A stretch of DNA of 64,000 nt, from the NCBI RefSeq assembly GCF_000278275.1, contig NZ_JH725147.1, forward strand, positions 1 to 64,000, written 5' to 3'. The notes under the pieces were generated by a model, which was not told the origin of the DNA, ran no database searches, and saw only the letters and a program-made list of their open reading frames with translations. Position numbers and translations under genes: made by a program. Origin of the DNA: Bartonella tamiae Th239. Lineage in GTDB: Bacteria; Pseudomonadota; Alphaproteobacteria; Rhizobiales; Rhizobiaceae. The stretch's first letter is position 1. Each line of letters starts with the position of its first letter. This document shows, piece after piece, positions 1-64,000 of the stretch.

Positions 1-440
1 AAAAAAATGCAAAAAAATAAACCTTTTTCTTAGTTTCTTATAAAAAAGCCATAAAACCATTACTTACCCAACACTTTTTCTTCAGATAATAACGAGAATA
101 TGACAATATATTGCGTTTGATGAAAAGTTTATAAAACTTACTCGTCAGATCTCAGTCTCTAATAGTGGTGGGTGACAGTTTATATTGCGCAATCATATAA
201 AAAGAGATTATTTTTAGTATTGCCCTATTCCTATCATATTTTTCTCTTTTATATACGCTTTCAATAAGCCGTTATAGTAAAGTCCACTTTGCAACCTTTA
301 TAAGGATCTGGGTAAACAACGATTTTACTATTTTGTTTTGATATAATAATTTGTATATCTATAGCACAAAATCGAAGCCGCTTTTTAAACTTTCCTGTTT
401 ATTTAAACGCGCTTATATTTGAGTTTTTTTTGCGAGAATT
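1..440. other. AT-rich intergenic stretch, no gene seen
   Basis: No convincing coding frame or RNA gene is visible on either strand. It must hold the promoter of the peptidase gene that starts at 441; a TATAAT hexamer lies at 342-347, but no good -35 element is found at the usual spacing before it. Confidence 0.5.
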
Positions 441-2411
441 ATGAAAGAAAATCGACATCTGATTAAAGATCTTGGACAACAACCCGCGCTTGTTGAAAAC
501 GGCCGTCGCCAACCTGATCGACGTCAAATATCTGCACGTTGGCTGGCGGGAACAGTCTTAACGGGTCTAACATCTTGCACACTTATGGGCGTGGCACTCT
601 TTGCTGCACTTGATGGGCGCGAGCAACTCTCTTTACCGCAACTGCAATTGGCTCAAATAGAAACACTTTCAATTGAAGCCAAAGAAAGCGATGAGGGCAA
701 AGTTGATCGAATCGCTCAAACCTTGCCGCGTCAAACATTTGATGATCGTCGCCGCTTTGATTTATCTATCATGCAAAAAGACGGTGAAAGAGAAGTGATT
801 CGTACCCAACCATTTGAATTGGTACGTATGGCTTTAGCTGAAGACAGACCCGAAAAATATAAATATCCCGCTTTTAATGCGCTTACAATTTTTGCGAATA
901 AGACATCGAAAGAAGAAATTAAGCCCGAAACAAATTTACAAATTTATGGAGCAAAGATTGAGTCCGAAATTTCACTAAGAAATATTGATTTATCGCAAGA
1001 CACAATAAAAAATCATGCATCCGACACTCTTTCTTCAGATGAAATTGAAAAAAGCATTCGTGCAAGCGGTTTATTATTAGATAATAATATTTTACGAGTT
1101 GCTGCCCTCAACTACATTGATCCTGAACAATTTAACAATTTACAAGGTTCAATCAATCTTTCTGATGTTCCAGATGTGCGCATTATCCAAGAAAATGTGA
1201 GCATTTCACCACGTATCGTAAACGAGGAGAGCTCCGAAGGATATTCGGAAGATCTCATTCCTTTTCGTAAAAAACAAACATTTATAGATGCACTCAATGA
1301 CGCCAATTATAGTGGAGAAGATGTAATAAAAATATCTGAAGCTTTAAGCAAATTTAACGGTTCAGATGCATTAAATGCCGGAAATGTCTTACGCATTGGA
1401 ATTGAATCCAAACCAAGCGGTGATCATCTTGTTCGTGCCAGCATATATAATGGTATGCATCATGAAATTTCCATTGCACTGAATGATCAAGGACATTTTG
1501 TGGAAAGTACTGAGCCAGAAATGTCACAAGCTTTAAAAACTGCTTTTGAGGGAGGCGTGCCTCTTACAAATGTTGCGGCATCGAAATTACTTAAAGTTTA
1601 TGATGCGATTTACCGAGCTGTTTTAAGTTATGATATGCCCCAAGAAACGGCACAGCAACTTATCAATGTATTGGCAAATGACGTTGATTTACAAAGTACT
1701 GTTTCTTCGACCGATATGTTGGAAGTATTTTATGCTGTTCCAGATAAAGACAACAAAAAAGACGCTGAGCCCGAAATACGTTTTGTAAGTGCAACATTTG
1801 GCGATGTTACACGCAAATATTATCGCTTCCACTCTCAAGATGGCACTGTTGATTTTTATGATTCTGAAGGGCGCAGCTCTAAACAATTTCTTTTAAGAAA
1901 GCCTGTACCCAACGGACGATTTACTTCTCCATTCGGGCCACGTCGACATCCAGTTTTAGGTTATGTAAGGATGCATACAGGTGTTGATTGGGCCGCTCCA
2001 CGCGGTTCGCCGATCATTGCAGCAGGTGATGGTATTATTACAAAGGCAAGTTATACAAGAGGTTATGGTAACCACACAGAAATTCGCCATGCCAATGGTT
2101 ATGTCACGTCTTATTCGCACCAAAATGGTTTTGCAGCAAATATAAAACCTGGTGTTAAAGTACGCCAAGGTCAAATCATTGGCTATGTCGGATCAACGGG
2201 TCTTTCAACAGGCGCACATTGCCACTTTGAAGTTGTTGTAAATGGAACAAAAGTTGACCCGATGCGTATCCGTCTTCCAGACAATAAATCTCTTAAAGGT
2301 CAAGATCTTGTCGCTTTCAAACGAGATCGTGATAGCATTGATTCTTATATTAATGGGCAAGGAGATCAAAAGCTTGTATCTGTTGCCAGCGTGAATGATA
2401 AAGATTCTTAA
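441..2411 (+). CDS. M23-family murein metallopeptidase, membrane-anchored
   Basis: Predicted zinc endopeptidase (LytM/M23 family) acting on peptidoglycan cross-links in the periplasm, or a catalytic regulator of division and envelope remodelling. The 656-aa product has a cytoplasmic N-terminus, one membrane segment at about residues 34-58, a long periplasmic region of some 400 residues, and a C-terminal M23 domain from about 490 to 615. Zinc ligands of the LAS fold are visible: His512 and Asp516 in HTGVD, and His593 and His595 in GAHCHFE, so the domain looks catalytically intact. The last 4 bp overlap the end of the convergent kinase gene. The physiological partner cannot be told from sequence. 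Confidence 0.9.
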   Translation: MKENRHLIKDLGQQPALVENGRRQPDRRQISARWLAGTVLTGLTSCTLMGVALFAALDGREQLSLPQLQLAQIETLSIEAKESDEGKVDRIAQTLPRQTFDDRRRFDLSIMQKDGEREVIRTQPFELVRMALAEDRPEKYKYPAFNALTIFANKTSKEEIKPETNLQIYGAKIESEISLRNIDLSQDTIKNHASDTLSSDEIEKSIRASGLLLDNNILRVAALNYIDPEQFNNLQGSINLSDVPDVRIIQENVSISPRIVNEESSEGYSEDLIPFRKKQTFIDALNDANYSGEDVIKISEALSKFNGSDALNAGNVLRIGIESKPSGDHLVRASIYNGMHHEISIALNDQGHFVESTEPEMSQALKTAFEGGVPLTNVAASKLLKVYDAIYRAVLSYDMPQETAQQLINVLANDVDLQSTVSSTDMLEVFYAVPDKDNKKDAEPEIRFVSATFGDVTRKYYRFHSQDGTVDFYDSEGRSSKQFLLRKPVPNGRFTSPFGPRRHPVLGYVRMHTGVDWAAPRGSPIIAAGDGIITKASYTRGYGNHTEIRHANGYVTSYSHQNGFAANIKPGVKVRQGQIIGYVGSTGLSTGAHCHFEVVVNGTKVDPMRIRLPDNKSLKGQDLVAFKRDRDSIDSYINGQGDQKLVSVASVNDKDS

Positions 2412-3877
2412 TGTGACGAAATAATATTGAGTTTGGGTAATGGAATAACTACGCGTGTTCCGCCTTTTGATGAATGGTTAAAAATTGGTTTTTCACCAAA
2501 TTGCATGCATAATTGTTGAATAACGAGTTTCCCTAATCCATCATTTGGTTGGCTATTTGATATATCAAATCCTATTCCATCATCTTCCACAATAAGTGCT
2601 TTTTGACCTTTATGGTTGTCATCACTTAAATCTGAATTATTGACACATTGAATATCACCAAAAGAAATTTTAATTTTTCCTGTTTTTTGATTCGGAAAAG
2701 CATGTTTTATAGAATTGGTAAGCAATTCACCCAAAATGATTCCTAATGTCGTTGCATCTCGGGAAGATAAATGACAGTCTTCAAAATGTGTTTCAATTTG
2801 AACTTTTTCACGTAATTCCATAGGAAGTCCAAGCTCCACGTCATTAACGACAGATTGTAAAAACTCAGCCAATGGTGTGGTTTCCATATCATCACCCAAA
2901 CGCAAACGACGATGTGCCGCAGATATGGTTTGTATGCGATCACGTGCCGCACTTAATGCAGAGCGAACTTCTGGATTTTCACTGCGATTAAATTGCAATC
3001 CTAAAAGGGAAGAGACGGTTGCTAAAGAATTCCCAATTCGGTGGCTGGCATCTTGAAGTAATATTTCAACGCGGAGACGCTCTCTTTCGGCATGATTGCG
3101 TGCAGCTTCTAATTCTTGCGTGCGCTCCCGAACTCTTTCTTCCAAAGCGATATTTTCACTATGCAATAAAAGTTGATAAGTTTTTAACTTTGTAATATCA
3201 CGACGAAAACGATTGATCACAGCATAAGCAAGCACAAATGTACTGATAACAGAAACCATAGCCGCTAATGTTAATGCAGCGCGCAACTTTGCAATACCTG
3301 CACGGCGGTTTTCACGCGATTCATTGTCACCAGAGAAAAAAGACGTAATCAGTGTATTTAACCGATCAACATTTGGGTGATCATCATTGCTTTCAATCGG
3401 TATTTCTGACATATTTTTTTGAAGTGATATGCCTTTTGAATTTATTTTTTGTACTAAAAGATTTTGATTTAAATCAACTTCTTTTTTTAAAGCATCATAC
3501 CACTTTTCCCAATCAGGATTTGTATGTGCAATCATAGAGATGTAATCCATGACATCATTTAATTTTTGTGAAATTATCTGAAATTGATCATAGTTTTGTC
3601 GGCTACCGTTTATCGAAAAAGTCCGTTCTAAACTATTCAGCTCTATAAGATGGATGAGCACCATATCAGACTGTTCACGTAACTGTGAACTCGTTGCAAT
3701 CCTCGCAATTTCCCTATCAACCGCACTTGAAAGCAAAAAAATCAATACCGATGCAATTAAAACCAACAAAAGAGAAACCATGATTGCTGCTCTTCTCCAT
3801 TTGGAGGTCGTTGTGTGTTGACGTACACTCTTTGATAAATCTACCGACTCACTCATCTTCTCCCCATCATCCAACAT
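2408..3877 (-). CDS. Membrane sensor histidine kinase (HisKA_2 type)
   Basis: Two-component sensor kinase. Two membrane segments (about residues 33-52 and 200-222) flank a helical periplasmic region resembling CHASE3. After a coiled-coil linker comes the HisKA_2 box with His279 in HRIGNSL, then an ATPase with an N-box (ELLTNSIKHAF) and G-box (DDGIGF). This kinase class feeds the PhyR/NepR/EcfG general stress response in alphaproteobacteria, and the gene lies next to ecfG-nepR, so phosphorylating PhyR is a reasonable inference. A start at 3856, with GGGGAG just upstream, is an alternative to 3877. Its end overlaps the M23 gene by 4 bp, convergently. Confidence 0.88.
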   Translation of the reverse strand: MLDDGEKMSESVDLSKSVRQHTTTSKWRRAAIMVSLLLVLIASVLIFLLSSAVDREIARIATSSQLREQSDMVLIHLIELNSLERTFSINGSRQNYDQFQIISQKLNDVMDYISMIAHTNPDWEKWYDALKKEVDLNQNLLVQKINSKGISLQKNMSEIPIESNDDHPNVDRLNTLITSFFSGDNESRENRRAGIAKLRAALTLAAMVSVISTFVLAYAVINRFRRDITKLKTYQLLLHSENIALEERVRERTQELEAARNHAERERLRVEILLQDASHRIGNSLATVSSLLGLQFNRSENPEVRSALSAARDRIQTISAAHRRLRLGDDMETTPLAEFLQSVVNDVELGLPMELREKVQIETHFEDCHLSSRDATTLGIILGELLTNSIKHAFPNQKTGKIKISFGDIQCVNNSDLSDDNHKGQKALIVEDDGIGFDISNSQPNDGLGKLVIQQLCMQFGEKPIFNHSSKGGTRVVIPLPKLNIISSH

Positions 3878-3881
3878 GTTT

Positions 3882-3902
3882 GCATTGCTTCGTTTGCAAT
3901 GC
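3882..3902 (-). repeat. Inverted repeat upstream of sensor kinase
   Basis: A perfect 7-bp inverted repeat (GCATTGC / GCAATGC, 7-nt loop) sits just before the first start codon of the sensor kinase. It could form a small 5'-leader hairpin or be a regulator site. No U-tract follows, so it does not look like a terminator. Confidence 0.4.
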
Positions 3903-4066
3903 TTCCATATGACTTGACCAATCTGTCACCATGTAGAGGCAATAAACATAACTTTTCTTTCGGTTAAGATATGGCGCTTATAAAAAAAGCAAGACTAAGA
4001 TAAATTTAAATTTCTTTTCTCTAAAAGTAGAATGAAGGAAAAAATGTACAGCTAATCTGTTGTTAT

Positions 4067-4621
4067 CTATTGATTAAATGAACGCAGTGTTGCCCCTGCT
4101 GAGTAAGAATCAGGGCCATAATCTGACTCACCATCAACTTTTAATATTTCTTGTAATCGATTGCGTGCACGACTGACACGACTTTTAATAGTACCAACAG
4201 CGCAATCACAAATCTCTGCTGCATCTTCATAAGAAAAACCGGAGGCACCAATCAAGATAATTGCTTCTTTTTGATCATCAGGCAACATGTCCAATGCCTT
4301 TTTAAAATCTTGCAAGTCAAGAGAGCCATATTGTGCTGGATGAATAGCCATATTTTCAGTAAAAATACCATCACTATCTTGGACTTCACGTCCCTTTTTA
4401 CGCATTTGGCTATAAAATTCGTTGCGTAATATTGTAAACAGCCATGCTTTCATATTGGTTCCCAATTGAAAACTGTCTTGTTTTGCCCATGCTTTCATAA
4501 TGGTATCTTGCACCAAATCATCGGCTTTATCATGCTTACCGCTTAAAGAAACTGCAAAAGCGCGCAAGGCAGGCAAAATAGATAAAAGTTCGCGTTTAAA
4601 ATCTGTTTTTGCGTCACTCAT
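4067..4621 (-). CDS. ecfG: EcfG-type extracytoplasmic-function sigma factor (general stress response)
   Basis: ECF sigma factor of 184 aa that directs RNA polymerase to general-stress promoters. Region 2 covers about residues 15-80 (with DLVQDTIMKAW), and region 4 about 108-165 (LPDDQKEAIILIGASGFSY, then a helix-turn-helix with AVGTIKSRVSRAR). There is no transmembrane or anti-sigma extension. It starts 3 nt after nepR stops, so the two form an operon, and it sits across from phyR. Family knowledge: EcfG is held by NepR and freed when phosphorylated PhyR takes NepR. The gene is called rpoE in Bartonella. Confidence 0.93.
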   Translation of the reverse strand: MSDAKTDFKRELLSILPALRAFAVSLSGKHDKADDLVQDTIMKAWAKQDSFQLGTNMKAWLFTILRNEFYSQMRKKGREVQDSDGIFTENMAIHPAQYGSLDLQDFKKALDMLPDDQKEAIILIGASGFSYEDAAEICDCAVGTIKSRVSRARNRLQEILKVDGESDYGPDSYSAGATLRSFNQ

Positions 4622-4624
4622 CTT

Positions 4625-4831
4625 TTATGTGCCCTTCTCCTCATTATTGTGGTGAGCTTTTTCTGCTCGATCAAGCTTTTCCAGCAAATCAAGGAAACGG
4701 TCAGGTATTTCTTCTTCTTGGATTGCAGTGTAAAACTGCTTCAATTTTGATGCTATCTCGCTATGTGATCCAAGGATTTCATCATTCAAAGTGGGATCTT
4801 CAACGCGATTTTTATCATGGCTCTCATACAT
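4625..4831 (-). CDS. nepR: Anti-sigma factor NepR
   Basis: Small cytoplasmic anti-sigma factor that binds EcfG and, under stress, is sequestered by phosphorylated PhyR. The family signature is clear: IASKLKQFYTAIQEEEIPDRF followed by DLLEKLD. The frame is open to an ATG at 4852, but the ATG at 4831 has GAGG six bases upstream and gives a 68-aa protein of usual NepR size, so 4831 is chosen. It is the first gene of the nepR-ecfG operon, divergent from phyR; the tail after the core is short and acidic. Confidence 0.9.
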   Translation of the reverse strand: MYESHDKNRVEDPTLNDEILGSHSEIASKLKQFYTAIQEEEIPDRFLDLLEKLDRAEKAHHNNEEKGT

Positions 4832-4881
4832 ACTTAACCTCATAAAACTCATTTATTGATCCCGCAAAATTAACGCGCCTT

Positions 4882-4920
4882 TAACAAGAAATATAGTGCT
4901 AACAAGAAATATAGTGCTAA
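4882..4920. repeat. Tandem 18-bp repeat in nepR-phyR intergenic region
   Basis: Two back-to-back copies of an 18-bp unit (first at 4883-4900, second at 4901-4918, AACAAGAAATATAGTGCT), with a further two matching bases. It lies in the upstream region of nepR, so a recent duplication may have changed the spacing of its promoter elements. Confidence 0.8.
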
Positions 4921-4940
4921 AAAAAAAGTTCCAAGGGGAT

Positions 4941-4965
4941 GAAACTTTTTTAATCTTTCTACGTT
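4941..4965 (+). promoter_or_regulatory. EcfG-type promoter of phyR
   Basis: GAAAC (4941-4945), a 16-bp spacer, then CGTT (4962-4965), close to the alphaproteobacterial EcfG consensus GGAAC-N16/17-CGTT with one mismatch. It is about 40 bp before the phyR start. Autoregulation of the stress-response genes by their own sigma factor is usual in this system. Confidence 0.65.
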
Positions 4966-5006
4966 ATTGAGTAATTATACGCTTTCAGGGGCAGAAGGAG
5001 TTTTTT

Positions 5007-5801
5007 ATGCCATTATCAACCCGTATCGCACCAAACTTACCTTATCTTAGACGTTTTGCCCGTGCGGTTACCGGATCGCAATCATCCGGAGATGCCTATG
5101 TAGCGGCGATGCTTGAAGCATTGATTGCAGATATCGGAATTTTCCCCGAATGTACAAACAATCGCATCAGTGTTTATAAATTATTTTGCCAACTTTTTGA
5201 TCAAACAACACCGCAAATTGCAGAGCCATTACCACAATTCGATCTTGAACAAAAAACCAGAGCGAAGCTGTCTCATTTAATGCCACGTGCAAGACAAGCT
5301 TTTCTTCTTATCGCAGTTGAAGGTTTCAATGAACAAGAGGCCATGGAAATTCTTCAGCTTTCACTAAACGATTTTAGAGATCTTTTAAGTGAAGCTTCAC
5401 GCGATATTTCCCAACAAGTAGCAACGCGTATTATGATTATTGAGGACGAACCGCTTATTGCCATGGATATAGAGCAGCTCGTTGAAAGTCTTGGGCATCA
5501 AGTTGTGGGCATTGCAAGAACACGTGATGAAGCGGTAAATCTCTATAAAAAACAGCGCCCCGGCATGATCCTTGCCGATATTCAACTGGCTGATAATAGC
5601 TCTGGCATTGATGCAGTTAATGATATTTTGGAAGCCGATGAAATTCCTGTCATTTTCATCACCGCATTTCCTGAGCGTCTTTTAACAGGTGAGCGTCCAG
5701 AGCCAACATTTCTTGTTACAAAGCCCTTTAATCCAGACATGGTAAAGGCACTTATTTCACAGGCACTCTTTTTCCAAGAAAATGCATCGAAAGTGGCTTA
5801 A
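5007..5801 (+). CDS. phyR: PhyR anti-anti-sigma response regulator
   Basis: Central switch of the general stress response: 264 aa with an N-terminal sigma-factor-like domain (about 1-130) and a C-terminal receiver (about 143-260). Receiver residues are intact: acidic pair in MIIEDEP, phospho-acceptor Asp191 in ILADIQL, Thr in FITAFPER and Lys239 in TKPF. When phosphorylated, the sigma-like domain is exposed and binds NepR, releasing EcfG. A strong AGAAGGAG ribosome site precedes the start. It is divergent from nepR-ecfG and followed 20 bp later by an HWE kinase, the usual gene neighbourhood. Confidence 0.95.
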   Translation: MPLSTRIAPNLPYLRRFARAVTGSQSSGDAYVAAMLEALIADIGIFPECTNNRISVYKLFCQLFDQTTPQIAEPLPQFDLEQKTRAKLSHLMPRARQAFLLIAVEGFNEQEAMEILQLSLNDFRDLLSEASRDISQQVATRIMIIEDEPLIAMDIEQLVESLGHQVVGIARTRDEAVNLYKKQRPGMILADIQLADNSSGIDAVNDILEADEIPVIFITAFPERLLTGERPEPTFLVTKPFNPDMVKALISQALFFQENASKVA

Positions 5802-5821
5802 GAAAGGCAAATAAGCGAAAT

Positions 5822-6838
5822 ATGGCTATAACGTCTCATTCTGCTCCTCTTATGGATAAAGCCCATGTTAGTGCCTTGATGCAAGCTATTCAGGGAGCAG
5901 AAATTTGCGTCCTTTATCAATCCGTTGATCTTATACACCGTTGGGCAGAAAATCTGCCTGATATTTTAAAAGAAAAGTGGTCAATAGGGTGCCGTGATAG
6001 TGACTTTTTATCAGTTGATCAGTCTGAGATGATAGAAACATTAAAGTTGCAAGTCTTAGCAACGGGCAAAAGACAAACACTTGAAGTTCGTTTTGAAGAT
6101 AGTGCCCGACAAATTATCTGGTATAAATTTTCTATTGATTGTCACCGCGATGAGCATGGGGATATTATTGGTGTATTAACCACAGGCGTAAATGTATCTG
6201 AACTCAGACGACGAGAACAAGTTCTAAAAGTGCTTCTTCGCGAAGTTAGCCATAGATCAAAAAATCTTTTAGCCATTATCCAAAGTATTGCAGGACAAAC
6301 AGCGCGTCATAGCGGAACAATTAAAGATTTTTTACTTAAATTTCGTGGACGTATTCAATCATTGTCCCACTCACAGGACCTTGTAACAGACTCAGACTGG
6401 CGCGGCGCACAATTTCATGAACTATTGCGTACGCAAATAGCTGGCTATTTTGACACAGATAATTGTCGATTTAGTGTAGAAGGCAAAGATCCCTATCTTT
6501 TTCCAAGTGCGGCTTTGCATATTGGTTTGGCGTTTCACGAGCTTATTGTCAATTCACTGTCTTACGGTGCTTTATCACAAGCCAATGGACGTGTCGTCGT
6601 TTCAAGTCAAGTCGAGTATAAGGAAAAAGAAACCCCCAATCTTATCATCTCATGGCTCGAAATTTTTGACAGTTTAAATGCGCCCACCAAAGAGCATAAA
6701 GCCAGTTTTGGCAGTGCTGTTTTAGAAAAAATAGTTCCCACATCTGTCAATGGCACGGCATCCTTAACATTCCGCGATAATGGACTTTATTACGAATTAA
6801 CAATTCCAAATACGTATTTCGACATTTTCCCAGAATAA
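5822..6838 (+). CDS. Cytosolic PAS-HWE histidine kinase, likely PhyR kinase
   Basis: Soluble 338-aa sensor kinase. An N-terminal PAS-like domain (about 15-130) is followed by an HWE-type dimerisation and phosphotransfer box with His144 in EVSHRSKN, and a divergent ATPase that carries the family's name residues: His239 in HELIVNS and Trp278/Glu280 in SWLE. There are no membrane segments, so the signal is probably cytosolic. It is cotranscribed with phyR, and HWE/HisKA_2 kinases at this locus act on PhyR in related bacteria; that partnership is inferred here. Confidence 0.9.
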   Translation: MAITSHSAPLMDKAHVSALMQAIQGAEICVLYQSVDLIHRWAENLPDILKEKWSIGCRDSDFLSVDQSEMIETLKLQVLATGKRQTLEVRFEDSARQIIWYKFSIDCHRDEHGDIIGVLTTGVNVSELRRREQVLKVLLREVSHRSKNLLAIIQSIAGQTARHSGTIKDFLLKFRGRIQSLSHSQDLVTDSDWRGAQFHELLRTQIAGYFDTDNCRFSVEGKDPYLFPSAALHIGLAFHELIVNSLSYGALSQANGRVVVSSQVEYKEKETPNLIISWLEIFDSLNAPTKEHKASFGSAVLEKIVPTSVNGTASLTFRDNGLYYELTIPNTYFDIFPE

Positions 6839-6957
6839 ATATCTCACTATTATCTTTAGAAGACACTTAAATACTCATTTGCAACAAAACAGACGCTAGT
6901 GTCCTTTCATCATTAATGATTCAAATATTTTCATCATTCAGGGATAATATTTCTTAC

Positions 6958-6982
6958 GGAACTATATTTTATAACAATGGTT
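6958..6982 (+). promoter_or_regulatory. Near-consensus EcfG promoter
   Basis: GGAAC (6958-6962), exactly 16 bp, then GGTT (6979-6982): a full -35 match and a one-base change in the -10 relative to GGAAC-N16-CGTT. It lies 56 bp before the small gene at 7039, suggesting direct control by the sigma factor encoded at 4067-4621. Confidence 0.65.
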
Positions 6983-7038
6983 TAGAACATAGAAGCACTA
7001 CCAAAAACTTTTTTGTATACTAAACTAGGAATGTCATT

Positions 7039-7365
7039 ATGAATTCATTGATTGCAATTATGCTACTTGTCACATGCAATGATGACTTTTCACTATGCGA
7101 AATGCCTAACGAAAAAGTGGATGTATATCCAAATCATGCGATCTGCGAGGACAGTATCAATAAACGCTTAAAGGATATGACATTCAAAGGTGAGCAAATT
7201 TTTGCTCAATGTGTAGCAACACAAGATTATGAGTTGAATAAGTATTTAACACTGTATTGGCATGTCAATAAAAGGGGTGATTTTAAAGTATCACTAAAAA
7301 GTAAAACTAAAAATGACACGCCCTTTATTGTATCAGCTGAAAATCTAAAAAAAACTGGTGCTTAA
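7039..7365 (+). CDS. Small cysteine-containing protein, possible stress-regulon member
   Basis: Unrecognised 108-aa protein. The first 13 residues are hydrophobic (ending LLVTC), then the chain is hydrophilic with cysteines at about 13, 20, 36 and 54, which would suit a disulfide-bonded exported protein, although the N-terminus is short for a signal peptide. The chain between 25 and 60 contains an AICEDSINKRLKDM helix. It lies alone after the phyR-kinase operon, downstream of the near-consensus EcfG promoter, so a role in the general stress response is inferred from position only. Confidence 0.7.
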   Translation: MNSLIAIMLLVTCNDDFSLCEMPNEKVDVYPNHAICEDSINKRLKDMTFKGEQIFAQCVATQDYELNKYLTLYWHVNKRGDFKVSLKSKTKNDTPFIVSAENLKKTGA

Positions 7366-7645
7366 ATTTTTCAATCTTATAACACACTCTGTACGTTTTC
7401 AAAAATGCATAGATTACATTAAAAATAAGCATAAAGCAAAATTAGAAGAAAAGATGAATGATGGTCGAATTGACCATGCACTCTTTTAATATGATGATCA
7501 CATCAAAGATATGGCGTATTCATATGATGTATGACAATTAAAGATTGATTTACCATCTGATTTATAAACACACTTTTATTGATATTTTTATTGAAACACA
7601 CCGCTGAAACACGTAAATGCGATCAAACCTTACTGGGAGATTGCC

Positions 7646-8167
7646 ATGAATGACGACTATAATTCCAATTATAACCAAATGGGATATCAAGACGCTTATG
7701 ATCCGCAAAATCCTTATGAAAAACCCTTAGATCCCGCTGTTGAAAGGGTAAGACGCAAATTGATGCGTTTAATGATTATATCCGTCTCAGTAACCATGCT
7801 ACTCATTGTTGCGGTTCTCATTGCCGTTATCTATAAAGTTATAACCCCACAAACAGAAAAAAAAGCAAATGAAGTTACACCAATATCTGAATTAACCCCT
7901 GATATTAAGACAGAAATTCAAACATTGCCGCCAGAAATTCCTAAGTTTATTAATCGTACAATTGCACTGCCAGAAGGTACACGCATCTTATCACAAAGTC
8001 TTTCAGGCAATTTAATTGCTTTAGAAACATTAACACCCGAAGGTGGAACTGAGATGATCATTTATGACTATAAAAATGGTCATCTGATTGCTGGTATTAC
8101 TTTGGGCACCTCTTCAAATGCAGAGCGCCCTATGGCTATGCCTGAAACACCATCGAATGAAAAATAA
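7646..8167 (+). CDS. Single-pass membrane protein (DUF6476-like)
   Basis: A 173-aa protein with an acidic, Asn/Tyr-rich N-terminus (1-35), one membrane helix at about 45-70 (hydrophobic from LMIISVSVT), a Pro/Thr linker, and a small beta-rich C-terminal domain. The end resembles a family found widely in alphaproteobacteria beside housekeeping genes, with pattern LPEGTRI..SLSGNLIALE and IIYDYKNGHLI. GGGAG lies 8 bp before the ATG. Function unknown; the fold would be periplasmic. It converges on clpB across a shared terminator. Confidence 0.75.
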   Translation: MNDDYNSNYNQMGYQDAYDPQNPYEKPLDPAVERVRRKLMRLMIISVSVTMLLIVAVLIAVIYKVITPQTEKKANEVTPISELTPDIKTEIQTLPPEIPKFINRTIALPEGTRILSQSLSGNLIALETLTPEGGTEMIIYDYKNGHLIAGITLGTSSNAERPMAMPETPSNEK

Positions 8168-8205
8168 TATAAAGTTTTATTATTTATTAATATGCATCTT
8201 ATGAA

Positions 8206-8228
8206 AAAGCCCGCCTAAAGCGGGCTTT
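8206..8228. terminator. Bidirectional terminator between convergent genes
   Basis: Perfect hairpin AAAGCCCGC-CTAAA-GCGGGCTTT with A and T runs on both sides. It can end transcription both from the membrane-protein gene on the plus strand and from clpB on the minus strand. Confidence 0.85.
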
Positions 8229-8238
8229 AATATGTTTT

Positions 8239-10842
8239 TCATTGTCCTTCATCAATAGGATGTTCTGGCGTTGGCTTAAAATTAAGCCGATCAGACCCGC
8301 GCGTGATTTTCACTGTCGATCCATCAAAAATATCACCAAGAAGGAGACGCTCTGCAAGGGGATCTTGGACTTCTTTTTGAATAACGCGTTTTAATGGTCT
8401 TGCACCATAGGCTGGATCATAACCTTTATCAGCCAAAAATTCTCGTGCATCGTCTTCTATCAACAAATGAATTTTGCGATCGGTGAGCAAATTTTGTAAA
8501 CGCTTGAGCTGAACCTCAACAATTGCACCCATTTCTTTACGATGAAGGCGATGAAAAAGAATAATTTCATCCACGCGATTGAGAAACTCAGGTCGAAAGG
8601 CCGCCTTTACCACGGCCATCACGTCTTCACGTGCTTTATCTGCGTCATCGCCATCACCTAAAGCTGTTAAAAATTCTGAGCCAAGATTTGATGTCATGAT
8701 GATCAATGTATTACGAAAATCTACCGTCCGCCCCTGACCATCTGTCAAACGTCCGTCATCAAGCACCTGCAATAAAACATTAAACACATCAGGATGTGCT
8801 TTTTCAATTTCATCAAACAAAACAACCTGATAAGGTCGCCGTCTTACAGCTTCTGTCAACGCGCCTCCTTCTTCATATCCAACATATCCTGGAGGTGCCC
8901 CAATTAAACGGGCAACAGAATGTTTTTCCATATATTCAGACATATCAAGACGCACCATAGCTGTTTCATCTTGAAAAAGAAATGAGGCAAGTGCTTTTGT
9001 CAATTCCGTTTTACCAACACCTGTTGGTCCTAAAAAGATAAAAGAACCAATGGGACGATTAGGATCTTGCAAACCTGCTCGGGCACGTCTTACAGCACGA
9101 GAGACAGCTTGAACGGCTTCTCCTTGACCAATCACGCGTTTTCCGATTTCGTCTTCCATGCGCAATAATTTTTCACGCTCACCCTCAAGCATCCGATCAA
9201 CTGGAATGCCTGTCCAACGCGAAATAACTTGCGCAACATGATCAGGTGTCACAGTTTCCTCAACCATTGAACCTTGATTTTCTTGACTTTCAGCTTCGTC
9301 GAGTTGTTTTTCTAAATCAGGAATAATGCTATATGACAACTCACCAGCACGTTGAAACTCCCCTTGACGTTGCGCAACAGCTAATGCGTTGCGCGCATCA
9401 TCAAGTTGTTTCTTTAAATCTGCAGCATGTCCAAGTTTTTGTTTTTCTGCTTGCCACTTTGCCGTGATCTCATTGGACTCTTCTTCCAACTCTACCAGTT
9501 CATTTTCAAGCTTTCCCAATCGATCTTTTGAGGCAGTATCAGTTTCTACTTTTAAAGCCTCACGTTCAATTTTTAACTGTAAAATACGTCGATCAATCTC
9601 ATCCAGCTCCTCTGGTTTGGAATCAACTTGCATTCGAAGCCGTGAAGCCGCCTCATCAACAAGATCAATCGCTTTATCAGGCAAAAAACGATCGGTAATA
9701 TAGCGATTAGACAATGTCGCAGCTGCGACAAGTGCTGAATCAGAAACACGAACTTTATGGTGCTGTTCATATTTTTCTTTAATGCCACGTAAAATAGAAA
9801 TTGTATCTTCTACGCTTGGCTCATCAACAAAGACAGGCTGGAAACGACGTGCAAGCGCTGCATCTTTTTCAACATATTTGCGATATTCTTCTAAAGTCGT
9901 TGCACCAACACAATGCAGTTCGCCACGCGCCAATGCGGGTTTTAAAAGGTTTGATGCGTCCATCGCACCATCCGTTTTTCCTGCCCCAACCAAAGTATGC
10001 ATTTCATCAATAAACAGAATAATCTCACCATTTGCAGATTGAACTTCTGTTAAAATTGCTTTCAAACGTTCTTCAAATTCGCCACGATATTTCGCTCCAG
10101 CAATCAATGCTCCCATATCAAGAGCTAAAAGTGCTTTATCGCGTAATGTTTCAGGAACATCCCCATTCACAATGCGTAATGCTAAACCTTCAATAATTGC
10201 AGTTTTACCTACTCCTGGTTCACCAATTAAAACGGGATTATTTTTTGTACGCCGTGACAAAACCTGAATCGTTCTGCGAATTTCTTCATCACGACCAATA
10301 ACAGGGTCAAGTTTACCTTCTCGCGCATCTTGTGTTAAATCACGTGCATATTTTTTCAACGCATCATATTGTGCTTCTGCATTGGCAGAATCAGCTGTAC
10401 GCCCTTTTCTCATATCGTTAATCACCTTATTCAAATCTGTAGACGCGACACCATTTTCAGATAAAATATCCGATGTCTTTGCTGACTTTTCCATAAGCAA
10501 AGCCTGCAATAAACGCTCAACAGTAACAAAACTGTCACCAGATTTTTCTGCCAATTCTTCTGCTTTTGTAAACACTTTTGCCAATGGCTGCGACATATAA
10601 AGCTGCCCATTTCCACCACTGACTTTTGGCAATGCTGATAAAGCCTCGTTTAAGCTTGTTTTCACAGCTTTTAAGTCGCCTCCTGCTTTTTCAAGCAAAG
10701 AAGCGCATAATCCATCATTATCATCCAGCAAGACCTTTAAAAGATGTTCAGGTAAAAATTGTTGATTATCTGCGGATAATGCATAATTTTGTGCTGACTG
10801 TAAAAAACCTTGCACCCGTTCTGTATATTTTTCCAAATTCAT
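8239..10842 (-). CDS. clpB: Protein-disaggregating chaperone ClpB
   Basis: Hexameric AAA+ disaggregase that works with DnaK to rescue aggregated proteins in the cytosol after heat. The 867-aa protein has a Clp N-domain (1-145), AAA1 with Walker A GEPGVGKT (207-214), the long coiled-coil middle domain (about 410-540), AAA2 with GPTGVGKT (about 605) and the C-terminal D2-small domain ([13 protein letters not shown]). The frame extends upstream to 10905, but AAGGAG six bases before the ATG at 10842 (MNLEKY) matches the known ClpB N-terminus. Monocistronic, with a heat-shock-type promoter at 10931-10958. Confidence 0.97.
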
Positions 10843-11250
10843 CATTGTCTCCTTTATACCTATAACCCGTACTGGCATTATAAGATTACAGTGACTGGCT
10901 CCCAATTTGGCAAGCCATTCTGTCTTTTTGATATGGGATAATCAAAACCAACCGACAAGGTCTTACTTGATGAAAGTTAAGCAAAAATAACAAGTTCTTA
11001 TGCACAAAGGTGTGATGATTTTAATGAAAAAAGTAAAATTTTAAAATTTTATATCGATTATAAACGAAATACTGATCAATTGTGGTAAACATTAAAATTG
11101 GAGAAATTTTTAAATAAATTTTCAAAGAATGATATCTTGAGCACATAAATGAAAAGCACAATTGAGTTTTGTGTTATTTTATTATTTCAATATGAGATGA
11201 AGTTTGTATATGAAAATAAAATAGGTTTTCAATAACCAATTGGTGTAAAT
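10843..11250. other. Intergenic region upstream of clpB
   Basis: About 400 bp between clpB and yacG. Apart from the clpB ribosome site and promoter, it is AT-rich with no supported gene, RNA or repeat. Confidence 0.5.
10931..10958 (-). promoter_or_regulatory. RpoH-type heat-shock promoter of clpB
   Basis: On the minus strand, CTTGTC, then 15 bp, then TCCCATAT, resembling the sigma-32 consensus CTTGAA-N13-15-CCCATNT. It is about 90 bp upstream of the clpB start, the location expected for a heat-shock chaperone. Confidence 0.55.
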
Positions 11251-11445
11251 TCAATCTTCCTCATCTGCTTGATCAAGAGATTTTCCAGGCAAAATATAAG
11301 AACCAGATAGCCATCTATTAAGATCCACTGCACGACAACGAGCTGAACAAAATGGGTAAAATTCACGCTTTGAGTCCTTACCACATTCAGGACATGGGTG
11401 CGGCGGTCGCAAAGGCGTTATCTTATCATCACTTTTATTCGTCAT
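11251..11445 (-). CDS. yacG: Zinc-binding DNA gyrase inhibitor YacG
   Basis: Small 64-aa zinc protein: CPECG and CSARC give the four-cysteine site (C-x2-C, 15 residues, C-x3-C), followed by the family segment [15 protein letters not shown] and an acidic tail. In E. coli YacG binds GyrB and inhibits gyrase. Its first 4 bp overlap the end of maf, so the two are translationally coupled, as in rhizobia. Confidence 0.9.
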
Positions 11446-12095
11446 GACAAATCTTTTTCACTCCAATGAGCAAAAACAGGATAGTTTTGGCTTTTTAAAA
11501 GTTCCATTGTTTCTGCAAGAGGAAGACCAACAACGTTAGAATAAGAGCCAACCAATTGAATGACAAAACATCCCGCGCGCCCTTGTATGGCGTAACCACC
11601 AGCTTTTCCCTGCCATTCATCAGAGGCAAGATATGTATCTATCATTTTTGTAGTTAAGCGTGAAAAACGCACACGTGTTTCAACCAATTTGACTTTTTTT
11701 TTGCCTTTTGCATTCATGAGACAAATTGCTGTATGAACCTTATGGGCTCGCCCTGATAAAAGGCGTAAACACGCGCGTGCTTCTGCCATATCAATCGGTT
11801 TGGGCAAGATACGTCGCCCAACAGAAACAACCGTGTCGGCAGCCAAAACCAGCGCATCAGAAAATTGCGATAAGGAATGAATAGACTGCGCGCTTGCTTG
11901 AGCTTTTTCAATTGCTAAGCGTTTTGCCAAAAATCGTGAATTTTCAGCTTTCTTGGGTGTTTCATCAATATGGGCAGGATGCAGATGATCTGGCGTGATG
12001 CCAATTTGATCCAACAACATTAAACGCCTTGGTGAAGCAGAAGCCAAAACAAGTTTTACAGTTGCTGTTGCACGATCATCTGGCATAAAAGACAT
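11442..12095 (-). CDS. maf: Maf-family nucleoside triphosphate pyrophosphatase
   Basis: Cytosolic housecleaning pyrophosphatase that hydrolyses non-canonical or modified NTPs. At 217 aa it is of normal length, with the start motif LASASPRR, the catalytic AADTVVS segment, [11 protein letters not shown] and, near the end, GYAIQGRAG. No strong ribosome site is seen before the ATG at 12095; an internal Met four codons in is an alternative. It lies 11 bp after infA and overlaps yacG, forming a three-gene unit. Confidence 0.92.
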
Positions 12096-12106
12096 CTAGT
12101 TTAACG

Positions 12107-12325
12107 CTATTTATAGCGATAGGTGATCCGACCTTTTGTCAGATCATAAGGTGTCATTTCAACCATAACTTTGTCACCCGCAAGAACGCGAATACGATTT
12201 TTACGCATGCGACCTGCGGTATGCGCAATAATTTCATGCTCATTATCCAGTTTAACGCGAAACATTGCATTGGGCAATAATTCCGTAATGATACCAGAAA
12301 ATTCCAAAACTTCTTCTTTGGCCAT
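12107..12325 (-). CDS. infA: Translation initiation factor IF-1
   Basis: 72-aa OB-fold protein that occupies the ribosomal A site during initiation. The sequence follows the family along its whole length: [20 protein letters not shown], then [17 protein letters not shown] and the end [12 protein letters not shown]. It is followed by maf and yacG on the same strand. Confidence 0.98.
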
Positions 12326-12465
12326 AAATTACCTATATATTGATTGCTTCATTAAGTACAGTGATGACAAACACAATGTTTGACTTTCCATTTGGCGCGG
12401 AACCTAGCGCATTCAAGCGCATTTGTGAACAACCGAATTTGTCAAATGTATAATTTTATGCTTTA

Positions 12466-12909
12466 TTATTTTTTAAATCGTTCATTTATCCGTTTTTTCA
12501 AGGTTTCACGCACATCACGATAGGCATTTAAGATGTGTTCACGTGATCCTGTGGCAAGAGACGGATCTGGTATGGGCCAATATTCAACATTGACCCAATA
12601 ACTGCGCATTTCTTCCAATACGGCATTATGAGCTTGTGGTGTCAAAGTCACAACCAGATCAAAAAAACCATCTGATAATTCTTTTAAAATACGCGGATGA
12701 TGCGGACTGGTTGAAAGACCATCTTCTTTAATAACAAAATCCACGAAAAAATCACGTTTACCTTTCATCAAACCAGCAGAAGACGTATAAAGATCAGGGA
12801 AAATTTTTCGTGTTAAAGCTTCTGCAAGAGGTGAACGAATGGTATTCATACTACACACAAATAAAACAGATCTTGGCAGTTTTTGATGAAACCGATGATT
12901 TTCTGTCAT
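12466..12909 (-). CDS. Low-molecular-weight protein-tyrosine-phosphatase family protein
   Basis: 147-aa phosphatase or arsenate-reductase-like fold. The P-loop CX5R is present (Cys19 to Arg25 in VCSMNTIRSP), and a late PDP (PIPDPS) supplies the general-acid aspartate. The frame runs up to 12978, but the ATG at 12909 has AAGGA just upstream and removes an unlikely N-terminal extension. It sits next to UPF0262, the arrangement in Brucella and rhizobia. Substrate unknown; tyrosine phosphatase is the family activity. Confidence 0.87.
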   Translation of the reverse strand: MTENHRFHQKLPRSVLFVCSMNTIRSPLAEALTRKIFPDLYTSSAGLMKGKRDFFVDFVIKEDGLSTSPHHPRILKELSDGFFDLVVTLTPQAHNAVLEEMRSYWVNVEYWPIPDPSLATGSREHILNAYRDVRETLKKRINERFKK

Positions 12910-12910
12910 T

Positions 12911-13381
12911 TTAATCCTTCCTATGAAGAACGCAAAGCAGTGTAAAAAGACGACGGGCCGTTTTAAAATCAAACTCAATTTTGCCTTTTAGTCGATCCAG
13001 TAAAATTTGAGCCGCATCATTGTGCAAACTTCGTCTTCCCATATCAATGGCTTCAATTTTTAACGGTATTTCTGAACGAATAGCATCATAATATCCATCA
13101 CAAACAAAAAAATAATCACGCACGATGCGACGCAGTGGTGTTAATGACAAAATATGTTTTGTAACCCATTCACCATCTTGTCTATAAATGTCAAAAACCA
13201 GTCTTTTTTCAATGACGGAAAGCCTTAATTTATAGGGCCCATCATGATCATCCCCTACAGGTTTAAAACGATTTTTTTCTATTAAATCAAAAATAGCAAC
13301 CGCGCGCTCATGTTCAATTTCTGGAGTTGAGCGACCAATCGTTTCATCCAATTCAATATCGACAAGACGTGCGTTTTCCAC
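12911..13381 (-). CDS. UPF0262 family protein
   Basis: Conserved 156-aa alphaproteobacterial protein of unknown function, recognisable from the opening ([10 protein letters not shown]), the middle ([14 protein letters not shown]) and the end ([14 protein letters not shown] followed by [13 protein letters not shown]). No signal peptide or membrane segment. It stands between hisD and the low-MW phosphatase, whose start lies immediately before its stop, suggesting coupling. Confidence 0.92.
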
Positions 13382-13424
13382 TTTTCATCCTTTAACCAAA
13401 GGCATTATGAACATGACTGTTACA

Positions 13425-14741
13425 TCAATCGACTTTATTGTCTTGGTGGGACTGATTCAGTCTTAAAGAAACAGAACGTCCATGTGCTTGCAAACCTTCT
13501 GCCTGAGCAAGTTCTATCGCAGCAGGTCCGAGTTTGAATAATTGGTCTGAATTAAGCTTTAAAAGTGAGCTGCGTTTCATATAATCAAGAACAGAAAGTC
13601 CTGAAGAAAAGCGCGCTGAACGTGCGGTGGGCAAAACGTGGTTTGATCCTCCCACATAATCACCTATAGCTTCAGGTGTATAACTGCCAATAAAGATAGC
13701 GCCAGCATTACGAATATACGCTAAAAACGCTTCCGCATCTTCAACGGCAAGTTCCAAATGTTCCGGAGCAATCCGATTAACAAGAGCTATACCCTCATCA
13801 AACCTATCCACCAAAATCACAGCACCAAAATTTTCCCAGCTTTTTTGTGCAATTTCGGCGCGTTTTAAAGTTTTCAACTGGGCATCAACCGCCTGACAAA
13901 CATCTTTAGCAAAGCTTTCATTATCAGTAAGAAGAATCGATTGCGCAGACTCATCATGTTCTGCTTGTGCTAAAAGATCAGCAGCAATCCAATCAGGATT
14001 ATTGTTTTTATCAGCAACCACCAAAATTTCTGATGGCCCCGCAATCATATCAATGCCAACAGTACCAAAAACCTGCCGCTTTGCAGCTGCAACATAAGCA
14101 TTTCCCGGCCCAACAATTTTCACAACAGGCGCAATTGTTTTTGTACCATAAGCCAATGCAGCGATAGCTTGTGCGCCCCCAACACGATATATTTCATCTA
14201 CACCAGCAAGCTTTGCCGCAGCCAAAACCAATGGATTGATGTGACCATCAGGCGTTGGCACAACCATTACAATACGTTCAACACCCGCCACTTTTGCAGG
14301 GATTGCATTCATTAATACAGAGCTTGGATAATTTGCAGTCCCACCCGGAACATATAGACCAACAGATTCGACTGCATTCCATCTCCAACCCAGTTCAACA
14401 CCAAGAGGATCAACAAAAGATTCATCTTTTGGCAGTTGTTTTTTATGATAAGTGACAATGCGTTCGTGAGCAATCTTCAAGGCTGAAAATGTTTTTTCAC
14501 AAACCTCACTCATTGCCTGATCAAGAATATTTTTATCAATGCGCAGAGTATTTTTATCTAATAAAATACGATCAAACTTTGCTGTATAATCAATAAGAGC
14601 ATCATCACCTTTAGCTCGGATATGGGCAATGATATCACGCACAGCAGAATCAACATTTTGCGATTGCTCACGTTTTGATTGAAGGAAATTTTGAAATTTT
14701 TCTTCAAAATCATCTGATGATTGTCGCAAATATTGAACCAT
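13425..14741 (-). CDS. hisD: Histidinol dehydrogenase
   Basis: Zinc- and NAD-dependent enzyme that oxidises L-histidinol to L-histidine, the last two steps of histidine synthesis. The 438-aa protein is full length: VGLYVPGGTA, the NAD/zinc region VGPGNAYVAAAKRQVFG, IAGPSEILV, AQAEHDESAQS, APEHLEL and GGSNHVLPTARSARF are all present. AGG seven bases before the ATG marks the start. No other histidine gene is nearby; hisD standing apart in this block is usual in rhizobia. Confidence 0.97.
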   Translation of the reverse strand: MVQYLRQSSDDFEEKFQNFLQSKREQSQNVDSAVRDIIAHIRAKGDDALIDYTAKFDRILLDKNTLRIDKNILDQAMSEVCEKTFSALKIAHERIVTYHKKQLPKDESFVDPLGVELGWRWNAVESVGLYVPGGTANYPSSVLMNAIPAKVAGVERIVMVVPTPDGHINPLVLAAAKLAGVDEIYRVGGAQAIAALAYGTKTIAPVVKIVGPGNAYVAAAKRQVFGTVGIDMIAGPSEILVVADKNNNPDWIAADLLAQAEHDESAQSILLTDNESFAKDVCQAVDAQLKTLKRAEIAQKSWENFGAVILVDRFDEGIALVNRIAPEHLELAVEDAEAFLAYIRNAGAIFIGSYTPEAIGDYVGGSNHVLPTARSARFSSGLSVLDYMKRSSLLKLNSDQLFKLGPAAIELAQAEGLQAHGRSVSLRLNQSHQDNKVD

Positions 14742-14777
14742 TATTGTGCCTATAAAACGTGATGTGTAAATATTTGA

Positions 14778-15221
14778 CTATTGATGTTTAGGATGAGAGT
14801 GCGCCGCCCATGACGCACTAAGGTCACTTAACTGTGCTTCAATATATTCAACCTCAAGACGAATAGCCGCTTCACCTGAAAATATTAAGGTCACGATACC
14901 GGCAGGTGCTTGAGTCATTTGAAACTGGATTGTTAAAAGTGATAAAATATTATCTGGTTTTTCACGATCTATTCCGCGTGTGCTCATTTTTAAAACACGA
15001 TCAAAATGCAAGGCGCAGTGGCGTCTTTCTGGAGCTTTTGGTCGCGAAAATAAGCCGCCTTTTTTTTGTTTTTCCCAAACAAAACGATTAAACAAGCCAA
15101 TAAAACGTTTTTCATTCTCTTGCCAATCAATATTGCTTACTTTTACAAGAGCATCTTGTAAATGTGCAGATAAGATTTCTAAATCATCACTATCCATTGC
15201 CATTAATTTTAAAAGCGGCAT
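14778..15221 (-). CDS. DUF2948 family protein
   Basis: 147-aa protein of a family confined to alphaproteobacteria and found between murA and hisD. Family segments include LEILSAHLQDALVKVSNI, FNRFVWE, and RRHCALHFDRVLKMSTRGID; the end has LEVEYIEAQLSDLS. No membrane segment. Function unknown. Confidence 0.88.
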   Translation of the reverse strand: MPLLKLMAMDSDDLEILSAHLQDALVKVSNIDWQENEKRFIGLFNRFVWEKQKKGGLFSRPKAPERRHCALHFDRVLKMSTRGIDREKPDNILSLLTIQFQMTQAPAGIVTLIFSGEAAIRLEVEYIEAQLSDLSASWAAHSHPKHQ

Positions 15222-15477
15222 ATTTTGAATTCCATCTCTTCATTTAATGCTCTATCATCTACAAAGATGCTTAAGAGATCAAGCCTAAATGCACACGCAA
15301 TTGAAATCGTCATTTTGCTTCATTCTTATCAGTTAAATCGGTTTAATTTTTAACACGTCTAAAGCGTCAATGGCACCTACAAACATATAGACTAGTTTCA
15401 CTCTAGGCCCAAAACCTATGAACATGCACATGTTAGGATCGCGCGTGACCTACAAATCCAAATATAGTTGAAATTAA

Positions 15478-16767
15478 TCAACCGTGAATACGTTCAATAT
15501 TTGCGCCACAATTTGAAAGTTTTTCTTCCAATCGTTCAAAACCACGATCAAGATGATAAACACGATTAACTATTGTTTCTCCTTGTGCAGCAAGTCCAGC
15601 AATGACCAAAGATACCGAAGCACGCAGATCTGTTGCCATAACTTGTGCCCCTTGCAAATAATCACTGCCTGTAACAGTGGCCGTCTGTCCTGAAAGGGAT
15701 ATATCAGCACCTAATCTTGCCAATTCTTGCACATGCATAAAACGATTTTCAAAAATCTTTTCTGTAATGTGCGATGTCCCTTTGGCACGTGTCATTAACC
15801 CCATAAATTGAGCTTGCAAATCGGTTGGAAAACCAGGAAAAGGCTGTGTTTCAATATTCACGGGTTGAATATCATGACCATTACGAGCAACAAGGATGCC
15901 CTGATCTGTCTCTTCAATGTCAAGACCTGTTTGTTGGAGCGTTGTTAAAACAGTCCGCAAAGAATTGGCATCACCATTTTGCAATAAAACTTTGCCGCCT
16001 GTCATTGCAACAGCCATGGCGTAAGTGCCCGCTTCAATGCGGTCGGCAATAACTTTTACATGTGCTCCTGAAAGAGAACTCACCCCTTCAATTTCAAGTG
16101 TAGATGTACCTGCACCATAAATTTTTGCACCCATAGCATTAAGACAGTCAATAAGATTGGTAACTTCAGGCTCACACGCCGCATTGTGAAGAACTGTATG
16201 GCCTTTAGCAAGACTGGCCGCCATCACCATAACATGCGTTCCACCAACAGTGACTTTAGGAAAATGATAATCCGCGCCTTTTAAACCTTTTGGTGCACGA
16301 GCATAAGCATAGCCATTTTCAATACTTAATTCACTGCCCAAAGCTTCAAGCCCATGCAATATAAAATCAACAGGCCGGGTGCCAATGGCACAACCACCGG
16401 GAAGGGAAACACAAGCCTCACCCATGCGTGCCAAAAGCGGACCAATCACCCAAAAACTTGCCCGCATTTTGGACACAAGCTCATAAGGTGCGCGCGTTGT
16501 TGCAATGGTGCGCGCATTAAAATGCACGGTGCGGGAATAAGAGCTTTCTTGATGAAGACGGCGTCCATTAACAGAAAAATCAACCCCATGATTGCTTAAT
16601 ATACGAATGAGTTGTTCAACATCGGCAAGATGAGGAACATTCTCCAATGTCAGTGTTTCTTCAGTTAAAAGCGATGCGATCATTAAGGGAAGAGCAGCAT
16701 TTTTGGCACCCGAAATCGGGATAACACCATTTAACCGTTTTCCTCCAATAATTTTTATCCGATCCAC
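15478..16767 (-). CDS. murA: UDP-N-acetylglucosamine 1-carboxyvinyltransferase
   Basis: First committed step of peptidoglycan synthesis: transfers enolpyruvate from PEP to UDP-GlcNAc in the cytosol. Family landmarks are the opening LNGVIPISGAKNAALPLM, the catalytic-cysteine loop SLPGGCAIGTRPVD, and the end EEKLSNCGANIERI. The frame is open to 16854, but a GTG at 16767 (VDRIKIIGG) with GGAAAGG upstream gives 429 aa, the normal length, and matches the usual N-terminus; the longer version adds 29 lysine- and asparagine-rich residues. The GTG is therefore preferred. Confidence 0.95.
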   Translation of the reverse strand: MDRIKIIGGKRLNGVIPISGAKNAALPLMIASLLTEETLTLENVPHLADVEQLIRILSNHGVDFSVNGRRLHQESSYSRTVHFNARTIATTRAPYELVSKMRASFWVIGPLLARMGEACVSLPGGCAIGTRPVDFILHGLEALGSELSIENGYAYARAPKGLKGADYHFPKVTVGGTHVMVMAASLAKGHTVLHNAACEPEVTNLIDCLNAMGAKIYGAGTSTLEIEGVSSLSGAHVKVIADRIEAGTYAMAVAMTGGKVLLQNGDANSLRTVLTTLQQTGLDIEETDQGILVARNGHDIQPVNIETQPFPGFPTDLQAQFMGLMTRAKGTSHITEKIFENRFMHVQELARLGADISLSGQTATVTGSDYLQGAQVMATDLRASVSLVIAGLAAQGETIVNRVYHLDRGFERLEEKLSNCGANIERIHG

Positions 16768-16902
16768 TTTTTTTGCCTTTCCAAAATTCTTGTCTTCAGC
16801 ATTTTCGCGATTCGAGTTTTTAAAACGTTTCAACGATGATACAATGGACAACAATAACTCGCCAATAAAACTGCACTTTTAAACACTATATGACTATAAT
16901 CT

Positions 16903-17052
16903 TTAAAGAGATTTGGTGTTTTTAGACACGTCTTCTTGTGTTTCTTTATTTTTATTACGCTCACGCGCTTGAGATTTTCGTTGCAAAAGATTGGCGCGCA
17001 ATTGCTTAGCTAATCTTTCATTTCGGCGTTTTTGAGCCGTTGTGTCAGCCAT
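16903..17052 (-). CDS. Small basic conserved protein upstream of murA
   Basis: 49-aa protein with a strong GGAGG site six bases before its ATG. The sequence is highly charged and helical (KRRNERLAKQLRANLLQRKS, then QARERNKNKE). A similar short Arg/Lys-rich protein is commonly found beside murA in rhizobia. Function unknown; binding to a nucleic acid or a ribosomal partner is only a guess from charge. Confidence 0.75.
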   Translation of the reverse strand: MADTTAQKRRNERLAKQLRANLLQRKSQARERNKNKETQEDVSKNTKSL

Positions 17053-17241
17053 TATTGGCCTCCTTCCACAATCAATAGACGTTTATTTGCCTTTCACAAA
17101 TCATAAAAATCGTCATATCATCGTCACAAATAAATAGCCAGTTAAATACGCGTATCGTTATTTTTCTTCTCATACAAACGTTTGCATCTTGCCTAATGGC
17201 GCGCAATATGGCAGAACGCCGCCCGATAGCTGTTTTTTTAA

Positions 17242-17320
<79 letters not shown>

Positions 17321-17341
17321 AATCAATTATTTAGCTATATA

Positions 17342-18370
17342 CTAAGAAGTTCTCTTTAGGTTCATTGAACCTCTACCAACTTCATGAAGATCTATTTCCA
17401 AAGCACTTGCAGCGTTGCGCAAATAGTCTGGTGAAAAGCGGGCGTAAACTTTCTCTGTAATGCTTGTACTAGAATGACCAAGATATTGGGCTATTTCACT
17501 CATACTAATTCCAGCCTCAGCCATCCATACAGCGGCGGTATGTCGGAATACATGAGGTGACACATCCTCCACACAGGCATTCTTAGCGGTAGTAGCTATA
17601 CCCTTTTTTATGCTCAACACCCGCTTACAATTCCATTCAATAACATAATCGCTTAAAGCCGCTTGTTTTGCCTCATATAGTGCAGCAAATAGCGTATTAT
17701 TTACTGGAACAACGGCACGACCTTTACGTCTGCCATTGTCATTTGGATTACACAAAACAATCCGACGCCTCTCAAAATCAACTCTATCCCATGTCAATTC
17801 TAATAAAGCAGATATACGCGCGGCTGTAGCAAGCATCAAATGGATTGCCAATTTGATATGCGGCATCGTGGCATTTTCAAGCAATTGTAATGCTTCTTCA
17901 TGTGTCAAATAACGATCTTTAGGCGCTGGTGCCTTTGGTAGCTCTATAAATGGGGCTTTTTCAATTATGCCATGCTTTGAAGCCCAGTTTAAAACTATGC
18001 GCAAATGGTTAAGCTCAGTGTGGATTGTCCCATCTGATTTGCCCTGTTTGCGTCTTTTTTCAATATAAGCGCGGGAATCAGACAAAACCAGAGATGATGC
18101 ATAACGTCCAGAAAAATGTTGCTCTAAAGCTTTCCACGACCATTGCATATTATTGGCAATAACGCGTCCTACTTTTTCTTTTCTATATGAAGAAAACAGT
18201 CCATCAATTAAATCATTATTTGTTCGCGTTAGCTCCGCATAGATTGCGGGAGCAATCTTTTCAGCTTCATGCCGGTCACTAGTGTTGAGACTGTATCGTT
18301 TGCGCTTTCCTCCATATTCGAAGGTAAGAGCCAGTTTTCCCCGTAATTTTGTAATTGTCCATTCTGGCAT
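17342..18370 (-). CDS. int: Tyrosine-recombinase integrase
   Basis: Site-specific recombinase, 342 aa, for insertion and excision at tRNA-Thr. It has an N-terminal arm-binding region (about 1-60), a SAM-like core-binding domain (about 65-150) and the catalytic domain, with Arg185 (AARISALLEL), His273 and Arg276 (HVFRHT), His299 (YLGHSS) and nucleophile Tyr309 (VYARF). Its stop lies 21 bp from attL. The first 142 nt overlap the Xis-like gene in another frame. It would be expressed from P_L at the end of the leftward operon. Confidence 0.95.
   Translation of the reverse strand: MPEWTITKLRGKLALTFEYGGKRKRYSLNTSDRHEAEKIAPAIYAELTRTNNDLIDGLFSSYRKEKVGRVIANNMQWSWKALEQHFSGRYASSLVLSDSRAYIEKRRKQGKSDGTIHTELNHLRIVLNWASKHGIIEKAPFIELPKAPAPKDRYLTHEEALQLLENATMPHIKLAIHLMLATAARISALLELTWDRVDFERRRIVLCNPNDNGRRKGRAVVPVNNTLFAALYEAKQAALSDYVIEWNCKRVLSIKKGIATTAKNACVEDVSPHVFRHTAAVWMAEAGISMSEIAQYLGHSSTSITEKVYARFSPDYLRNAASALEIDLHEVGRGSMNLKRTS
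17344..17372. repeat. Possible integrase arm-type site, left end
   Basis: AAGAAGTTCTCTTTAGGTTC followed by ATTGAACCT, including the palindrome AGGTTCA-T-TGAACCT. A near copy stands at 57438-57466 near attR. The left copy is inside the 3' end of int. Equivalent sites near both ends suggest binding by integrase or its accessory factor. Confidence 0.5.
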
Positions 18371-18534
18371 TGCTCAAACCTCTCGATAGCGTCCCATTTA
18401 ATCCGCAGCAACTTACCACCAAGGCGGAACCCTGCCAATTTATTTTGCTTGTACAGATTGTATATGTGCTTTTCTGAGCATTGCCAGCGTTTTGCAAGCA
18501 TTTTAGGAGTGTAAATATCTCCCATATCATTCAC
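18229..18534 (-). CDS. Helix-turn-helix protein, likely excisionase
   Basis: 101 aa with an N-terminal MerR/excisionase-type winged helix: YTPKMLAKRWQCSEKHIYNL, then KLAGFRLGGKLLRIKWDAIE. This fold (HTH_17) is typical of phage Xis and directionality factors. The C-terminal half runs over the integrase start in a different frame, an overlap of 142 nt. The start at 18534 overlaps the HNH gene by 8 bp. Role as Xis is inferred from fold and position. Confidence 0.75.
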   Translation of the reverse strand: MNDMGDIYTPKMLAKRWQCSEKHIYNLYKQNKLAGFRLGGKLLRIKWDAIERFEQCQNGQLQNYGENWLLPSNMEESANDTVSTLVTGMKLKRLLPQSMRS

Positions 18535-18892
18535 CTCTCACATATTGTGCGGCAATGCCTCCACGACGTGGTGGGAGCGTCTTTGTTAATCTCTTTGGTT
18601 CTTTAGGGCGTTTGGGCATGGGGGTCTTGCTTGTTAATGTTCCCGTTGCTTTATCCTTTGCCCTGTCTGCTTTTCTAATTGAAAGAACGTCTTTCTTAGT
18701 CTTTTCATTATGACAAACATGACAAAGAAATTGTCCATTAGCCATCGTTGGCTCTCCGCCATAAGCAGCAGGTAAAATGTGATCAACTTCACCCTCACCT
18801 TGTTTCAATACCGCCTTACACTTTTCACATTTACCATTTGCACGATCACGTATGGCGTTTTTAAGCTTTCTGCTAAATTCCTTACGAACCAT
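18527..18892 (-). CDS. HNH endonuclease-like protein
   Basis: 121 aa with a compact HNH fold: zinc-type pairs CEKC and CHVC, VDHILPAAYGG as the metal-binding histidine strand, and NGQFLCHVCHNEKT as the closing motif. The tail is a Lys/Pro-rich stretch (KRPKEPKRLTKTLPPRRGG) likely to bind DNA. It lies in the leftward operon between a small lysine-rich gene and the Xis-like gene, with overlaps of 1 and 8 bp. Whether it acts on phage or host DNA is not known. Confidence 0.85.
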   Translation of the reverse strand: MVRKEFSRKLKNAIRDRANGKCEKCKAVLKQGEGEVDHILPAAYGGEPTMANGQFLCHVCHNEKTKKDVLSIRKADRAKDKATGTLTSKTPMPKRPKEPKRLTKTLPPRRGGIAAQYVRGE

Positions 18893-19095
18893 TATAATTC
18901 ACCTTTAAGAGCTAATGTCATAAGGTGCTTATTCTCAATTGCGCCAACCATGCGCCGCCTTTGTTTTTTATAAACTTTATCACGTTCTTTATTGGCTTCT
19001 ATCTCTGCCTTAAATTCTTCAAGGCTGTTGAATGGGTGACTTTTTTCTTTTGAGCCAATAACTAAGAGTAAGAAAAATCGCTTCAAAAGTTTCAT
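18892..19095 (-). CDS. Small basic hypothetical phage protein
   Basis: 67 aa, unrecognised. It has a short hydrophobic N-terminus (LLKRFFLLLVIG) followed by a charged helix with EEFKAEIEANKERDK. The ATG at 19095, seven bases after GGGAGAAA, is preferred over an upstream start at 19110. It overlaps its neighbours by 4 and 1 bp, the tight packing typical of phage early operons. Confidence 0.6.
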   Translation of the reverse strand: MKLLKRFFLLLVIGSKEKSHPFNSLEEFKAEIEANKERDKVYKKQRRRMVGAIENKHLMTLALKGEL

Positions 19096-19541
19096 GCTGC
19101 TTTCTCCCACTTTAAATCATCGGGATTTGTTAAAATGTAACCGCGTCCAGTAAAGTCGCGATAAATGTTGTCTAAAAATTGCGTGTATTGCTTAACTGTC
19201 ATTAAGCGAGTGACTGAAAAATCAAATGGCACTTTCATTAATCGTGACTTTGCTTCATATGGCATAGGCATGATAATTGCGTCATATTCAGCTTTGAAAG
19301 CTTCATTCTCATTGCGTAAAATCGGAACACCATATTCAAGCTTAAACATGGCTCTCACATCTTCACTTGGCTCACCTAATTGCGGTGCAAGGTCATTAAC
19401 CCACTGTCTTTGCAAACGGTTTTGATGCGTTGACCTGTGCTTGCCATTAGTGATTGTAACAGTGACTGCTCCCTTTTGATTTTCAAGAAACCTGATAAGA
19501 TTTTTACGGTCACTTTCGCTTCGGATAATACGCGTTGTCAT
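19092..19541 (-). CDS. Phage recombination protein, NinB-like
   Basis: 149 aa. The beginning (IRSESDRKNLIRFLENQKG), a middle with STHQNRLQRQWVNDLAPQLG and EDVRAMFKLEYG, and the end TVKQYTQFLDNIYRDF are reminiscent of NinB/Orf proteins, which bind ssDNA and help phage recombination. Its neighbours, SSB, an exonuclease and an annealing protein, fit that job. The assignment rests on pattern and context, and other hypothetical families remain possible. Confidence 0.5.
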   Translation of the reverse strand: MTTRIIRSESDRKNLIRFLENQKGAVTVTITNGKHRSTHQNRLQRQWVNDLAPQLGEPSEDVRAMFKLEYGVPILRNENEAFKAEYDAIIMPMPYEAKSRLMKVPFDFSVTRLMTVKQYTQFLDNIYRDFTGRGYILTNPDDLKWEKAA

Positions 19542-19741
19542 AGTACCACCTTTGAAAAAACTTTACGGCCTTCTGTCTTACTCCAAACACCAAAATGAGG
19601 CTCACCACCATACTGTCTTTTCCCGCCATGAGGCATACTTGCATAATAAGGTGCGACCATAATTCTACCTTCACTTGAAACTAAGAAGTGAGGTTGGCTA
19701 GGAACAATTCTCCATACTTCGCCAGTTGAATTAACGTTCAT
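19538..19741 (-). CDS. Small NUMOD4-like protein
   Basis: 67 aa. The opening (EVWRIVPSQPHFLVSSEGRI) looks like the NUMOD4 DNA-binding module that normally precedes an HNH domain in homing nucleases, but no nuclease part follows. It could be a stand-alone DNA-binding module or the remnant of such a nuclease. It overlaps the NinB-like gene by 4 bp and lies 11 bp after ssb. Confidence 0.55.
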   Translation of the reverse strand: MNVNSTGEVWRIVPSQPHFLVSSEGRIMVAPYYASMPHGGKRQYGGEPHFGVWSKTEGRKVFSKVVL

Positions 19742-19752
19742 CTTATTGTCTC

Positions 19753-20223
19753 CTAAAATGGAACATCTGAATCATCAAGATCACGGCTATATCCGTTGCT
19801 CTGCTCTGCATATTGGTTGCCAATAGTTGTGCTTGTTTGCTGTGATTGTGCCGAGCGTTCGTCATTGCCGACCTTGCTATCAAGCATTTGTAGTTCACCA
19901 CGGTACTTTTGCAAAACCACTTCTGTCGTATAACGATCATTGCCATTTTGATCTTGCCATTTGCGTGTTTGCAATTGACCTTCAATATATATTTTGGCAC
20001 CTTTTTTTACATATTGTTCAACAACTTTAACCAGAGTATCATTGAAGATGACAATATTATGCCATTCTGTGCGCTCCCGACGTTCACCCGTATTGCGATC
20101 TTTCCAACTTTCAGATGTCGCAATACGCAGACTTGCAACCTGATCTCCTGAATTCATACGGCGAATTTCAGGATCTGCACCCAAATTACCAATTAAGATC
20201 ACTTTGTTTACACTACCAGCCAT
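19753..20223 (-). CDS. ssb: Single-stranded DNA-binding protein
   Basis: 156-aa OB-fold [19 protein letters not shown], a central aromatic strand with TEWHNIVIF, and [17 protein letters not shown] Gln/Ser/Asn-rich linker leads to the acidic tip ending DDSDVPF that recruits partner proteins. It protects ssDNA in phage replication and recombination; the stop of the exonuclease gene shares one base with its start codon. Confidence 0.96.
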
Positions 20224-20852
20224 TATGCGGCCTCCATATATTGCGTCTTGAGCTTCGCGCAGGTCTCATTCATTTCATCTATAAATTTTGTGACTTCATT
20301 TGTTATTTCACTGATAAGATCATCATCGCGGTTGATACGTTTTATAAAAATAACCATTTCTTCTGGAAAACGTGGGTCATAAGAAACAAAATCACACCAC
20401 TTTCGACCTGTACAAGCCATTTGCCATTGCATCTGTAAAAGATATTTTCTGTTGATTTTACTGTTTAATAAGGTGTCGAGATGCGTTGCAGAATTTGGGC
20501 ATTTTATTTCTAAAAGACCATCATGTGCGATCAATCCATCTGGTGATGCACCTGCTTGTGTGATAACTGGGTGATTGATAAAAGCAATTTCATCAACTTC
20601 ATTTCCAGAATAAAAAGAATAAGCATTGCGCGCCTGTTCCTCTGTATCTGTTCCCCATTGCATGGCTTGGCTTATGTAAGTTTGTTCAATGCTATGTGTG
20701 ACATTTTGAAGAACCAATTCAGCCATGTAGTTTGCGCGGCTGGTTGAATAACCGCTTTTTATTTTTGCTATAACATCATGAATTCTAGAAGCCGTTACTT
20801 TACCACGTCTCAATTGAAACCATTCAGGCGATCTTTGGATGATTTCAACCAT
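20223..20852 (-). CDS. YqaJ-type (lambda exonuclease family) viral recombinase
   Basis: 209-aa 5'-3' exonuclease of the PD-(D/E)XK fold. Visible are [16 protein letters not shown] at the N-terminus, [14 protein letters not shown], the aspartate in GASPDGLI and the E-x-K centre in LLEIKCP. It resects double-strand ends to give ssDNA for the ERF annealase, whose gene overlaps by 8 bp upstream; together with SSB they make a complete single-strand annealing recombination set. Confidence 0.93.
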
Positions 20853-21588
20853 GGGCTTGAGCCTTTTGAGTGATGCTCTTATTGATGGCTTTTAAAGCCT
20901 GCTCAAATTTATTTGCTGGTATATTAGCAACTGCATCAACGCCTAAATAAGCACAGAACTTGGCTTTATCGATCTCATTACGGTCAAGCGCTTCATTTAG
21001 TTTTGTAAACTGATCTTGATTGATACGATTATTATCATGAACTGATTGTGCATCATCATCTTCCGATGCCGCCAATCCAAGTGCCGCTTTAAGCGTATAA
21101 CGTTCCAGATACGTAACCGTTGAACCAATGGCTTGAATACTGTTTTTATTGCCAGTATTATCATTATGAGCGGATAAACTATTTTCTTCACTATAGCCGC
21201 TTTCGTGCGATACAATACACGTTACCTTAACAACAGCACCTTCTTGAGCCGTTTTAAAACGATAGGATAAACCGTATTTTTTTAAAATCGGTTTTATCGT
21301 CTTGGCAATTTCAGCCAAATCCTCATGCATATATTGCGTTGAATTGTTTCCATTTTTATTTGTAAAGCCAATTTTTTTATTTTTTTTGATCGACGGTATT
21401 TCACCCATGGCTTTAGCCATTGCTATGTCGAATTGTCTGCGCGCTTGCATACTGTCATAACGTTCTTGTGCGTCCATAAGCTTTGTAATAATTTCGACAC
21501 TGGCATTATTGGCAACAGCATTTGCCACAATTTCCATTAAACCAGATTGGTGTGTTTTTTCTTCTGACACTTGCAAAGCTTGTGACAT
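20845..21588 (-). CDS. erf: ERF-family single-strand annealing protein
   Basis: 247 aa. The ERF core (about 40-180) shows FDIAMAKAMGEIPSIKKNKK, HEDLAEIAKTIKPILKKYGL, HESGYSE, and the strongly conserved AIGSTVTYLERYTLKAALGL. It pairs complementary ssDNA strands, probably allowing the phage genome to circularise or recombine. The C-terminus (EALDRNEIDKAKFC onwards) is a small helical domain. It partners the YqaJ exonuclease. Confidence 0.94.
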   Translation of the reverse strand: MSQALQVSEEKTHQSGLMEIVANAVANNASVEIITKLMDAQERYDSMQARRQFDIAMAKAMGEIPSIKKNKKIGFTNKNGNNSTQYMHEDLAEIAKTIKPILKKYGLSYRFKTAQEGAVVKVTCIVSHESGYSEENSLSAHNDNTGNKNSIQAIGSTVTYLERYTLKAALGLAASEDDDAQSVHDNNRINQDQFTKLNEALDRNEIDKAKFCAYLGVDAVANIPANKFEQALKAINKSITQKAQAHG

Positions 21589-21593
21589 CGCTT

Positions 21594-21785
21594 TTATCCT
21601 AATTTTGTTTGTTCATCGATGAGAAAGCACAAATACTCTTTGGCTTGTTCTGGCGTATCAAATGTTGAAAGACAGTAACCAATTGTGTCGTTACATTTTT
21701 CTCTTAACCAACCTGTCTTACGCACCCGTGTGAGACTATTAAGATCGTTGATCGCTTGATTTAAATGATAAGAATTGTTCATCAT
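21594..21785 (-). CDS. Small hypothetical phage protein
   Basis: 63 aa; start ATG at 21785 with GGAG six bases upstream. Helical, with two cysteines and the segment TPEQAKEYLCFLIDEQ. Unrecognised. It lies between ERF and the first gene of the leftward operon, so it is expressed early. Confidence 0.6.
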   Translation of the reverse strand: MMNNSYHLNQAINDLNSLTRVRKTGWLREKCNDTIGYCLSTFDTPEQAKEYLCFLIDEQTKLG

Positions 21786-21808
21786 AAAACTCTCCAAAAG
21801 AGCCGCAT

Positions 21809-22141
21809 TTAAGCAACTCTCTTAAAATAACCATCTGGGTCATTAGAGCCGCGACCTTCGTAAACAAAAGAACCGTCTTCATTTATCGCTTCATTTTGAA
21901 AAGCATCTGATTGTTCTAAATATTCTTTGGCTCTTAAAAACACGGTAAGATCAAAAGGCGTGTCGCTATTTGCAGAATAGCAAATCTCAAAACCTTCAAA
22001 ATCATCTGCATAAATGCAATCAATTTCAGCAAATGGCTCGCCATTATCTAATCCTACGCTAAATTCAACTTTTCCGTCCAATTCAGAGATTTGACGACCA
22101 TTATCGTTAAAAAGTGGAATACTATAATAAATATATGCCAT
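21809..22141 (-). CDS. Acidic hypothetical protein, first gene of the leftward operon
   Basis: 110 aa, strongly acidic, with beta-rich halves (KVEFSVGLDNGEPFAEIDCI and GFEICYSANSDTPFDLTV). It is preceded by GGAG eight bases before the ATG and lies some 60 nt after the predicted P_L start. Position as first early gene and acidity would suit an anti-host or DNA-mimic protein, but nothing in the sequence proves that; function unknown. Confidence 0.65.
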   Translation of the reverse strand: MAYIYYSIPLFNDNGRQISELDGKVEFSVGLDNGEPFAEIDCIYADDFEGFEICYSANSDTPFDLTVFLRAKEYLEQSDAFQNEAINEDGSFVYEGRGSNDPDGYFKRVA

Positions 22142-22206
22142 TTGCTTTACTCCATTATCCTCTGCCAGATCAGCCTGCGCGTCTTCGTGGCGTTGATGAT
22201 GATGTA

Positions 22207-22260
22207 AATTTAGTTGTATATTTCCAACTTGTCAACAATAATGTTGGAAATATACAACTA
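22207..22260 (-). promoter_or_regulatory. Leftward early promoter P_L with two repressor operators
   Basis: On the minus strand TTGACA (22235-22230), 17 bp, then TAAATT (22212-22207). The operator GTTGTATATTTCCAAC (22213-22228) fills the spacer. A second copy in inverted orientation is at 22243-22258; including flanking TA, the two make perfect 18-bp inverted arms 14 bp apart. Each half is itself a GTTG-N8-CAAC palindrome, fitting a repressor dimer. The rest of 22261-22448 holds nothing recognised. Confidence 0.8.
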
Positions 22261-22450
22261 ATAAATCCAACTTTTTTATAAATTATTATATTAAGCTTGT
22301 TGATAAACACGAATCACACGCTGGTTTACCGCGCGTTTTAAAAGGGATTCACAATTGGAATATTGAGATAATGACTAAACGACAGTAAAACAGCAAGAAA
22401 GCCTATATATTTTATGGCTTGCAAGGTAGCGATCTTATTATAAAGGCAAT

Positions 22451-22516
22451 AAAAAACCCCGTATGAAACGGAACTAATATTAAGCAAATAATTAAATGTT
22501 CTTGTCTCATGCGGGT
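22451..22516 (-). terminator. Probable terminator after the restriction-modification operon
   Basis: Reading leftward, ACCCGCATGAGAC pairs with GTTTCATACGGGGT (two G-U pairs) around a loop of about 35 nt, then six T residues. It lies 130 bp past the restriction gene and would stop transcription before P_L. The 61-aa open frame across this hairpin is not considered a gene. Confidence 0.5.
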
Positions 22517-22648
22517 AACCCAAAAGTTTATAAAATATATGGCGTTAAAGACATCATAAGGGATTAAAAATACTTGGTCGGTATTTGAGTGAAGGATCAG
22601 ACAATAAAAAACTGTGCCGAAGGGAGGACTTATATATTTAACTTCCTA

Positions 22649-23587
22649 TTACTTAATATCAAACGTTTGCTGATAAACTTCATTTACAGGCAAACCAATA
22701 GCATTAATATCAAACTTCAATGAGGGTTCAATCTTGCTACTTGCACTATGTATTCTAAAGTTAACGCTATATCCGTGATTAAACACAACTGTTTTTGAAT
22801 ACTGACCGCCATTTTTGTTATTGATTGCATTGATGCTGTCTGGATATTTTGTTCTTTTTGTCGCTAATGTTTTGTTGAAGTTGAAGCCTTGTATTATTAC
22901 TCGCTTTTGCCCTTCACAAATCACCTTATAAAAATCATGCTTACCAACTAAATAGGCTATGATCGATTTACAAACTTCTGCTTCTTTTGCTTTGCTTTGC
23001 TTACATAGCTTGTCAATTTCCTCCGCCCATGCATCTAAGATGGGCCAGTAATATTCATTTGCTTTGTCAACAACGTCTGACCATAGCATGGTTTTATTCG
23101 AGATTCTTCTTAGTGTTGCTAATTTATCGAATAGCGGTTTTACTCTATTCCAATAATCAACACTGCATCCATTATCATCTAAACCCCAAACCTTTATAAA
23201 ATTACATTTACCTGAAAGCCTCGAATGTTTCAGCGCTTGATGATTGTGTTTACATGAAACTCCTAATACTTTACTGCCTACATATAACAATACATCTCTT
23301 ACATCACCATGTTTGCCTGCGCTATCTGTATTGAACACTATTCTCTTGTCATTACTTGAGGAGATAAGCATGTTTTCTTTTTCAAGAATATGCGTTACGG
23401 CAATATCAGCAGCCTTGTTGAATGATTTTTTGGTTTTTTCATTCATTTTTCCGTAAGAAACTTCAGCAATTTTAGAAAAATGACTTTGAGAGAGTAAAGC
23501 TCCCGTTTGACTTTGCATTGAGCAACCTACAGCCCATTCAAAGGCTCTCCCAAATTCAGTCTGTGTTGGCTGTTTCGATGTTGTCAT
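22649..23587 (-). CDS. HaeIII-like type II restriction endonuclease
   Basis: 312 aa. The central segment GDVRDVLLYVGSKVLGVSCK followed by HNHQALKHSRLSG closely follows the HaeIII endonuclease family, including the D-x-n-S-x-K pattern of a PD-(D/E)XK-type active site; LVGKHDFYKVI and VIIQGFNFNKTL are later family landmarks. Predicted to cut GGCC, by analogy with its companion methylase. It overlaps the end of the methylase gene by 32 nt, which couples its translation and lets the methylase be made first. Confidence 0.85.
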   Translation of the reverse strand: MTTSKQPTQTEFGRAFEWAVGCSMQSQTGALLSQSHFSKIAEVSYGKMNEKTKKSFNKAADIAVTHILEKENMLISSSNDKRIVFNTDSAGKHGDVRDVLLYVGSKVLGVSCKHNHQALKHSRLSGKCNFIKVWGLDDNGCSVDYWNRVKPLFDKLATLRRISNKTMLWSDVVDKANEYYWPILDAWAEEIDKLCKQSKAKEAEVCKSIIAYLVGKHDFYKVICEGQKRVIIQGFNFNKTLATKRTKYPDSINAINNKNGGQYSKTVVFNHGYSVNFRIHSASSKIEPSLKFDINAIGLPVNEVYQQTFDIK

Positions 23588-24743
23588 TTCTGCTTAAATC
23601 TTTTTTAATGGTTTTAGCTATCCAATAAGCCAATTTAATAGGTACAGCATTTCCTATCATTTTGTAAGCATTGCGCATATTTGTGTATACGAATTCATAA
23701 TCATCTGGGAATGTTTGTATTCTTGCGCACTCACGAATAGTTAATCGCCTGTATTTATTTTCAAAGCCTTTAGCGAACTCGTACAAGTCTTGCCCTTCAA
23801 CCTTCACCATTTTAGGGGCTTGCGGATGGAATGGAATGTGTCTCTCAGTTGCTAAAATAGTGTAAGACTGTTCTTCCCAAGATCGAACACGATTGCGTGA
23901 CATGAATATTGGCGAATAACCACTATCCAGCAACTCGTGGTTTTTAACCTTTTTGGTAGCTCCAATTTTTAAGTTAGCCAAGTCGCCAATAGCATCACGC
24001 AATGTTGGTTTATTTCTAAGTATCTCTGGGAATTTAAAAGTTTTATTCAATGCATGATGGTAGCCTACGATAAATACACGATTCCTATCTTGAGGCACGC
24101 CATAATCGCTGGCTTTTAATAACTTCCAGCTAACGGCATAGCCCTCATTTTCAAATAATTTTATTATTCGTTTAAATGATTCAGTATTACGCGAATGAAT
24201 GAAACCGTGGACATTTTCTGCAACAAAAAAAATAGGCTTAGTGCGTTTAATTACGCGCAAATATTCAAAAATTAATTTACCTCTTGGGTCATCAATGCCG
24301 CGTCTTGCACCTGCTTCTGACCATGATTGACAAGGCGGACCGCCAATAACACCTGTAATATTTTCTGGTAAATCTGTATCTGGGATGTCACAAATAGAAC
24401 GACTGTCAAACTTAGCTTTTGGGAAGTATTTTTGATATGAAGGCGATATTGTTTTATCATATTCATTCGCCCAAACAGTTTTAAATCCAGCCTTTTCAAA
24501 CCCAATATCCATACCACCAGCACCAGCAAATAATGAGACTAGTGACAACCGTTTTTTAATATTTTTTTTTATAGGATTAACCGTTGCTTTTTTTTTACCT
24601 AATGCGTCTGCCGCATCTTCCATTGTTGATTTTAATGCATTCGTTATGGCAGTACTTGGTTTTAGCAAATGAGCGGATCTTAACTCATGAGATGAATCAA
24701 AGCTACTTCTTTCTGCTATTTTATTAATTTTACAAGTCATCAT
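23556..24743 (-). CDS. HaeIII-like DNA cytosine-5 methyltransferase
   Basis: 395 aa. After a 68-residue N-terminal extension, motif I (LFAGAGGMDIGFEKAGF), motif IV with nucleophile Cys138 (IGGPPCQSWSEAGARRG), motif VI (FFVAENVHG), motif VIII (DYGVPQDRNRVF) and motif X (GNAVPIKLAY) are all in place. The match to M.HaeIII is very close, so methylation of the inner C of GGCC is predicted. It protects host and prophage from the downstream nuclease. Located between P_L and the phage repressor, an unusual place for cargo. Confidence 0.93.
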   Translation of the reverse strand: MMTCKINKIAERSSFDSSHELRSAHLLKPSTAITNALKSTMEDAADALGKKKATVNPIKKNIKKRLSLVSLFAGAGGMDIGFEKAGFKTVWANEYDKTISPSYQKYFPKAKFDSRSICDIPDTDLPENITGVIGGPPCQSWSEAGARRGIDDPRGKLIFEYLRVIKRTKPIFFVAENVHGFIHSRNTESFKRIIKLFENEGYAVSWKLLKASDYGVPQDRNRVFIVGYHHALNKTFKFPEILRNKPTLRDAIGDLANLKIGATKKVKNHELLDSGYSPIFMSRNRVRSWEEQSYTILATERHIPFHPQAPKMVKVEGQDLYEFAKGFENKYRRLTIRECARIQTFPDDYEFVYTNMRNAYKMIGNAVPIKLAYWIAKTIKKDLSRNDNIETANTD

Positions 24744-24860
24744 CTGATACTGTGCTATTTTTCACTTCATTTGTGGCGTAAAAAATTAACTAGGTCAATA
24801 TAATTTTATTCAGTAATGATTATTAATCTCACATATCAATAACAGAACGCTTTACACGAC

Positions 24861-25517
24861 CTATATTGCATCACCAGACATAACTATATAATGCACCGAC
24901 ACAACACGCTCATGTGGAAATATTAGCTCCTTTTGTGGGTTAAATTGTTCAAGTACCAGTTCATTAGCGTTATGTTTGCAAAATCTTTTTACAAAAGCGT
25001 GTGGAGGTGAGTTTTCATCAATCATCACTTGCGCAACAACAAAATCGCCTTTTTTTGTTCTTCTTGTAGGGTCAACATAAACGACTTCACCATCAAAATA
25101 CCGTGGTGACATTGAATCGCCACTTACAACCACACCATATGAACCTGCAACGGCTTGCAACTGTGGAGGGCAAAGAATATCATAAAGTCTATTGCCATTT
25201 AAAACAAACTCCCCATCAATGCCACCAACGGCTTGTCCATATACTGGTATTTTCTTTGTTTGATCAAAATCTACAGAACCTATAATTCTTGCGTTTGACT
25301 GCGGTAATTTATTTAAACCGCCCACCAACAAATCAGAAACGTTTAATTCAAGAGCCTTAGCTAAGAGTGGCAACTTATCTTGTCGAAATGTTTTTTTTCT
25401 ATCCTCAAGATAATCACGTATATAACCACGCTCTAAGCCAACTTTTATGGCCGCTTCTATTGGGCTTATCTCAAGCTCATTTAATCTAGTTTTTATTATA
25501 TTTTTTAAGTTGTCCAT
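24861..25517 (-). CDS. S24-family phage repressor (CI-like)
   Basis: 218 aa; N-terminal helix-turn-helix (about 1-65, LNELEISPIEAAIKVGLERG) and C-terminal LexA/CI-type peptidase with Ser135 (VSGDSMSPRYFDG) and Lys177 (AFVKRF). A canonical Ala-Gly cleavage pair is not obvious; AVGG at 96-99 is a candidate. The open frame reaches 25589, but that would run through the operators. ATG 25517 fits the HTH start. Lacking a Shine-Dalgarno and with TATTAT six bases upstream, its mRNA may be leaderless. It maintains lysogeny and would be inactivated by RecA after DNA damage. Confidence 0.92.
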   Translation of the reverse strand: MDNLKNIIKTRLNELEISPIEAAIKVGLERGYIRDYLEDRKKTFRQDKLPLLAKALELNVSDLLVGGLNKLPQSNARIIGSVDFDQTKKIPVYGQAVGGIDGEFVLNGNRLYDILCPPQLQAVAGSYGVVVSGDSMSPRYFDGEVVYVDPTRRTKKGDFVVAQVMIDENSPPHAFVKRFCKHNANELVLEQFNPQKELIFPHERVVSVHYIVMSGDAI

Positions 25518-25523
25518 GTTTTT

Positions 25524-25604
25524 ATAATAAAATAATTTCAAATAATTCCAAAGTTGTAAATATCCTATTGAAAAGTTGTACGTTTCCAACTATTGTATCC
25601 AATT
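25524..25604. promoter_or_regulatory. Divergent P_R/P_RM region with repressor operators
   Basis: Rightward P_R: TTGAAA (25568-25573), 17 bp, TATTGT (25591-25596), with operator GTTGTACGTTTCCAAC (25575-25590) filling the spacer just as at P_L. A weaker operator, GTTGTAAATATCC plus TAT, is at 25553-25568. Leftward P_RM: TTGGAA (25551-25546), 16 bp, TATTAT (25529-25524), six bases before the repressor ATG. The predicted P_R start falls at or next to the ATG at 25605. Confidence 0.75.
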
Positions 25605-25856
25605 ATGGAAACACAACTTGCACATAACCTTTTAAATCTTGGTATCAAGTTTTCTAAAATTCAGAAAATTGAATTGTCTACGATTGGCAAAAATTGCGCA
25701 TCTGATGGGCGTTTTTTCGTTCGCATCAAAGCTGGAAAAACTTTTACAGCTCGTAAATATGACGATGTTGTTTATTGGTTTTCTGAAAATTGGCCAAAGA
25801 CTGAACCTTGGCCAACTGAAATTCTCCGACCTTCCAAAAGAGAGGATGCGGCATGA
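25605..25856 (+). CDS. First rightward early protein, hypothetical
   Basis: 83 aa (METQLAHNLLNLGIK onwards). It occupies the cro position but lacks a recognisable helix-turn-helix; a basic, Arg/Lys-rich centre (FFVRIKAGKTFTARKYDD) and a Trp/Pro-rich end are seen. There is no Shine-Dalgarno before the ATG, and P_R should start transcription almost at it, so it is probably leaderless. An in-frame TTG at 25593 lies inside the -10 region and is rejected as start. Confidence 0.7.
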   Translation: METQLAHNLLNLGIKFSKIQKIELSTIGKNCASDGRFFVRIKAGKTFTARKYDDVVYWFSENWPKTEPWPTEILRPSKREDAA

Positions 25857-26020
25857 AGCGGTATGCAATTTTAACATTGGCGTCTTTCGGGTTTTCTTTT
25901 CTATTCACAACTCTGTTGGTTACAGTCGGTGATAAAGAAAACGCAGCCCATGTTATGACTGGCAGTTTTTTTTGTATCCCAAGTACCATTGCCATCATGT
26001 ATTTTATGGAGGAATTTTAA
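25853..26020 (+). CDS. Small membrane protein, early rightward operon
   Basis: 55 aa with two hydrophobic segments (about 5-25, LTLASFGFSFLFTTLLV; and 37-52, GSFFCIPSTIAIMYFM). Its ATG overlaps the previous stop (ATGA), indicating translational coupling. It is unrecognised; small two-helix proteins at this spot in other phages include superinfection-exclusion proteins, but this is only a possibility. Confidence 0.6.
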   Translation: MKRYAILTLASFGFSFLFTTLLVTVGDKENAAHVMTGSFFCIPSTIAIMYFMEEF

Positions 26021-26145
26021 TGCCTCCCATTACCCTTCGGCAATGTCTGCCAAATGTTAAAGCAGCTGTCCATTTTTTAAAGCGGCGGTTGAGCAATAGT
26101 AATCTCTGCAATTTTGATCTTTCTAAAAAAGGAAGATTGACATGA
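26020..26145 (+). CDS. Tiny basic hypothetical protein
   Basis: 41 aa, with GGAGG eight bases before the ATG; the start shares one base with the previous stop (TAATG). It is basic with two cysteines (PITLRQCLPNVK, LKRRLSNSNLC). The strong ribosome site and coupled starts on both sides support it as real; function unknown. Confidence 0.5.
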   Translation: MPPITLRQCLPNVKAAVHFLKRRLSNSNLCNFDLSKKGRLT

Positions 26146-26552
26146 GTATTTCTATCACACGGGGCGTGTTACAGCGCGATCTTAATACTTCAAAGTTTCG
26201 CCCGTGTTTACGGCAATGGCTGGCTTTGAATAAATGTAGCTTTATTAAATTACAGGTAGGCTGCGACTTAAATACTATAAACACAGCCATTGCCAATTTA
26301 TTTAAATTTCCACGCGGATTTTCTCTCACTTTGACGCGTGGAAGGGGGGCTGATTGTGGCTTCGTCACCATTTTTCAGCCCCTTTCGTTTTTCTCGGACA
26401 TTATTCAACACCCTAAACAAAATACGTCCGAGCGGTTCAAACTCTTCAACTTTAATGTGTCGTTTATCAAACTCCTTTCTTGTCATGTGTGTAACAGTAT
26501 CAAGGAGTTTTTGACGTGGGCGACAAAATTCATGACGTGGGCGACAAAATGA
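26142..26552 (+). CDS. Doubtful open frame in the early rightward operon
   Basis: A 136-aa frame beginning with an ATG that overlaps the previous stop (ATGA), which argues for translation of at least its start. Against it, the product is compositionally odd, ends in the frame of the next gene's repeat (TWATKFMTWATK), and is crossed by the hairpin at 26343-26390. It may be a short leader or no gene at all, in which case 26146-26515 is a non-coding leader. Confidence 0.25.
   Translation: MSISITRGVLQRDLNTSKFRPCLRQWLALNKCSFIKLQVGCDLNTINTAIANLFKFPRGFSLTLTRGRGADCGFVTIFQPLSFFSDIIQHPKQNTSERFKLFNFNVSFIKLLSCHVCNSIKEFLTWATKFMTWATK
26343..26390 (+). terminator. Possible attenuating terminator in the early rightward operon
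   Basis: GGGGCTGA (26346-26353) pairs with TCAGCCCC (26375-26382), extendable by A-T and two G-U pairs, with a 21-nt loop and then TTTCGTTTTT. It may reduce or time read-through from P_R into the replication genes, like t_R1 of lambdoid phages. Confidence 0.45.
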
Positions 26553-26890
26553 GTAAAGCGTATGTTTCCTATGCCAGTGAAATGGCAACAATCATTATTA
26601 AGAGCGAATTTAAAGGTGCTGGCGACACAATAGAAGCCGCAGCATATCGCGCTGAACGCAAATATAAAGCACCTGCCAGCATTTTAATGCGGTTGCGCCA
26701 TAGGGCATCTGAAATGAAAGATATGAAGGTTTCAAGCTGGTTTGCAGTTTTTGAAGCCTATCAACGCGCCTGTGTAAAGGCAGAACGAAAATACGAAGCT
26801 ATGAGGGCAGAAAATGAAACTAATCCGCTTTTGGTTAGCGTATCTGATTTTGTGGCTGGGCGGGAAGCTGAAAAGGAAAAAATAAAATGA
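26516..26890 (+). CDS. Hypothetical early phage protein with a 7-residue duplication
   Basis: 124 aa, helical and basic (KSEFKGAGDTIEAAAYRAER, then KAPASILMRLRHR). The GTG at 26516 has AAGGAG eight bases upstream and is favoured over the ATG at 26549, which lacks a ribosome site. The first codons contain a 21-bp direct duplication (TGACGTGGGCGACAAAAT at 26512 and 26533), giving VGDKIHD-VGDKMS. Function unknown; it overlaps the initiator gene by 4 bp. Confidence 0.65.
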   Translation: MGDKIHDVGDKMSKAYVSYASEMATIIIKSEFKGAGDTIEAAAYRAERKYKAPASILMRLRHRASEMKDMKVSSWFAVFEAYQRACVKAERKYEAMRAENETNPLLVSVSDFVAGREAEKEKIK

Positions 26891-27792
26891 GTTTTCAAGC
26901 TATGGCATGGGCAATAAAACAAAAGGTTGGTAATGCTACAGGCAAAGCCATTCTCTTGATGCTTGCCAATTATGCAGATGAAAAGGGTGGTTGCTTTCCA
27001 AGTCAAACGACGTTGGCCGATGAATGCGAATGTTCAATTCGCGCGATAAGCAATTGGCTGTCTAAGTTTGAAAGTATGGGAATTATTATTCGTGAAATAA
27101 GACACGGGCAACGTGGCTATAGAACATCAGATTTTATTCAACTTGATATAAATAACCTACATGCACCTCGTTCACGTGAAAATGGTTCACGTGAATATCG
27201 TTCCGAGCCTACATGCACCTCGTTCCAGTCCAACATGCACGAGGTGCAGAGCAATAACCTATCAGATAACCTATCAGATAACCAGTCAGTGAATAACGTG
27301 CGCGCGAAAACTGAACTTTCTCAAAAGCAAATTTTTGAAAAAGAGTTTTCAGAAAAATTTTGGACAACATATCCAAACAAGACAGGAAAACCAAAAGCCT
27401 TGGCATCTTTCGCCAAAGCTAGAAAAAAAGCTTCACTCGAAGAAATTATGCAGGGGTTACATAGGTATATCGAGGCCAAGCCAATTGGTCGCCAATGGCT
27501 AAACCCTACAACATTTCTTAATCAAGAACGCTGGACTGATGAACCAGCTATTGTATCGGAGAAAATTCATGCAAGCACTTACGCAGACAACCGATCAGCA
27601 GGTCAAAAAGTCGCCGATGAAATGCGAAAACTCGCGTCTCGCTACAACTCTCGACAAGCTCAACACGCTTTTGACAGGGGAATATCCGACAAGGTTCAAG
27701 AAAGGTATGAAACCGACCCCTTCACAGATCGAGATGATCAAAAAAACGCTCAAAGAGGCTCAACAATTACTCTTATTGCCAGCAACGGTTGA
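26887..27792 (+). CDS. Replication initiator (lambda O-like, helix-turn-helix)
   Basis: 301 aa. The N-terminus is a winged helix of the O/DnaD type (GKAILLMLANYADEKGGCFP, SQTTLADECECSIRAISNWL), the middle is a flexible linker with repeats at DNA level, and the C-terminal part FWTTYPNKTGKPKALASFAK to RQWLNPTTFLNQERW is shared by many phage replication proteins. It likely binds the phage origin and loads the replisome. Its last 224 nt overlap the next gene in another frame. Confidence 0.85.
   Translation: MSFQAMAWAIKQKVGNATGKAILLMLANYADEKGGCFPSQTTLADECECSIRAISNWLSKFESMGIIIREIRHGQRGYRTSDFIQLDINNLHAPRSRENGSREYRSEPTCTSFQSNMHEVQSNNLSDNLSDNQSVNNVRAKTELSQKQIFEKEFSEKFWTTYPNKTGKPKALASFAKARKKASLEEIMQGLHRYIEAKPIGRQWLNPTTFLNQERWTDEPAIVSEKIHASTYADNRSAGQKVADEMRKLASRYNSRQAQHAFDRGISDKVQERYETDPFTDRDDQKNAQRGSTITLIASNG
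27156..27290. repeat. Repeat cluster inside the initiator gene, candidate replication origin
   Basis: Contains an 18-bp direct repeat (CCTACATGCACCTCGTTC at 27156-27173 and 27208-27225), an inverted part copy (ACATGCACGAGGTGC, 27233-27247), two copies of GTTCACGTGAA 15 bp apart (27170 and 27185), and 2.5 copies of AACCTATCAGAT (from 27256). Lambdoid phages carry their iterons within O in the same way. Confidence 0.6.
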
Positions 27793-28153
27793 TGAAATTG
27801 CAGAACAATTTTCACTGCTTTCTGGAGCCATGAGATTACCAAAAGACATGGATAGTAACAGCACAGCAAAAGCTTACATGATCGCACTTGAAGGGTATTC
27901 AAGCTTTGCCGTTCGTAAGTCGGTTGTCGACATAATCAAGGGCAAAGCAAAGGGATTTAATCGAACATTTATGCCATCTGCACCTGAATTATCACTGTAT
28001 TGTGAAAGCCTTGAGCAGAGTGAGCATCTTAAAATCAAAACGGTTGAGCGGATTATAAATGCTCCTGAAGAAGAGGCTTTGATTGAAATTATTTCAGATG
28101 AAAAACATCAACAACTTTTAAAAGCATTTAAGAGCATTGGAGAAGCAGCATGA
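27569..28153 (+). CDS. Probable replication-associated protein overlapping the initiator
   Basis: 194 aa, start ATG 27569 with GGAG seven bases upstream. It overlaps the initiator gene out of frame by 224 nt, an unusually long overlap, but the ribosome site, length and continuing reading frame support it. The chain is helical with [20 protein letters not shown] and a later [16 protein letters not shown] typical of small phage proteins found right after initiators, where helicase loaders (lambda P, DnaT-like) sit. Loader function is inferred from position only. Confidence 0.65.
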
Positions 28154-28404
28154 CTATAGACGGCTTAACAATGGAAACATCAGTCGCTCAATTACGTTCT
28201 TTCATTGAACGTATTGAACGTTTGGAAGAAGAAAAGAAAACGATTTCTGATGATATAAAAGACGTCTATGCTGAAATGAAAGGCACAGGTTTTGATGATA
28301 AAGCCATTAGAACAATTATTCGTTTAAGAAAAAAAGATGCTCATAAGCTTCAAGAGGAAGAAGCCATAATCCAACTTTACAAAGATGTTTTGGGTATGGA
28401 GTGA
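28150..28404 (+). CDS. GapR-family (DUF2312) nucleoid-associated protein
   Basis: 84 aa matching the GapR/DUF2312 family: [40 protein letters not shown] and [10 protein letters not shown]. In Caulobacter GapR binds overtwisted, AT-rich DNA ahead of replication forks and aids topoisomerases. A phage copy between replication genes may support rapid phage replication or change host chromosome structure. Starts within the previous stop (ATGA). Confidence 0.92.
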
Positions 28405-28409
28405 ATGAG

Positions 28410-28709
28410 ATGATGAACCCATTTAATCGTAAAAAGCAAAAACGTATTAAAACCGCTAATTTGGTACATGGATATGAACCTTGCGGAGATACGCATGTTT
28501 ATGAAAAAATATGGCATCTCATTGAATTTGAAGATGGGACACGTGATACTGATGTTGATCTTTGTGGCATTCACACAATGATGGACTCGATTGATTTTTC
28601 TATACCCTCTCGCGTGAAAATCTGGAAACGTGGACAACCCATTGCAAAAAGTCTTTTGATGAACCTGCATAAGCTTGATTGTGAATTAGAAAAGGTCATC
28701 AAAACATGA
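28410..28709 (+). CDS. Hypothetical early phage protein
   Basis: 99 aa; ATG 28410 with GGAG eight bases upstream (a GTG three codons earlier is possible). Basic N-terminus (RKKQKRIKTANLVHG), then an acidic beta-rich section (IWHLIEFEDGTRDTDVDLCG) and a helical tail. Unrecognised. It ends 6 bp from hicB on the opposite strand. Confidence 0.6.
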   Translation: MMNPFNRKKQKRIKTANLVHGYEPCGDTHVYEKIWHLIEFEDGTRDTDVDLCGIHTMMDSIDFSIPSRVKIWKRGQPIAKSLLMNLHKLDCELEKVIKT

Positions 28710-28714
28710 AAAGT

Positions 28715-29110
28715 TTATGTCTCAATTTCATGCTTCGCTGCATTGGCCAAAAAAGCAGACCGAGAAAGCCCACGTGTTTTTGCGGCGTTATCTATTGCAT
28801 TGAGAAGTCCTCGCTCAAAAGTAACATTTGCACGAACAACCTCTGTGTCATTAACGATCAAGGGAACGCTAATAAGAAAAGCACCTTCTGCCAAAGATTG
28901 TTTAATCTCTGTACGAGATACCAAAGTATCATAGCTTGTTGGTTGAGGATATTTATCGACATCTTCAAAATAAAGTTGGAGAGCTTCTATCGCTTTTGCG
29001 ACAATATCTTTTTCTTCATCAGCAGCAGAAAAAACGCATGGAAAATCTGGAAATTCAATACCAAATGCAGAACCTTCATCTTTTCTTACAATTGCATAAT
29101 AACGAAACAT
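28715..29110 (-). CDS. hicB: HicB-family antitoxin
   Basis: 131 aa. The N-terminal degenerate RNase-H-like fold is typical (FRYYAIVRKDEGSAFGIEFP, then DFPCVFSAADEEKDIVAKAI), and the C-terminus is a ribbon-helix-helix-type DNA-binding part (VTFERGLLNAIDNAAKTRG, LSRSAFLANAA). It neutralises HicA and represses the operon. It follows hicA by 38 bp on the minus strand, against the direction of the surrounding phage genes. Confidence 0.93.
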   Translation of the reverse strand: MFRYYAIVRKDEGSAFGIEFPDFPCVFSAADEEKDIVAKAIEALQLYFEDVDKYPQPTSYDTLVSRTEIKQSLAEGAFLISVPLIVNDTEVVRANVTFERGLLNAIDNAAKTRGLSRSAFLANAAKHEIET

Positions 29111-29148
29111 ATGACATTCTTTCTATTAAAAACAAATAAGCTTGCTGA

Positions 29149-29331
29149 TTATATCCAACCAGCTTGTTTTGCTATGGCTTTTGCCGTTCCAAGAGGCAAA
29201 TCCTTTTTAGGATGGGGAACAATAACGACGCGTCCATCCTTGCGAAATTTGTTATGGCTTCCACGAACGCTTATCAATTCAAAACCATCTGCCTTTAATT
29301 TTTTAATGATTTTTGTACTATTACGTTCCAT
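29149..29331 (-). CDS. hicA: HicA-family mRNA interferase toxin
   Basis: 60 aa with the dsRBD-like fold and catalytic His26 in RGSHNKFRKDGR, followed by VPHPKKDLPLGTAKAIAKQ, the usual ending. It cleaves mRNA when HicB is lost. The frame is open to 29427, but only the ATG at 29331 gives the family length and lies downstream of the operon promoter. With hicB it forms a prophage-stabilising or anti-phage module. Confidence 0.92.
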   Translation of the reverse strand: MERNSTKIIKKLKADGFELISVRGSHNKFRKDGRVVIVPHPKKDLPLGTAKAIAKQAGWI

Positions 29332-29347
29332 ATCAAAACCTTTTTCA

Positions 29348-29384
29348 TGTGTATATATATACACAAATAAAACAAAATTGTCAA
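29348..29384 (-). promoter_or_regulatory. hicAB promoter with palindromic operator
   Basis: Minus strand: TTGACA (29384-29379), exactly 17 bp, TATATA (29361-29356), 24 bp before hicA. The -10 lies inside a perfect 18-bp palindrome TGTGTATAT/ATATACACA (29348-29365), a good candidate for the HicB binding site and autoregulation. Confidence 0.8.
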
Positions 29385-29439
29385 TTTCTTTTGTGCATAA
29401 TAGTGCGAATTTTGGCAAAAGGTGCAAAGGTCATTCAAA

Positions 29440-29730
29440 ATGAGAAGAGCTGCCAAACGCGACCTATCAGAAAAAGGCATCGTCTCTCTTTTAAGACAGT
29501 TTCATATGTCTGTTTATAGATTAGACCAGCCTGTTGATCTTCTTGTTGGGTATAGAGGTCAAACCTATCTGATTGAATGTAAAAGCGGTCATAAAGGCTA
29601 TGCAAAAGCTCTCAATGACAATCAAGCACGTTTTGCAGATGAATGGCGTGGAAATCCAGTCGTAACTCTTCACGACACAATAGATGCTTATGATTGGGCT
29701 AAATCAATTATGGGATATCACGATGTTTGA
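29440..29730 (+). CDS. VRR-NUC-like nuclease or Holliday-junction-resolvase-like protein
   Basis: 96 aa; opening RRAAKRDLSEKGIVSLLRQF, then the core PVDLLVGYRGQTYLIECKSG with D and E-x-K in the right order for a PD-(D/E)XK nuclease. Small proteins of this kind occur in phages as VRR-NUC or Hjc-like nucleases. A start at 29440 (AAAGG nine bases upstream) is chosen over a GTG at 29422. It may process branched replication intermediates. It sits just after hicAB on the opposite strand. Confidence 0.7.
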   Translation: MRRAAKRDLSEKGIVSLLRQFHMSVYRLDQPVDLLVGYRGQTYLIECKSGHKGYAKALNDNQARFADEWRGNPVVTLHDTIDAYDWAKSIMGYHDV

Positions 29731-30082
29731 TTATGATAGAGCTACCAAAGAACAACTGGTTGATCGTATTTTTCAACTAGAGGTAATTTTAGAAGAAAAC
29801 AACCGAGAAAGACGAGAGATTAATTTAATCAATCATTTCAATATCACAAAACAGCAAGCCATTATTTTATGTGCTTTGTTAAAACGGGAAATTGTAAGAA
29901 GTGAATATATTTTAGCACTTTTAGACCATGAGTTTAACCCAACGAACAATCTTGTGTCTGTTCAAATTAATAATATTAAAAAAAGAACGGGTTTAAAAAT
30001 AAATAATATCTATGGGATTGGTTATTCACTTAATGCAGAAGACACACAAAGAGTTAAAGCGATAGCAATGTCCAGTGATTGA
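29723..30082 (+). CDS. Winged-helix (OmpR C-terminal-like) regulatory protein
   Basis: 119 aa from ATG 29723, overlapping the previous gene by 8 bp. After a coiled-coil start (KEQLVDRIFQLEVILEENNR) the rest resembles the Trans_reg_C winged helix: KQQAIILCALLKREIVRSEY, SVQINNIKKRTGL, and INNIYGIGYSLNAED, the last echoing the wing GVGYRL. There is no receiver domain. As a DNA-binding protein before the late genes it could activate late transcription; that is inferred. Confidence 0.6.
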   Translation: MFDYDRATKEQLVDRIFQLEVILEENNRERREINLINHFNITKQQAIILCALLKREIVRSEYILALLDHEFNPTNNLVSVQINNIKKRTGLKINNIYGIGYSLNAEDTQRVKAIAMSSD

Positions 30083-30130
30083 AGTTTGAAAAAAGGGGCA
30101 TGGAAAGAAGATTAAGAAAGGCTTGATACT

Positions 30131-30757
30131 ATGGTTGAAGTGATCAAAAAGAAAGCGCGTTCAAAGGCTGAAAAGCTCAGATTAAAGCGTAATAAAGGTA
30201 GACCTGCAATGGCTGATGCTGATCGAGAAAAAAACGGTCGTTTAAGTCGCCGAAAAGCTTCGATTAATCGTCGTAAACTTGAGACAGAAAAGGAAATAAA
30301 ATCAGTTGTAATAGCTGCACGTGAACGAATGGGTATTCCAATGTCCTATTTGAATACAGCAGAATCTGGAAATGCGCTTGGTCGTATTATGATTATGTTT
30401 CCTGACATTATAAAAAGATACCACTATCTTGCAGGATTGCGTTTTGGTGAAGCGTTTGCAAGGTATTACTATCTTGTGGGCATACCTTTTCCATCGGCTC
30501 GATCAGCTGATCTATTAAATGTTCATGGACGAAATGATTATGAAAACATTGATGCAGTGAGAAAAGCGACAGATCATGTAATGATATTAGAACAGATCAT
30601 TGGCATGGTAGATATTAGCGGTTTGCCTATTAAAAAGGTAATGAAACAAGTCTGCATTGAGGATGTAGATCAGAACATGAATTATTCTCATATGGTTCAA
30701 TTTTTACGTAAAGGACTTGATGCACTCGTTGATTACTATCAAATAGATAGAAATTAA
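30131..30757 (+). CDS. Basic hypothetical protein ahead of late region
   Basis: 208 aa with a very basic N-terminus (KKKARSKAEKLRLKRNKGRP, then RLSRRKASINRRK) and a helical C-terminal part (GLRFGEAFARYYYLVGIPFP, HMVQFLRKGLDALVDYYQ). Similar proteins are seen in rhizobial prophages before the terminase, the place of antiterminators and late activators. No family is recognised with confidence. About 95 bp of non-coding sequence follows. Confidence 0.65.
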   Translation: MVEVIKKKARSKAEKLRLKRNKGRPAMADADREKNGRLSRRKASINRRKLETEKEIKSVVIAARERMGIPMSYLNTAESGNALGRIMIMFPDIIKRYHYLAGLRFGEAFARYYYLVGIPFPSARSADLLNVHGRNDYENIDAVRKATDHVMILEQIIGMVDISGLPIKKVMKQVCIEDVDQNMNYSHMVQFLRKGLDALVDYYQIDRN

Positions 30758-30851
30758 ATGGCAATTATTGTCAGATTTGACATGCCATTTATTTTTTGTC
30801 ATGATCAATAAAATTCGCGAATAGGTGTAGGCAGGGTTTACGCTCTGCTTT

Positions 30852-31061
30852 TTATTTTTCACCCCATGGTTTTAAATTATGAGCGATTGCAGTGCACGAA
30901 AGGGCAACGGTGAGAGGAATAATAACTTCACGCCCATCTTCACGGCGGACACCTTTATCATAGTTTTCAATAGTTGCTTTGGATAAGCCAAGAACATCAG
31001 CAGCTTTTGCTTGTGTGAAGCCCATTTGTTTACGCCAATGCTTGAAATCTTCTGGTTTCAT
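30852..31061 (-). CDS. XRE-family helix-turn-helix protein (copy 1)
   Basis: 69 aa with a Cro/CI-type helix-turn-helix: MGFTQAKAADVLGLSKATIE. It shares sequence with the N-terminal third of the protein at 33467-33976 (both start MKPEDFK and contain EDGREV and IPL/IPK motifs). It is divergent from the HNH gene, with only 32 bp between start codons. It is the shorter of two paralogues bracketing the cargo block, perhaps a local repressor. Confidence 0.8.
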   Translation of the reverse strand: MKPEDFKHWRKQMGFTQAKAADVLGLSKATIENYDKGVRREDGREVIIPLTVALSCTAIAHNLKPWGEK

Positions 31062-31255
31062 GTTATGTTCCTATTAATTTGTGAGTATATGTTTTGCCAA
31101 AGCTTCCAATACTCAAACATCAGTTATCTGTTATAAAGCCATTAATTGGTTCATACCCTAATGATAAAAAAGAATGGCTTAAGCTACGTGACAAAACAGT
31201 CACATGGCGTAAATGGTATTATTCTAGAAGATGGCGTAAACTAAGATGGCAGGTG
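31013..31255. repeat. Direct repeat (left copy) flanking the cargo block
   Basis: The start of xre, the intergenic region and the start of HNH are nearly identical to 33928-34170 (shift of 2,915 bp); weaker similarity continues on both sides. The inner cargo could be lost by recombination between the copies. Confidence 0.8.
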
Positions 31256-31444
31256 TTAAAGGACAGTATGTTTACATGTGCCATATGCGCAAAGCTAGAA
31301 CATAATACAAGCCAGCTCGTCTGTGACCATATAAAGCCGCATAGAGGCAATGAAGCAATGTTTTGGGATATAACCAACATGCAATGCTTATGCAAACATT
31401 GTCACGATAGCGTTAAGCAACAAATAGAAAAAAGAATGCAATGA
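31094..31444 (+). CDS. HNH endonuclease (copy 1, short form)
   Basis: 116 aa; TTG start as in copy 2, giving MPKLPILKHQ. The HNH fold shows FTCAICAKLEHNTSQLVCDH, IKPHRGNEAMFWDITNMQCL and CKHCHD, so two zinc knuckles and the catalytic histidine in VCDHIKPH are present. It ends right after the HNH domain, whereas copy 2 continues into a P-loop domain. HNH proteins beside the terminase often help packaging cleavage; this copy may be a duplicate that lost its tail or never had one. Confidence 0.85.
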   Translation: MPKLPILKHQLSVIKPLIGSYPNDKKEWLKLRDKTVTWRKWYYSRRWRKLRWQVLKDSMFTCAICAKLEHNTSQLVCDHIKPHRGNEAMFWDITNMQCLCKHCHDSVKQQIEKRMQ

Positions 31445-31463
31445 CGATAAGGGCAACTGTAAA

Positions 31464-31694
31464 ATGGTTATAGTCTATTCAAAACCCAATTATGTTCAGT
31501 GCACAGCCACTAAAAATATGCTCGATAAAGCAAAGATTATCTATCAAGTCATAGACATCACAAAGAATGAGCAAGCCTATTCATTCGTTCAAAGCCTTGG
31601 CTATAAGCAAGTGCCTGTCGTCACAATAGGCGATATACATTGGTCTGGTTTCCAGCCTGATATGCTTAAAAAGCACATTACAGACCAAAAATAA
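31464..31694 (+). CDS. NrdH/glutaredoxin-like protein lacking the first active-site cysteine
   Basis: 76 aa, thioredoxin fold. The NrdH pattern is clear (VIVYSKPN, ATKNMLDKAKI, GYKQVPVVTIGDIHWSGFQP), but the usual C-V-Q-C reads Y-V-Q-C: codon TAT replaces TGT. Only one cysteine remains, so it cannot do a dithiol reduction like NrdH and would have to act as a monothiol protein or be inactive. It is the first gene of the cargo block between the xre-HNH copies. Confidence 0.85.
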   Translation: MVIVYSKPNYVQCTATKNMLDKAKIIYQVIDITKNEQAYSFVQSLGYKQVPVVTIGDIHWSGFQPDMLKKHITDQK

Positions 31695-31840
31695 ATTCAA
31701 TCAACAAGTCAATGGCAATGGGAGGGGGGATATCAAAAATAGCCAGTTGGTATGTGCAAAAAATGCACTAACGACTTTACTTTATGCAAAAATTTATAAT
31801 AAAGATTGTCTTAGATATAAATTAAATATAAATTAAATTA

Positions 31841-32725
31841 ATGAATTATGCACTAGACATATTTAACGCTTATAAAGCAATCTCCCCTCGCATAGAAATG
31901 GGGGCGTATGAGGCTATGTGGCTTGAAAAAGGTGCAAGTTTTAAATCAATAGCACAAAAATTTTTAAATGATAAGAAGGCAATGCCTTCTGATCTTGTAT
32001 CAGAAAGTGAAGCGGAAAAATGTGCAAAAGAAGTTATTCAGCGATTTTATGATGCTGGTATTAATAAATTTGGCATTCGTATCAATAAAGCTGGTGATTA
32101 CCCTACAAAACTAAGAGATGCAGTTCATCCGATTGAATTACTTTATTATCAAGGAGATTGGGAACTAACAGAAGCTAAATCGTTTGCAATTGTTGGTAGT
32201 CGTGACGCTTCTGAATTGGGACAAAGACGAGCTGCTCATATCGCAAAAGAACTTGTACAAGAGAATTATATAGTTGTTTCAGGTTTGGCAAAAGGAATAG
32301 ATACAGCAGCTCACAAATCAGCAATTAATAATGGAGGGCATACGATTGCTGTTATCGGAACTCCGTTAAATAGCAATTATCCTAAAGAGAATAGTGATCT
32401 ACAAAAAAATATTGCTAATAATCACCTATTAATTTCTCAAGTACCTGTTTTGCGTTACTCTAAACAAGGGCCACAACAAAATCGTTTATTTTTCCCTGAG
32501 CGCAATGCAACAATGAGTGCACTAACAATTGGGACAATTATTGTTGAAGCTGGTCAAACATCTGGATCACTAACTCAAGCTAGAGCTGCTCTAAAACAAG
32601 GAAGAAAATTATTTATTTTAAATTCTTGTTTTGAACGAACTGATATAACTTGGCCAAGATATTACGAAGAAAGAGGCGCTATAAGAGTTCATACCATGGA
32701 TGATATTTGGGGGAATATTGACTAA
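31841..32725 (+). CDS. DprA/SMF-like protein, ShosA-like antitoxin candidate
   Basis: 294 aa with the DprA Rossmann fold: FAIVGSRDASELG, VVSGLAKGIDTAAH, IGTPLNSNYPKEN and FPERNATMSALT. A helical N-terminal region (1-100) precedes it. Chromosomal DprA loads RecA onto ssDNA, but here the gene is paired with and overlaps by 26 bp a phosphoribosyltransferase gene, the architecture of ShosTA toxin-antitoxin and anti-phage systems in which the DprA-like partner is the antitoxin. A TATAAT box stands at 31795-31800. Assignment by domain pairing, not alignment. Confidence 0.75.
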   Translation: MNYALDIFNAYKAISPRIEMGAYEAMWLEKGASFKSIAQKFLNDKKAMPSDLVSESEAEKCAKEVIQRFYDAGINKFGIRINKAGDYPTKLRDAVHPIELLYYQGDWELTEAKSFAIVGSRDASELGQRRAAHIAKELVQENYIVVSGLAKGIDTAAHKSAINNGGHTIAVIGTPLNSNYPKENSDLQKNIANNHLLISQVPVLRYSKQGPQQNRLFFPERNATMSALTIGTIIVEAGQTSGSLTQARAALKQGRKLFILNSCFERTDITWPRYYEERGAIRVHTMDDIWGNID

Positions 32726-33338
32726 CTTATTAAGGCTTACCCGAATAGATGACTTAACACGTGGAGATCATTATTTTTTAGATGCAAATGATGATTGTTA
32801 TTTTATTTGGGAATATAAAAGAGGGGCTGGGTTTCGTGGTAAAGCTAATAGCCTAATTTATAATTTAAAAAAGAAGCCATCACAAACAAAAAATCAAGCA
32901 ATTCTTAATCATAAACTTAATGCAATTACAGAATGTTCAAAAACTTTATCTGAAATATTAAATCCTGATTTTATAGCTATAGCAACATTTGTTCCTATAC
33001 CATGCTCTAAGCATACAAGTGATCCTGAATACGACCATAGGATGGAACAAATTTGTCGCAGTATTAATGGGGCTAACGACGTTAGATGTCTAGTCTCACA
33101 AAATAAAACAACTAAAGCTTCACATAATTCTGAACAAGGAAATAGAATAAGCATTGAAGAACTAATGGAAGTTTATGAAATCGATCAGAGTTTAATTTCT
33201 CCCACTCCTACTACTATAGTTATAGTCGATGATGTTCTTACTACTGGAACTCACTTTAAAGCTATGAAAAAAATACTTTCACAACAATTTCCTCAAGCAA
33301 GAATATTAGGTTTTTTTATTACGCGTCGAGTCATATAG
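32700..33338 (+). CDS. Phosphoribosyltransferase-domain protein, ShosT-like toxin candidate
   Basis: 212 aa. The PRPP-binding motif of type I phosphoribosyltransferases is explicit near the end (TIVIVDDVLTTGTHFKAM), with FVPIPCSKHTSDPEYDHRM earlier, as in ComF-like enzymes. The N-terminal part is unlike ComF and has no zinc knuckle. Overlap with the DprA-like gene indicates coordinated translation. In ShosTA the corresponding protein is the toxin, thought to disturb nucleotide pools; that activity is inferred here. Confidence 0.75.
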   Translation: MIFGGILTNLLRLTRIDDLTRGDHYFLDANDDCYFIWEYKRGAGFRGKANSLIYNLKKKPSQTKNQAILNHKLNAITECSKTLSEILNPDFIAIATFVPIPCSKHTSDPEYDHRMEQICRSINGANDVRCLVSQNKTTKASHNSEQGNRISIEELMEVYEIDQSLISPTPTTIVIVDDVLTTGTHFKAMKKILSQQFPQARILGFFITRRVI

Positions 33339-33466
33339 GAACAAGACGGTTATAATGTTAATGTGCTTTTAAATTCATTAACTTAACATCATTTATTCCG
33401 CCGCCATTCCCAAGGTATAGTAAACTGACCTTGCCAAATGCCAACTTTAAAACGAGATGCTTGTTT

Positions 33467-33976
33467 TTATGATATATTTTCTTTAACCTTATCTAGAAAA
33501 TCGCAAAAAAGAGACATAAACCGTTCTTGATCTTTATTATTTGCGGCTTCTATTAGCGGCTCACAAAGTTCGGCATAGTTTTTACTATTATTATGTAATT
33601 CAAGTTTCACATCATGGCCATACAAGTCATCAAACGTATTGCTATGCAATCTCTTTATTTTAGTACATATGCGATCTAAATTAATATTTTCATTCAGAAA
33701 GTTTTGTTCTACCATATTCAAATAAATATCCCCAGACATTAGCCTTAAGCGTCGGTCCATAACGCGTTCATATTGTGGGTATGGTATTAAGTTTTGTTGA
33801 ATGGCCGAGCAAGCAAGTGCAATAGACTTTGGAATTGAAACTTCACGACCATCTTCATATCGTGTACCGCGCTCATAATTGCCAAGTGTCTGTATGGATA
33901 TATCAAGAGCCTCAGCTGCTTGTTTTTGTGTAAAGCCCATTTCTTTACGCCAACGCTTGAAATCTTCTGGTTTCAT
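33467..33976 (-). CDS. XRE-family helix-turn-helix protein (copy 2, long form)
   Basis: 169 aa: N-terminal helix-turn-helix (MGFTQKQAAEALDISIQTLG, NYERGTRYEDGREV) related to copy 1 at 30852, followed by a helical domain of about 100 residues (DRICTKIKRLHSNTFDDLYG) absent from copy 1. Divergent from the second HNH gene with 32 bp between starts. Possibly regulates the HNH gene and itself; target unknown. Confidence 0.8.
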   Translation of the reverse strand: MKPEDFKRWRKEMGFTQKQAAEALDISIQTLGNYERGTRYEDGREVSIPKSIALACSAIQQNLIPYPQYERVMDRRLRLMSGDIYLNMVEQNFLNENINLDRICTKIKRLHSNTFDDLYGHDVKLELHNNSKNYAELCEPLIEAANNKDQERFMSLFCDFLDKVKENIS

Positions 33977-34170
33977 GTTATGTTCCTATTAATTTGTGAG
34001 TATATGTTTTGCCAAAGCTTCCAATACTCAAACATCAATTATCTGTTATAAAGCCGTTAATAGGTTCGTACCCTAATGATAAAAAGGAATGGCTTAAGCT
34101 ACGTGACAAAACAATCACATGGCGCAAATGGTATTACTCAAGAAGATGGCGTAAACTAAGATGGCAAATA
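33928..34170. repeat. Direct repeat (right copy) flanking the cargo block
   Basis: Partner of 31013-31255. The 33-bp region from ATG of xre to TTG of HNH is almost base-for-base the same in both copies, so the duplication is recent relative to protein divergence elsewhere. Confidence 0.8.
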
Positions 34171-34851
34171 TTAAAAGAGGCACATTTCACATGTGCTATT
34201 TGTCAATCAATAGAGCATGATACAAGTAAACTGGTTTGTGATCATATAAAACCTCACAAAGGGAATGAAAAACTCTTTTACGATTTGTCTAACCTTCAAT
34301 GCTTATGCAAACACTGTCATGATAGTATTAAACAACGTGAAGAGAAGCGATGGCTTAAAGGCACTATATTCTATCCAGAATATTTACAGCCTTCTTTGAT
34401 ACCTTTGACAATAATGTGCGGTGCGCCTGCCTCTGGGAAAAGTAAATATATAGCCATGAACAAAGGAGCCAAGGATATTGTTATTGATCTTGATGAAATC
34501 GTCGCATCGATATCGGGGGTACCGTCACACGATTGGAGCCGTAAAAAGTATGCTGAAAAAGCGTTTTCAAAGCGCAACCAGATGCTTTCAAGCTTATCAA
34601 TGGATAAAGTACATAGGAACTATGATCACGCATGGTTTATTGTTTCAGAGCCAGAAGCATTTAGACGTTCTTGGTGGGAAATGAAGCTAAACCCAGAAAT
34701 GATTATTGTTCTTGAAACGAGTGAACAGCAATGTCTTAAAAACGCTGATCTTGATAGTGATAGAAACAGGCAAGAAACAGCCCTTGCAATTAATAAGTGG
34801 TGGAATAATTACACGCCGAGAAATGGCGATGTGATTTTTAGACAGACTTAA
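34009..34851 (+). CDS. HNH endonuclease fused to a P-loop kinase-like domain
   Basis: 280 aa. Residues 1-110 form an HNH domain nearly identical in layout to copy 1 (FTCAICQSIEHDTSKLVCDH, CKHCHD). From about 125 on there is a P-loop NTPase domain of the AAA_33/zeta type: IMCGAPASGKSKYIAM (Walker A), then IVIDLDEIV and a late ETALAINKWW. The fusion next to terminase suggests a packaging-associated nuclease whose cutting depends on NTP binding or on phosphorylating a substrate; this is speculative. Confidence 0.82.
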   Translation: MPKLPILKHQLSVIKPLIGSYPNDKKEWLKLRDKTITWRKWYYSRRWRKLRWQILKEAHFTCAICQSIEHDTSKLVCDHIKPHKGNEKLFYDLSNLQCLCKHCHDSIKQREEKRWLKGTIFYPEYLQPSLIPLTIMCGAPASGKSKYIAMNKGAKDIVIDLDEIVASISGVPSHDWSRKKYAEKAFSKRNQMLSSLSMDKVHRNYDHAWFIVSEPEAFRRSWWEMKLNPEMIIVLETSEQQCLKNADLDSDRNRQETALAINKWWNNYTPRNGDVIFRQT

Positions 34852-35210
34852 TTCAATTGAAAACAGCAACTGGATAAAGTCAATTGATGTTGATGGATAT
34901 CTATACGATAGATGCGAAAGCTTCAAGGTAGTGCAATAGACTATAAGCACTTCACCAGCCTATCATCTCATCAAATATCTTGAGGAAACACCCAAGTGAT
35001 AGACATCAAATTAATCGAGCCGCTCAATAACGTTCTGTGATGATTTAAGGGGTAATATAAACGGGGGGGCGGTCGAAAGTTTAAAATCTTTTGTTTGCGT
35101 CAACCGGCATGGGGGTCATTTGCATTTTTTTTAACAACGTATGATTATAAAATCAAAAAAATCTTTGAATTTTTATTTCACAAAACAAATAGTTAATGGG
35201 ATTTAATCAA
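34852..35210. other. Non-coding region before terminase, candidate cos site
   Basis: About 360 bp with no supported gene. At 35063-35080 a G7 run followed by CGGTCGAAAGT, and at 35101-35116 CAACCGGCATGGGGGTC, resemble the G-rich cohesive-end sites that lie between HNH and small terminase genes of cos phages. The exact nick positions cannot be read from the sequence. Confidence 0.4.
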
Positions 35211-35540
35211 ATGGCACGTGGTGGTTATCGTATAGGGGCTGGAAGACCTAAAGGACAGGCTTCCGTCAAAATAGATAAAAAGGACATAAAAACAATAAAG
35301 AAAAGTGCCAAATTATCCAAAAAGTCACCTCTTGAATATATGTTGGACGTTATGAATGATGAGAGTGTTGAAGAGAATAGACGCGATAAAATGGCTATTG
35401 CGGCAGCACCTTATGTGCATGAAAGAGCTATAGATAAAAAACTTGGCAAAAAAGAACAAAAAAAAGAAAACGCAAAAACCGCCGTTAATATTTTTACACA
35501 ACGCCGCACAAGACCAAAGCTTGCAATTAATAATAGCTGA
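35211..35540 (+). CDS. Terminase small subunit
   Basis: 109 aa; DNA-recognition subunit of the packaging motor. The start MARGGYRIGAGRPKGQ is a common one for small terminases, and SPLEYMLDVMNDE with RRDKMAIAAAPYVHER is the family core. A start at 35196 (MGFNQ) is possible. Its stop overlaps the first base of the large-subunit ATG. Confidence 0.85.
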   Translation: MARGGYRIGAGRPKGQASVKIDKKDIKTIKKSAKLSKKSPLEYMLDVMNDESVEENRRDKMAIAAAPYVHERAIDKKLGKKEQKKENAKTAVNIFTQRRTRPKLAINNS

Positions 35541-37222
35541 TGACTTGGGATACATCACTTCCTGATTGGGAAGATAAAATTATAAAGGGAGACAGCATAA
35601 TCCCTGTTAAACCTATTTTTAAAGATCAAGCAGAACATGCACTGTCAATCTTTAAAAATTTAAAAATGGTTGACGTTCTTGGTAAGCCGACATTTGGTGA
35701 AGCATGTGCAGATTGGGTATTTGATTTTGTTGGTGCGATTTTCGGTGCTTATGATGAAAATCAAGGACGACAGCTGATTGAAGAATTTTTTCTTTTGATT
35801 AGCAAAAAGAACGGTAAATCGACAATAGCCGCAGGCATTATGATGACGGCATTGTTGCTTAATGATCGGGATTCCGCTGAACTTTTATTACTGGCACCAA
35901 CAAAAGAGGTTGCTGACAACGCTTATAAACCAGCCAGTGACATGATTAAGAATGATCCGAATTTGGAACTCATTCTTGAAGCAAAAGATCATTTAAAAGA
36001 AATACGCCATATTGAAACAGGAGCTGTTCTTAAAGTTGTTGCAGCAGATAGCAAAACAGTATCAGGCAAAAAAGCATCTTTTGTATTGGTTGATGAACTT
36101 TGGCTTTTTGGCAATATGGCAAATGCCGATACAATGCTTCAAGAAGCAACAGGAGGTCTCGTTTCACGTCCAGAGGGTTTTGTTATTTATCTATCGACAC
36201 AGTCGGATAAACCACCTGCTGGAGTATTTAAAACCAAGCTTGATTATTATCGCGATTTGCGTGATAGTAAAATCGTCAATAAAACAAGAATGGGGGTTCT
36301 ATACGAGTTTCCTAAAAAATATATTGATCATAATTTATATTTGGAACCTGATAATTTTTATATAACAAATCCTAACATCGGACGTTCTGTTCAAAAAGAA
36401 TGGATTTCAAATAAACTAAGTGAAATAACCGATGAAGATAGCCGCATCACATTTTATGCAAAACACTTGAATATTGAAATTGGCCAAAACCTTCGATCAA
36501 ATCGTTGGTCTGGTGCAGAATTTTGGATAAGACAAACGGATGAAACGCTTAATTATGAAAGTTTATTAGAGCGTTCAGAGGTTGTTGTTGTTGGTATTGA
36601 TGGCGGCGGTCTTGATGATTTATTTGGCTTATCGCTTTTGGGTAGAGATAAAACCAATAAACATTGGCTTTCTTGGTCGCATGCTTGGGCGCATGAAAGT
36701 GTTTTAGAGCGTAGAAAATCCATCGCAAGTTTATTAAAAGATTTTAAGAATGATGGTGATTTAACCATTGTGAATGATAGTCTTGCGGATATTTCATCGA
36801 TTATTGAAATCATTTCAGATGTCAAAAATCGAGGTTTGTTAGCGTCTGTCTCTGTTGATCCTGCTGGTATTGGTGAATTGATAGAAGCTTTAGCTGAAAT
36901 TGATGTCACACCAGAGAATAATCAGGTTATTGGCGCACCTCAAGGATATATGATGATGAATGCAATCAAAACCGCAGAGCGCAAAGTCGCGAGTGGAACA
37001 TTTTGGCATGCCAAAAGTGCATTAATGAATTGGTGTGTAAGCAATATAAAAATTGAACCAACAGCGACAGCCATAAGAGCAACAAAACAAACGGCTGGTG
37101 ATGCGAAGATTGATCCAGTCATGGCGATGTTTGATGCAGTCACCGTAATGAGCCGCAATCCAGAAGCTAAAAATAGCGGTACAATTGAACAATATTTTGC
37201 AAGCCTTGGGGGCAAAGCGTGA
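35540..37222 (+). CDS. Terminase large subunit
   Basis: 560-aa packaging ATPase/nuclease of the Terminase_1 (P27/HK97) family. Walker A is SKKNGKST (88-95), Walker B FVLVDE (Asp185, Glu186); the C-terminal RNase-H-like nuclease begins with VVVGIDGGGLDDLFG, continues to VSVDPAGIG and ends near a late acidic DAKIDPVMAMFD. It translocates DNA into the procapsid through the portal and cuts unit genomes, probably at cos. Confidence 0.95.
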   Translation: MTWDTSLPDWEDKIIKGDSIIPVKPIFKDQAEHALSIFKNLKMVDVLGKPTFGEACADWVFDFVGAIFGAYDENQGRQLIEEFFLLISKKNGKSTIAAGIMMTALLLNDRDSAELLLLAPTKEVADNAYKPASDMIKNDPNLELILEAKDHLKEIRHIETGAVLKVVAADSKTVSGKKASFVLVDELWLFGNMANADTMLQEATGGLVSRPEGFVIYLSTQSDKPPAGVFKTKLDYYRDLRDSKIVNKTRMGVLYEFPKKYIDHNLYLEPDNFYITNPNIGRSVQKEWISNKLSEITDEDSRITFYAKHLNIEIGQNLRSNRWSGAEFWIRQTDETLNYESLLERSEVVVVGIDGGGLDDLFGLSLLGRDKTNKHWLSWSHAWAHESVLERRKSIASLLKDFKNDGDLTIVNDSLADISSIIEIISDVKNRGLLASVSVDPAGIGELIEALAEIDVTPENNQVIGAPQGYMMMNAIKTAERKVASGTFWHAKSALMNWCVSNIKIEPTATAIRATKQTAGDAKIDPVMAMFDAVTVMSRNPEAKNSGTIEQYFASLGGKA

Positions 37223-38472
37223 ATATCTTTAAAAAAATGCGCGATGCCTTTTTTACAAGTCCTCGCCGCCAAGTTATTGACGATAGTGCGCTATCATATG
37301 CAGGTATAACAAGTCATTCAGGTGAAGTTGTCAATGAAAACTCATTGTTGGGCTTATCGACGGCATGGCGTTGCATATCTTTGCTTTCTGGGACGGTGGC
37401 TTCATTGCCGATTAATATATACAAAGAAGACAGCGAAGGCGTACCAAGATTATTTAAAGAGCATCCTTTATATTTTATTCTTAAACGTGAACCCAATTAT
37501 GATCAAACAGCTTTTGATTTTTGGCATTTTCTTGAATCTTCAATAGAAATGCGCGGCAATGCCTATGCAAGAATAACGAGAAATGGTGCAAAACATATTT
37601 CTTCATTAATTCCAATTCATCCTTCTTTTATCAGTGTCACGCGACAGCCTGATGGTGCTTTAAAATATCGTTGGAGTGAGAACGGAATTTATTATGAAGG
37701 CGGCAGTGAAAATATTTTTCATATTCGCGGCTTTGGAGGTGATCCTCTTGGTGGTTTATCTCCTTTATCTGTTGGAAGAAATGTTTTTGGAAACGCATTA
37801 GCGGCTGATAATTCATCAAGCGATATGTTTAAAAACGGTCTTAAACCAACGGGCGTTTTAACGTTTTCAGAATGGCTTAATGAAGAACAAAGAAAAATCG
37901 CAGAAGAAAATCTTTCTAAAAAAATAGGCATTGGGAATGGTGGTATGCCACTGATTTTAGAAGGTGGAACGTCATGGCAACAAATCACTCTTTCGCCAGA
38001 AGATGCCCAAATGTTGCAAAGCCGATCGTTTTCGGTAGAGGAAATTTGCCGCATTTTTGGTGTGCCGCCGCACATGGTTGGACATACAGAAAACTCCACA
38101 AGCTGGGGAACAGGATTAGAGCAGCAAACTCTTGCATTTTTGCAATTTACTTTACGCGAGAGGCTTAAACGCATTGAGCAAGCCATAAATAAGCAGCTTT
38201 TGACACGCTTAGAGCGCCAGAATGGAGTTTATGTTTCTTTTAATCTTGAAAGTCTTCTTCGTGCAGATAGTCAAGGACGGGCGCATTTTTATCAGGTGAT
38301 GACGCTGATAGGTGCAATGACGATAAACGAGGTCAGGCGTCTTGAAAATATGCCACCTGTCGATGGTGGTGATACGCCAAGAATACAAATGCAAAATGTT
38401 CCGATTGATCAGGTCGATAATGAAACCATTCGTGCGTTTGCTGAACAAATTCAGCAGGAGAATAACCTATGA
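37219..38472 (+). CDS. Portal protein (HK97 family)
   Basis: 417 aa; the dodecameric ring at the capsid vertex. Landmarks: LSTAWRCISLLSGTVASLPI, FWHFLESSIEMRGNAYARI, and RIFGVPPHMVGHTENSTSWG. GTG start with GGGGG upstream, overlapping terL by 4 bp. The next gene overlaps its end by 4 bp, giving the standard portal-protease-capsid order. Confidence 0.95.
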   Translation: MNIFKKMRDAFFTSPRRQVIDDSALSYAGITSHSGEVVNENSLLGLSTAWRCISLLSGTVASLPINIYKEDSEGVPRLFKEHPLYFILKREPNYDQTAFDFWHFLESSIEMRGNAYARITRNGAKHISSLIPIHPSFISVTRQPDGALKYRWSENGIYYEGGSENIFHIRGFGGDPLGGLSPLSVGRNVFGNALAADNSSSDMFKNGLKPTGVLTFSEWLNEEQRKIAEENLSKKIGIGNGGMPLILEGGTSWQQITLSPEDAQMLQSRSFSVEEICRIFGVPPHMVGHTENSTSWGTGLEQQTLAFLQFTLRERLKRIEQAINKQLLTRLERQNGVYVSFNLESLLRADSQGRAHFYQVMTLIGAMTINEVRRLENMPPVDGGDTPRIQMQNVPIDQVDNETIRAFAEQIQQENNL

Positions 38473-39134
38473 AAACCAAAGAAATTAACTTTCAAGTTAA
38501 AAATTTATCAGAAAATGGAACGTTTCAAGGATACGGTTCTATTTTTGATAATATTGATAGTTATGGTGAAGTTGTAAAAAATGGTGCATTTTCACAAAGC
38601 TTAAAAAAACATCAGGAAAAAGGAACGAATGTTGTCATGCTTTGGCAACACAACAGAGAAGAGCCGATTGGTGTTTGGAGCGAACTTCAAGAAGATCAAA
38701 AAGGCTTAATTGGTAAAGGTCATATAAATCTTGATGTTCAAAAAGGGCGTGAAGCTTATTCCTTAATGAAACAAGGCGCATTAACGGGTCTATCGATAGG
38801 TTATCAAGAACTCAAAGCCCATAATGATAATAATGTTCGTTTACTAACAGAACTTGATCTTTATGAAATATCTCCTGTCACTTTTGCGGCAAACAGTGAA
38901 GCACGCATTGAAAGTTTAAAATCAAAAAGATTTGAAGATTTCGCGCAAAATTTGCGTGATGGCAAACCAATGCCAATAAAAGATTTTGAGGATATCTTGC
39001 GTGAGGCAGGAATTCCAAAAAGCATGGCCACACAAATTGCCTCTGTTGGCTATGCAAAAGCTATTCGGAGCGAGTCTGATAGCAATAAGGCAAATGAAGC
39101 GACTGCGTTTTTAAACGCACTATGTGTCGATTAA
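38469..39134 (+). CDS. Prohead maturation protease (HK97 family)
   Basis: 221 aa; serine protease that trims the capsid scaffold domain. The core has GYGSIFDNIDSYGEVV, catalytic His61 in LWQHNREEPIG and Ser109 in LTGLSIGY, plus LYEISPVTFAANSEARI. A strong AGGAG precedes the ATG. Confidence 0.94.
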   Translation: MKTKEINFQVKNLSENGTFQGYGSIFDNIDSYGEVVKNGAFSQSLKKHQEKGTNVVMLWQHNREEPIGVWSELQEDQKGLIGKGHINLDVQKGREAYSLMKQGALTGLSIGYQELKAHNDNNVRLLTELDLYEISPVTFAANSEARIESLKSKRFEDFAQNLRDGKPMPIKDFEDILREAGIPKSMATQIASVGYAKAIRSESDSNKANEATAFLNALCVD

Positions 39135-39159
39135 CATTTCAAATTTAAGGATTCGCAAA

Positions 39160-40392
39160 ATGACGGATATTGAAACAAAAAGTGCAGAAACACTTGCACG
39201 TGAAGTCAAAGAAAGCTTTGATAAAAAACTTGATGCTGTCAAAGAGATTGCAGAAAAAGCAATTTACAGTGTTGAAGGTTTAACAAAGTCAGAAAAGGAA
39301 AAAGCTGATGAACAGCTTACTTTGATGAATGAGGCAAAATCGCGTTTAGATGAGATTGAGCAAAAATTGGCACGTTCACCTTCTCAAGAAATGTCTCAAA
39401 AAAGTTTAGGTGAACAGTTTGTTGAGAATGAAGAATTTAAAGCAATGGCAGCATCACCGAATATGAAATCAACATATTCTATGTCTGTTAAAGCTGATAT
39501 TACAAGCGTTAATGATGGTAATGCTGGGTCTGCTGGTGCTGCAATCGCACCTAATCGATTATCAGGTATTCAAACGCTTCCACAACAGCGTTTGACCATC
39601 AGAAATCTTTTGTCAGCAGGACGCACAAATTCTCCTCTTATTCAATATGTTCAAGAAACTGGTTTTACCAATTCTACAGCACCTGTCAAAGAGGGTGAGC
39701 TAAAACCACAATCTGATATAAAACTTGCTGATAAAGACGTTGGAACGAAAGTTATCGCGCATTGGATGCGTGCTACAAAACAGATTTTGTCTGATTTTCC
39801 ACAACTTCGATCTTTTATAGATGAACGCTTGATTTATGGTTTAAAGCTCGTTGAAGAAAAACAGCTTTTAAATGGTGATGGCACGGGCGAAAACCTTCAT
39901 GGTATCATTCCGCAAGCAACTCAATATAACGCGCCACAAGGATTAACATCACCGACACCTGTAACAGGTATTGATGTTTTGCGTATTGCCATGCTTCAAG
40001 CAGCACTTGCAGAATATCCAGCAACTGGTCATGTTCTTAACCCAATCGATTGGACGAGTATTGAACTCTTAAAGGATACGCAAGGTCGCTATATTATTGG
40101 CAATCCACAAGGCACGTTAAATCCAACATTGTGGAGTTTGCCAGTTGTGACGACACAAGCCATTGAGGTCAATAAGTTTTTGACGGGTGCTTTTGCACTT
40201 GGAGCGCAAATTTTTGATCAATGGAATAGTCGTATTGAGGTTGGTTTCCAAAATGATGACTTTACAAGAAACAAAGTAACAATTTTGGGGGAAGAACGGC
40301 TTGCTCTTGCGGTTTATCGACCAGAAGCATTTGTTTATGGTTCTATTACACCAACACAAAGTGAAGCGTCCAGTATAAATAAAAAATCCTAA
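39160..40392 (+). CDS. Major capsid protein (HK97 family)
   Basis: 410 aa from ATG 39160 (AAGGA upstream; the frame runs back to 39124). Residues 1-115 are a charged coiled-coil scaffold (Delta domain) to be removed by the protease, followed by the HK97 fold with TLPQQRLTIRNLLSAGRTNS, SDFPQLRSFIDERLIYGL, and NGDGTGENLHGIIPQA. It builds the icosahedral shell. A terminator directly follows, typical for the most abundant virion protein. Confidence 0.94.
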   Translation: MTDIETKSAETLAREVKESFDKKLDAVKEIAEKAIYSVEGLTKSEKEKADEQLTLMNEAKSRLDEIEQKLARSPSQEMSQKSLGEQFVENEEFKAMAASPNMKSTYSMSVKADITSVNDGNAGSAGAAIAPNRLSGIQTLPQQRLTIRNLLSAGRTNSPLIQYVQETGFTNSTAPVKEGELKPQSDIKLADKDVGTKVIAHWMRATKQILSDFPQLRSFIDERLIYGLKLVEEKQLLNGDGTGENLHGIIPQATQYNAPQGLTSPTPVTGIDVLRIAMLQAALAEYPATGHVLNPIDWTSIELLKDTQGRYIIGNPQGTLNPTLWSLPVVTTQAIEVNKFLTGAFALGAQIFDQWNSRIEVGFQNDDFTRNKVTILGEERLALAVYRPEAFVYGSITPTQSEASSINKKS

Positions 40393-40400
40393 TAGTGATT

Positions 40401-40427
40401 AAAGGGGGCTTTTAGCTCCCTTTTTTA
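40401..40427 (+). terminator. Terminator after capsid gene
   Basis: AAAGGGGGCT and AGCTCCCTTT (one G-U pair) around a 3-nt loop, followed by T residues. It would boost relative capsid mRNA and let partial read-through supply the downstream connector genes. Confidence 0.8.
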
Positions 40428-40466
40428 AATTTTATGAAATCTATCTTAAAATCAAAAGGAAATACT

Positions 40467-41027
40467 ATGCTTTTGCCCGTGATTTTAGAAAAGCCTACAA
40501 CTTTAGCGGTTTCTCTTGAAGACACAAAAAAGCATCTTGATGTTTTTGGTTTTAATGATGATGACAACCAAATTACGGATATTATACAAGCTGCGACACA
40601 AAATTTAGAAAAAACACTGAATCTTACTTTAAATAAAACCAAGTTTTTTCAATATTTCAAGACATTCGAAAATGTTTTAAGATTATCTATTTTTCCAATT
40701 ATCAACATTGAAAAAATAACGTATCGAAACGAAAATAACGAAGAACAAACACTTGATAAGAACAGTTATCAACTCATCGAAACGATTAATGGAAGTTATG
40801 TTTGTGTAAAAGGACATCGTCCAAAGACAAACAATGAAATCGATGCCATTAAAATCTTTTTTTACGGTGGTTATGAAGGTGATGATATTCCACCATCATT
40901 AAAAGCAGCAATGCTGCTTCACATTGGTTCCCTTTACGAACATCGAGAAGATTTATCAAACACAAAACCAATATCAACAGATGCTTACAACGCACTGATA
41001 TGGCCTTATCGGAGACCTAAAGTATGA
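40467..41027 (+). CDS. Head-tail connector protein (gp6-like)
   Basis: 186 aa from the ATG at 40467 (AAGGA upstream). The opening SLEDTKKHLDVFGFNDDDNQ and AATQNLEKTLNLTL are characteristic of gp6/phiE125 gp8-type adaptor proteins that dock under the portal. The end, LLHIGSLYEHREDL, is a family mark. Overlaps the next gene by 4 bp. Confidence 0.87.
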   Translation: MLLPVILEKPTTLAVSLEDTKKHLDVFGFNDDDNQITDIIQAATQNLEKTLNLTLNKTKFFQYFKTFENVLRLSIFPIINIEKITYRNENNEEQTLDKNSYQLIETINGSYVCVKGHRPKTNNEIDAIKIFFYGGYEGDDIPPSLKAAMLLHIGSLYEHREDLSNTKPISTDAYNALIWPYRRPKV

Positions 41028-41389
41028 GGCTTCATGAAGATTTTGGTTTTTTTAAACGAGAAAAAATTGATGATGGTATGGGCAATTTTTATGGCAAATG
41101 GGTCATGAAGTTTAGGACAAAAGCAGCCATTACATATCGCCAAGGCAGTGAGACGGTACAAGCTTCACGTTTAGAGGGCAAACAGCCAGCTTTTTTAAGT
41201 ATAAGGCGCTTTTCATCAGCCGAGGATATTACGACAGATTGGTGTTGTTGCAATATGCGTGACACAGAATTTGATCAAAAAACAGGAAACTTTAAAGGCG
41301 CGGTTTATAATATTCGCGCGATTAATTTAGAACCTTCCAATCGTCAATATTATCGACTGACTTTAGAAGGTGGCGTTGCGATAGGATAA
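41024..41389 (+). CDS. Head closure / head-tail joining protein
   Basis: 121 aa, small beta-barrel stopper-type protein: FRTKAAITYRQGSETVQASR, then QPAFLSIRRFSSAEDI, and VYNIRAINLEPSNRQYYRLT, matching phage head-tail joining proteins. It seals the DNA-filled head before the tail is attached. Confidence 0.82.
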   Translation: MRLHEDFGFFKREKIDDGMGNFYGKWVMKFRTKAAITYRQGSETVQASRLEGKQPAFLSIRRFSSAEDITTDWCCCNMRDTEFDQKTGNFKGAVYNIRAINLEPSNRQYYRLTLEGGVAIG

Positions 41390-41394
41390 TAACA

Positions 41395-41586
41395 ATGTGG
41401 ATTAAAATTATAACTCCTTTTGAATGGCGACCAACGATCAATCAGATTTATAGTTACAAAGTTGGTTATTCTTATAATGTAACGAAATCATGTGCAGAAC
41501 AAGCCATTAAAGCGCGTGCGGCAAAAGCAATTAAAGCACCAAGCCGCCAACAAAAACACTCTATCAATAAAATTGTTGATCAATAA
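41395..41586 (+). CDS. Small hypothetical protein in head-tail module
   Basis: 63 aa, unrecognised; Trp/Tyr-rich beginning (MWIKIITPFEWRPTINQIYS) and a basic, alanine-rich end (RAAKAIKAPSRQQK). It stands where many HK97-type phages carry gp10; here gp10 lies further downstream. The last base of its stop codon is the first base of the following ATG. Confidence 0.55.
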   Translation: MWIKIITPFEWRPTINQIYSYKVGYSYNVTKSCAEQAIKARAAKAIKAPSRQQKHSINKIVDQ

Positions 41587-41990
41587 TGAAATCGTTAACG
41601 AATGAACTGCAATATAAAATAGTGCAAATATTGCGTAATGATAAAGATGTTCAATCATTTGTTGATAAAAGAATTTTTGATCAAGTACCAGAAGACGCTT
41701 CTTTTCCTTATATTTCTATTGGATCATTTGACATTACAACGACACCTTATGATTGTTTTGAAATTGAGGATGTGAGTATTCAAATCGATGTTTGGTCGCG
41801 AAGTGTTGGTTTTGTAGAAATGCGCGAAATCTCACATGCTGTACGTCATTGTTTACACAATAAGGATTTTGAATTGCCAAATAATGCGGCAATCCTTTTT
41901 ATACATCAAATAAGTCGTGAATTGCGCGATCCTGATGGTCTGACTTCACATGCTGCATTAACCTTCAATGCAGTGGTTCAAATCAGATAA
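41586..41990 (+). CDS. Tail terminator / DUF3168 protein
   Basis: 134 aa of the DUF3168 family: LQYKIVQILRNDKDVQSFVD, FPYISIGSFDITTTPYD, VSIQIDVWSR and AALTFNAVVQIR at the C-terminus. These proteins cap the tail tube at its head-proximal end and fix the junction to the head. Confidence 0.88.
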   Translation: MKSLTNELQYKIVQILRNDKDVQSFVDKRIFDQVPEDASFPYISIGSFDITTTPYDCFEIEDVSIQIDVWSRSVGFVEMREISHAVRHCLHNKDFELPNNAAILFIHQISRELRDPDGLTSHAALTFNAVVQIR

Positions 41991-42082
41991 TTTTCTTCTC
42001 TACAGTCTTTAAAAAAGCGTGGAGTGCCTATTCTTTGAAACCCTTGGGCAAGGTTTAAATCTTAAAATAAGGAGCCTTTTTC

Positions 42083-42556
42083 ATGGCACAAGCAACCGTA
42101 ATTAAGGGAGGCAAGGTACGTGTATTCATTGGAAATACAGCAAATCCAATTGTTTATAGCAATCCTTGTGGCTTCACTTCACGTTCCGTTTCAACGACAA
42201 AAGGTTTGGAAGAGGTCAATATTCCAGACTGTGATGACCCTGATAAAATTGATTGGGTAGGTCGTGGAGCTACAAGTTTATCCATGTCTGTGACGGGAGA
42301 AGGTGTTTTAGCAGAAGAAAGTGCAGAAACATGGCTTAATGCTATTGAAAGCACAGATTCCGTTCCGGTAAAAATTGAATGGGAGTTTCCTGCAAAAACA
42401 ATTACATGGACTGGTAAAATGCAGGCAGAAACATTTGAAATTACTGCTGCCAATGGACAAGTTGTTACATCCAATGTTTCCCTTCAATCAGATGGTGAAA
42501 TGGTAAGAGTGGTTACCCCTGTAAACGGTGGTGGCGGCTCTGGAGAAACGGAATAA
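42083..42556 (+). CDS. Major tail tube protein
   Basis: 157 aa with AGGAG before the start. Pattern VIKGGKVRVFIGNTANP, then STTKGLEEVNIPDCDDPD and MSVTGEGVLAEES, typical of tail-tube proteins with a Gly-rich end (NGGGGSGE). It polymerises around the tape measure. Preceded by 92 bp without a gene. Confidence 0.88.
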   Translation: MAQATVIKGGKVRVFIGNTANPIVYSNPCGFTSRSVSTTKGLEEVNIPDCDDPDKIDWVGRGATSLSMSVTGEGVLAEESAETWLNAIESTDSVPVKIEWEFPAKTITWTGKMQAETFEITAANGQVVTSNVSLQSDGEMVRVVTPVNGGGGSGETE

Positions 42557-42566
42557 AATACATAAA

Positions 42567-43157
42567 ATGGCGAATAGAAGCGGCAAAACTATTCTTAATT
42601 TTGGTGAAAATCGATATGTCTTTAAAATTGGTTATGGTCAAATAAAAGACATTCAAGATAGTGTTGATGCTGGCCCATTTTTTATCTTAGATAGTTTTTT
42701 AAACGGTGAATATAGGATAGATTATATCCGTGAAGTTATTCGTTACGGATTGGTCGGTGGTGGCATTCATGAAATTGAAGCTTTAAAAATAGTTGAATGT
42801 TATGTGGAAGATATCGACAATTATTCTTTGCATAATAATGCTCTTATTGCCTCTGTTATTCTTTCTTCTGCCATACAAGGCGCACCAGAAGAGGATAAAT
42901 CTATAAAAAGAAATGCAAGGGGCGATGGTTCTAATGAACCGCCCCTTTCAAATGGTAAAATACGATTTTCAAGCGTTTATGGCGCTGGTGCTGTTATTGG
43001 ATTTACACCAATGCAGATTGATCAAATGTCAATTTGGGAATTTAATGCAGCCATTGAAGGTTATATTGCAGCCAATTCTGCGAGTGATAAAAGTGGAACA
43101 AAGCTTACCGCGGAAGAGGCAGAAGAACTTGCAGCGGATATATTGGCAATTAGTTAG
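42567..43157 (+). CDS. Tail assembly chaperone, two-domain fusion (copy 1)
   Basis: 196 aa from ATG 42567. The N-terminal half (about 1-105) is a gene-transfer-agent-type tail chaperone (FGENRYVFKIGYGQIKDIQD, VDAGPFFILDSFLNGEYRID, GLVGGGIHEIEALK). The C-terminal half (about 130-196, FTPMQIDQMSIWEFNAAIEG) looks like the second chaperone domain usually made separately or by frameshift. Here both are in one frame. It protects the tape measure during tail assembly. A diverged copy of the N-terminal half is at 43782. Confidence 0.8.
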   Translation: MANRSGKTILNFGENRYVFKIGYGQIKDIQDSVDAGPFFILDSFLNGEYRIDYIREVIRYGLVGGGIHEIEALKIVECYVEDIDNYSLHNNALIASVILSSAIQGAPEEDKSIKRNARGDGSNEPPLSNGKIRFSSVYGAGAVIGFTPMQIDQMSIWEFNAAIEGYIAANSASDKSGTKLTAEEAEELAADILAIS

Positions 43158-43180
43158 TTTTTATTAATAATTTTAAAAGC

Positions 43181-43741
43181 CTAATTCATTTGTAAATTTG
43201 TACCGCGCCACATGTCTTCTTCTGGAAGATATTTCATTAAAATAGTATAACTTGATTGAATACGCCCTCCAAAACTATTTGTTGCTGAAACATATCCAAA
43301 AACAGAGAATTGACAATTTTTTCTTTTGTCAACATGATAATTATTTGGAAATTTAGCGGAGCTTGGGTCTTTTAAAGAACGTTTTACAAAGGCCTTAGAC
43401 TTTATGTATGCGAAATCCTTATCATTGCACCATTTATCAGCTCTTTTTTTAAGCATATTTTCCTTTTCTTCTTTTGCTTTTTTTACAAGAAAGACTTCTC
43501 TTTTTTCATTCGTCCAATCATCTGCATTAATTATTCCAGCTTCTTTGGCGTTTCTTTTATCCGAAGCGTTTAAAAAACCTTCTGAAATAGCAGTTTTATC
43601 TGCTTCGCGACTACCCATTATCGCCATAACAAAACCAGCAATGATAAATATAAAAAAAAGCTTTCTATGACCTTTAATAAAAAGAAAGACAATTGCCAAA
43701 AGGCAGCAAATAAAAAAAGCAAATATATAGTAAATTTCCAT
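43181..43741 (-). CDS. Antisense membrane protein (moron) inside the tail module
   Basis: 186 aa from ATG 43741, with AGGA upstream. Two hydrophobic segments at about 3-23 and 28-45 (YYIFAFFICCLLAIVFLFI; LFFIFIIAGFVMAI), a charged helical middle, and a C-terminal domain with VKRSLKDPSSAKFPNNY and GYVSATNSFGG, a pattern shared by many small exported or membrane proteins of unknown role. It is read against the late operon, with a perfect TATAAT (minus 43766-43761) of its own, so it can be expressed in the lysogen. A surface or exclusion function is inferred. Confidence 0.75.
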   Translation of the reverse strand: MEIYYIFAFFICCLLAIVFLFIKGHRKLFFIFIIAGFVMAIMGSREADKTAISEGFLNASDKRNAKEAGIINADDWTNEKREVFLVKKAKEEKENMLKKRADKWCNDKDFAYIKSKAFVKRSLKDPSSAKFPNNYHVDKRKNCQFSVFGYVSATNSFGGRIQSSYTILMKYLPEEDMWRGTNLQMN

Positions 43742-43781
43742 AAAAAATCCTAATCTTTTAATTATAGAGTGATAAAGAAGT

Positions 43782-44120
43782 ATGTCCAAAGAAATGTCAA
43801 TAATAGAAAGCTTTGGAGATAAAGACTATATCTTCAAACTGAATTATAAAACGATGATAATCGTCCAAAATGAAATTGATGCTGGTCCATTGGTTATTTT
43901 AAAATCTATTCTCAATGGCACTTTTAAAGTTGAACATATTTCAACAATTTTACAATGGGCGCTTGTCGGTGGCGGTCTTACAGCAAATGAAGCTTTAAAA
44001 CTTGTTAAAATATACGTTCAAGATATGCCGATTAATGATAATCTTGAATTGGCGATGAAAATTATGTCAGCCGCTATTTATGGGCGTGAAGAAAATAGCA
44101 AATCCAATGAAAAGTCTTGA
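43782..44120 (+). CDS. Tail assembly chaperone (copy 2, N-terminal domain only)
   Basis: 112 aa, clearly paralogous to the first half of the protein at 42567 (FGDKDYIFKLNYKTMIIVQN, EIDAGPLVILKSILNGTFKV, ALVGGGLTANEALKLVKIYV). It lacks the second domain. The antisense membrane gene lies between the two copies. It could cover the tape measure alone, as in phages where the short form is the more abundant product. Confidence 0.82.
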   Translation: MSKEMSIIESFGDKDYIFKLNYKTMIIVQNEIDAGPLVILKSILNGTFKVEHISTILQWALVGGGLTANEALKLVKIYVQDMPINDNLELAMKIMSAAIYGREENSKSNEKS

Positions 44121-44122
44121 TT

Positions 44123-44539
44123 ATGCGTTATGTTATTGGATTGGAAAACATAGAAAAACGTCTTGAATTAATAAAAAAAGCGGCAAAAGAGAAAACAGCC
44201 CCTGTTATATTAGAAAGTGCCAATAAGATTGCCGACGATGCAAGATCACTCGTTCCAAATGATACAGGAAATTTAAAAGACAGTATACGTGTTGAACATG
44301 GTGATACACCTTTACAATATTTCGTGAAGGCTGGTGGTGAAGCCACAACACGACAAATTAGAAATGGTACAGATGCCACTTATGATTATGCTGCGGCCGT
44401 TGAATATGGAACCACAAAAAATGACGCTCAACCTTTTTTTTGGCCAGCCTACCGTCTGAATAAAAAGAAAGTCAGAGCGCGCATAAGAAGAAAAATATCA
44501 ACTGAAATTCGGAAGGCATGGAAAAATGTCACAGACTGA
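44123..44539 (+). CDS. HK97 gp10-family head-tail protein
   Basis: 138 aa from ATG 44123. ANKIADDARSLVPNDTGNLK, DSIRVEHGD, and AAAVEYGTTKNDAQPFFWPA are standard for the HK97-gp10 family. It is normally placed before the tail terminator gene; here it lies after the chaperones and directly before the tape measure, a rearranged position. Confidence 0.88.
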   Translation: MRYVIGLENIEKRLELIKKAAKEKTAPVILESANKIADDARSLVPNDTGNLKDSIRVEHGDTPLQYFVKAGGEATTRQIRNGTDATYDYAAAVEYGTTKNDAQPFFWPAYRLNKKKVRARIRRKISTEIRKAWKNVTD

Positions 44540-47120
44540 TGATGCAAGATTAGCGGTTTTGCTTGAAGCGCGTCTTAATGATTTTGAACGTTCTTTAAAT
44601 CGTGCGCAAAAGACATTTGCTAGTCGTGCATCTTCGATGGAGAAAACAGCAGAACGTACAAGAAAAAAGATAGAAGGCACGTTTTCTGGTCTAGGAAATA
44701 ATTTATTATCCACTGTATCAAGATTTGCGTTACCTATTATTGGCATCGGTTCTATCGCTGGACTTACAAAATATGCAGATACTTGGAGTGATTTAAACGC
44801 GCGACTTGCAAATAGTACAGGTTCAACAGAAGCGGCTGCAGCAACAATGCAACGTTTAAGTGATGTTGCTGATCGCACCTATTCAAGTCTTGAAACAACT
44901 GTCAATAGTTTCATTGAAAATTCACGCGCTTTAAAAGATTTAGGACTTAATACAAAGCAACAGCTTGATTATACGGAAGCTTTAAATAACGCGCTTGTTG
45001 TTAGTGCGGCAAGAGGTGAACGAGCAAGAGCCGTACAAAACGCACTTTCAAAAGCAATGGCGGCAGGACGTCTATCAGGTCAAAATTTAAATACTGTGAT
45101 ACAATCTGGCGGTCGTGTTGCAGAAGTCCTTGCAGATGAAATGGGGGTAACAGTTTCTCAACTTGCTGTATTAGGTCGGCAAGGAAAAATTACTGGCGAC
45201 GTTATTTTTTCTGCACTGATAAAAAACATGGCAAAGTTGAGGGAAGAAGCTGAAAATATGCCTTCAACCATTGAGGATGGCTTCCAAAGACTTGGAAATG
45301 CACTGTTAAAATTTGTTGGTAGTCTTGATCAAGCAACAGGTATTACGGGTGCTGTTGCAAATGGGCTTATCTTTATTAGTGAAAATATGGGCGCTATTGC
45401 GACGGGGGCGGCCGCTGCCGCTGTTGTTTTATTAAGTACGAATACAGCCTATATTTCAAGTCTTAAAAGAGTTATTGCAACTCAAGTCGCCGCTATTGCT
45501 ACTAATCCCTATCTCTTAATTGCCGCAGCAATAGGCACAGCTGTTACGGCTTTGGTTGCTTTTTCAGATGAAATTAAACCTATAAAAGGTGAAATGGGAA
45601 CATTAAGCGATTATTCAGCAGTGATTTGGGATGACATTAAAACACAAGTTGGTGAGGCGTGGAAAGTTATTTCAGATTTGACACATAAATTAATAGATAT
45701 GATTACACAAGGTTTAGAAGGAATGGGACTTTCTTGGGAAGATGTTATGAAAGGTATTAAAAAATATTATAATACAATAATCGGTTTATTTCTTGGAATG
45801 GCCAAGGGATTTATAACAACATTTACAAAACTTCCTCAAGCGATAGCTGATGGTGTTATCTCATCAATGAACCGCATGATACAGTTGGTTGAAGATGGTT
45901 TAAATTCAATTATTCGCGCGACCAATAAAGCCATAAGTGCAATTAACAATATATCTGGTGTTGTTGGTGTGGAAGTTGGGGTAATTGCCGAAATAAACTT
46001 ACAAAAATTAGAAAATCGATTTGCAGGTGCAGGGAGAAGAGCTGCGGAAGCCTATCAAGATGCTTTTAATCAACTTAACCGTGATTTTATTGGTGACTCT
46101 GATTGGATAGATCATACTAGAAGAAGAGCAAATGAAAGGGCAGAAGCAAGAAATAAAAAATTAGAAGAGGAACAAGCCAAGGCTTCCCTATCTAAAAATT
46201 CATCTGGTGGTCAATCGACTATAAGTGATTTAGACAAAGAGATTGCAAAAATCAAAGAACACACAAAAGCTTTGCAAGATCAAGCTAAAATACAGGCGCA
46301 AATTGACCCATTAGCAAATGACTATGAATATACATTAACCAAGCTTACAACCATACAACAACTTTATAATGCAGCAACCAAAGCAGGCTTAACAGTAACG
46401 CCAGAAATGGCACAAAGCTTTGAGGTTTTAGCAGAAAAAGCAGCTCAAGCTGAAGTGGAAGTTAATAAGATTAAAGCAGCTCAAGATGAGCTTGTTAAAA
46501 AAATAGCCGAAGTCAAAGATATTTCACGAGATATGACAAGAACATTTATTGATGGAATGATTGACGGTAAATCGGCTACAGAAGCTTTGGGTGATGCTGT
46601 TTTAAGACTTGGACAACGATTGCTTGATGCTGGTTTGGATAGTATTTTTGACACCATTTTTCAATCGGCAGGCGGTAGAAAAGGTGGTGGTTTTCTTTCA
46701 GGCATTCTGGGCTTTGATAAAGGTGGCTATACTGGTGACGGTGGCAAATATCAACCTGCAGGAATTGTTCATAAGGGTGAAGTCGTTTGGTCGCAAAGCG
46801 ATGTTAAAAAATGGGGTGGTGCAAGAGCTGTTGATGCGATGCGCCGTGGTTATGCTCATGGAGGAATAGCAGGAATGCCTTCAAGAATGGCTATTCCAAA
46901 TATTCCGTCACCTTCATTTTTAAGAACAATGAGCCAAGACACACAAAGAGCGATAAAGGTTGATGTAACGCCCTCGCCTTATTTCGATGTCAAGGTAAGT
47001 GAAATATCAGATCAACGCATTCGATCAGCCGCACCAACAATTATTAATCAATCTGTGTCGCAATCTGATCGAAAATTTGCACAAAATTATCAAGATTCTT
47101 TAGACAGAAGTATTTTATAA
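44526..47120 (+). CDS. Tail tape measure protein
   Basis: 864 aa. N-terminal tape-measure domain (about 60-260, with ALNNALVVSAARGERARAVQ, LSKAMAAGRLSGQNLNTVIQ), hydrophobic segments at about 270-345 and 415-455, a long coiled coil, then GGRKGGGFLSGILGFDKGGY followed by TGDGGKYQPAGIVHKGEVVW, a common C-terminal feature. Its length fixes tail length and it may help DNA entry. Confidence 0.93.
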   Translation: MSQTDDARLAVLLEARLNDFERSLNRAQKTFASRASSMEKTAERTRKKIEGTFSGLGNNLLSTVSRFALPIIGIGSIAGLTKYADTWSDLNARLANSTGSTEAAAATMQRLSDVADRTYSSLETTVNSFIENSRALKDLGLNTKQQLDYTEALNNALVVSAARGERARAVQNALSKAMAAGRLSGQNLNTVIQSGGRVAEVLADEMGVTVSQLAVLGRQGKITGDVIFSALIKNMAKLREEAENMPSTIEDGFQRLGNALLKFVGSLDQATGITGAVANGLIFISENMGAIATGAAAAAVVLLSTNTAYISSLKRVIATQVAAIATNPYLLIAAAIGTAVTALVAFSDEIKPIKGEMGTLSDYSAVIWDDIKTQVGEAWKVISDLTHKLIDMITQGLEGMGLSWEDVMKGIKKYYNTIIGLFLGMAKGFITTFTKLPQAIADGVISSMNRMIQLVEDGLNSIIRATNKAISAINNISGVVGVEVGVIAEINLQKLENRFAGAGRRAAEAYQDAFNQLNRDFIGDSDWIDHTRRRANERAEARNKKLEEEQAKASLSKNSSGGQSTISDLDKEIAKIKEHTKALQDQAKIQAQIDPLANDYEYTLTKLTTIQQLYNAATKAGLTVTPEMAQSFEVLAEKAAQAEVEVNKIKAAQDELVKKIAEVKDISRDMTRTFIDGMIDGKSATEALGDAVLRLGQRLLDAGLDSIFDTIFQSAGGRKGGGFLSGILGFDKGGYTGDGGKYQPAGIVHKGEVVWSQSDVKKWGGARAVDAMRRGYAHGGIAGMPSRMAIPNIPSPSFLRTMSQDTQRAIKVDVTPSPYFDVKVSEISDQRIRSAAPTIINQSVSQSDRKFAQNYQDSLDRSIL

Positions 47121-47139
47121 AGTTGCGGATTTATTTGAT

Positions 47140-47739
47140 ATGATAACATTACCAAAAATTGATTATAGTTTTAGTCATTTTGAAATACAAAGATATGTGT
47201 CGCAATCTCAAAGTAATAGCGGACTGATAAATATTTATGAATATTCAGACCCTCGTTGGAAAGTAACTCTGACAACACGACCATTAAGATATTCAGATGG
47301 ACAAATGATTGATGCTTGGTTCCAATCTTTGCGAGGTGGCGTAAAACCTGTTCTTTTGAGTTCACCGCATTATTGCCAACCGCGCGCACATATTGGCAAT
47401 AATGGTGCAGAAAAACAAAATGGCACCTTGATTGCAATTGAAAATAAAACCAAACTTACAATTGGGGGTAGCAACTCTTCACTACAACTATCAGCTGGTG
47501 ATTATGTTTCATTTTCATACAACACTACGCATGCATTAGGAATGGTTTTAGATGCATCAAGAAATAACGCAAATATTATTGTAAATATCGAACCATCTTT
47601 ACCTGATTATATAAAAACTGGTGCGACAGTTTATTTTGATCGTGCGGAAATTTTAACGCGTCCGATATGGGAAGATTATGAAAAATGGACATGGGAAAAT
47701 CGGAGTGTTACTTTTAGTTTTATGGAGAGTTGGAAATGA
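47140..47739 (+). CDS. Distal tail protein (DUF2460-like)
   Basis: 199 aa, beta-rich. The middle shows DGQMIDAWFQSLRGGVKPVL and ALGMVLDASRNNANIIVNIE; the end is RPIWEDYEKWTWENRSVTFS. It sits between tape measure and DUF2163 as does the distal tail protein in gene-transfer-agent-like tails. Family assignment is tentative. Confidence 0.65.
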   Translation: MITLPKIDYSFSHFEIQRYVSQSQSNSGLINIYEYSDPRWKVTLTTRPLRYSDGQMIDAWFQSLRGGVKPVLLSSPHYCQPRAHIGNNGAEKQNGTLIAIENKTKLTIGGSNSSLQLSAGDYVSFSYNTTHALGMVLDASRNNANIIVNIEPSLPDYIKTGATVYFDRAEILTRPIWEDYEKWTWENRSVTFSFMESWK

Positions 47740-48311
47740 GATCACTTAGCCAACGAACCATAGACTTATTAAACCAAGGAAGAATGAAAGGTGCAGAACT
47801 TTTACGATTTGATTTTGCAAGTGGTACTTATGGTTTTTGGACTGGAAAATCAGAATTTGAATATAATGGATTAAATTATTTGCCAGGTGGCATATTGTCT
47901 ATAAGCTCAATTCCAGGACAATGGGGTTATAATGCTCAAGGACTGACGATTGAGTTGGCATCAAGCCCAAATGATGGCTTAACACCTGAAGTTCTAGCGA
48001 CGATGGATAATGAAATTTGGCATCAGCGTCCTGTAACTATTTATGAAGCTTTTTTTGATCCCGACAGTTATGAATTACTATTTGTTGAACCTCTTTATCG
48101 CGGTCTTTTAGATACATTAGAGTTTCAAGATGGTTCAGAAACAAAACTTATTGCGACATGCGAAAGCCGCGCCTTAGACAATAGCCGTGAAGGCTATAGA
48201 ATGCGCTCAATGAACGATCAACATCTTATTAATTCTGGTGATAATTTTTATTCTTTTGCAGAGTCGACAGGCAAAACCGTTGTTCCATGGGGGCAAAACA
48301 GACAAGCTTAA
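47736..48311 (+). CDS. DUF2163 tail protein
   Basis: 191 aa from the ATG at 47736. GFWTGKSEFEYNGLNYLPGG, IPGQWGYNAQGLTIELAS and RGLLDTLEFQDGSETKLI are characteristic of the DUF2163/BR0599 family found in rhizobial phages and in gene transfer agents as a baseplate hub component. Normally followed immediately by the NlpC-like peptidase gene; here a porin gene intervenes. Confidence 0.85.
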   Translation: MRSLSQRTIDLLNQGRMKGAELLRFDFASGTYGFWTGKSEFEYNGLNYLPGGILSISSIPGQWGYNAQGLTIELASSPNDGLTPEVLATMDNEIWHQRPVTIYEAFFDPDSYELLFVEPLYRGLLDTLEFQDGSETKLIATCESRALDNSREGYRMRSMNDQHLINSGDNFYSFAESTGKTVVPWGQNRQA

Positions 48312-48374
48312 TATGACTTGACTTTCATTACATTGTAAGCTTTTCATAAGAAAATTTTTTTGAGGGAAAATTTC

Positions 48375-49139
48375 ATGCGCCGCATTCTTTTTGGATCTAT
48401 TGCCAGTTTTCTTATTTCTAGTCCAACATTTGCTGATGAGAATTATTCATGGGCTGGTTTTTATATTGGTGGTCAAGCTGGATGGATGCAAAATGATGTG
48501 AAATATAGTCAAAACGCACCTTTTGCCCTCAATATATTAAATGATTACACAGGTGAAAGATATGCAGAATATACACCTCTGCCTATGAATAATGAGAAAA
48601 AGAATAGTTTTTCTGGTGGTGTTTATGCTGGATATAATTTTATGCTTAGTAAGCATTTTTTATTAGGAGCAGAGGCCGATATAGCATTATATAATTATAA
48701 AAATAATGATAATTTATACATAGATAATATATATCCTTATAATTATAGTCTTAAAAAATTCTATCTTTATGAAGAAAAAGTAAAATTATCACGTTCAGTC
48801 TCTTTAAGAGCGCGTATTGGATACGCCTCTAGTCGGTTTTTAACCTTTGCAACTGCTGGTATATCATCAGGAACAGCAGACTATAATATACATATTGACG
48901 GCGCTCAAACTTCTAAAGAGGTATATGCGTCAAATAGAAAATCAATGACAGGCTACACTGTTGGTGGTGGTGTAGAATATGCATTAACAGATCATATTCT
49001 TTTGCGTTCTGAATACCGTTACACAGACTATGGTCGAAAAGGAATTAAAATTGATGGCGATCAATTTATAACTCCTGCTGAATTTAAAATTGCTCACAAA
49101 GCGCACGATGTGCGTCTTGGTATCGCCTATAAGTTTTAA
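48375..49139 (+). CDS. Outer membrane beta-barrel protein (Omp31/hemin-binding type) carried by the prophage
   Basis: 254 aa from the ATG at 48375 (GAGG upstream). A signal peptide (RRILFGSIASFLISSPTFA) is followed by the family start YSWAGFYIGGQAGWM, alternating strands, GVEYALTDHILLRSEYRYTD and the C-terminal ending RLGIAYKF with terminal Phe needed for barrel insertion. Rhizobial and Bartonella Omp31/Hbp proteins share this layout and some bind haem. It interrupts the tail module and ends with its own strong terminator, typical of a moron altering the lysogen's surface. Confidence 0.88.
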   Translation: MRRILFGSIASFLISSPTFADENYSWAGFYIGGQAGWMQNDVKYSQNAPFALNILNDYTGERYAEYTPLPMNNEKKNSFSGGVYAGYNFMLSKHFLLGAEADIALYNYKNNDNLYIDNIYPYNYSLKKFYLYEEKVKLSRSVSLRARIGYASSRFLTFATAGISSGTADYNIHIDGAQTSKEVYASNRKSMTGYTVGGGVEYALTDHILLRSEYRYTDYGRKGIKIDGDQFITPAEFKIAHKAHDVRLGIAYKF

Positions 49140-49162
49140 AATAGATTTATCATTAAAAACAT

Positions 49163-49189
49163 AAGAGAGCATTGGCTCTTTTTTTTTTT
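49163..49189 (+). terminator. Terminator of the porin moron
   Basis: AAGAGAGC-ATTG-GCTCTTTT hairpin followed by a T run. It isolates the porin gene from the following tail genes. Confidence 0.85.
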
Positions 49190-49203
49190 ACAAAGGATAT
49201 ATT

Positions 49204-49617
49204 ATGCGTTTATGGAACCGAGCCGATGGCTGGGCGGTGGCGCTTGGCTGTGTTGTAGAAAAACACAATGAATTGCCTTTTCAATATGGCGTTTCCGATT
49301 GTGGTCAATTTGCGGCTGATGCAATTGAAGCAGTTATAGGCAAAGATATATTAAAGCCTTATCGCCTTTACAGAACAAAAATCGGTGCCGCGAGGGTTCT
49401 TAGAAAATCAGGCTTTTTAAATCTTGGTGCACTTTTTGCCAAACATTTTAAAGAGGGTAGCCTTTCTCTCGCAATGCGCGGTGATATTGGTGTTGTCGAT
49501 TATCAAGGCGAATTATGTGCAGGTGTTTTTACAGGTACAGGATTTGCCTGCAAAGGTGAAAATGGCATTATATTTGCTGATTATAGCCAGATAGAACGTG
49601 TTTTTGAGGTAGGATAA
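49204..49617 (+). CDS. NlpC/P60-like tail peptidase (DUF6950-like)
   Basis: 137 aa. The cysteine segment FQYGVSDCGQFAADAIEAVI with the later GDIGVVDYQGELCAGVFTG fits the papain-like peptidase fold of tail proteins that degrade cell wall on infection. A classical second catalytic His is not obvious, so activity is not certain. Next to the J-like protein as expected. Confidence 0.78.
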   Translation: MRLWNRADGWAVALGCVVEKHNELPFQYGVSDCGQFAADAIEAVIGKDILKPYRLYRTKIGAARVLRKSGFLNLGALFAKHFKEGSLSLAMRGDIGVVDYQGELCAGVFTGTGFACKGENGIIFADYSQIERVFEVG

Positions 49618-52247
49618 TGGCTTTTATTGCACCTATTATTGGCGCGGTTGCTTCTGCCTTTGCTGGTATCAGTTCTTTTATCGGAAGTCTCGGTTGGGTT
49701 GGAAAGCTAGGCATCGGTATTGGCCTGCAACTTATTGGAAATTCCATTAAAAAGAAAAAAAAGAAAGGAACGGTACAAAGACAAGCAGAAATAAGCGGAA
49801 CACGTTTAAATGTGTCATATGGTGGTGCGCAACAGCGTGAAATCGGTGTTGGTTTATTTGCAACCGCTGGGCAAGAAATTTTCACTTGTGCTTTTGGTGA
49901 AGCCAATAAAACTCTTGCAAGAGTTATTCAACTTTCAGATTTTCCAATTACTGGCGTTACTAGAATTTTAATTGAAGATGAATGGTGTTTTTTAAATGGT
50001 GATAATCAGTCTGAACGCGGTTATACGATAACAGGAAAATATAACGCTTTTATCCGTGTTAAAATATTTAATGGACTGCAAAATCTTGCCGATAATTATC
50101 TTATTCAAAGCTCTGGTGGACAATGGACAAGTGGTCATGTTGGCACAGGTTTAAGTTATGCCATTATTTATATTGATTTTGACCAAAATGAAATGACCAA
50201 TCCGCCTCAAATGCTTTTTGAGTGCCAAGGGCGGTGTTATGATCCAAGGTTTGATAGCACATATGGCGGTAATGGTTCACAAAGATTTTATGATGTTTCG
50301 ACATGGCGATATTCTGATAATCCTATTGTGCAAGCATATAATTATGAACGTGGTTTTTATCTCAATAATGAGCTGATTGTTGGCAAAGGGATGCCCGTTT
50401 CTGACCTTCCTATCTTAAAATGGGTGGAAGCGATGAATTTATGCGATGAGTTGGTTGCCAATAATGAAAAGCTTTATCGATCGGGTATGATTTTCGTTGC
50501 TGGCAATGGTGTCAAACATACTGATAATCTTGAACCTATTATGAATGCCTGTGCTGGCGCCTTAGTAGAGCGTGTGGACGGTGATGTTCCTTTGGTTGGT
50601 GTTACACAGCCAATTGTTGCAACACTGACGGATAAAGATTTAATCACACAATCATCTTTAATTTATCGTCCTAAAAGAACACGTTCAGAATTACGCAATA
50701 CAATAACGGGAAGTTATAACGAGCCAGAAAAAGGATGGGAATCTGTTTCTTATCTCACACAAAGTGATGTCAATGCTATAGCGGCGGATGGAGAAAGGCG
50801 CGCAGAGCAGATTGATTTTAGTGCTGTTTTTAATGCTAACCAAGCAGCAAGGCTTGCATTATCAGGATTAAAAGAAAATCGCTATCAAAAAAGTTATACG
50901 ATGGTTGTCCAACCAAGTTGGATAATATTGGAAATTGGCGATTGGATACGGTTTAATCATCGACGTTATGGTTCTGGAATTTATCGTGTGGTCGGCAGAA
51001 CATTAGCCGCACATGATGAAAATGGTGCAAGAAATGTGACGCTCAACCTACAAGAGGTTGGCGCTGGAATGTATGATGAAAATGTCATTGTGCCAGAATT
51101 ACCAACGAATAAACCAGCACCACAGCCAGTATATCAAAACTTTCCAGATCAATTCAGCGTTTTTGCTTCTCAAGCACGTTCCGAAAATGAACAAAGAAAA
51201 ATCCCTGTTTTTGATCTTTCTTGGCGTATGCCGACCGATGTGACGGTTACAGGTATAAAGATTGAATATTGGCAAACAACCGATCCAATCAATAAGCTTA
51301 CGCATATTCTTTTAGGTACACAAACAGCTGTTCGGCTTGCAGGTTTTGCACCACTTACAAAATATAGTTTTCGTGCTACGGTTATCCCAGACCCTGCTAG
51401 ACCAACCTTATGGTCACAAGAAGTGATTGTAGAATCTGCCGATGAAGAATTTGAAATTGATACCGAAGAAATTGCAAATATTGTTTCTGTTGGCAATGAA
51501 TGGGGATTTGCCAATTTAAATGCAACCCAAGATCGGCTTGATTATCTTGCTTCAATTGTTGCTGATGGCGCGGCTTCTGGTTTTTTAAAAAGTAAAGAAA
51601 TACGTCGCGACATTAGTGTTCAAATCGAGCAAAATGATGCCTCTTATCGTGAGCAAATCACAGTTGCAATTGATGAAAATAAAGCCCTTGCATCAAGAAT
51701 TGAAGTGGTTGAGGTCACCGTTAATGAAAATCTCGCACAAGCGTTTCAAGAACTCCGCGCTGAAATTGATGAAGCTGGTAGGGTTACAGCAGAATCTATC
51801 ACGGCATTAAATACACAGGTTGGTGAACTTTCAAGCAATGTCACAATGCGCGCGCAATCCGTAACAAGTGCAGAAGAAAATTGGGCGAGATTTGTTTTAC
51901 AATTAAGAACAAGCGATCAAGATGTATGGCGCAATGCATCTTTAATTATGGAAACCAATCAATCAAGAGGTAGGTTTTTCTTTGCTGCTGATGATTTTTA
52001 TTTCACAAGTCCGAATGGTCGTTATCAACCCGTATCAATCGTTAATGGTGTTTTGCGCTCTAATGCGGCTGATATTGGAACGGTAACGGCAGGTTCTATT
52101 AATATCAATAACCGATTTCGGGTCGATAGAAATGGCACGATTGAAATTGTTGGGGCATCGGGCGTTCAACGACTTGTTATCACCAATAGCCGCATTGAAG
52201 TTTTTGATAATAATAACCGCTTACGCGTACAATTAGGGATATGGTAA
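49617..52247 (+). CDS. Tail tip host-specificity protein (J-like)
   Basis: 876 aa. A hydrophobic start (about 1-45), the baseplate hub region with ISGTRLNVSYGGAQQREIGV and YDVSTWRYSDNPIVQAY, a fibronectin-like domain (about 515-600, FDLSWRMPTDVTVTGIKIEY), then a helical stretch (KEIRRDISVQIEQNDASYRE) and a Gly-poor C-terminal beta region probably exposed to the cell receptor. The last base of its stop codon TAA is the first base of the following ATG. It determines host binding. Confidence 0.93.
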   Translation: MAFIAPIIGAVASAFAGISSFIGSLGWVGKLGIGIGLQLIGNSIKKKKKKGTVQRQAEISGTRLNVSYGGAQQREIGVGLFATAGQEIFTCAFGEANKTLARVIQLSDFPITGVTRILIEDEWCFLNGDNQSERGYTITGKYNAFIRVKIFNGLQNLADNYLIQSSGGQWTSGHVGTGLSYAIIYIDFDQNEMTNPPQMLFECQGRCYDPRFDSTYGGNGSQRFYDVSTWRYSDNPIVQAYNYERGFYLNNELIVGKGMPVSDLPILKWVEAMNLCDELVANNEKLYRSGMIFVAGNGVKHTDNLEPIMNACAGALVERVDGDVPLVGVTQPIVATLTDKDLITQSSLIYRPKRTRSELRNTITGSYNEPEKGWESVSYLTQSDVNAIAADGERRAEQIDFSAVFNANQAARLALSGLKENRYQKSYTMVVQPSWIILEIGDWIRFNHRRYGSGIYRVVGRTLAAHDENGARNVTLNLQEVGAGMYDENVIVPELPTNKPAPQPVYQNFPDQFSVFASQARSENEQRKIPVFDLSWRMPTDVTVTGIKIEYWQTTDPINKLTHILLGTQTAVRLAGFAPLTKYSFRATVIPDPARPTLWSQEVIVESADEEFEIDTEEIANIVSVGNEWGFANLNATQDRLDYLASIVADGAASGFLKSKEIRRDISVQIEQNDASYREQITVAIDENKALASRIEVVEVTVNENLAQAFQELRAEIDEAGRVTAESITALNTQVGELSSNVTMRAQSVTSAEENWARFVLQLRTSDQDVWRNASLIMETNQSRGRFFFAADDFYFTSPNGRYQPVSIVNGVLRSNAADIGTVTAGSININNRFRVDRNGTIEIVGASGVQRLVITNSRIEVFDNNNRLRVQLGIW

Positions 52248-52573
52248 TGGCACAAGGTTTGAGAATTTGGGATGAACATGGCAATTTAACCGTTGATTCA
52301 GATTTTCGTATGTCGCGAACATTAGGTCAAATTTATATTAATCAAATAAACGATGGAATAATTAATGTTCCTCAATTTAATCAAGGAACACCTTGGTTTT
52401 ATGCCGTGGTTGATTGGTCAAATATATTTTATGATAATAGCGCAAGTGATCGCCAAGAAAATACCATAACAATATCAAGTGATAATTATAATATTCAATG
52501 GATATGGTATCATCCAAGACTAGATAAACGAGGATATTATCGAGCCGCTTGGGTTATTTACGGAGTGTATTAA
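52247..52573 (+). CDS. Tail tip accessory protein 1
   Basis: 108 aa, ATG sharing a base with the previous stop (TAATG). The start GLRIWDEHGNLTVDSDFRMS is shared in pattern with the next protein (GVRIFNDANTIQIDDSYQ), as in small fibre or DUF6453-like tail proteins. Beta-rich; probably a fibre attachment or adhesin component. It ends in a stop that overlaps the next start. Confidence 0.65.
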   Translation: MAQGLRIWDEHGNLTVDSDFRMSRTLGQIYINQINDGIINVPQFNQGTPWFYAVVDWSNIFYDNSASDRQENTITISSDNYNIQWIWYHPRLDKRGYYRAAWVIYGVY

Positions 52574-53328
52574 TGGCTGCTGGTGTAAGAATTTTTAATG
52601 ATGCTAACACTATTCAAATTGATGATAGCTATCAAAATTTAGTTATGATTAAATCAGGTGAATTGATTACCGATTGGAGGGGTATGGCAGAACTTCACAT
52701 AGAGCATGATGGGCCTTTAATTTTAGCAACAAGTTGTTCTAATGGTTCTTCATGTTCAGTCCAAGACAGAACTGGGCTAACTTGGCATTATTTGATAGGT
52801 TCTGCACCTGCAAATGCTTATGTCAAATGGTATGCGTTTTCCAATCCATTAAATCCTCAATTTAATTTTGGTCTTCGTGTATTTGATGCCAATGGTAGAA
52901 TTACATTTGATTCAAATCAAAAACCTTTGGTTATTTCGTATTTTTTTAGTATAGATACACCTCTGTTAGATCAAATTTCTTTAAATGATATTGATGGTTT
53001 GCCTAAAGAAGATGAAGTCGCAAGACCTCAAAATATTTACGTTCCTTTAAGACAAGGTCGAACTTACACAGCTTTTCCTATTAAATATGTTGGTGCTGTT
53101 TCTGTCGTTTATCAAAGTAGAACGGCTAGCGGTGGTAAAAAAATATCTTATGATCACTATTGTTATATGCCTTTTACGAGTGTTGGAGGCATAACTTTTG
53201 TACCTATTAAAGAGGTGACAAATAGTCCTTCTAGAATACCAGAAATGAGACCATTTTATAGACCTAGAGGAAGTCCATGGCGGGATAGAGTTCAACAATA
53301 TTGGGTCATTGACGTAACAGGTTATTAA
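52573..53328 (+). CDS. Tail tip accessory protein 2
   Basis: 251 aa (ATG 52573). N-terminal strand-turn motif as in its neighbour, then a beta-rich body with ILATSCSNGSSCSVQDRTGL, VKWYAFSNPLNPQFNFGLRV and VFDANGRITFDSNQ. Probably a receptor-binding or fibre-tip protein of the same family; a fold cannot be assigned with confidence. Confidence 0.65.
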   Translation: MAAGVRIFNDANTIQIDDSYQNLVMIKSGELITDWRGMAELHIEHDGPLILATSCSNGSSCSVQDRTGLTWHYLIGSAPANAYVKWYAFSNPLNPQFNFGLRVFDANGRITFDSNQKPLVISYFFSIDTPLLDQISLNDIDGLPKEDEVARPQNIYVPLRQGRTYTAFPIKYVGAVSVVYQSRTASGGKKISYDHYCYMPFTSVGGITFVPIKEVTNSPSRIPEMRPFYRPRGSPWRDRVQQYWVIDVTGY

Positions 53329-53389
53329 TTCATCGAAACATTGCATTTGTCATTCTGCTAATAATCGTATTTGCGGAGAAAGGAAAATT

Positions 53390-53569
53390 ATGTCTGAAAA
53401 AATTGATATATCCCACGCTGTTGCCTTTGCAGAAGCCACTGCAGAATCTGACTTTTGGAGAAAACGCGCGCTTATTAACGCCGCCTTACGTGATAAAGCC
53501 GAGCAGCAAATAGCAGATATGCAAAAAGAAATTGCTAAGTTGAAAGGCAATAAAAATGACAATAAATGA
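53390..53569 (+). CDS. Small coiled-coil phage protein
   Basis: 59 aa, with GGAGAAAGG before the ATG. A helical, heptad-like chain (HAVAFAEATAESDFWRKRAL, AEQQIADMQKEIAKLKG). It overlaps the tail fibre gene by 14 nt. Function unknown; small helical proteins here may help fibre folding or trimerisation. Confidence 0.7.
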   Translation: MSEKIDISHAVAFAEATAESDFWRKRALINAALRDKAEQQIADMQKEIAKLKGNKNDNK

Positions 53570-54599
53570 ATGGGTGCCTATGGATACGGATGACTATACT
53601 GTTGGTACAGTCACGCTTACCGCAGGGTCATCTGATATTGTTTTTAATAATGCTTTTAATGGTGCAGAAGCTTCATTTTATGCAGGCGACAGTATTTATA
53701 TACCAACGGTAGGAAAATGGCTTTTATTGGCTTCAATAGGCAGTCGAACAATAGGCACATTGCTTTATCCATGCCCTTCAGACTGCGCAGGAACATTTAA
53801 CCTTCGTTTGCGACCACTTGCGCGTAATGCAAGACAAGCAGGATTGGCGACTTTGGTCTTGCGCAATTTGCAAACGGGAAACTTACCAAGCCTTGCTGAT
53901 GTAAAAGCTGAAAAAGGGCAAATTTTACAGGCAGGAGAGGTTCAAGGCGAATGGAATGCGGTTAATTTTGATGTTTTAACATATATGAAAAAAGAAATCT
54001 ATGATCCGAATGAAGTCGCATCCGATGCATTTTCAATGGGTAATATGGTTGAAACAGACACAGCAAAAATTTTAAGCTCTAGCGAAAGAGAAATTTTAAA
54101 CAATTTAGAACAAACATTAAATCGTTTACGCATACCAGTTGGTCTTGAATCTTATATAGATTCTGAACTTCCACCAGATGGTTGGTTGGCGGCTAATGGG
54201 AATAGATATAATATATCCGCTTATCCTGATCTCGCAAAATTTTGTGGTGTAAAATACGGTGGAGATGGAATAACAACCTTCGCAGTGCCAGACCGTCGTG
54301 GTCTTTTTATACGTGGGTGGGATAATGGAAGAGGCATTGATACAGGTCGTCAGTTGGGTAGTGATCAAGGTGATGCAATAAGAAACATTACTGGTTCGGT
54401 TAATGATGATTCTATGGGGTATTTAGGACGAGGGTCAGGTGCCATTAACTCTCATAATAAAGCAAATACAAGTCCAGGTGGTACTTGGTCAACATCGGGT
54501 CGTCAATTTGGTTTTTCATTTGATGCATCACGCGTAGTACCAACAGCGCCTGAAAATCGTCCGCGTAACGTTGCTCTTCTTCCAATCATTAAATATTGA
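53556..54599 (+). CDS. Tail fibre with collar domain
   Basis: 347 aa. An N-terminal beta region (about 1-130) is followed by the phage Tail Collar domain (about 190-260, SYIDSELPPDGWLAANGNRY, GDGITTFAVPDRRGLFIRGW) and a Ser/Gly-rich tip ending in RPRNVALLPIIKY, the closing motif of collar fibres. Receptor contact is likely through the tip. The last 4 bases overlap the next frame. Confidence 0.88.
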   Translation: MTINEWVPMDTDDYTVGTVTLTAGSSDIVFNNAFNGAEASFYAGDSIYIPTVGKWLLLASIGSRTIGTLLYPCPSDCAGTFNLRLRPLARNARQAGLATLVLRNLQTGNLPSLADVKAEKGQILQAGEVQGEWNAVNFDVLTYMKKEIYDPNEVASDAFSMGNMVETDTAKILSSSEREILNNLEQTLNRLRIPVGLESYIDSELPPDGWLAANGNRYNISAYPDLAKFCGVKYGGDGITTFAVPDRRGLFIRGWDNGRGIDTGRQLGSDQGDAIRNITGSVNDDSMGYLGRGSGAINSHNKANTSPGGTWSTSGRQFGFSFDASRVVPTAPENRPRNVALLPIIKY

Positions 54600-54607
54600 G
54601 GTTTATT

Positions 54608-55342
54608 ATGTCGGCATGGTTTAGAAAACCTAACATTACGTATCCTAGCATTTATCACTATCATTATGAAACGAAAGAATATTTAGGTAAGGGTCATGCT
54701 GACCCATCTCCACTCGAAGAAGGAATATTTTCTGATCCTGCTTATTCGACGCGCAGAAAACCGCCTAAAAAAGAGAATAATAAAACACCAATTTGGCAAA
54801 ATAACAATTGGATTTTAATTGACGATTGTCGTGATGAAATATGGTTTGATAATGAAGGCAATGAAATTACGATTGATTTCATTGGCAACCCATCAGAAAA
54901 AGGCTTAGCCCCAAATAAGCCAGAGCCATCAAAACCAGATATGAAAGAGTTTAAATCTCATATTAAACAATTTATTGATCAGAATGCTGAACAAGAACGT
55001 CTTAAATATATCACCAATGGTGTTGGCCAGTCGATGACTTATCAAGAAAAAGTTGCACAAGCTGAAAATTATTCTGGCCAATACACCGCTTATCTTGCCA
55101 ATCCAGATAAAAACACCAAACCCAATGAAGCAGAATATCCACTTTTAAAAGCAAGTCTTGGCATTGACGGTGACACACTCTTAGAAGTGGCAGAAACTGT
55201 TACCTTTGCTTATACACAATGGCAATATGTCGGCGCTGAAATTGAGAAAACAAGATTGCAAGCAAAACAAGCTATTGATGAAGCAAAAACCATTCAAGCG
55301 GCTCAAGCCGTTTATGACGCAATCAAATGGCCGAATGTTTAA
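54608..55342 (+). CDS. Tail fibre-associated / assembly protein
   Basis: 244 aa with GAGG six bases before the ATG. The first half is charged and low in structure (YHYHYETKEYLGKGHADPSP), and the second is helical (SHIKQFIDQNAEQERLKYIT, LQAKQAIDEAKTIQAAQAVY). This layout, fibre protein followed by a helical partner, is that of tail-fibre assembly chaperones. A terminator follows. Confidence 0.7.
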   Translation: MSAWFRKPNITYPSIYHYHYETKEYLGKGHADPSPLEEGIFSDPAYSTRRKPPKKENNKTPIWQNNNWILIDDCRDEIWFDNEGNEITIDFIGNPSEKGLAPNKPEPSKPDMKEFKSHIKQFIDQNAEQERLKYITNGVGQSMTYQEKVAQAENYSGQYTAYLANPDKNTKPNEAEYPLLKASLGIDGDTLLEVAETVTFAYTQWQYVGAEIEKTRLQAKQAIDEAKTIQAAQAVYDAIKWPNV

Positions 55343-55366
55343 ATAACAAAATATAGTAAAAAATAC

Positions 55367-55390
55367 ACCGCCCCAAAGGCGGTTTTTTTT
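55367..55390 (+). terminator. Terminator between tail and lysis modules
   Basis: ACCGCC-CCAAA-GGCGGT stem-loop followed by seven T residues; a strong factor-independent terminator after the fibre-associated gene. Confidence 0.9.
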
Positions 55391-55409
55391 ATGCCCGAAA
55401 GGAAAACCA

Positions 55410-56075
55410 ATGACACGTAAAATCAATCAAACAGGTCTTGACCATATCAAACAATGGGAAGGCTTGCGTTTAAACGCCTATCGCGATGTCGCAGGTGTTT
55501 GGACAATTGGTTATGGACACACAGCCGCTGCTGGTGAACCAAAACCAAAAGCTGGCATGAAGATGAGTGAAAAAGAAGCAGAAACTATTTTGATCCAAGA
55601 TTTGACACAATATGAGCAAACAGTCGAAAATGCTGTCACTGTAACACTCAACGATCATCAATTTGCCACTCTTGTTTCCTTTACCTATAATGTTGGTATC
55701 GGTGCTTTTAGGCGCTCAACATTGTTGAAAAAACTCAATAAAGGCGACTATGATGCTGTGCCTTCAGAATTGATGAAATGGGTCAATGCTGGCGGGCGTA
55801 AAATTAAAGGCTTGGTGAATCGTCGTCGTGCAGAAGGCGCATTATGGATTAAGGGCGATTTTGTCTCTTCCAATTATATCACGCCAGAAACGGATCAAAG
55901 CCATGTAGTTTTAAAACCAGAAGTGGTTGCTCCTCTTCTTGGTGCGGCGTCTGGATTAACGGGTTTTGCAACAGGGCATGGTCCATTCCAATGGGCACTT
56001 GCTGGCGTTATGGTCATCGGCGCATGTGTTGGTGTTTTCCATTTTGTCAAACGTATGAAAAATGCAACGCAATAG
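55410..56075 (+). CDS. Endolysin, GH24 lysozyme with C-terminal membrane segment
   Basis: 221 aa. The T4-type catalytic triad is spaced correctly: Glu17 (QWEGL), Asp26 (AYRDVAG) and Thr32 (VWTIGYGHT). It hydrolyses the MurNAc-GlcNAc bond. Beyond the lysozyme domain (1-150) is a tail with a hydrophobic helix at about 191-213 (FQWALAGVMVIGACVGVF) followed by basic residues. No N-terminal signal or SAR helix is visible, so the C-terminal anchor may tether the enzyme to the inner membrane. Followed by spanins and holin. Confidence 0.9.
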   Translation: MTRKINQTGLDHIKQWEGLRLNAYRDVAGVWTIGYGHTAAAGEPKPKAGMKMSEKEAETILIQDLTQYEQTVENAVTVTLNDHQFATLVSFTYNVGIGAFRRSTLLKKLNKGDYDAVPSELMKWVNAGGRKIKGLVNRRRAEGALWIKGDFVSSNYITPETDQSHVVLKPEVVAPLLGAASGLTGFATGHGPFQWALAGVMVIGACVGVFHFVKRMKNATQ

Positions 56076-56077
56076 AC

Positions 56078-56359
56078 GTGAGTATATTTTATGATGCGCT
56101 CTATCCGTTTGAGACTCATTGCTCTCATAGCAATGTGTTTTTTTTGATCGCCGCTTTTTTAAGTGGCTTTTTTTATGGCCGCCTATCAGCACAAAAAGCA
56201 AGCTTACAACAAGCTGTTGAAGCCTTTCGAAAAAGGGAAACGATTGACCATGAAATATCCAATCTTAATGCTGTTGATTTGTGCATTGCCCTTGGCGGCA
56301 TGTCAGACCAATGTACCGCCGTCTTGCAGCGGTTGGAAAAAACCACCGAAAATCAATAA
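56078..56359 (+). CDS. Rz-like inner-membrane spanin
   Basis: 93 aa; GTG start two bases after the endolysin stop. One N-terminal membrane helix (SNVFFLIAAFLSGFFYGRL, about 18-36) followed by a charged periplasmic coiled coil (KASLQQAVEAFRKRETIDHE). It has no other start codon, and the frame before it belongs to the endolysin. Together with the o-spanin it bridges the membranes and fuses them in the last step of lysis. Confidence 0.8.
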   Translation: MSIFYDALYPFETHCSHSNVFFLIAAFLSGFFYGRLSAQKASLQQAVEAFRKRETIDHEISNLNAVDLCIALGGMSDQCTAVLQRLEKTTENQ

Positions 56360-56450
56360 TCCTGCGTATCTCGCCAATCATGAAACGGAAATATCACGTT
56401 GGATACTGGCAACAGACCGCTTCGGCCAAAAACAAAAATGCTGGAAATAA
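56250..56450 (+). CDS. Rz1-like outer-membrane lipoprotein spanin, embedded
   Basis: 66 aa, starting within the i-spanin gene in another frame, 110 nt overlap. Signal peptide YPILMLLICALPLAAC with a lipobox LAAC and modified Cys18; the mature part is Pro-rich (TNVPPSCSGWKKPPKINNP), as in Rz1. Overlapping Rz/Rz1 genes are characteristic of phages of Gram-negative hosts, and this establishes the pair. Confidence 0.85.
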   Translation: MKYPILMLLICALPLAACQTNVPPSCSGWKKPPKINNPAYLANHETEISRWILATDRFGQKQKCWK

Positions 56451-56454
56451 AATA

Positions 56455-56817
56455 ATGCCGAATAAAAGCTTACCACCTGATTGGTTTACCTATATTGTTT
56501 ATACACTTATAACGGCTCTTGCTGGTGTCTTTGGGGCTTTTGTCATGCAAATCAACGCACCAACACGAAAATGGACACAGCGCATTACAGAATGGATTGG
56601 TGGCGCGTTATGCGCGGTTTATGGTGCAGAACTTGTTGCACAAGCCTTGCATCATATGCTTATAAAATATGATTTTATTCATCCTGACCATATTGTGCCT
56701 GAAAAGATTATTGGCTTAGCTGGCTTTTTATGTGGTGCTGTTGGTGTGGCTTTAATCGATGGATTTATACAAATTATTAAAAAATATAGTGATCACAATT
56801 CATCTCCACCATCTTGA
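56455..56817 (+). CDS. Holin
   Basis: 120 aa with three hydrophobic stretches: about 10-30 (FTYIVYTLITALAGVFGAFV), 47-67 (WIGGALCAVYGAELVAQ) and 82-105 (IIGLAGFLCGAVGVALIDGF), and charged ends. The chain matches rhizobial holins in size and place. It makes the membrane lesions that time lysis and release or activate the endolysin. Confidence 0.8.
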   Translation: MPNKSLPPDWFTYIVYTLITALAGVFGAFVMQINAPTRKWTQRITEWIGGALCAVYGAELVAQALHHMLIKYDFIHPDHIVPEKIIGLAGFLCGAVGVALIDGFIQIIKKYSDHNSSPPS

Positions 56818-57008
56818 TATAAAATAATTACTTCCATTTTTTCAGGTGGTTTTGAACCATTTAACATCATATCTATACAAGCAGATGCTGGTCCGCTAAT
56901 TTTTGTATGCCCGTTTTCCCACAATCTTATTGATTGACCGGGCGTTTTTCCTTGTAAACGAATAGCACGACCAAGTTCCGATTGTCTTAATGGTCTATTT
57001 AACCCCAC
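56793..57008 (-). CDS. Helix-turn-helix domain protein, right end of the prophage
   Basis: 71 aa from GTG 57008. The helix-turn-helix has SELGRAIRLQGKTPGQSIRL-WENG, as in small rhizobial phage or plasmid regulators, which are usually longer at the N-terminus, so it may be slightly truncated. It overlaps the holin gene end antisense and is followed upstream by the ParB-like gene, both opposite to the lysis genes, so they may be expressed in the lysogen. Confidence 0.65.
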   Translation of the reverse strand: MGLNRPLRQSELGRAIRLQGKTPGQSIRLWENGHTKISGPASACIDMMLNGSKPPEKMEVIILYQDGGDEL

Positions 57009-57054
57009 ATATGTCCAAGTTTATAGCGCGCATTTTTTATTTCTTTTCCATTCA

Positions 57055-57429
57055 TTATTTTGGATTCCAAGCTGACGAAAACTCTTTATTTTCAAAAAGG
57101 GAAGCAAGTCCACTTATTTGTTTTAATCTTAACAATTCATCCATATCCATCCCAATATGCCTTTGTATCCATTGATCTTTCATTCCTGCTTCTGTTAGTT
57201 CTTTAACAATTCCAACCATGAGATCAATACTATGTGAACCTCTTGCTCTATTGTGCCTTATTGTTGATGCCATTCTATTATTTATATCTTTATCAATAAC
57301 AACAATTGGCAATTGACCGTTTTCCCTATCGAAAATTCTTTTGCTTGTTTTCATTACAGTATATCTGTGAAAACCATCAACTATCTCATATTTATCTTGA
57401 TCTTTTAAATAATAACAAACAATGAACAT
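57055..57429 (-). CDS. ParB-like nuclease-domain protein, probably N-terminally truncated
   Basis: 124 aa. IVDGFHRYTVMKTS and ASTIRHNRARGSHSIDLMVG are the core ParB/sulfiredoxin-type motifs, followed by helices (KELTEAGMKDQWIQRHIGMD). ParB-like phage proteins normally begin some 40-60 residues earlier. In-frame upstream codons run to a stop without a start, and the att site is only 130 bp away. Either a natural short form or a gene cut during phage rearrangement. Relatives (the VDGFHRY group) are often found with methylase genes. Confidence 0.65.
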   Translation of the reverse strand: MFIVCYYLKDQDKYEIVDGFHRYTVMKTSKRIFDRENGQLPIVVIDKDINNRMASTIRHNRARGSHSIDLMVGIVKELTEAGMKDQWIQRHIGMDMDELLRLKQISGLASLFENKEFSSAWNPK

Positions 57430-57437
57430 ATAAAAAT

Positions 57438-57522
57438 AAGAAGTGCTCTTAGGTTCAGGTGAACCTAACGAAAGGAACGAAAAAAGAACATCGTTCTAAA
57501 AACGTCATAATTGAAGTGCTCT
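57438..57522. repeat. Possible integrase arm-type sites, right end
   Basis: AAGAAGTGCTCTTAGGTTCA then GGTGAACCT (57438-57466) resembles 17344-17372 near attL. GAAGTGCTCT occurs at 57440-57449 and again at 57513-57522. Spaced repeats beside the core att site are what arm-type binding sites of tyrosine integrases look like. Confidence 0.5.
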
Positions 57523-57561
57523 ATCGCCTGCATTTCTTGTGTTACTCATAAGGGAGCTTAA

Positions 57562-57610
57562 TTGGTAAGGGAGAGGTCGAGAGTTCAATCCTCTCTCGCA
57601 GCACCATAAA
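57562..57610 (+). repeat. Prophage attachment site attR
   Basis: Exact 49-bp copy of 17272-17320. It is the original host 3' end of tRNA-Thr displaced to the right by integration; no tRNA 5' half precedes it. Confidence 0.95.
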
Positions 57611-58032
57611 TAAACCGAAACATTAAAACGTTTACAAATATTCGCTCTTTGGAAAAATGTGACTATCTGTGTATCAAATGTGCATATTGTGGCACTAAAA
57701 TTGGCATAAATCTAGCACAGTTTGTTCACAAATTTTATGCCTTCAAGTGAAATTTAAAATGATTATAAACCGATTTTAAAAACAGCTGAATTCATAATGG
57801 AATGTATGCCATATTGAAGATTTTGTTTGAAACACCAGTCAAATTCAATCAAAATGAACACGCATTATTAAAACGAAGTATACTTTAGACATTCATACAT
57901 TTGATATTGTTATCGCAAAAGATATTTGCAAAAATAATTTTAAAAATCCTCTTTCATAATCAATTTATTAACCATAAAAGCGTATGAAAGGCGCAAAATT
58001 ATTTAAATAGTATGACTTTACAATGGTAGATC
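57611..58032. other. Host intergenic region right of attR
   Basis: About 420 AT-rich bases between attR and the transpeptidase gene. No gene, RNA or clear terminator is seen; the promoter of the downstream gene is presumably here but not recognisable. Confidence 0.5.
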
Positions 58033-59256
58033 ATGACACGTTTTATTTTTGCATTTTGTACATCCTTTTTTGGACTTTTGTTGTGTTTACACGTAGTCTA
58101 TGCACAAAAACCAACATTGCTTTTAACACAATTAAGCCAAGCAACTGAAAACACACCACAAGGTGCTCTTCGAATTTATCAAGATCAATATGGCCGTATG
58201 CTTTACGTCAACGATCAAGGCCAAATTGTGCGTGTAGAAGAGCCGCCCTACTATTCCAATGGTGTTATCCCTCCTCCAGTGGCAATGAGCAATCAAGGTC
58301 CTATTGAAGGCGGTCTTCCTTATGACAATATTTCGCCAAGCGGCAATACACATTCACCGTCTTTTCAAAAGAATACGCCCGATTATAACGCTCCAGCGAT
58401 TGAGTTGCCTCGATCAAAAGAAATCGTGGCAAGTGTTCAAATTCTCATGCATCGCATTGGCGCTTCCCCGGGTGTGATTGACGGTGTTGCTGGGGGTAAT
58501 TTTGATAAAGCTTCCGCTGCTGCTGGTGAAATAAGTGGCCGTTTTATTGATCCGAATGATCAAGTGGCTCTAAGCAACGCATTAGAGCGAACAGGCGGAC
58601 CTGCTTTTAGTCAATATCATTTAACGCATAATGATATATATCAAAATTATGCAGCTTCAATTCCTACTGATTATGCGCAAAAAGCGCAAATGCCTGCTAT
58701 GTCTTATACGTCTGTTCGTGAAATGTTAGCAGAAAAATTTCATATTGATGAAATTTTTTTACAAGAACTTAATCCTCATGCCCGATTTAATATGGTAGGA
58801 GAGATTATCAAAGTACCCAATTTGCGTTTGCCAAAACGTGAAAATATAACACGTATCGTTGCCGATAAAACACGTAAACAAGTGCGTGGATATAATTCAC
58901 AAGGACGGTTAATTGTTGCCTATCCTTCCACTATAGGCTCAATCGACAATCCTTCTCCATCTGGAACAGTGGAAGTAGAACGCATAGCGGTAAATCCAAA
59001 TTATACCTATAATCCGAAGGTAAACTTTAAACAGGGTAATAATGATCGTGTTCTCATTATTCCGCCAGGTCCAAATGGCCCCGTTGGAACTGTGTGGATT
59101 GCTCTTTCAAAGCCAACATACGGTATTCATGGAACGCCAGAGCCATCTCGCATTGGAAAAACATCAAGCCATGGATGTATCCGTTTAACCAACTGGGATG
59201 CCGAAGAACTGGCCAAACTGGTTAAAAAGGGTGTTAAGGTTCATTTTATAGGTTAA
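58033..59256 (+). CDS. L,D-transpeptidase (YkuD family)
   Basis: 407-aa periplasmic enzyme that forms 3-3 peptidoglycan cross-links or links proteins to the wall. A signal peptide (about 1-24, FAFCTSFFGLLLCLHVVYA), a Gln/Pro-rich linker, a peptidoglycan-binding-like helical part (about 133-175), and the YkuD domain from about 275 with the catalytic signature HGTPEP and SSHGCIR (His380, Cys382, Arg384). The L,D-transpeptidase class is used in rhizobia for polar wall growth and anchoring of outer membrane proteins. Confidence 0.93.
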   Translation: MTRFIFAFCTSFFGLLLCLHVVYAQKPTLLLTQLSQATENTPQGALRIYQDQYGRMLYVNDQGQIVRVEEPPYYSNGVIPPPVAMSNQGPIEGGLPYDNISPSGNTHSPSFQKNTPDYNAPAIELPRSKEIVASVQILMHRIGASPGVIDGVAGGNFDKASAAAGEISGRFIDPNDQVALSNALERTGGPAFSQYHLTHNDIYQNYAASIPTDYAQKAQMPAMSYTSVREMLAEKFHIDEIFLQELNPHARFNMVGEIIKVPNLRLPKRENITRIVADKTRKQVRGYNSQGRLIVAYPSTIGSIDNPSPSGTVEVERIAVNPNYTYNPKVNFKQGNNDRVLIIPPGPNGPVGTVWIALSKPTYGIHGTPEPSRIGKTSSHGCIRLTNWDAEELAKLVKKGVKVHFIG

Positions 59257-59433
59257 ACAGACATTGCTCAAAAAACAAAATTGACAGTATCTTACGATTT
59301 ATCCTTGTTTTTTAAAATCCATGTTTTTATTGAAATTATTGTGCCATTTTATGAGTGTGTCACAAGCTCGTTTTCATAACGTGTTTCATGTTATTAATTG
59401 AAAAAACAAAAATTTAAAAAAACAGAATAAATC

Positions 59434-61440
59434 TTAATTTACCCTTTTTTTAAAAGGCCAAAATCGAGCCAAGCCTTGATTTTGGACTGATTTGAGACGT
59501 TGTTCAAGACGCGCGCGATTGCTATGTATTTCGTTATTTAAAACGGCAAGATCAAACTGTTTCGCTTCTTTTTCAACTTGCCCTATAAGAAAAAATGCAT
59601 AGCGCAATTTTAAACGGCTGTCTTTACGGGGTAATATATCTGTCCAATCATGAAGCATGCGTGCATAATGACCCATAATCTGTATAAATTTTGCAGGATT
59701 ATCTTTCAAAGTTTGGCTAGTGATTAGTTTCTCATAAATCGCTTCAGCCTTAATATAAGCGTAAGATTGTTTTTCGAAAAAACCAATTTTTGATAAAATA
59801 AGACCATGATGTGCCATAATAGCGATATAGTTGTCATCTTCAATCGCATTATCACTTGTTATATTTTTCATCGCATATTCAATTGCTTTTGAAGCTGAAT
59901 GCAAGACATCAATAGACGCATCACAATCAAAACGACATGCCATGGCATAAAGCAAATGCGCCAAACTTGTATATATACGCTTAATGTCGTTTTTATCACC
60001 TTTTGAATCTAGAAATTTTAAACTGAGACGAAAGTCTCGTTCCGCCTCTTTTAAGAGCGTTAAGCCTTCATTTTCCGTTATGGCTTCACCTAAAGTGGCA
60101 CGTGCAAGGGCGCGCCATTGAAGAATTTTCGCACGTAACTCTTGATGATCTTGAGGAGAAAAATTGTTTAAAGCCTGACTATAAAGATCAATCGCTTCTC
60201 TAAAAAGTGGATGCTTTTTTTCGTCTGTGCGTTCATCATTAGCCGCTGCTTGCAATGCAGCTCCAAGTTCAACAAAATAAGAAAGCCAATCCAACGGGCG
60301 TAAGGATCGTATTTCATCACCGATAGCATCACGAAGCGCATCGATCGCTTGATAGCGTATTTTTAAACTTTCTTCTCTGTTTTTTTCTGTATTAGCATAA
60401 TAGGATAAATCTTTTCCATAATTTCCAGATATAACTGCTTTTACCAGAGAATGATCTGTTTGATCCAATATGTCCAAATTATTTTTATAAAGTGCAAGTG
60501 AACGCTCCAAATATTTTAAAGAGTGTTCAGGACGATCATATTGTGCCAAGAGAGAAAGCGTCATGGCCATCTCATTTTGCAAACGCACCCATGCATCTGA
60601 TGATTTTTCTTTTTCAAAAGAAGAATGAGCGAGCTCAAAAGCATGTAAAGCGGACTGCAAATGCTTTATTTGGTTTTTTCCTTCTAAAATAGACATTTGG
60701 AATAAGGTTCGTCCCATCTCAAAATGCAAATAGGGCCGATCTAACAGCCTATCATGATCTTGATCGTAGGCTAAGACAGATTCAAAAAGGGAAATCGCTT
60801 TTTTGACAGTTTCTAAAGAAGTCGGCATTTTTTGCATTCGGCCAAGTTCGGCTGCCGTAAGCGCTCCTGCAGAAATTGAAACAGACCAGTGCGTAAAATT
60901 TTCCTTTTTTCTCATGAAAGATGCAGAATTTTCATATGCATTCAATGCATTTTGTAAATTGTTCTCACGCTCTTTTAAAAGGTCAACATCAGCCAAAGCA
61001 CGATAAAGATGTCCCTTCTCCGATTGTATTAAAGCGCGATCAAATGCACCTTTAGAAGGATCAAGTGCCTCAAAAACTTCTTGTAACATCAAAAGGCCAT
61101 TTTTAAAACGCAAAATGCCAATTTGCTCTTCTTCACGCATAGCCAAATTTCTTATACAGCGAACATAAGAAATGACGACCCTTCCCCAACGTGAAAAATG
61201 CTGTTTTTGCGTAAAAATTTGCAACGTTTTTTTAAAACCCTCTGCCGCTTCACTAAACGCAATCTTTGCAGCAACATCATCCTCTTCGACATCAGCAAAA
61301 GCAAGCATTGCTTCTGAATAGGCGAACTGTGCCTCAGCCCAAGCCAAGGCATCTTTATGACGATTTTGTAGTGTCAACGTCAAATCTGCATCTTCAACCT
61401 TCTGGCGAAGCATTTTTTTGCTATCACTTTCCAAAGCCAA
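59434..61440 (-). CDS. Large helical-repeat (TPR-like) protein
   Basis: 668 aa, almost all alpha-helical, with recurring 34-42-residue units such as AFAEAAEGFKKTL-type and QNALNAYENSASFMRKKE. It has no signal peptide or membrane helix. TPR arrays act as protein-binding scaffolds; the partner is unknown. The start is uncertain: a TTG at 61440 with AGGA nine bases upstream, or the ATG at 61413. It converges on the transpeptidase and is divergent from the sirtuin gene. Confidence 0.8.
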   Translation of the reverse strand: MALESDSKKMLRQKVEDADLTLTLQNRHKDALAWAEAQFAYSEAMLAFADVEEDDVAAKIAFSEAAEGFKKTLQIFTQKQHFSRWGRVVISYVRCIRNLAMREEEQIGILRFKNGLLMLQEVFEALDPSKGAFDRALIQSEKGHLYRALADVDLLKERENNLQNALNAYENSASFMRKKENFTHWSVSISAGALTAAELGRMQKMPTSLETVKKAISLFESVLAYDQDHDRLLDRPYLHFEMGRTLFQMSILEGKNQIKHLQSALHAFELAHSSFEKEKSSDAWVRLQNEMAMTLSLLAQYDRPEHSLKYLERSLALYKNNLDILDQTDHSLVKAVISGNYGKDLSYYANTEKNREESLKIRYQAIDALRDAIGDEIRSLRPLDWLSYFVELGAALQAAANDERTDEKKHPLFREAIDLYSQALNNFSPQDHQELRAKILQWRALARATLGEAITENEGLTLLKEAERDFRLSLKFLDSKGDKNDIKRIYTSLAHLLYAMACRFDCDASIDVLHSASKAIEYAMKNITSDNAIEDDNYIAIMAHHGLILSKIGFFEKQSYAYIKAEAIYEKLITSQTLKDNPAKFIQIMGHYARMLHDWTDILPRKDSRLKLRYAFFLIGQVEKEAKQFDLAVLNNEIHSNRARLEQRLKSVQNQGLARFWPFKKRVN

Positions 61441-61527
61441 GAAGTCAATTCCTTTTTAAAATAATTCATGCACAGCATACTGATTTATGGCAAAAGTGAA
61501 ACCATTCATATAAGAAGTGACACACAA

Positions 61528-62298
61528 ATGCACAATTTGAACAACATCGTTATTTTAACTGGAGCCGAAATTTCTGCAGAATCTGGATTAGAAACATTTC
61601 GCTCTGAAGATAGGACATGGAATAAATTTCGTATTGAAGATGTAGCAACACCGCAAGCATTTCAAAAAAATCCGACACGCGTTTATGATTTTTATAATAA
61701 AAGGCGCCAAGATGTGCAAAAGGCAAAACCAAATGCTGCACATCATGCTCTTTATAAACTTGAACAAAACTGGCCAAGAAATTTTTTACTTATTACCCAA
61801 AATGTGGACGATCTGCATGAACGCGCTGGATCTAAACACTTAGTTCATATGCATGGGACTATTAAAATTGCACTTTGTCTTTTTTGTGGTCAAAGACACC
61901 ATTGGTGTGAGGATATGGATTTAACAAGCATCTGTCCATCTTGTACAAAAACAAAAATGCTACGTCCAGATATTGTGTGGTTTGGCGAAATACCCTACCA
62001 TATGGATATTATAGAAAACGCACTTTATCAGTGTGATCTCTTTGTATCAATTGGCACGTCTGTTACAGTTTATCCTGCTGCAAACTTTGTTTCAATGGCA
62101 AAAGCCAATGGTGCAAAATCAATTGATATGAATTTAATGAGTGACACAAATCAAAACTGCACGCATCGCTACAATAGTCTGTTTAATCAATCAATCATTG
62201 GTTCTGCCAGTCAAAGTGTCCCCAAATTTGTCTGTAATTTGTTACAAAAAAACGCTTTTGGCTTTAAAGCAATCGCAATAAAGTGCAGTTTAAATTAA
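61528..62298 (+). CDS. Sir2-family NAD-dependent deacylase with altered NAD motif
   Basis: 256 aa from ATG 61528 (a start at 61468 is possible). Sirtuin motifs: TGAEISAESGLETFRSED, TQNVDDLHERAG, catalytic His109 in VHMHGTI, zinc cysteine pairs CLFC and CPSC, and GTSVTVYPAANF. Class III residues Tyr56 and Arg59 (DFYNKRR) suggest preference for acidic acyl groups such as succinyl. The usual GAG of the NAD loop is GAE (Glu14) and DGLW has become DRTW, which may weaken activity. Confidence 0.87.
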   Translation: MHNLNNIVILTGAEISAESGLETFRSEDRTWNKFRIEDVATPQAFQKNPTRVYDFYNKRRQDVQKAKPNAAHHALYKLEQNWPRNFLLITQNVDDLHERAGSKHLVHMHGTIKIALCLFCGQRHHWCEDMDLTSICPSCTKTKMLRPDIVWFGEIPYHMDIIENALYQCDLFVSIGTSVTVYPAANFVSMAKANGAKSIDMNLMSDTNQNCTHRYNSLFNQSIIGSASQSVPKFVCNLLQKNAFGFKAIAIKCSLN

Positions 62299-62322
62299 AC
62301 ACACGTTTTTATAAAGATAAAT

Positions 62323-63462
62323 TTATTGTTTAATCTTATTTGCAGATTGCAAGTCTTTAAAAAAATTACGCATGTCATCAACCGAAGATGCGATAATCCA
62401 AGTTTTTCGATCAAGACCGTTTAAGTGACGCTCAATTTCTATATAAGATTTTTTGGGTGTCGCATGACGAATGATAATTCCGTAAATTTGATCGGGAAAA
62501 CGATGACCCAGATCGGCATAAATTGCAGGATCATTTTCAACTGAATCCCCAATGAGCAAAAATTTTCTTTTCGGATAGGCACGCAACAAACGTTCAATAC
62601 TTCTTATTTTATGGGTACGAGATGCTTTTAATAAGGGAACAATATCACTCCAGCGCGTGGCTTCTCTTAAATGCATTGTTCCAAGCGGATAGTTATTTTC
62701 AATCATAAACTCATGCAAAACAGGAAAAAGTTGTATCGGAGATGAAGAGACATAGTGATAAGCAACATCATTATTTATATTGATCTCACGGTAAAAATTT
62801 GCCATTTGATCAATGGCCGTAAAATCATTTAAAAATGTATTGATTAAAAGTTGGCGTTTATCAACAACAAAAGAATGTTTAATCGTATCGTCAATATCAG
62901 AAATCACAGATAGTCCTGTTGGAGGGGCATAAATGGCAACGGCAATATCTGCATTATTTGTTTTTCCAATATTGGCAGGATAAAAATAAAGCCGTTTGAT
63001 GCTTTGTTTATTATCCAATTTTACAGGTGCTAAAATATGACTGCGCCCATTGCTCGCAGTTTTTGGCATTTTATGAATATAATTGTCTTCATCTTGAACA
63101 AAAACTTCCTTGCCGCGCTCTGAATCAACCCGAAAGAGTTGCGTACGCGCATAAAGTTGACGACGCTCTGCGGCAGTCAAAGCCGACATATCAATGCCCA
63201 AAAAAAGTGCAAGAATATGGGTTAACCCACGCCGTTTTTCTTTTTCATAAACCCATGTTTGGATACCGGCTAAAATATCACCATTATCATTTTGATAAGC
63301 AATGTCTGGTAAAAACATCACAAATTCATCAGGTTTAAGATGACTTTCGGCTGAAGATGCACTTGCAAGTGGAAATGCCATGCCAAGTGCAACAAACAAC
63401 TTACGCAATGTGCGCATTTGTTGCTGGTCAGTATTTTGGGAAGTTTTGTTTTTTTCACGCAT
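62323..63462 (-). CDS. App1/DUF2183-type phosphatase, exported
   Basis: 379 aa. GAGG seven bases before ATG 63462 supports this start; a hydrophobic stretch at about 19-36 (LRKLFVALGMAFPLASASS) looks like a signal sequence with a long charged front. The HAD-like catalytic motif is SDIDDTI (Asp189), followed by SSSPIQLFP and the C-terminal GDSVENDPAIY motif. The family, with yeast App1, dephosphorylates phosphatidate. A role in periplasmic lipid turnover is inferred. Confidence 0.85.
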   Translation of the reverse strand: MREKNKTSQNTDQQQMRTLRKLFVALGMAFPLASASSAESHLKPDEFVMFLPDIAYQNDNGDILAGIQTWVYEKEKRRGLTHILALFLGIDMSALTAAERRQLYARTQLFRVDSERGKEVFVQDEDNYIHKMPKTASNGRSHILAPVKLDNKQSIKRLYFYPANIGKTNNADIAVAIYAPPTGLSVISDIDDTIKHSFVVDKRQLLINTFLNDFTAIDQMANFYREININNDVAYHYVSSSPIQLFPVLHEFMIENNYPLGTMHLREATRWSDIVPLLKASRTHKIRSIERLLRAYPKRKFLLIGDSVENDPAIYADLGHRFPDQIYGIIIRHATPKKSYIEIERHLNGLDRKTWIIASSVDDMRNFFKDLQSANKIKQ

Positions 63463-63485
63463 CCCTTGACCTCAACACAACACTT

Positions 63486-63854
63486 TTATTCAGAACCAAT
63501 CAACAATTCACTGACACTTTCTGCAGGTCGACAAAGCGCTACTCCATGAGGACAAACCACAATAGGGCGATTAATCAATTCTGGATTTTCATGCATTTTT
63601 TGCGCAATATAATCATCCGACAATGATTGATCATCCAATGAAAATTCGTGATATTTTTTTTCTTTCACACGTAAAAAATCACGAATGGACATATCAGCGC
63701 GTTGTGCAAGCTGTAAAAGCATTTCAATGCGCGGCGGTGTCTTTAAATATTCAATAATATGTGGCTCATAGCCAAGTGCACTGACCAAACGGACAACATT
63801 ACACGACGTTGAACACTGACGATTATGATAAATAATAACGTCAAATTGTGACAT
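63486..63854 (-). CDS. arsC: ArsC-family arsenate reductase-like protein
   Basis: 122 aa from ATG 63854, seven bases after AGGGG. The catalytic cysteine is Cys14 in HNRQCSTSCNVV, and the arginine-bearing ending NRPIVVCPHGVALCRP follows the ArsC family. It reduces arsenate with glutaredoxin and glutathione, or is one of the Yffb-like relatives. The open frame continues to 63941 across the tRNA gene, but that extension is an artefact. Confidence 0.9.
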   Translation of the reverse strand: MSQFDVIIYHNRQCSTSCNVVRLVSALGYEPHIIEYLKTPPRIEMLLQLAQRADMSIRDFLRVKEKKYHEFSLDDQSLSDDYIAQKMHENPELINRPIVVCPHGVALCRPAESVSELLIGSE

Positions 63855-63911
63855 AGTCATTCCCCTTTTACTGTCTTTATACAGTGTTTTGAGGAAATCC
63901 GAAACCGGATT

Positions 63912-63996
63912 TGGTGCGGGTGGTCGGACTCGAACCGACACTCCTCTCGGAACCAGATTTTGAGTCTGGCGCGTCTACCAGTTCCACCACACCCGC
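63912..63996 (-). tRNA. tRNA-Leu (CAA)
   Basis: Type II tRNA with a long variable arm: acceptor GCGGGTG pairing with CACCCGC, anticodon stem CCAGA/TCTGG with loop CTCAAAA (anticodon CAA), variable arm TTCCGAGAGGAGT, T loop TTCGAGT and genomically encoded CCA. Confidence 0.95.
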
Positions 63997-64000
63997 ATCG

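Follow-up and report, generated by a model that had tools for sequence, protein, structure and literature searches.

Two tail genes of a prophage in the genome of Bartonella tamiae Th239 are separated by an outer-membrane beta-barrel gene that is probably a lysogenic-conversion moron, Lom-like in its action and drawn from the Hbp/Pap31 barrel family of Bartonella. The window that we analysed is the stretch of 64,000 nucleotides at positions 1 to 64,000 of contig NZ_JH725147.1. Gene order in related phages, a predicted structure, two phylogenetic trees and the sequences flanking the gene were compared, and coordinates are collected in Table 1.

Results

The barrel gene lies between tail genes of a tRNA-Thr prophage

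As a preliminary description of this DNA had claimed, the barrel gene is prophage-encoded: it is surrounded by phage genes within a 40.3-kb element that sits in tRNA-Thr of the 2.25-Mb genome, has an integrase and is bounded by an exact 49-nt direct repeat. Besides the genes in Table 1, the prophage encodes a terminase, a portal, a tail collar fibre and a holin-like gene, and IMG/VR contains the same prophage (L126). The tail gene upstream of the barrel scores 23.1 bits against PF09931 (DUF2163), which is under the cut-off of 26. Elsewhere in the prophage, two pairs of direct repeats (30866-31165/33781-34080 and 31271-31421/34186-34336; 80% and 74% identical, both with a spacing of 2915 nt) mark a duplicated stretch immediately ahead of the terminase genes, in which a small HTH_3 ORF is accompanied by a divergent HNH ORF; the ORFs of the second copy were judged by eye.

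Table 1. Features of the prophage and of the barrel cassette, in order of position in the window
Feature	Coordinates	Strand	Basis
Attachment-site repeat, left copy (3' part of tRNA-Thr)	17272..17320	.	exact 49-nt repeat; tRNA-Thr 17242-17316
Phage integrase beside tRNA	17342..18370	-	PF00589 E 6.1e-24
CI-like repressor	24861..25589	-	phrog_4 E 1.3e-28
Major capsid protein	39124..40392	+	PF05065 E 2.4e-50
Second opposite-strand insert in tail module	43181..43789	-	ORF list; similarity to L044 165-aa ORF
Tape measure protein	44526..47120	+	TMP_3 E 1.4e-55
DUF2163-type tail protein, upstream neighbour of barrel gene	47730..48311	+	phrog_2048 E 4.1e-37
CTTGAC, possible -35 of cassette promoter	48317..48322	+	read from sequence; no consensus -10
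Outer-membrane 8-stranded beta-barrel gene	48375..49139	+	OMP_b-brl E 1.9e-15; AlphaFold2 model with 8 long strands
Intrinsic terminator of cassette	49163..49182	+	8 pairs (3 G-C), then T run
DUF6950 tail-module protein, downstream neighbour of barrel gene	49204..49617	+	PF22262 E 7.6e-37
Central tail protein (Phage-tail_3)	49617..52247	+	PF13550 E 6.2e-13
Phage lysozyme, end of late region	55410..56075	+	PF00959 E 1.2e-50
Attachment-site repeat, right copy	57562..57610	.	exact 49-nt direct repeat of left copy

The same description had given the gene a signal peptide, a terminal phenylalanine and a terminator of its own, and these three elements were all recovered. The N-terminus (MRRILFGSIASFLISSPTFA/DENYSW) is signal-peptide-like as judged by inspection alone, the complete ORF of 254 aa ends in ...IAYKF, and the hairpin that follows it is treated below. 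We take the ATG at 48375 as the probable start codon, given a Shine-Dalgarno-like GAGGG (48362-48366) 8 nt 5' of it; the TTG at 48360, which the ORF program had chosen, was judged less likely. Pfam OMP_b-brl matches residues 9-254 with 57.9 bits against a cut-off of 28.7, and a Pfam scan at E 0.1 returned OMP_b-brl, OmpA_membrane, Porin_2, DUF3575 and Opacity and nothing else, while a PHROGs search of the protein gave no match. The GC content of the gene is 0.337 compared with a prophage mean of 0.375, and the other late genes listed range from 0.318 to 0.434, several being equally low.

In the window, 892 nt separate the DUF2163 and DUF6950 genes, compared with at most 139 nt in all seven relatives in which both genes are readable, in agreement with the earlier statement that the barrel gene splits DUF2163 from its usual neighbour. 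The gap measures 139, 35, 53 and 9 nt in four Bartonella loci (L041, L042, L047 and L046, respectively), tblastn matches to the two genes lie 24 nt apart in a fifth (L045), and the gap is 7 nt and 3 nt in the Sinorhizobium phages HMSP1-Susan and phi2LM21, where the DUF6950 profile was confirmed (E 1.2e-32 and E 7.7e-25). DUF2163 was matched in three phages, namely these two, in which gene order was compared, and Roseobacter phage CRP-6. Within the genus, the DUF2163 gene was detected at E 1e-5 in 5 of 71 genomes, at seven places including the window; L043 falls outside the adjacency count, as its contig ends before DUF6950. When viral contigs were scanned with the DUF2163 protein, the sole match was the prophage itself. 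Among the window, five Bartonella relatives and two Sinorhizobium phages, the barrel stands between DUF2163 and DUF6950 in the window only, and comparison of gene order indicates that it is an insert between genes that are adjacent in relatives.

The predicted protein is an eight-stranded barrel with divergent loops

The AlphaFold2 model of the barrel has a mean pLDDT of 74.8, with 101 of 254 residues at 90 or above and low values in the loops. Its top structural neighbours are OmpA (Z 18.1, rmsd 2.4, 168 residues) and NspA (Z 17.8, rmsd 2.7, 151 residues); Ail of Y. pestis (3qra; Z 14.4, rmsd 3.2, 151 residues) also aligns with it, and Opa60 matches by sequence profile (E 1.1e-6). According to this model, the protein is predicted to be an eight-stranded barrel of the OmpA/NspA/Opa-like type. 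A general diffusion porin, with its 16-18 strands, was rejected on the same eight long strands, so that the word "porin" in the preliminary description survives as a family name only and not in the sense of a pore.

The window barrel and its nearest homologue have the same residue at 90 of 167 strand and turn positions (54%), compared with 7 of 57 loop positions (12%). The dN/dS ratio between two phage copies from another genome of the genus (G005, contigs C23 and C48) is 0.18/0.56 = 0.32, indicating purifying selection between these copies; it says little for the window copy, since the nearest relative of the latter is 43% identical, with a dS of about 1.7. Reading frames are intact in all four distinct phage barrel copies that are uncut by a contig end.

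Related prophages carry barrel homologues at other sites

On G005 contigs C23 and C48, the barrel homologue is opposite in strand to the tail genes and comes after two ORFs 3' of the central tail gene, with the C23 copy preceding a fibre gene. Transcription from the late promoter would not be expected to cover copies in this orientation. Another homologue in G005 (contig C35, L044), the best match outside the window (43%, E 7e-56), is the immediate 5' neighbour of the tape measure gene and is flanked on its far side by a divergent ORF of 165 aa. The same pair of barrel and 165-aa ORF, cut by the contig end, is present in genome G017 (contig C106, L048), and the two barrels are near-identical (98.7% over 227 aa). 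In G058 and G105, the tail module is without a barrel, and each has two barrel genes far from the tail module. Within one phage family, the barrel thus occupies three different positions, and the tail module of two members lacks it; its presence at other tail-module sites indicates that the cassette was gained or moved more than once.

In the G105 prophage, an RNase_T exonuclease gene (L046, 2023-2877) stands before the tape measure gene instead of the barrel, so the site before the tape measure looks like an insertion hot spot. In the window, the opposite-strand ORF at 43181-43789 lies between two small tail genes (42528-43157 and 43782-44120) that are alike by eye, and its C-terminal part resembles the 165-aa ORF of L044 and L048 (37% over 51 aa, E 3e-6). 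On the basis of this shared stretch, these phages may carry a second family of morons, of which the ORF would be a member.

The prophage barrels fall outside the chromosomal clade

Matches to the barrel at 1e-6 were obtained in 85 of 101 genomes, and the host's own intact barrel (C1:752835-753488) shares 38% identity with residues 16-254 of the window barrel (E 7.7e-33). We built one tree of 71 rows picked from 157 profile hits and a second of 77 rows, for which 6 long or odd rows were dropped and 12 added (10 order-level rows and 2 Ochrobactrum plasmid copies). Bartonella barrels from outside these phages, together with the host's intact copy, form one clade from which the phage barrels are excluded (100/99 and 100/98); "chromosomal" is our own label for these Bartonella rows, given without a scan of their flanks for phage genes. 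The window barrel and the C35/G017 barrels form a clade of their own (100/98 in both trees), and support for a single clade that unites the five Bartonella phage barrels is weak (95/53 and 89/29). We rejected a recent origin of the window barrel from the host's own copy on the 38% identity and the position outside the chromosomal clade. The preliminary description had placed the protein with Omp31/hemin-binding barrels; its homology to the chromosomal barrels of Bartonella is upheld, whereas the trees set it outside their clade and the upstream element described below is absent from it. We do not claim that the phage lineage predates the Bartonella-Brucellaceae split, because a tree that groups phage and chromosomal barrels of Bartonella together passes the AU test (p 0.43, not rejected) and because both trees contain long branches that meet. 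The second chromosomal barrel of the host (G000:C1:692907-693542, L003) is broken by two in-frame TAA stops, whereas the prophage barrel is intact.

Outside Bartonella, gene 27 of Agrobacterium phage Rivra alone matched the window barrel in INPHARED (1 of 50,697 phage records at E 0.01). Barrels on IMG/VR contigs group with the two Ochrobactrum plasmid copies (100/97 in the 77-row tree), and a portal homologue lies downstream of the barrel in L128, L129, L130, L133 and L134. In L129, L133 and L134, the barrel comes right after a Prim-Pol gene and before head genes, and the same primase-barrel order is seen in L158 (NZ_CP022602), a 19.7-kb Ochrobactrum plasmid. The barrels of L127 and L131 are away from recognised head genes and may lie in host flank; L137 is a weak barrel match among viral contigs, and the gene-neighbourhood drawing of these contigs left out L135 and L136. 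Several mobile elements, phage contigs and an Ochrobactrum plasmid among them, thus transport a host-type barrel that has the upstream element.

Flanking elements of the barrel gene

A TTACTACAGACATT-like element, mostly some 50-85 nt before the start of the barrel ORF, is present upstream of 31 of 49 chromosomal barrel rows at 11 or more of 14 letters, as it is in 7 of 8 IMG/VR rows at this threshold and at the host's own intact copy (13/14). None of five prophage rows reaches 11/14 (best 9/14, as in shuffles), and 18 of the 49 chromosomal rows also fall short. The prophage rows come down to four distinct ones, L048 being close to L044, and the upstream stretch of L041 is truncated where its contig ends; if the true rate were 31/49, four misses would be expected about 2 times in 100. 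The element was spotted by eye and scored afterwards, with the 14-mer taken from viral rows, so that this comparison is post hoc. At thresholds of at least 10, 11 and 12 letters, 42, 31 and 20 of the 49 chromosomal rows are retained, and 22%, 2.6% and 0.1% of shuffled chromosomal upstream stretches reach 10, 11 and 12/14, which makes 10 too lenient a threshold. When a fuller pattern was searched in the host genome with up to 2 mismatches, it occurred once, before the intact chromosomal copy, compared with 4 matches in the reversed control, so no wider regulon is seen in this genome. By this scoring, the prophage barrel copies appear to be cut off from an upstream element that is common to many of their chromosomal relatives. 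Irr is described as acting through a promoter "H-box" in Bartonella (PMC4102455).

No consensus promoter was found in a scan of the 63-nt leader (48312-48374), and since the gene is co-directional with the late genes, late-only expression is possible for the window copy. The terminator that follows the gene folds at -11.1 kcal/mol (z -3.14), with 1 of 200 shuffles as good. By our own rule (a stem of at least 7 pairs and a T run), 5.5% of 200 shuffles of the stretch also contain a site, so the terminator alone is just moderately improbable. In 11 of 13 loci tested, or 10 of 12 when the host's own chromosomal copy is set aside, the barrel gene is followed by a terminator whose stem has 7 pairs or more; the C23 and C48 copies have none by this rule. 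Over both strands of the late region (36500-56400), we counted 34 terminator-like sites versus 15.1 in shuffles. Such sites are therefore common in this region, and the presence of one does not set the barrel gene apart.

Discussion

We favour, with reasonable confidence, the reading of the barrel gene as a lysogenic-conversion moron. The leader, the signal-peptide-bearing eight-stranded barrel and the terminator would make up a one-gene cassette between two tail genes, with a promoter of its own from which it would be read when the late genes are off. The protein would then reach the outer membrane via Sec and BAM, where its phage-specific loops may change what antibodies, host tissue or other phages meet on the lysogen. 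That the barrel brings a benefit is an inference on our part.

The surface change could serve against other phages, if a lysogen-made barrel masks or replaces a host barrel that related phages use as receptor. Loops that diverge far more than strands, a barrel of the same type as the host's intact copy and the diverged barrel versions carried by several distinct phages of one family would all suit superinfection exclusion. However, a host barrel is no more than a putative receptor of this phage family, and loop divergence would be given equally by antigenic drift or plain lack of constraint. In a term search of a review on superinfection exclusion, "Lom" and "porin" were absent and neither of the two passages that mention the outer membrane concerned a phage-made barrel (PMC11436027). 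We see superinfection exclusion as possible but rather doubtful. The barrel might instead bind or store haem, acting as an Hbp carried by the phage that increases haem in the vicinity of the cell or protects against oxidation in the manner of the B. henselae Hbps, for which haem binding in vitro is described (PMC3799009, PMC3483173). The link to haem binding in the preliminary description is borne out as far as membership of the Bartonella barrel family goes, but the phage lineage stands outside the chromosomal clade, the upstream element is missing in 5 of 5 prophage rows as against its presence in 31 of 49 chromosomal ones, and the loops are not common to the window barrel and its nearest homologue. 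A haem-related role seems unlikely to us.

We give similarly little credence to a passenger gene, captured by chance, short-lived and of no benefit. Phage gene content is fluid, and the tail modules of the G058 and G105 prophages do without a barrel, yet frames have stayed intact in four distinct uncut phage copies, the dN/dS ratio between two of them is 0.32, and the phage barrels are a diverged lineage rather than fresh host copies. Least probable is that the barrel is made with the tail genes for a late phage function, such as a lysis aid or a virion part: in the window it does run in the direction of the late genes, but the signal-peptide-like start, the opposite orientation in C23 and C48 and the existence of other phages in which the same tail genes have no barrel between them speak against it.

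The best-known outer-membrane barrels made by phages are those of lambdoid phages, and the moron that we propose shares with lambda Lom (Ail/Lom) that it is a prophage-encoded eight-stranded outer-membrane barrel. It differs from Lom in lying between DUF2163 and DUF6950 genes, whereas the lom gene has its place after gene J, and in belonging to another sequence family, as no Ail/Lom model appeared in the Pfam scan of the window barrel and its closest solved folds are OmpA and NspA. In a phi24B lysogen, Lom is reported to reside in the outer membrane and to be expressed whether or not the prophage is induced (PMC3342100). To Hbp/Pap31 (HbpA) and the Omp25/Omp31-type proteins of Bartonella, the window barrel is homologous over nearly its full length, but it differs from them in being in an integrated prophage, outside the chromosomal clade and without the upstream element. 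Hbp, Omp25 and Omp31 are names that we presume to apply to the barrel rows, as no curated model matched bears them. The IMG/VR barrels (L128-L134) and Rivra gene 27 are likewise phage-borne, of the same broad family and followed by a terminator in 8 of 8 loci tested (L127 and L131 counted). Unlike the window barrel, those of IMG/VR come after a Prim-Pol gene in three contigs, have a portal homologue following in five, keep the upstream element in 7 of 8 and group with Ochrobactrum plasmid copies; the element is absent at the Rivra barrel.

The titles and opening abstract lines of the open-access literature searched on phage- or prophage-encoded outer membrane proteins and on Bartonella prophages mention no such gene, and "outer membrane" and "porin" are absent from the main text of a survey of bee-gut prophages (PMC10259446). 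The pap31 gene has been called "heme-binding phage-associated" in print (PMC3367652), and in BFVD a Pap31 fragment (Q68NH8), retrieved by structural search (E 3.9e-4), is filed under "Bartonella phage CO-04-1". By analogy with B. grahamii particles, which are described as packaging host DNA (PMC3610622), the Pap31-associated particles may simply package host DNA, and the window gene is for this reason a firmer case of a phage-encoded member. We also consider, as a rather doubtful speculation, that the phage family keeps an old Pap31-type lineage as an exchangeable cassette, moved among at least three tail-module sites, which, without the host element and with phage-specific loops, would re-coat the lysogen and shut out competing phages. 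If true, this would provide a real genetic footing for the old "phage-associated" name of Pap31.

Bartonella would thus employ a second barrel family in a Lom-like way, with genes placed at several sites and loops that diverge. These barrels make it possible to test cleanly whether hosts, immunity or rival phages are the target of such morons, and, since Pap31 is a haem-binding surface protein that was named "phage-associated", the finding of a relative that is truly prophage-encoded bears on an old puzzle.
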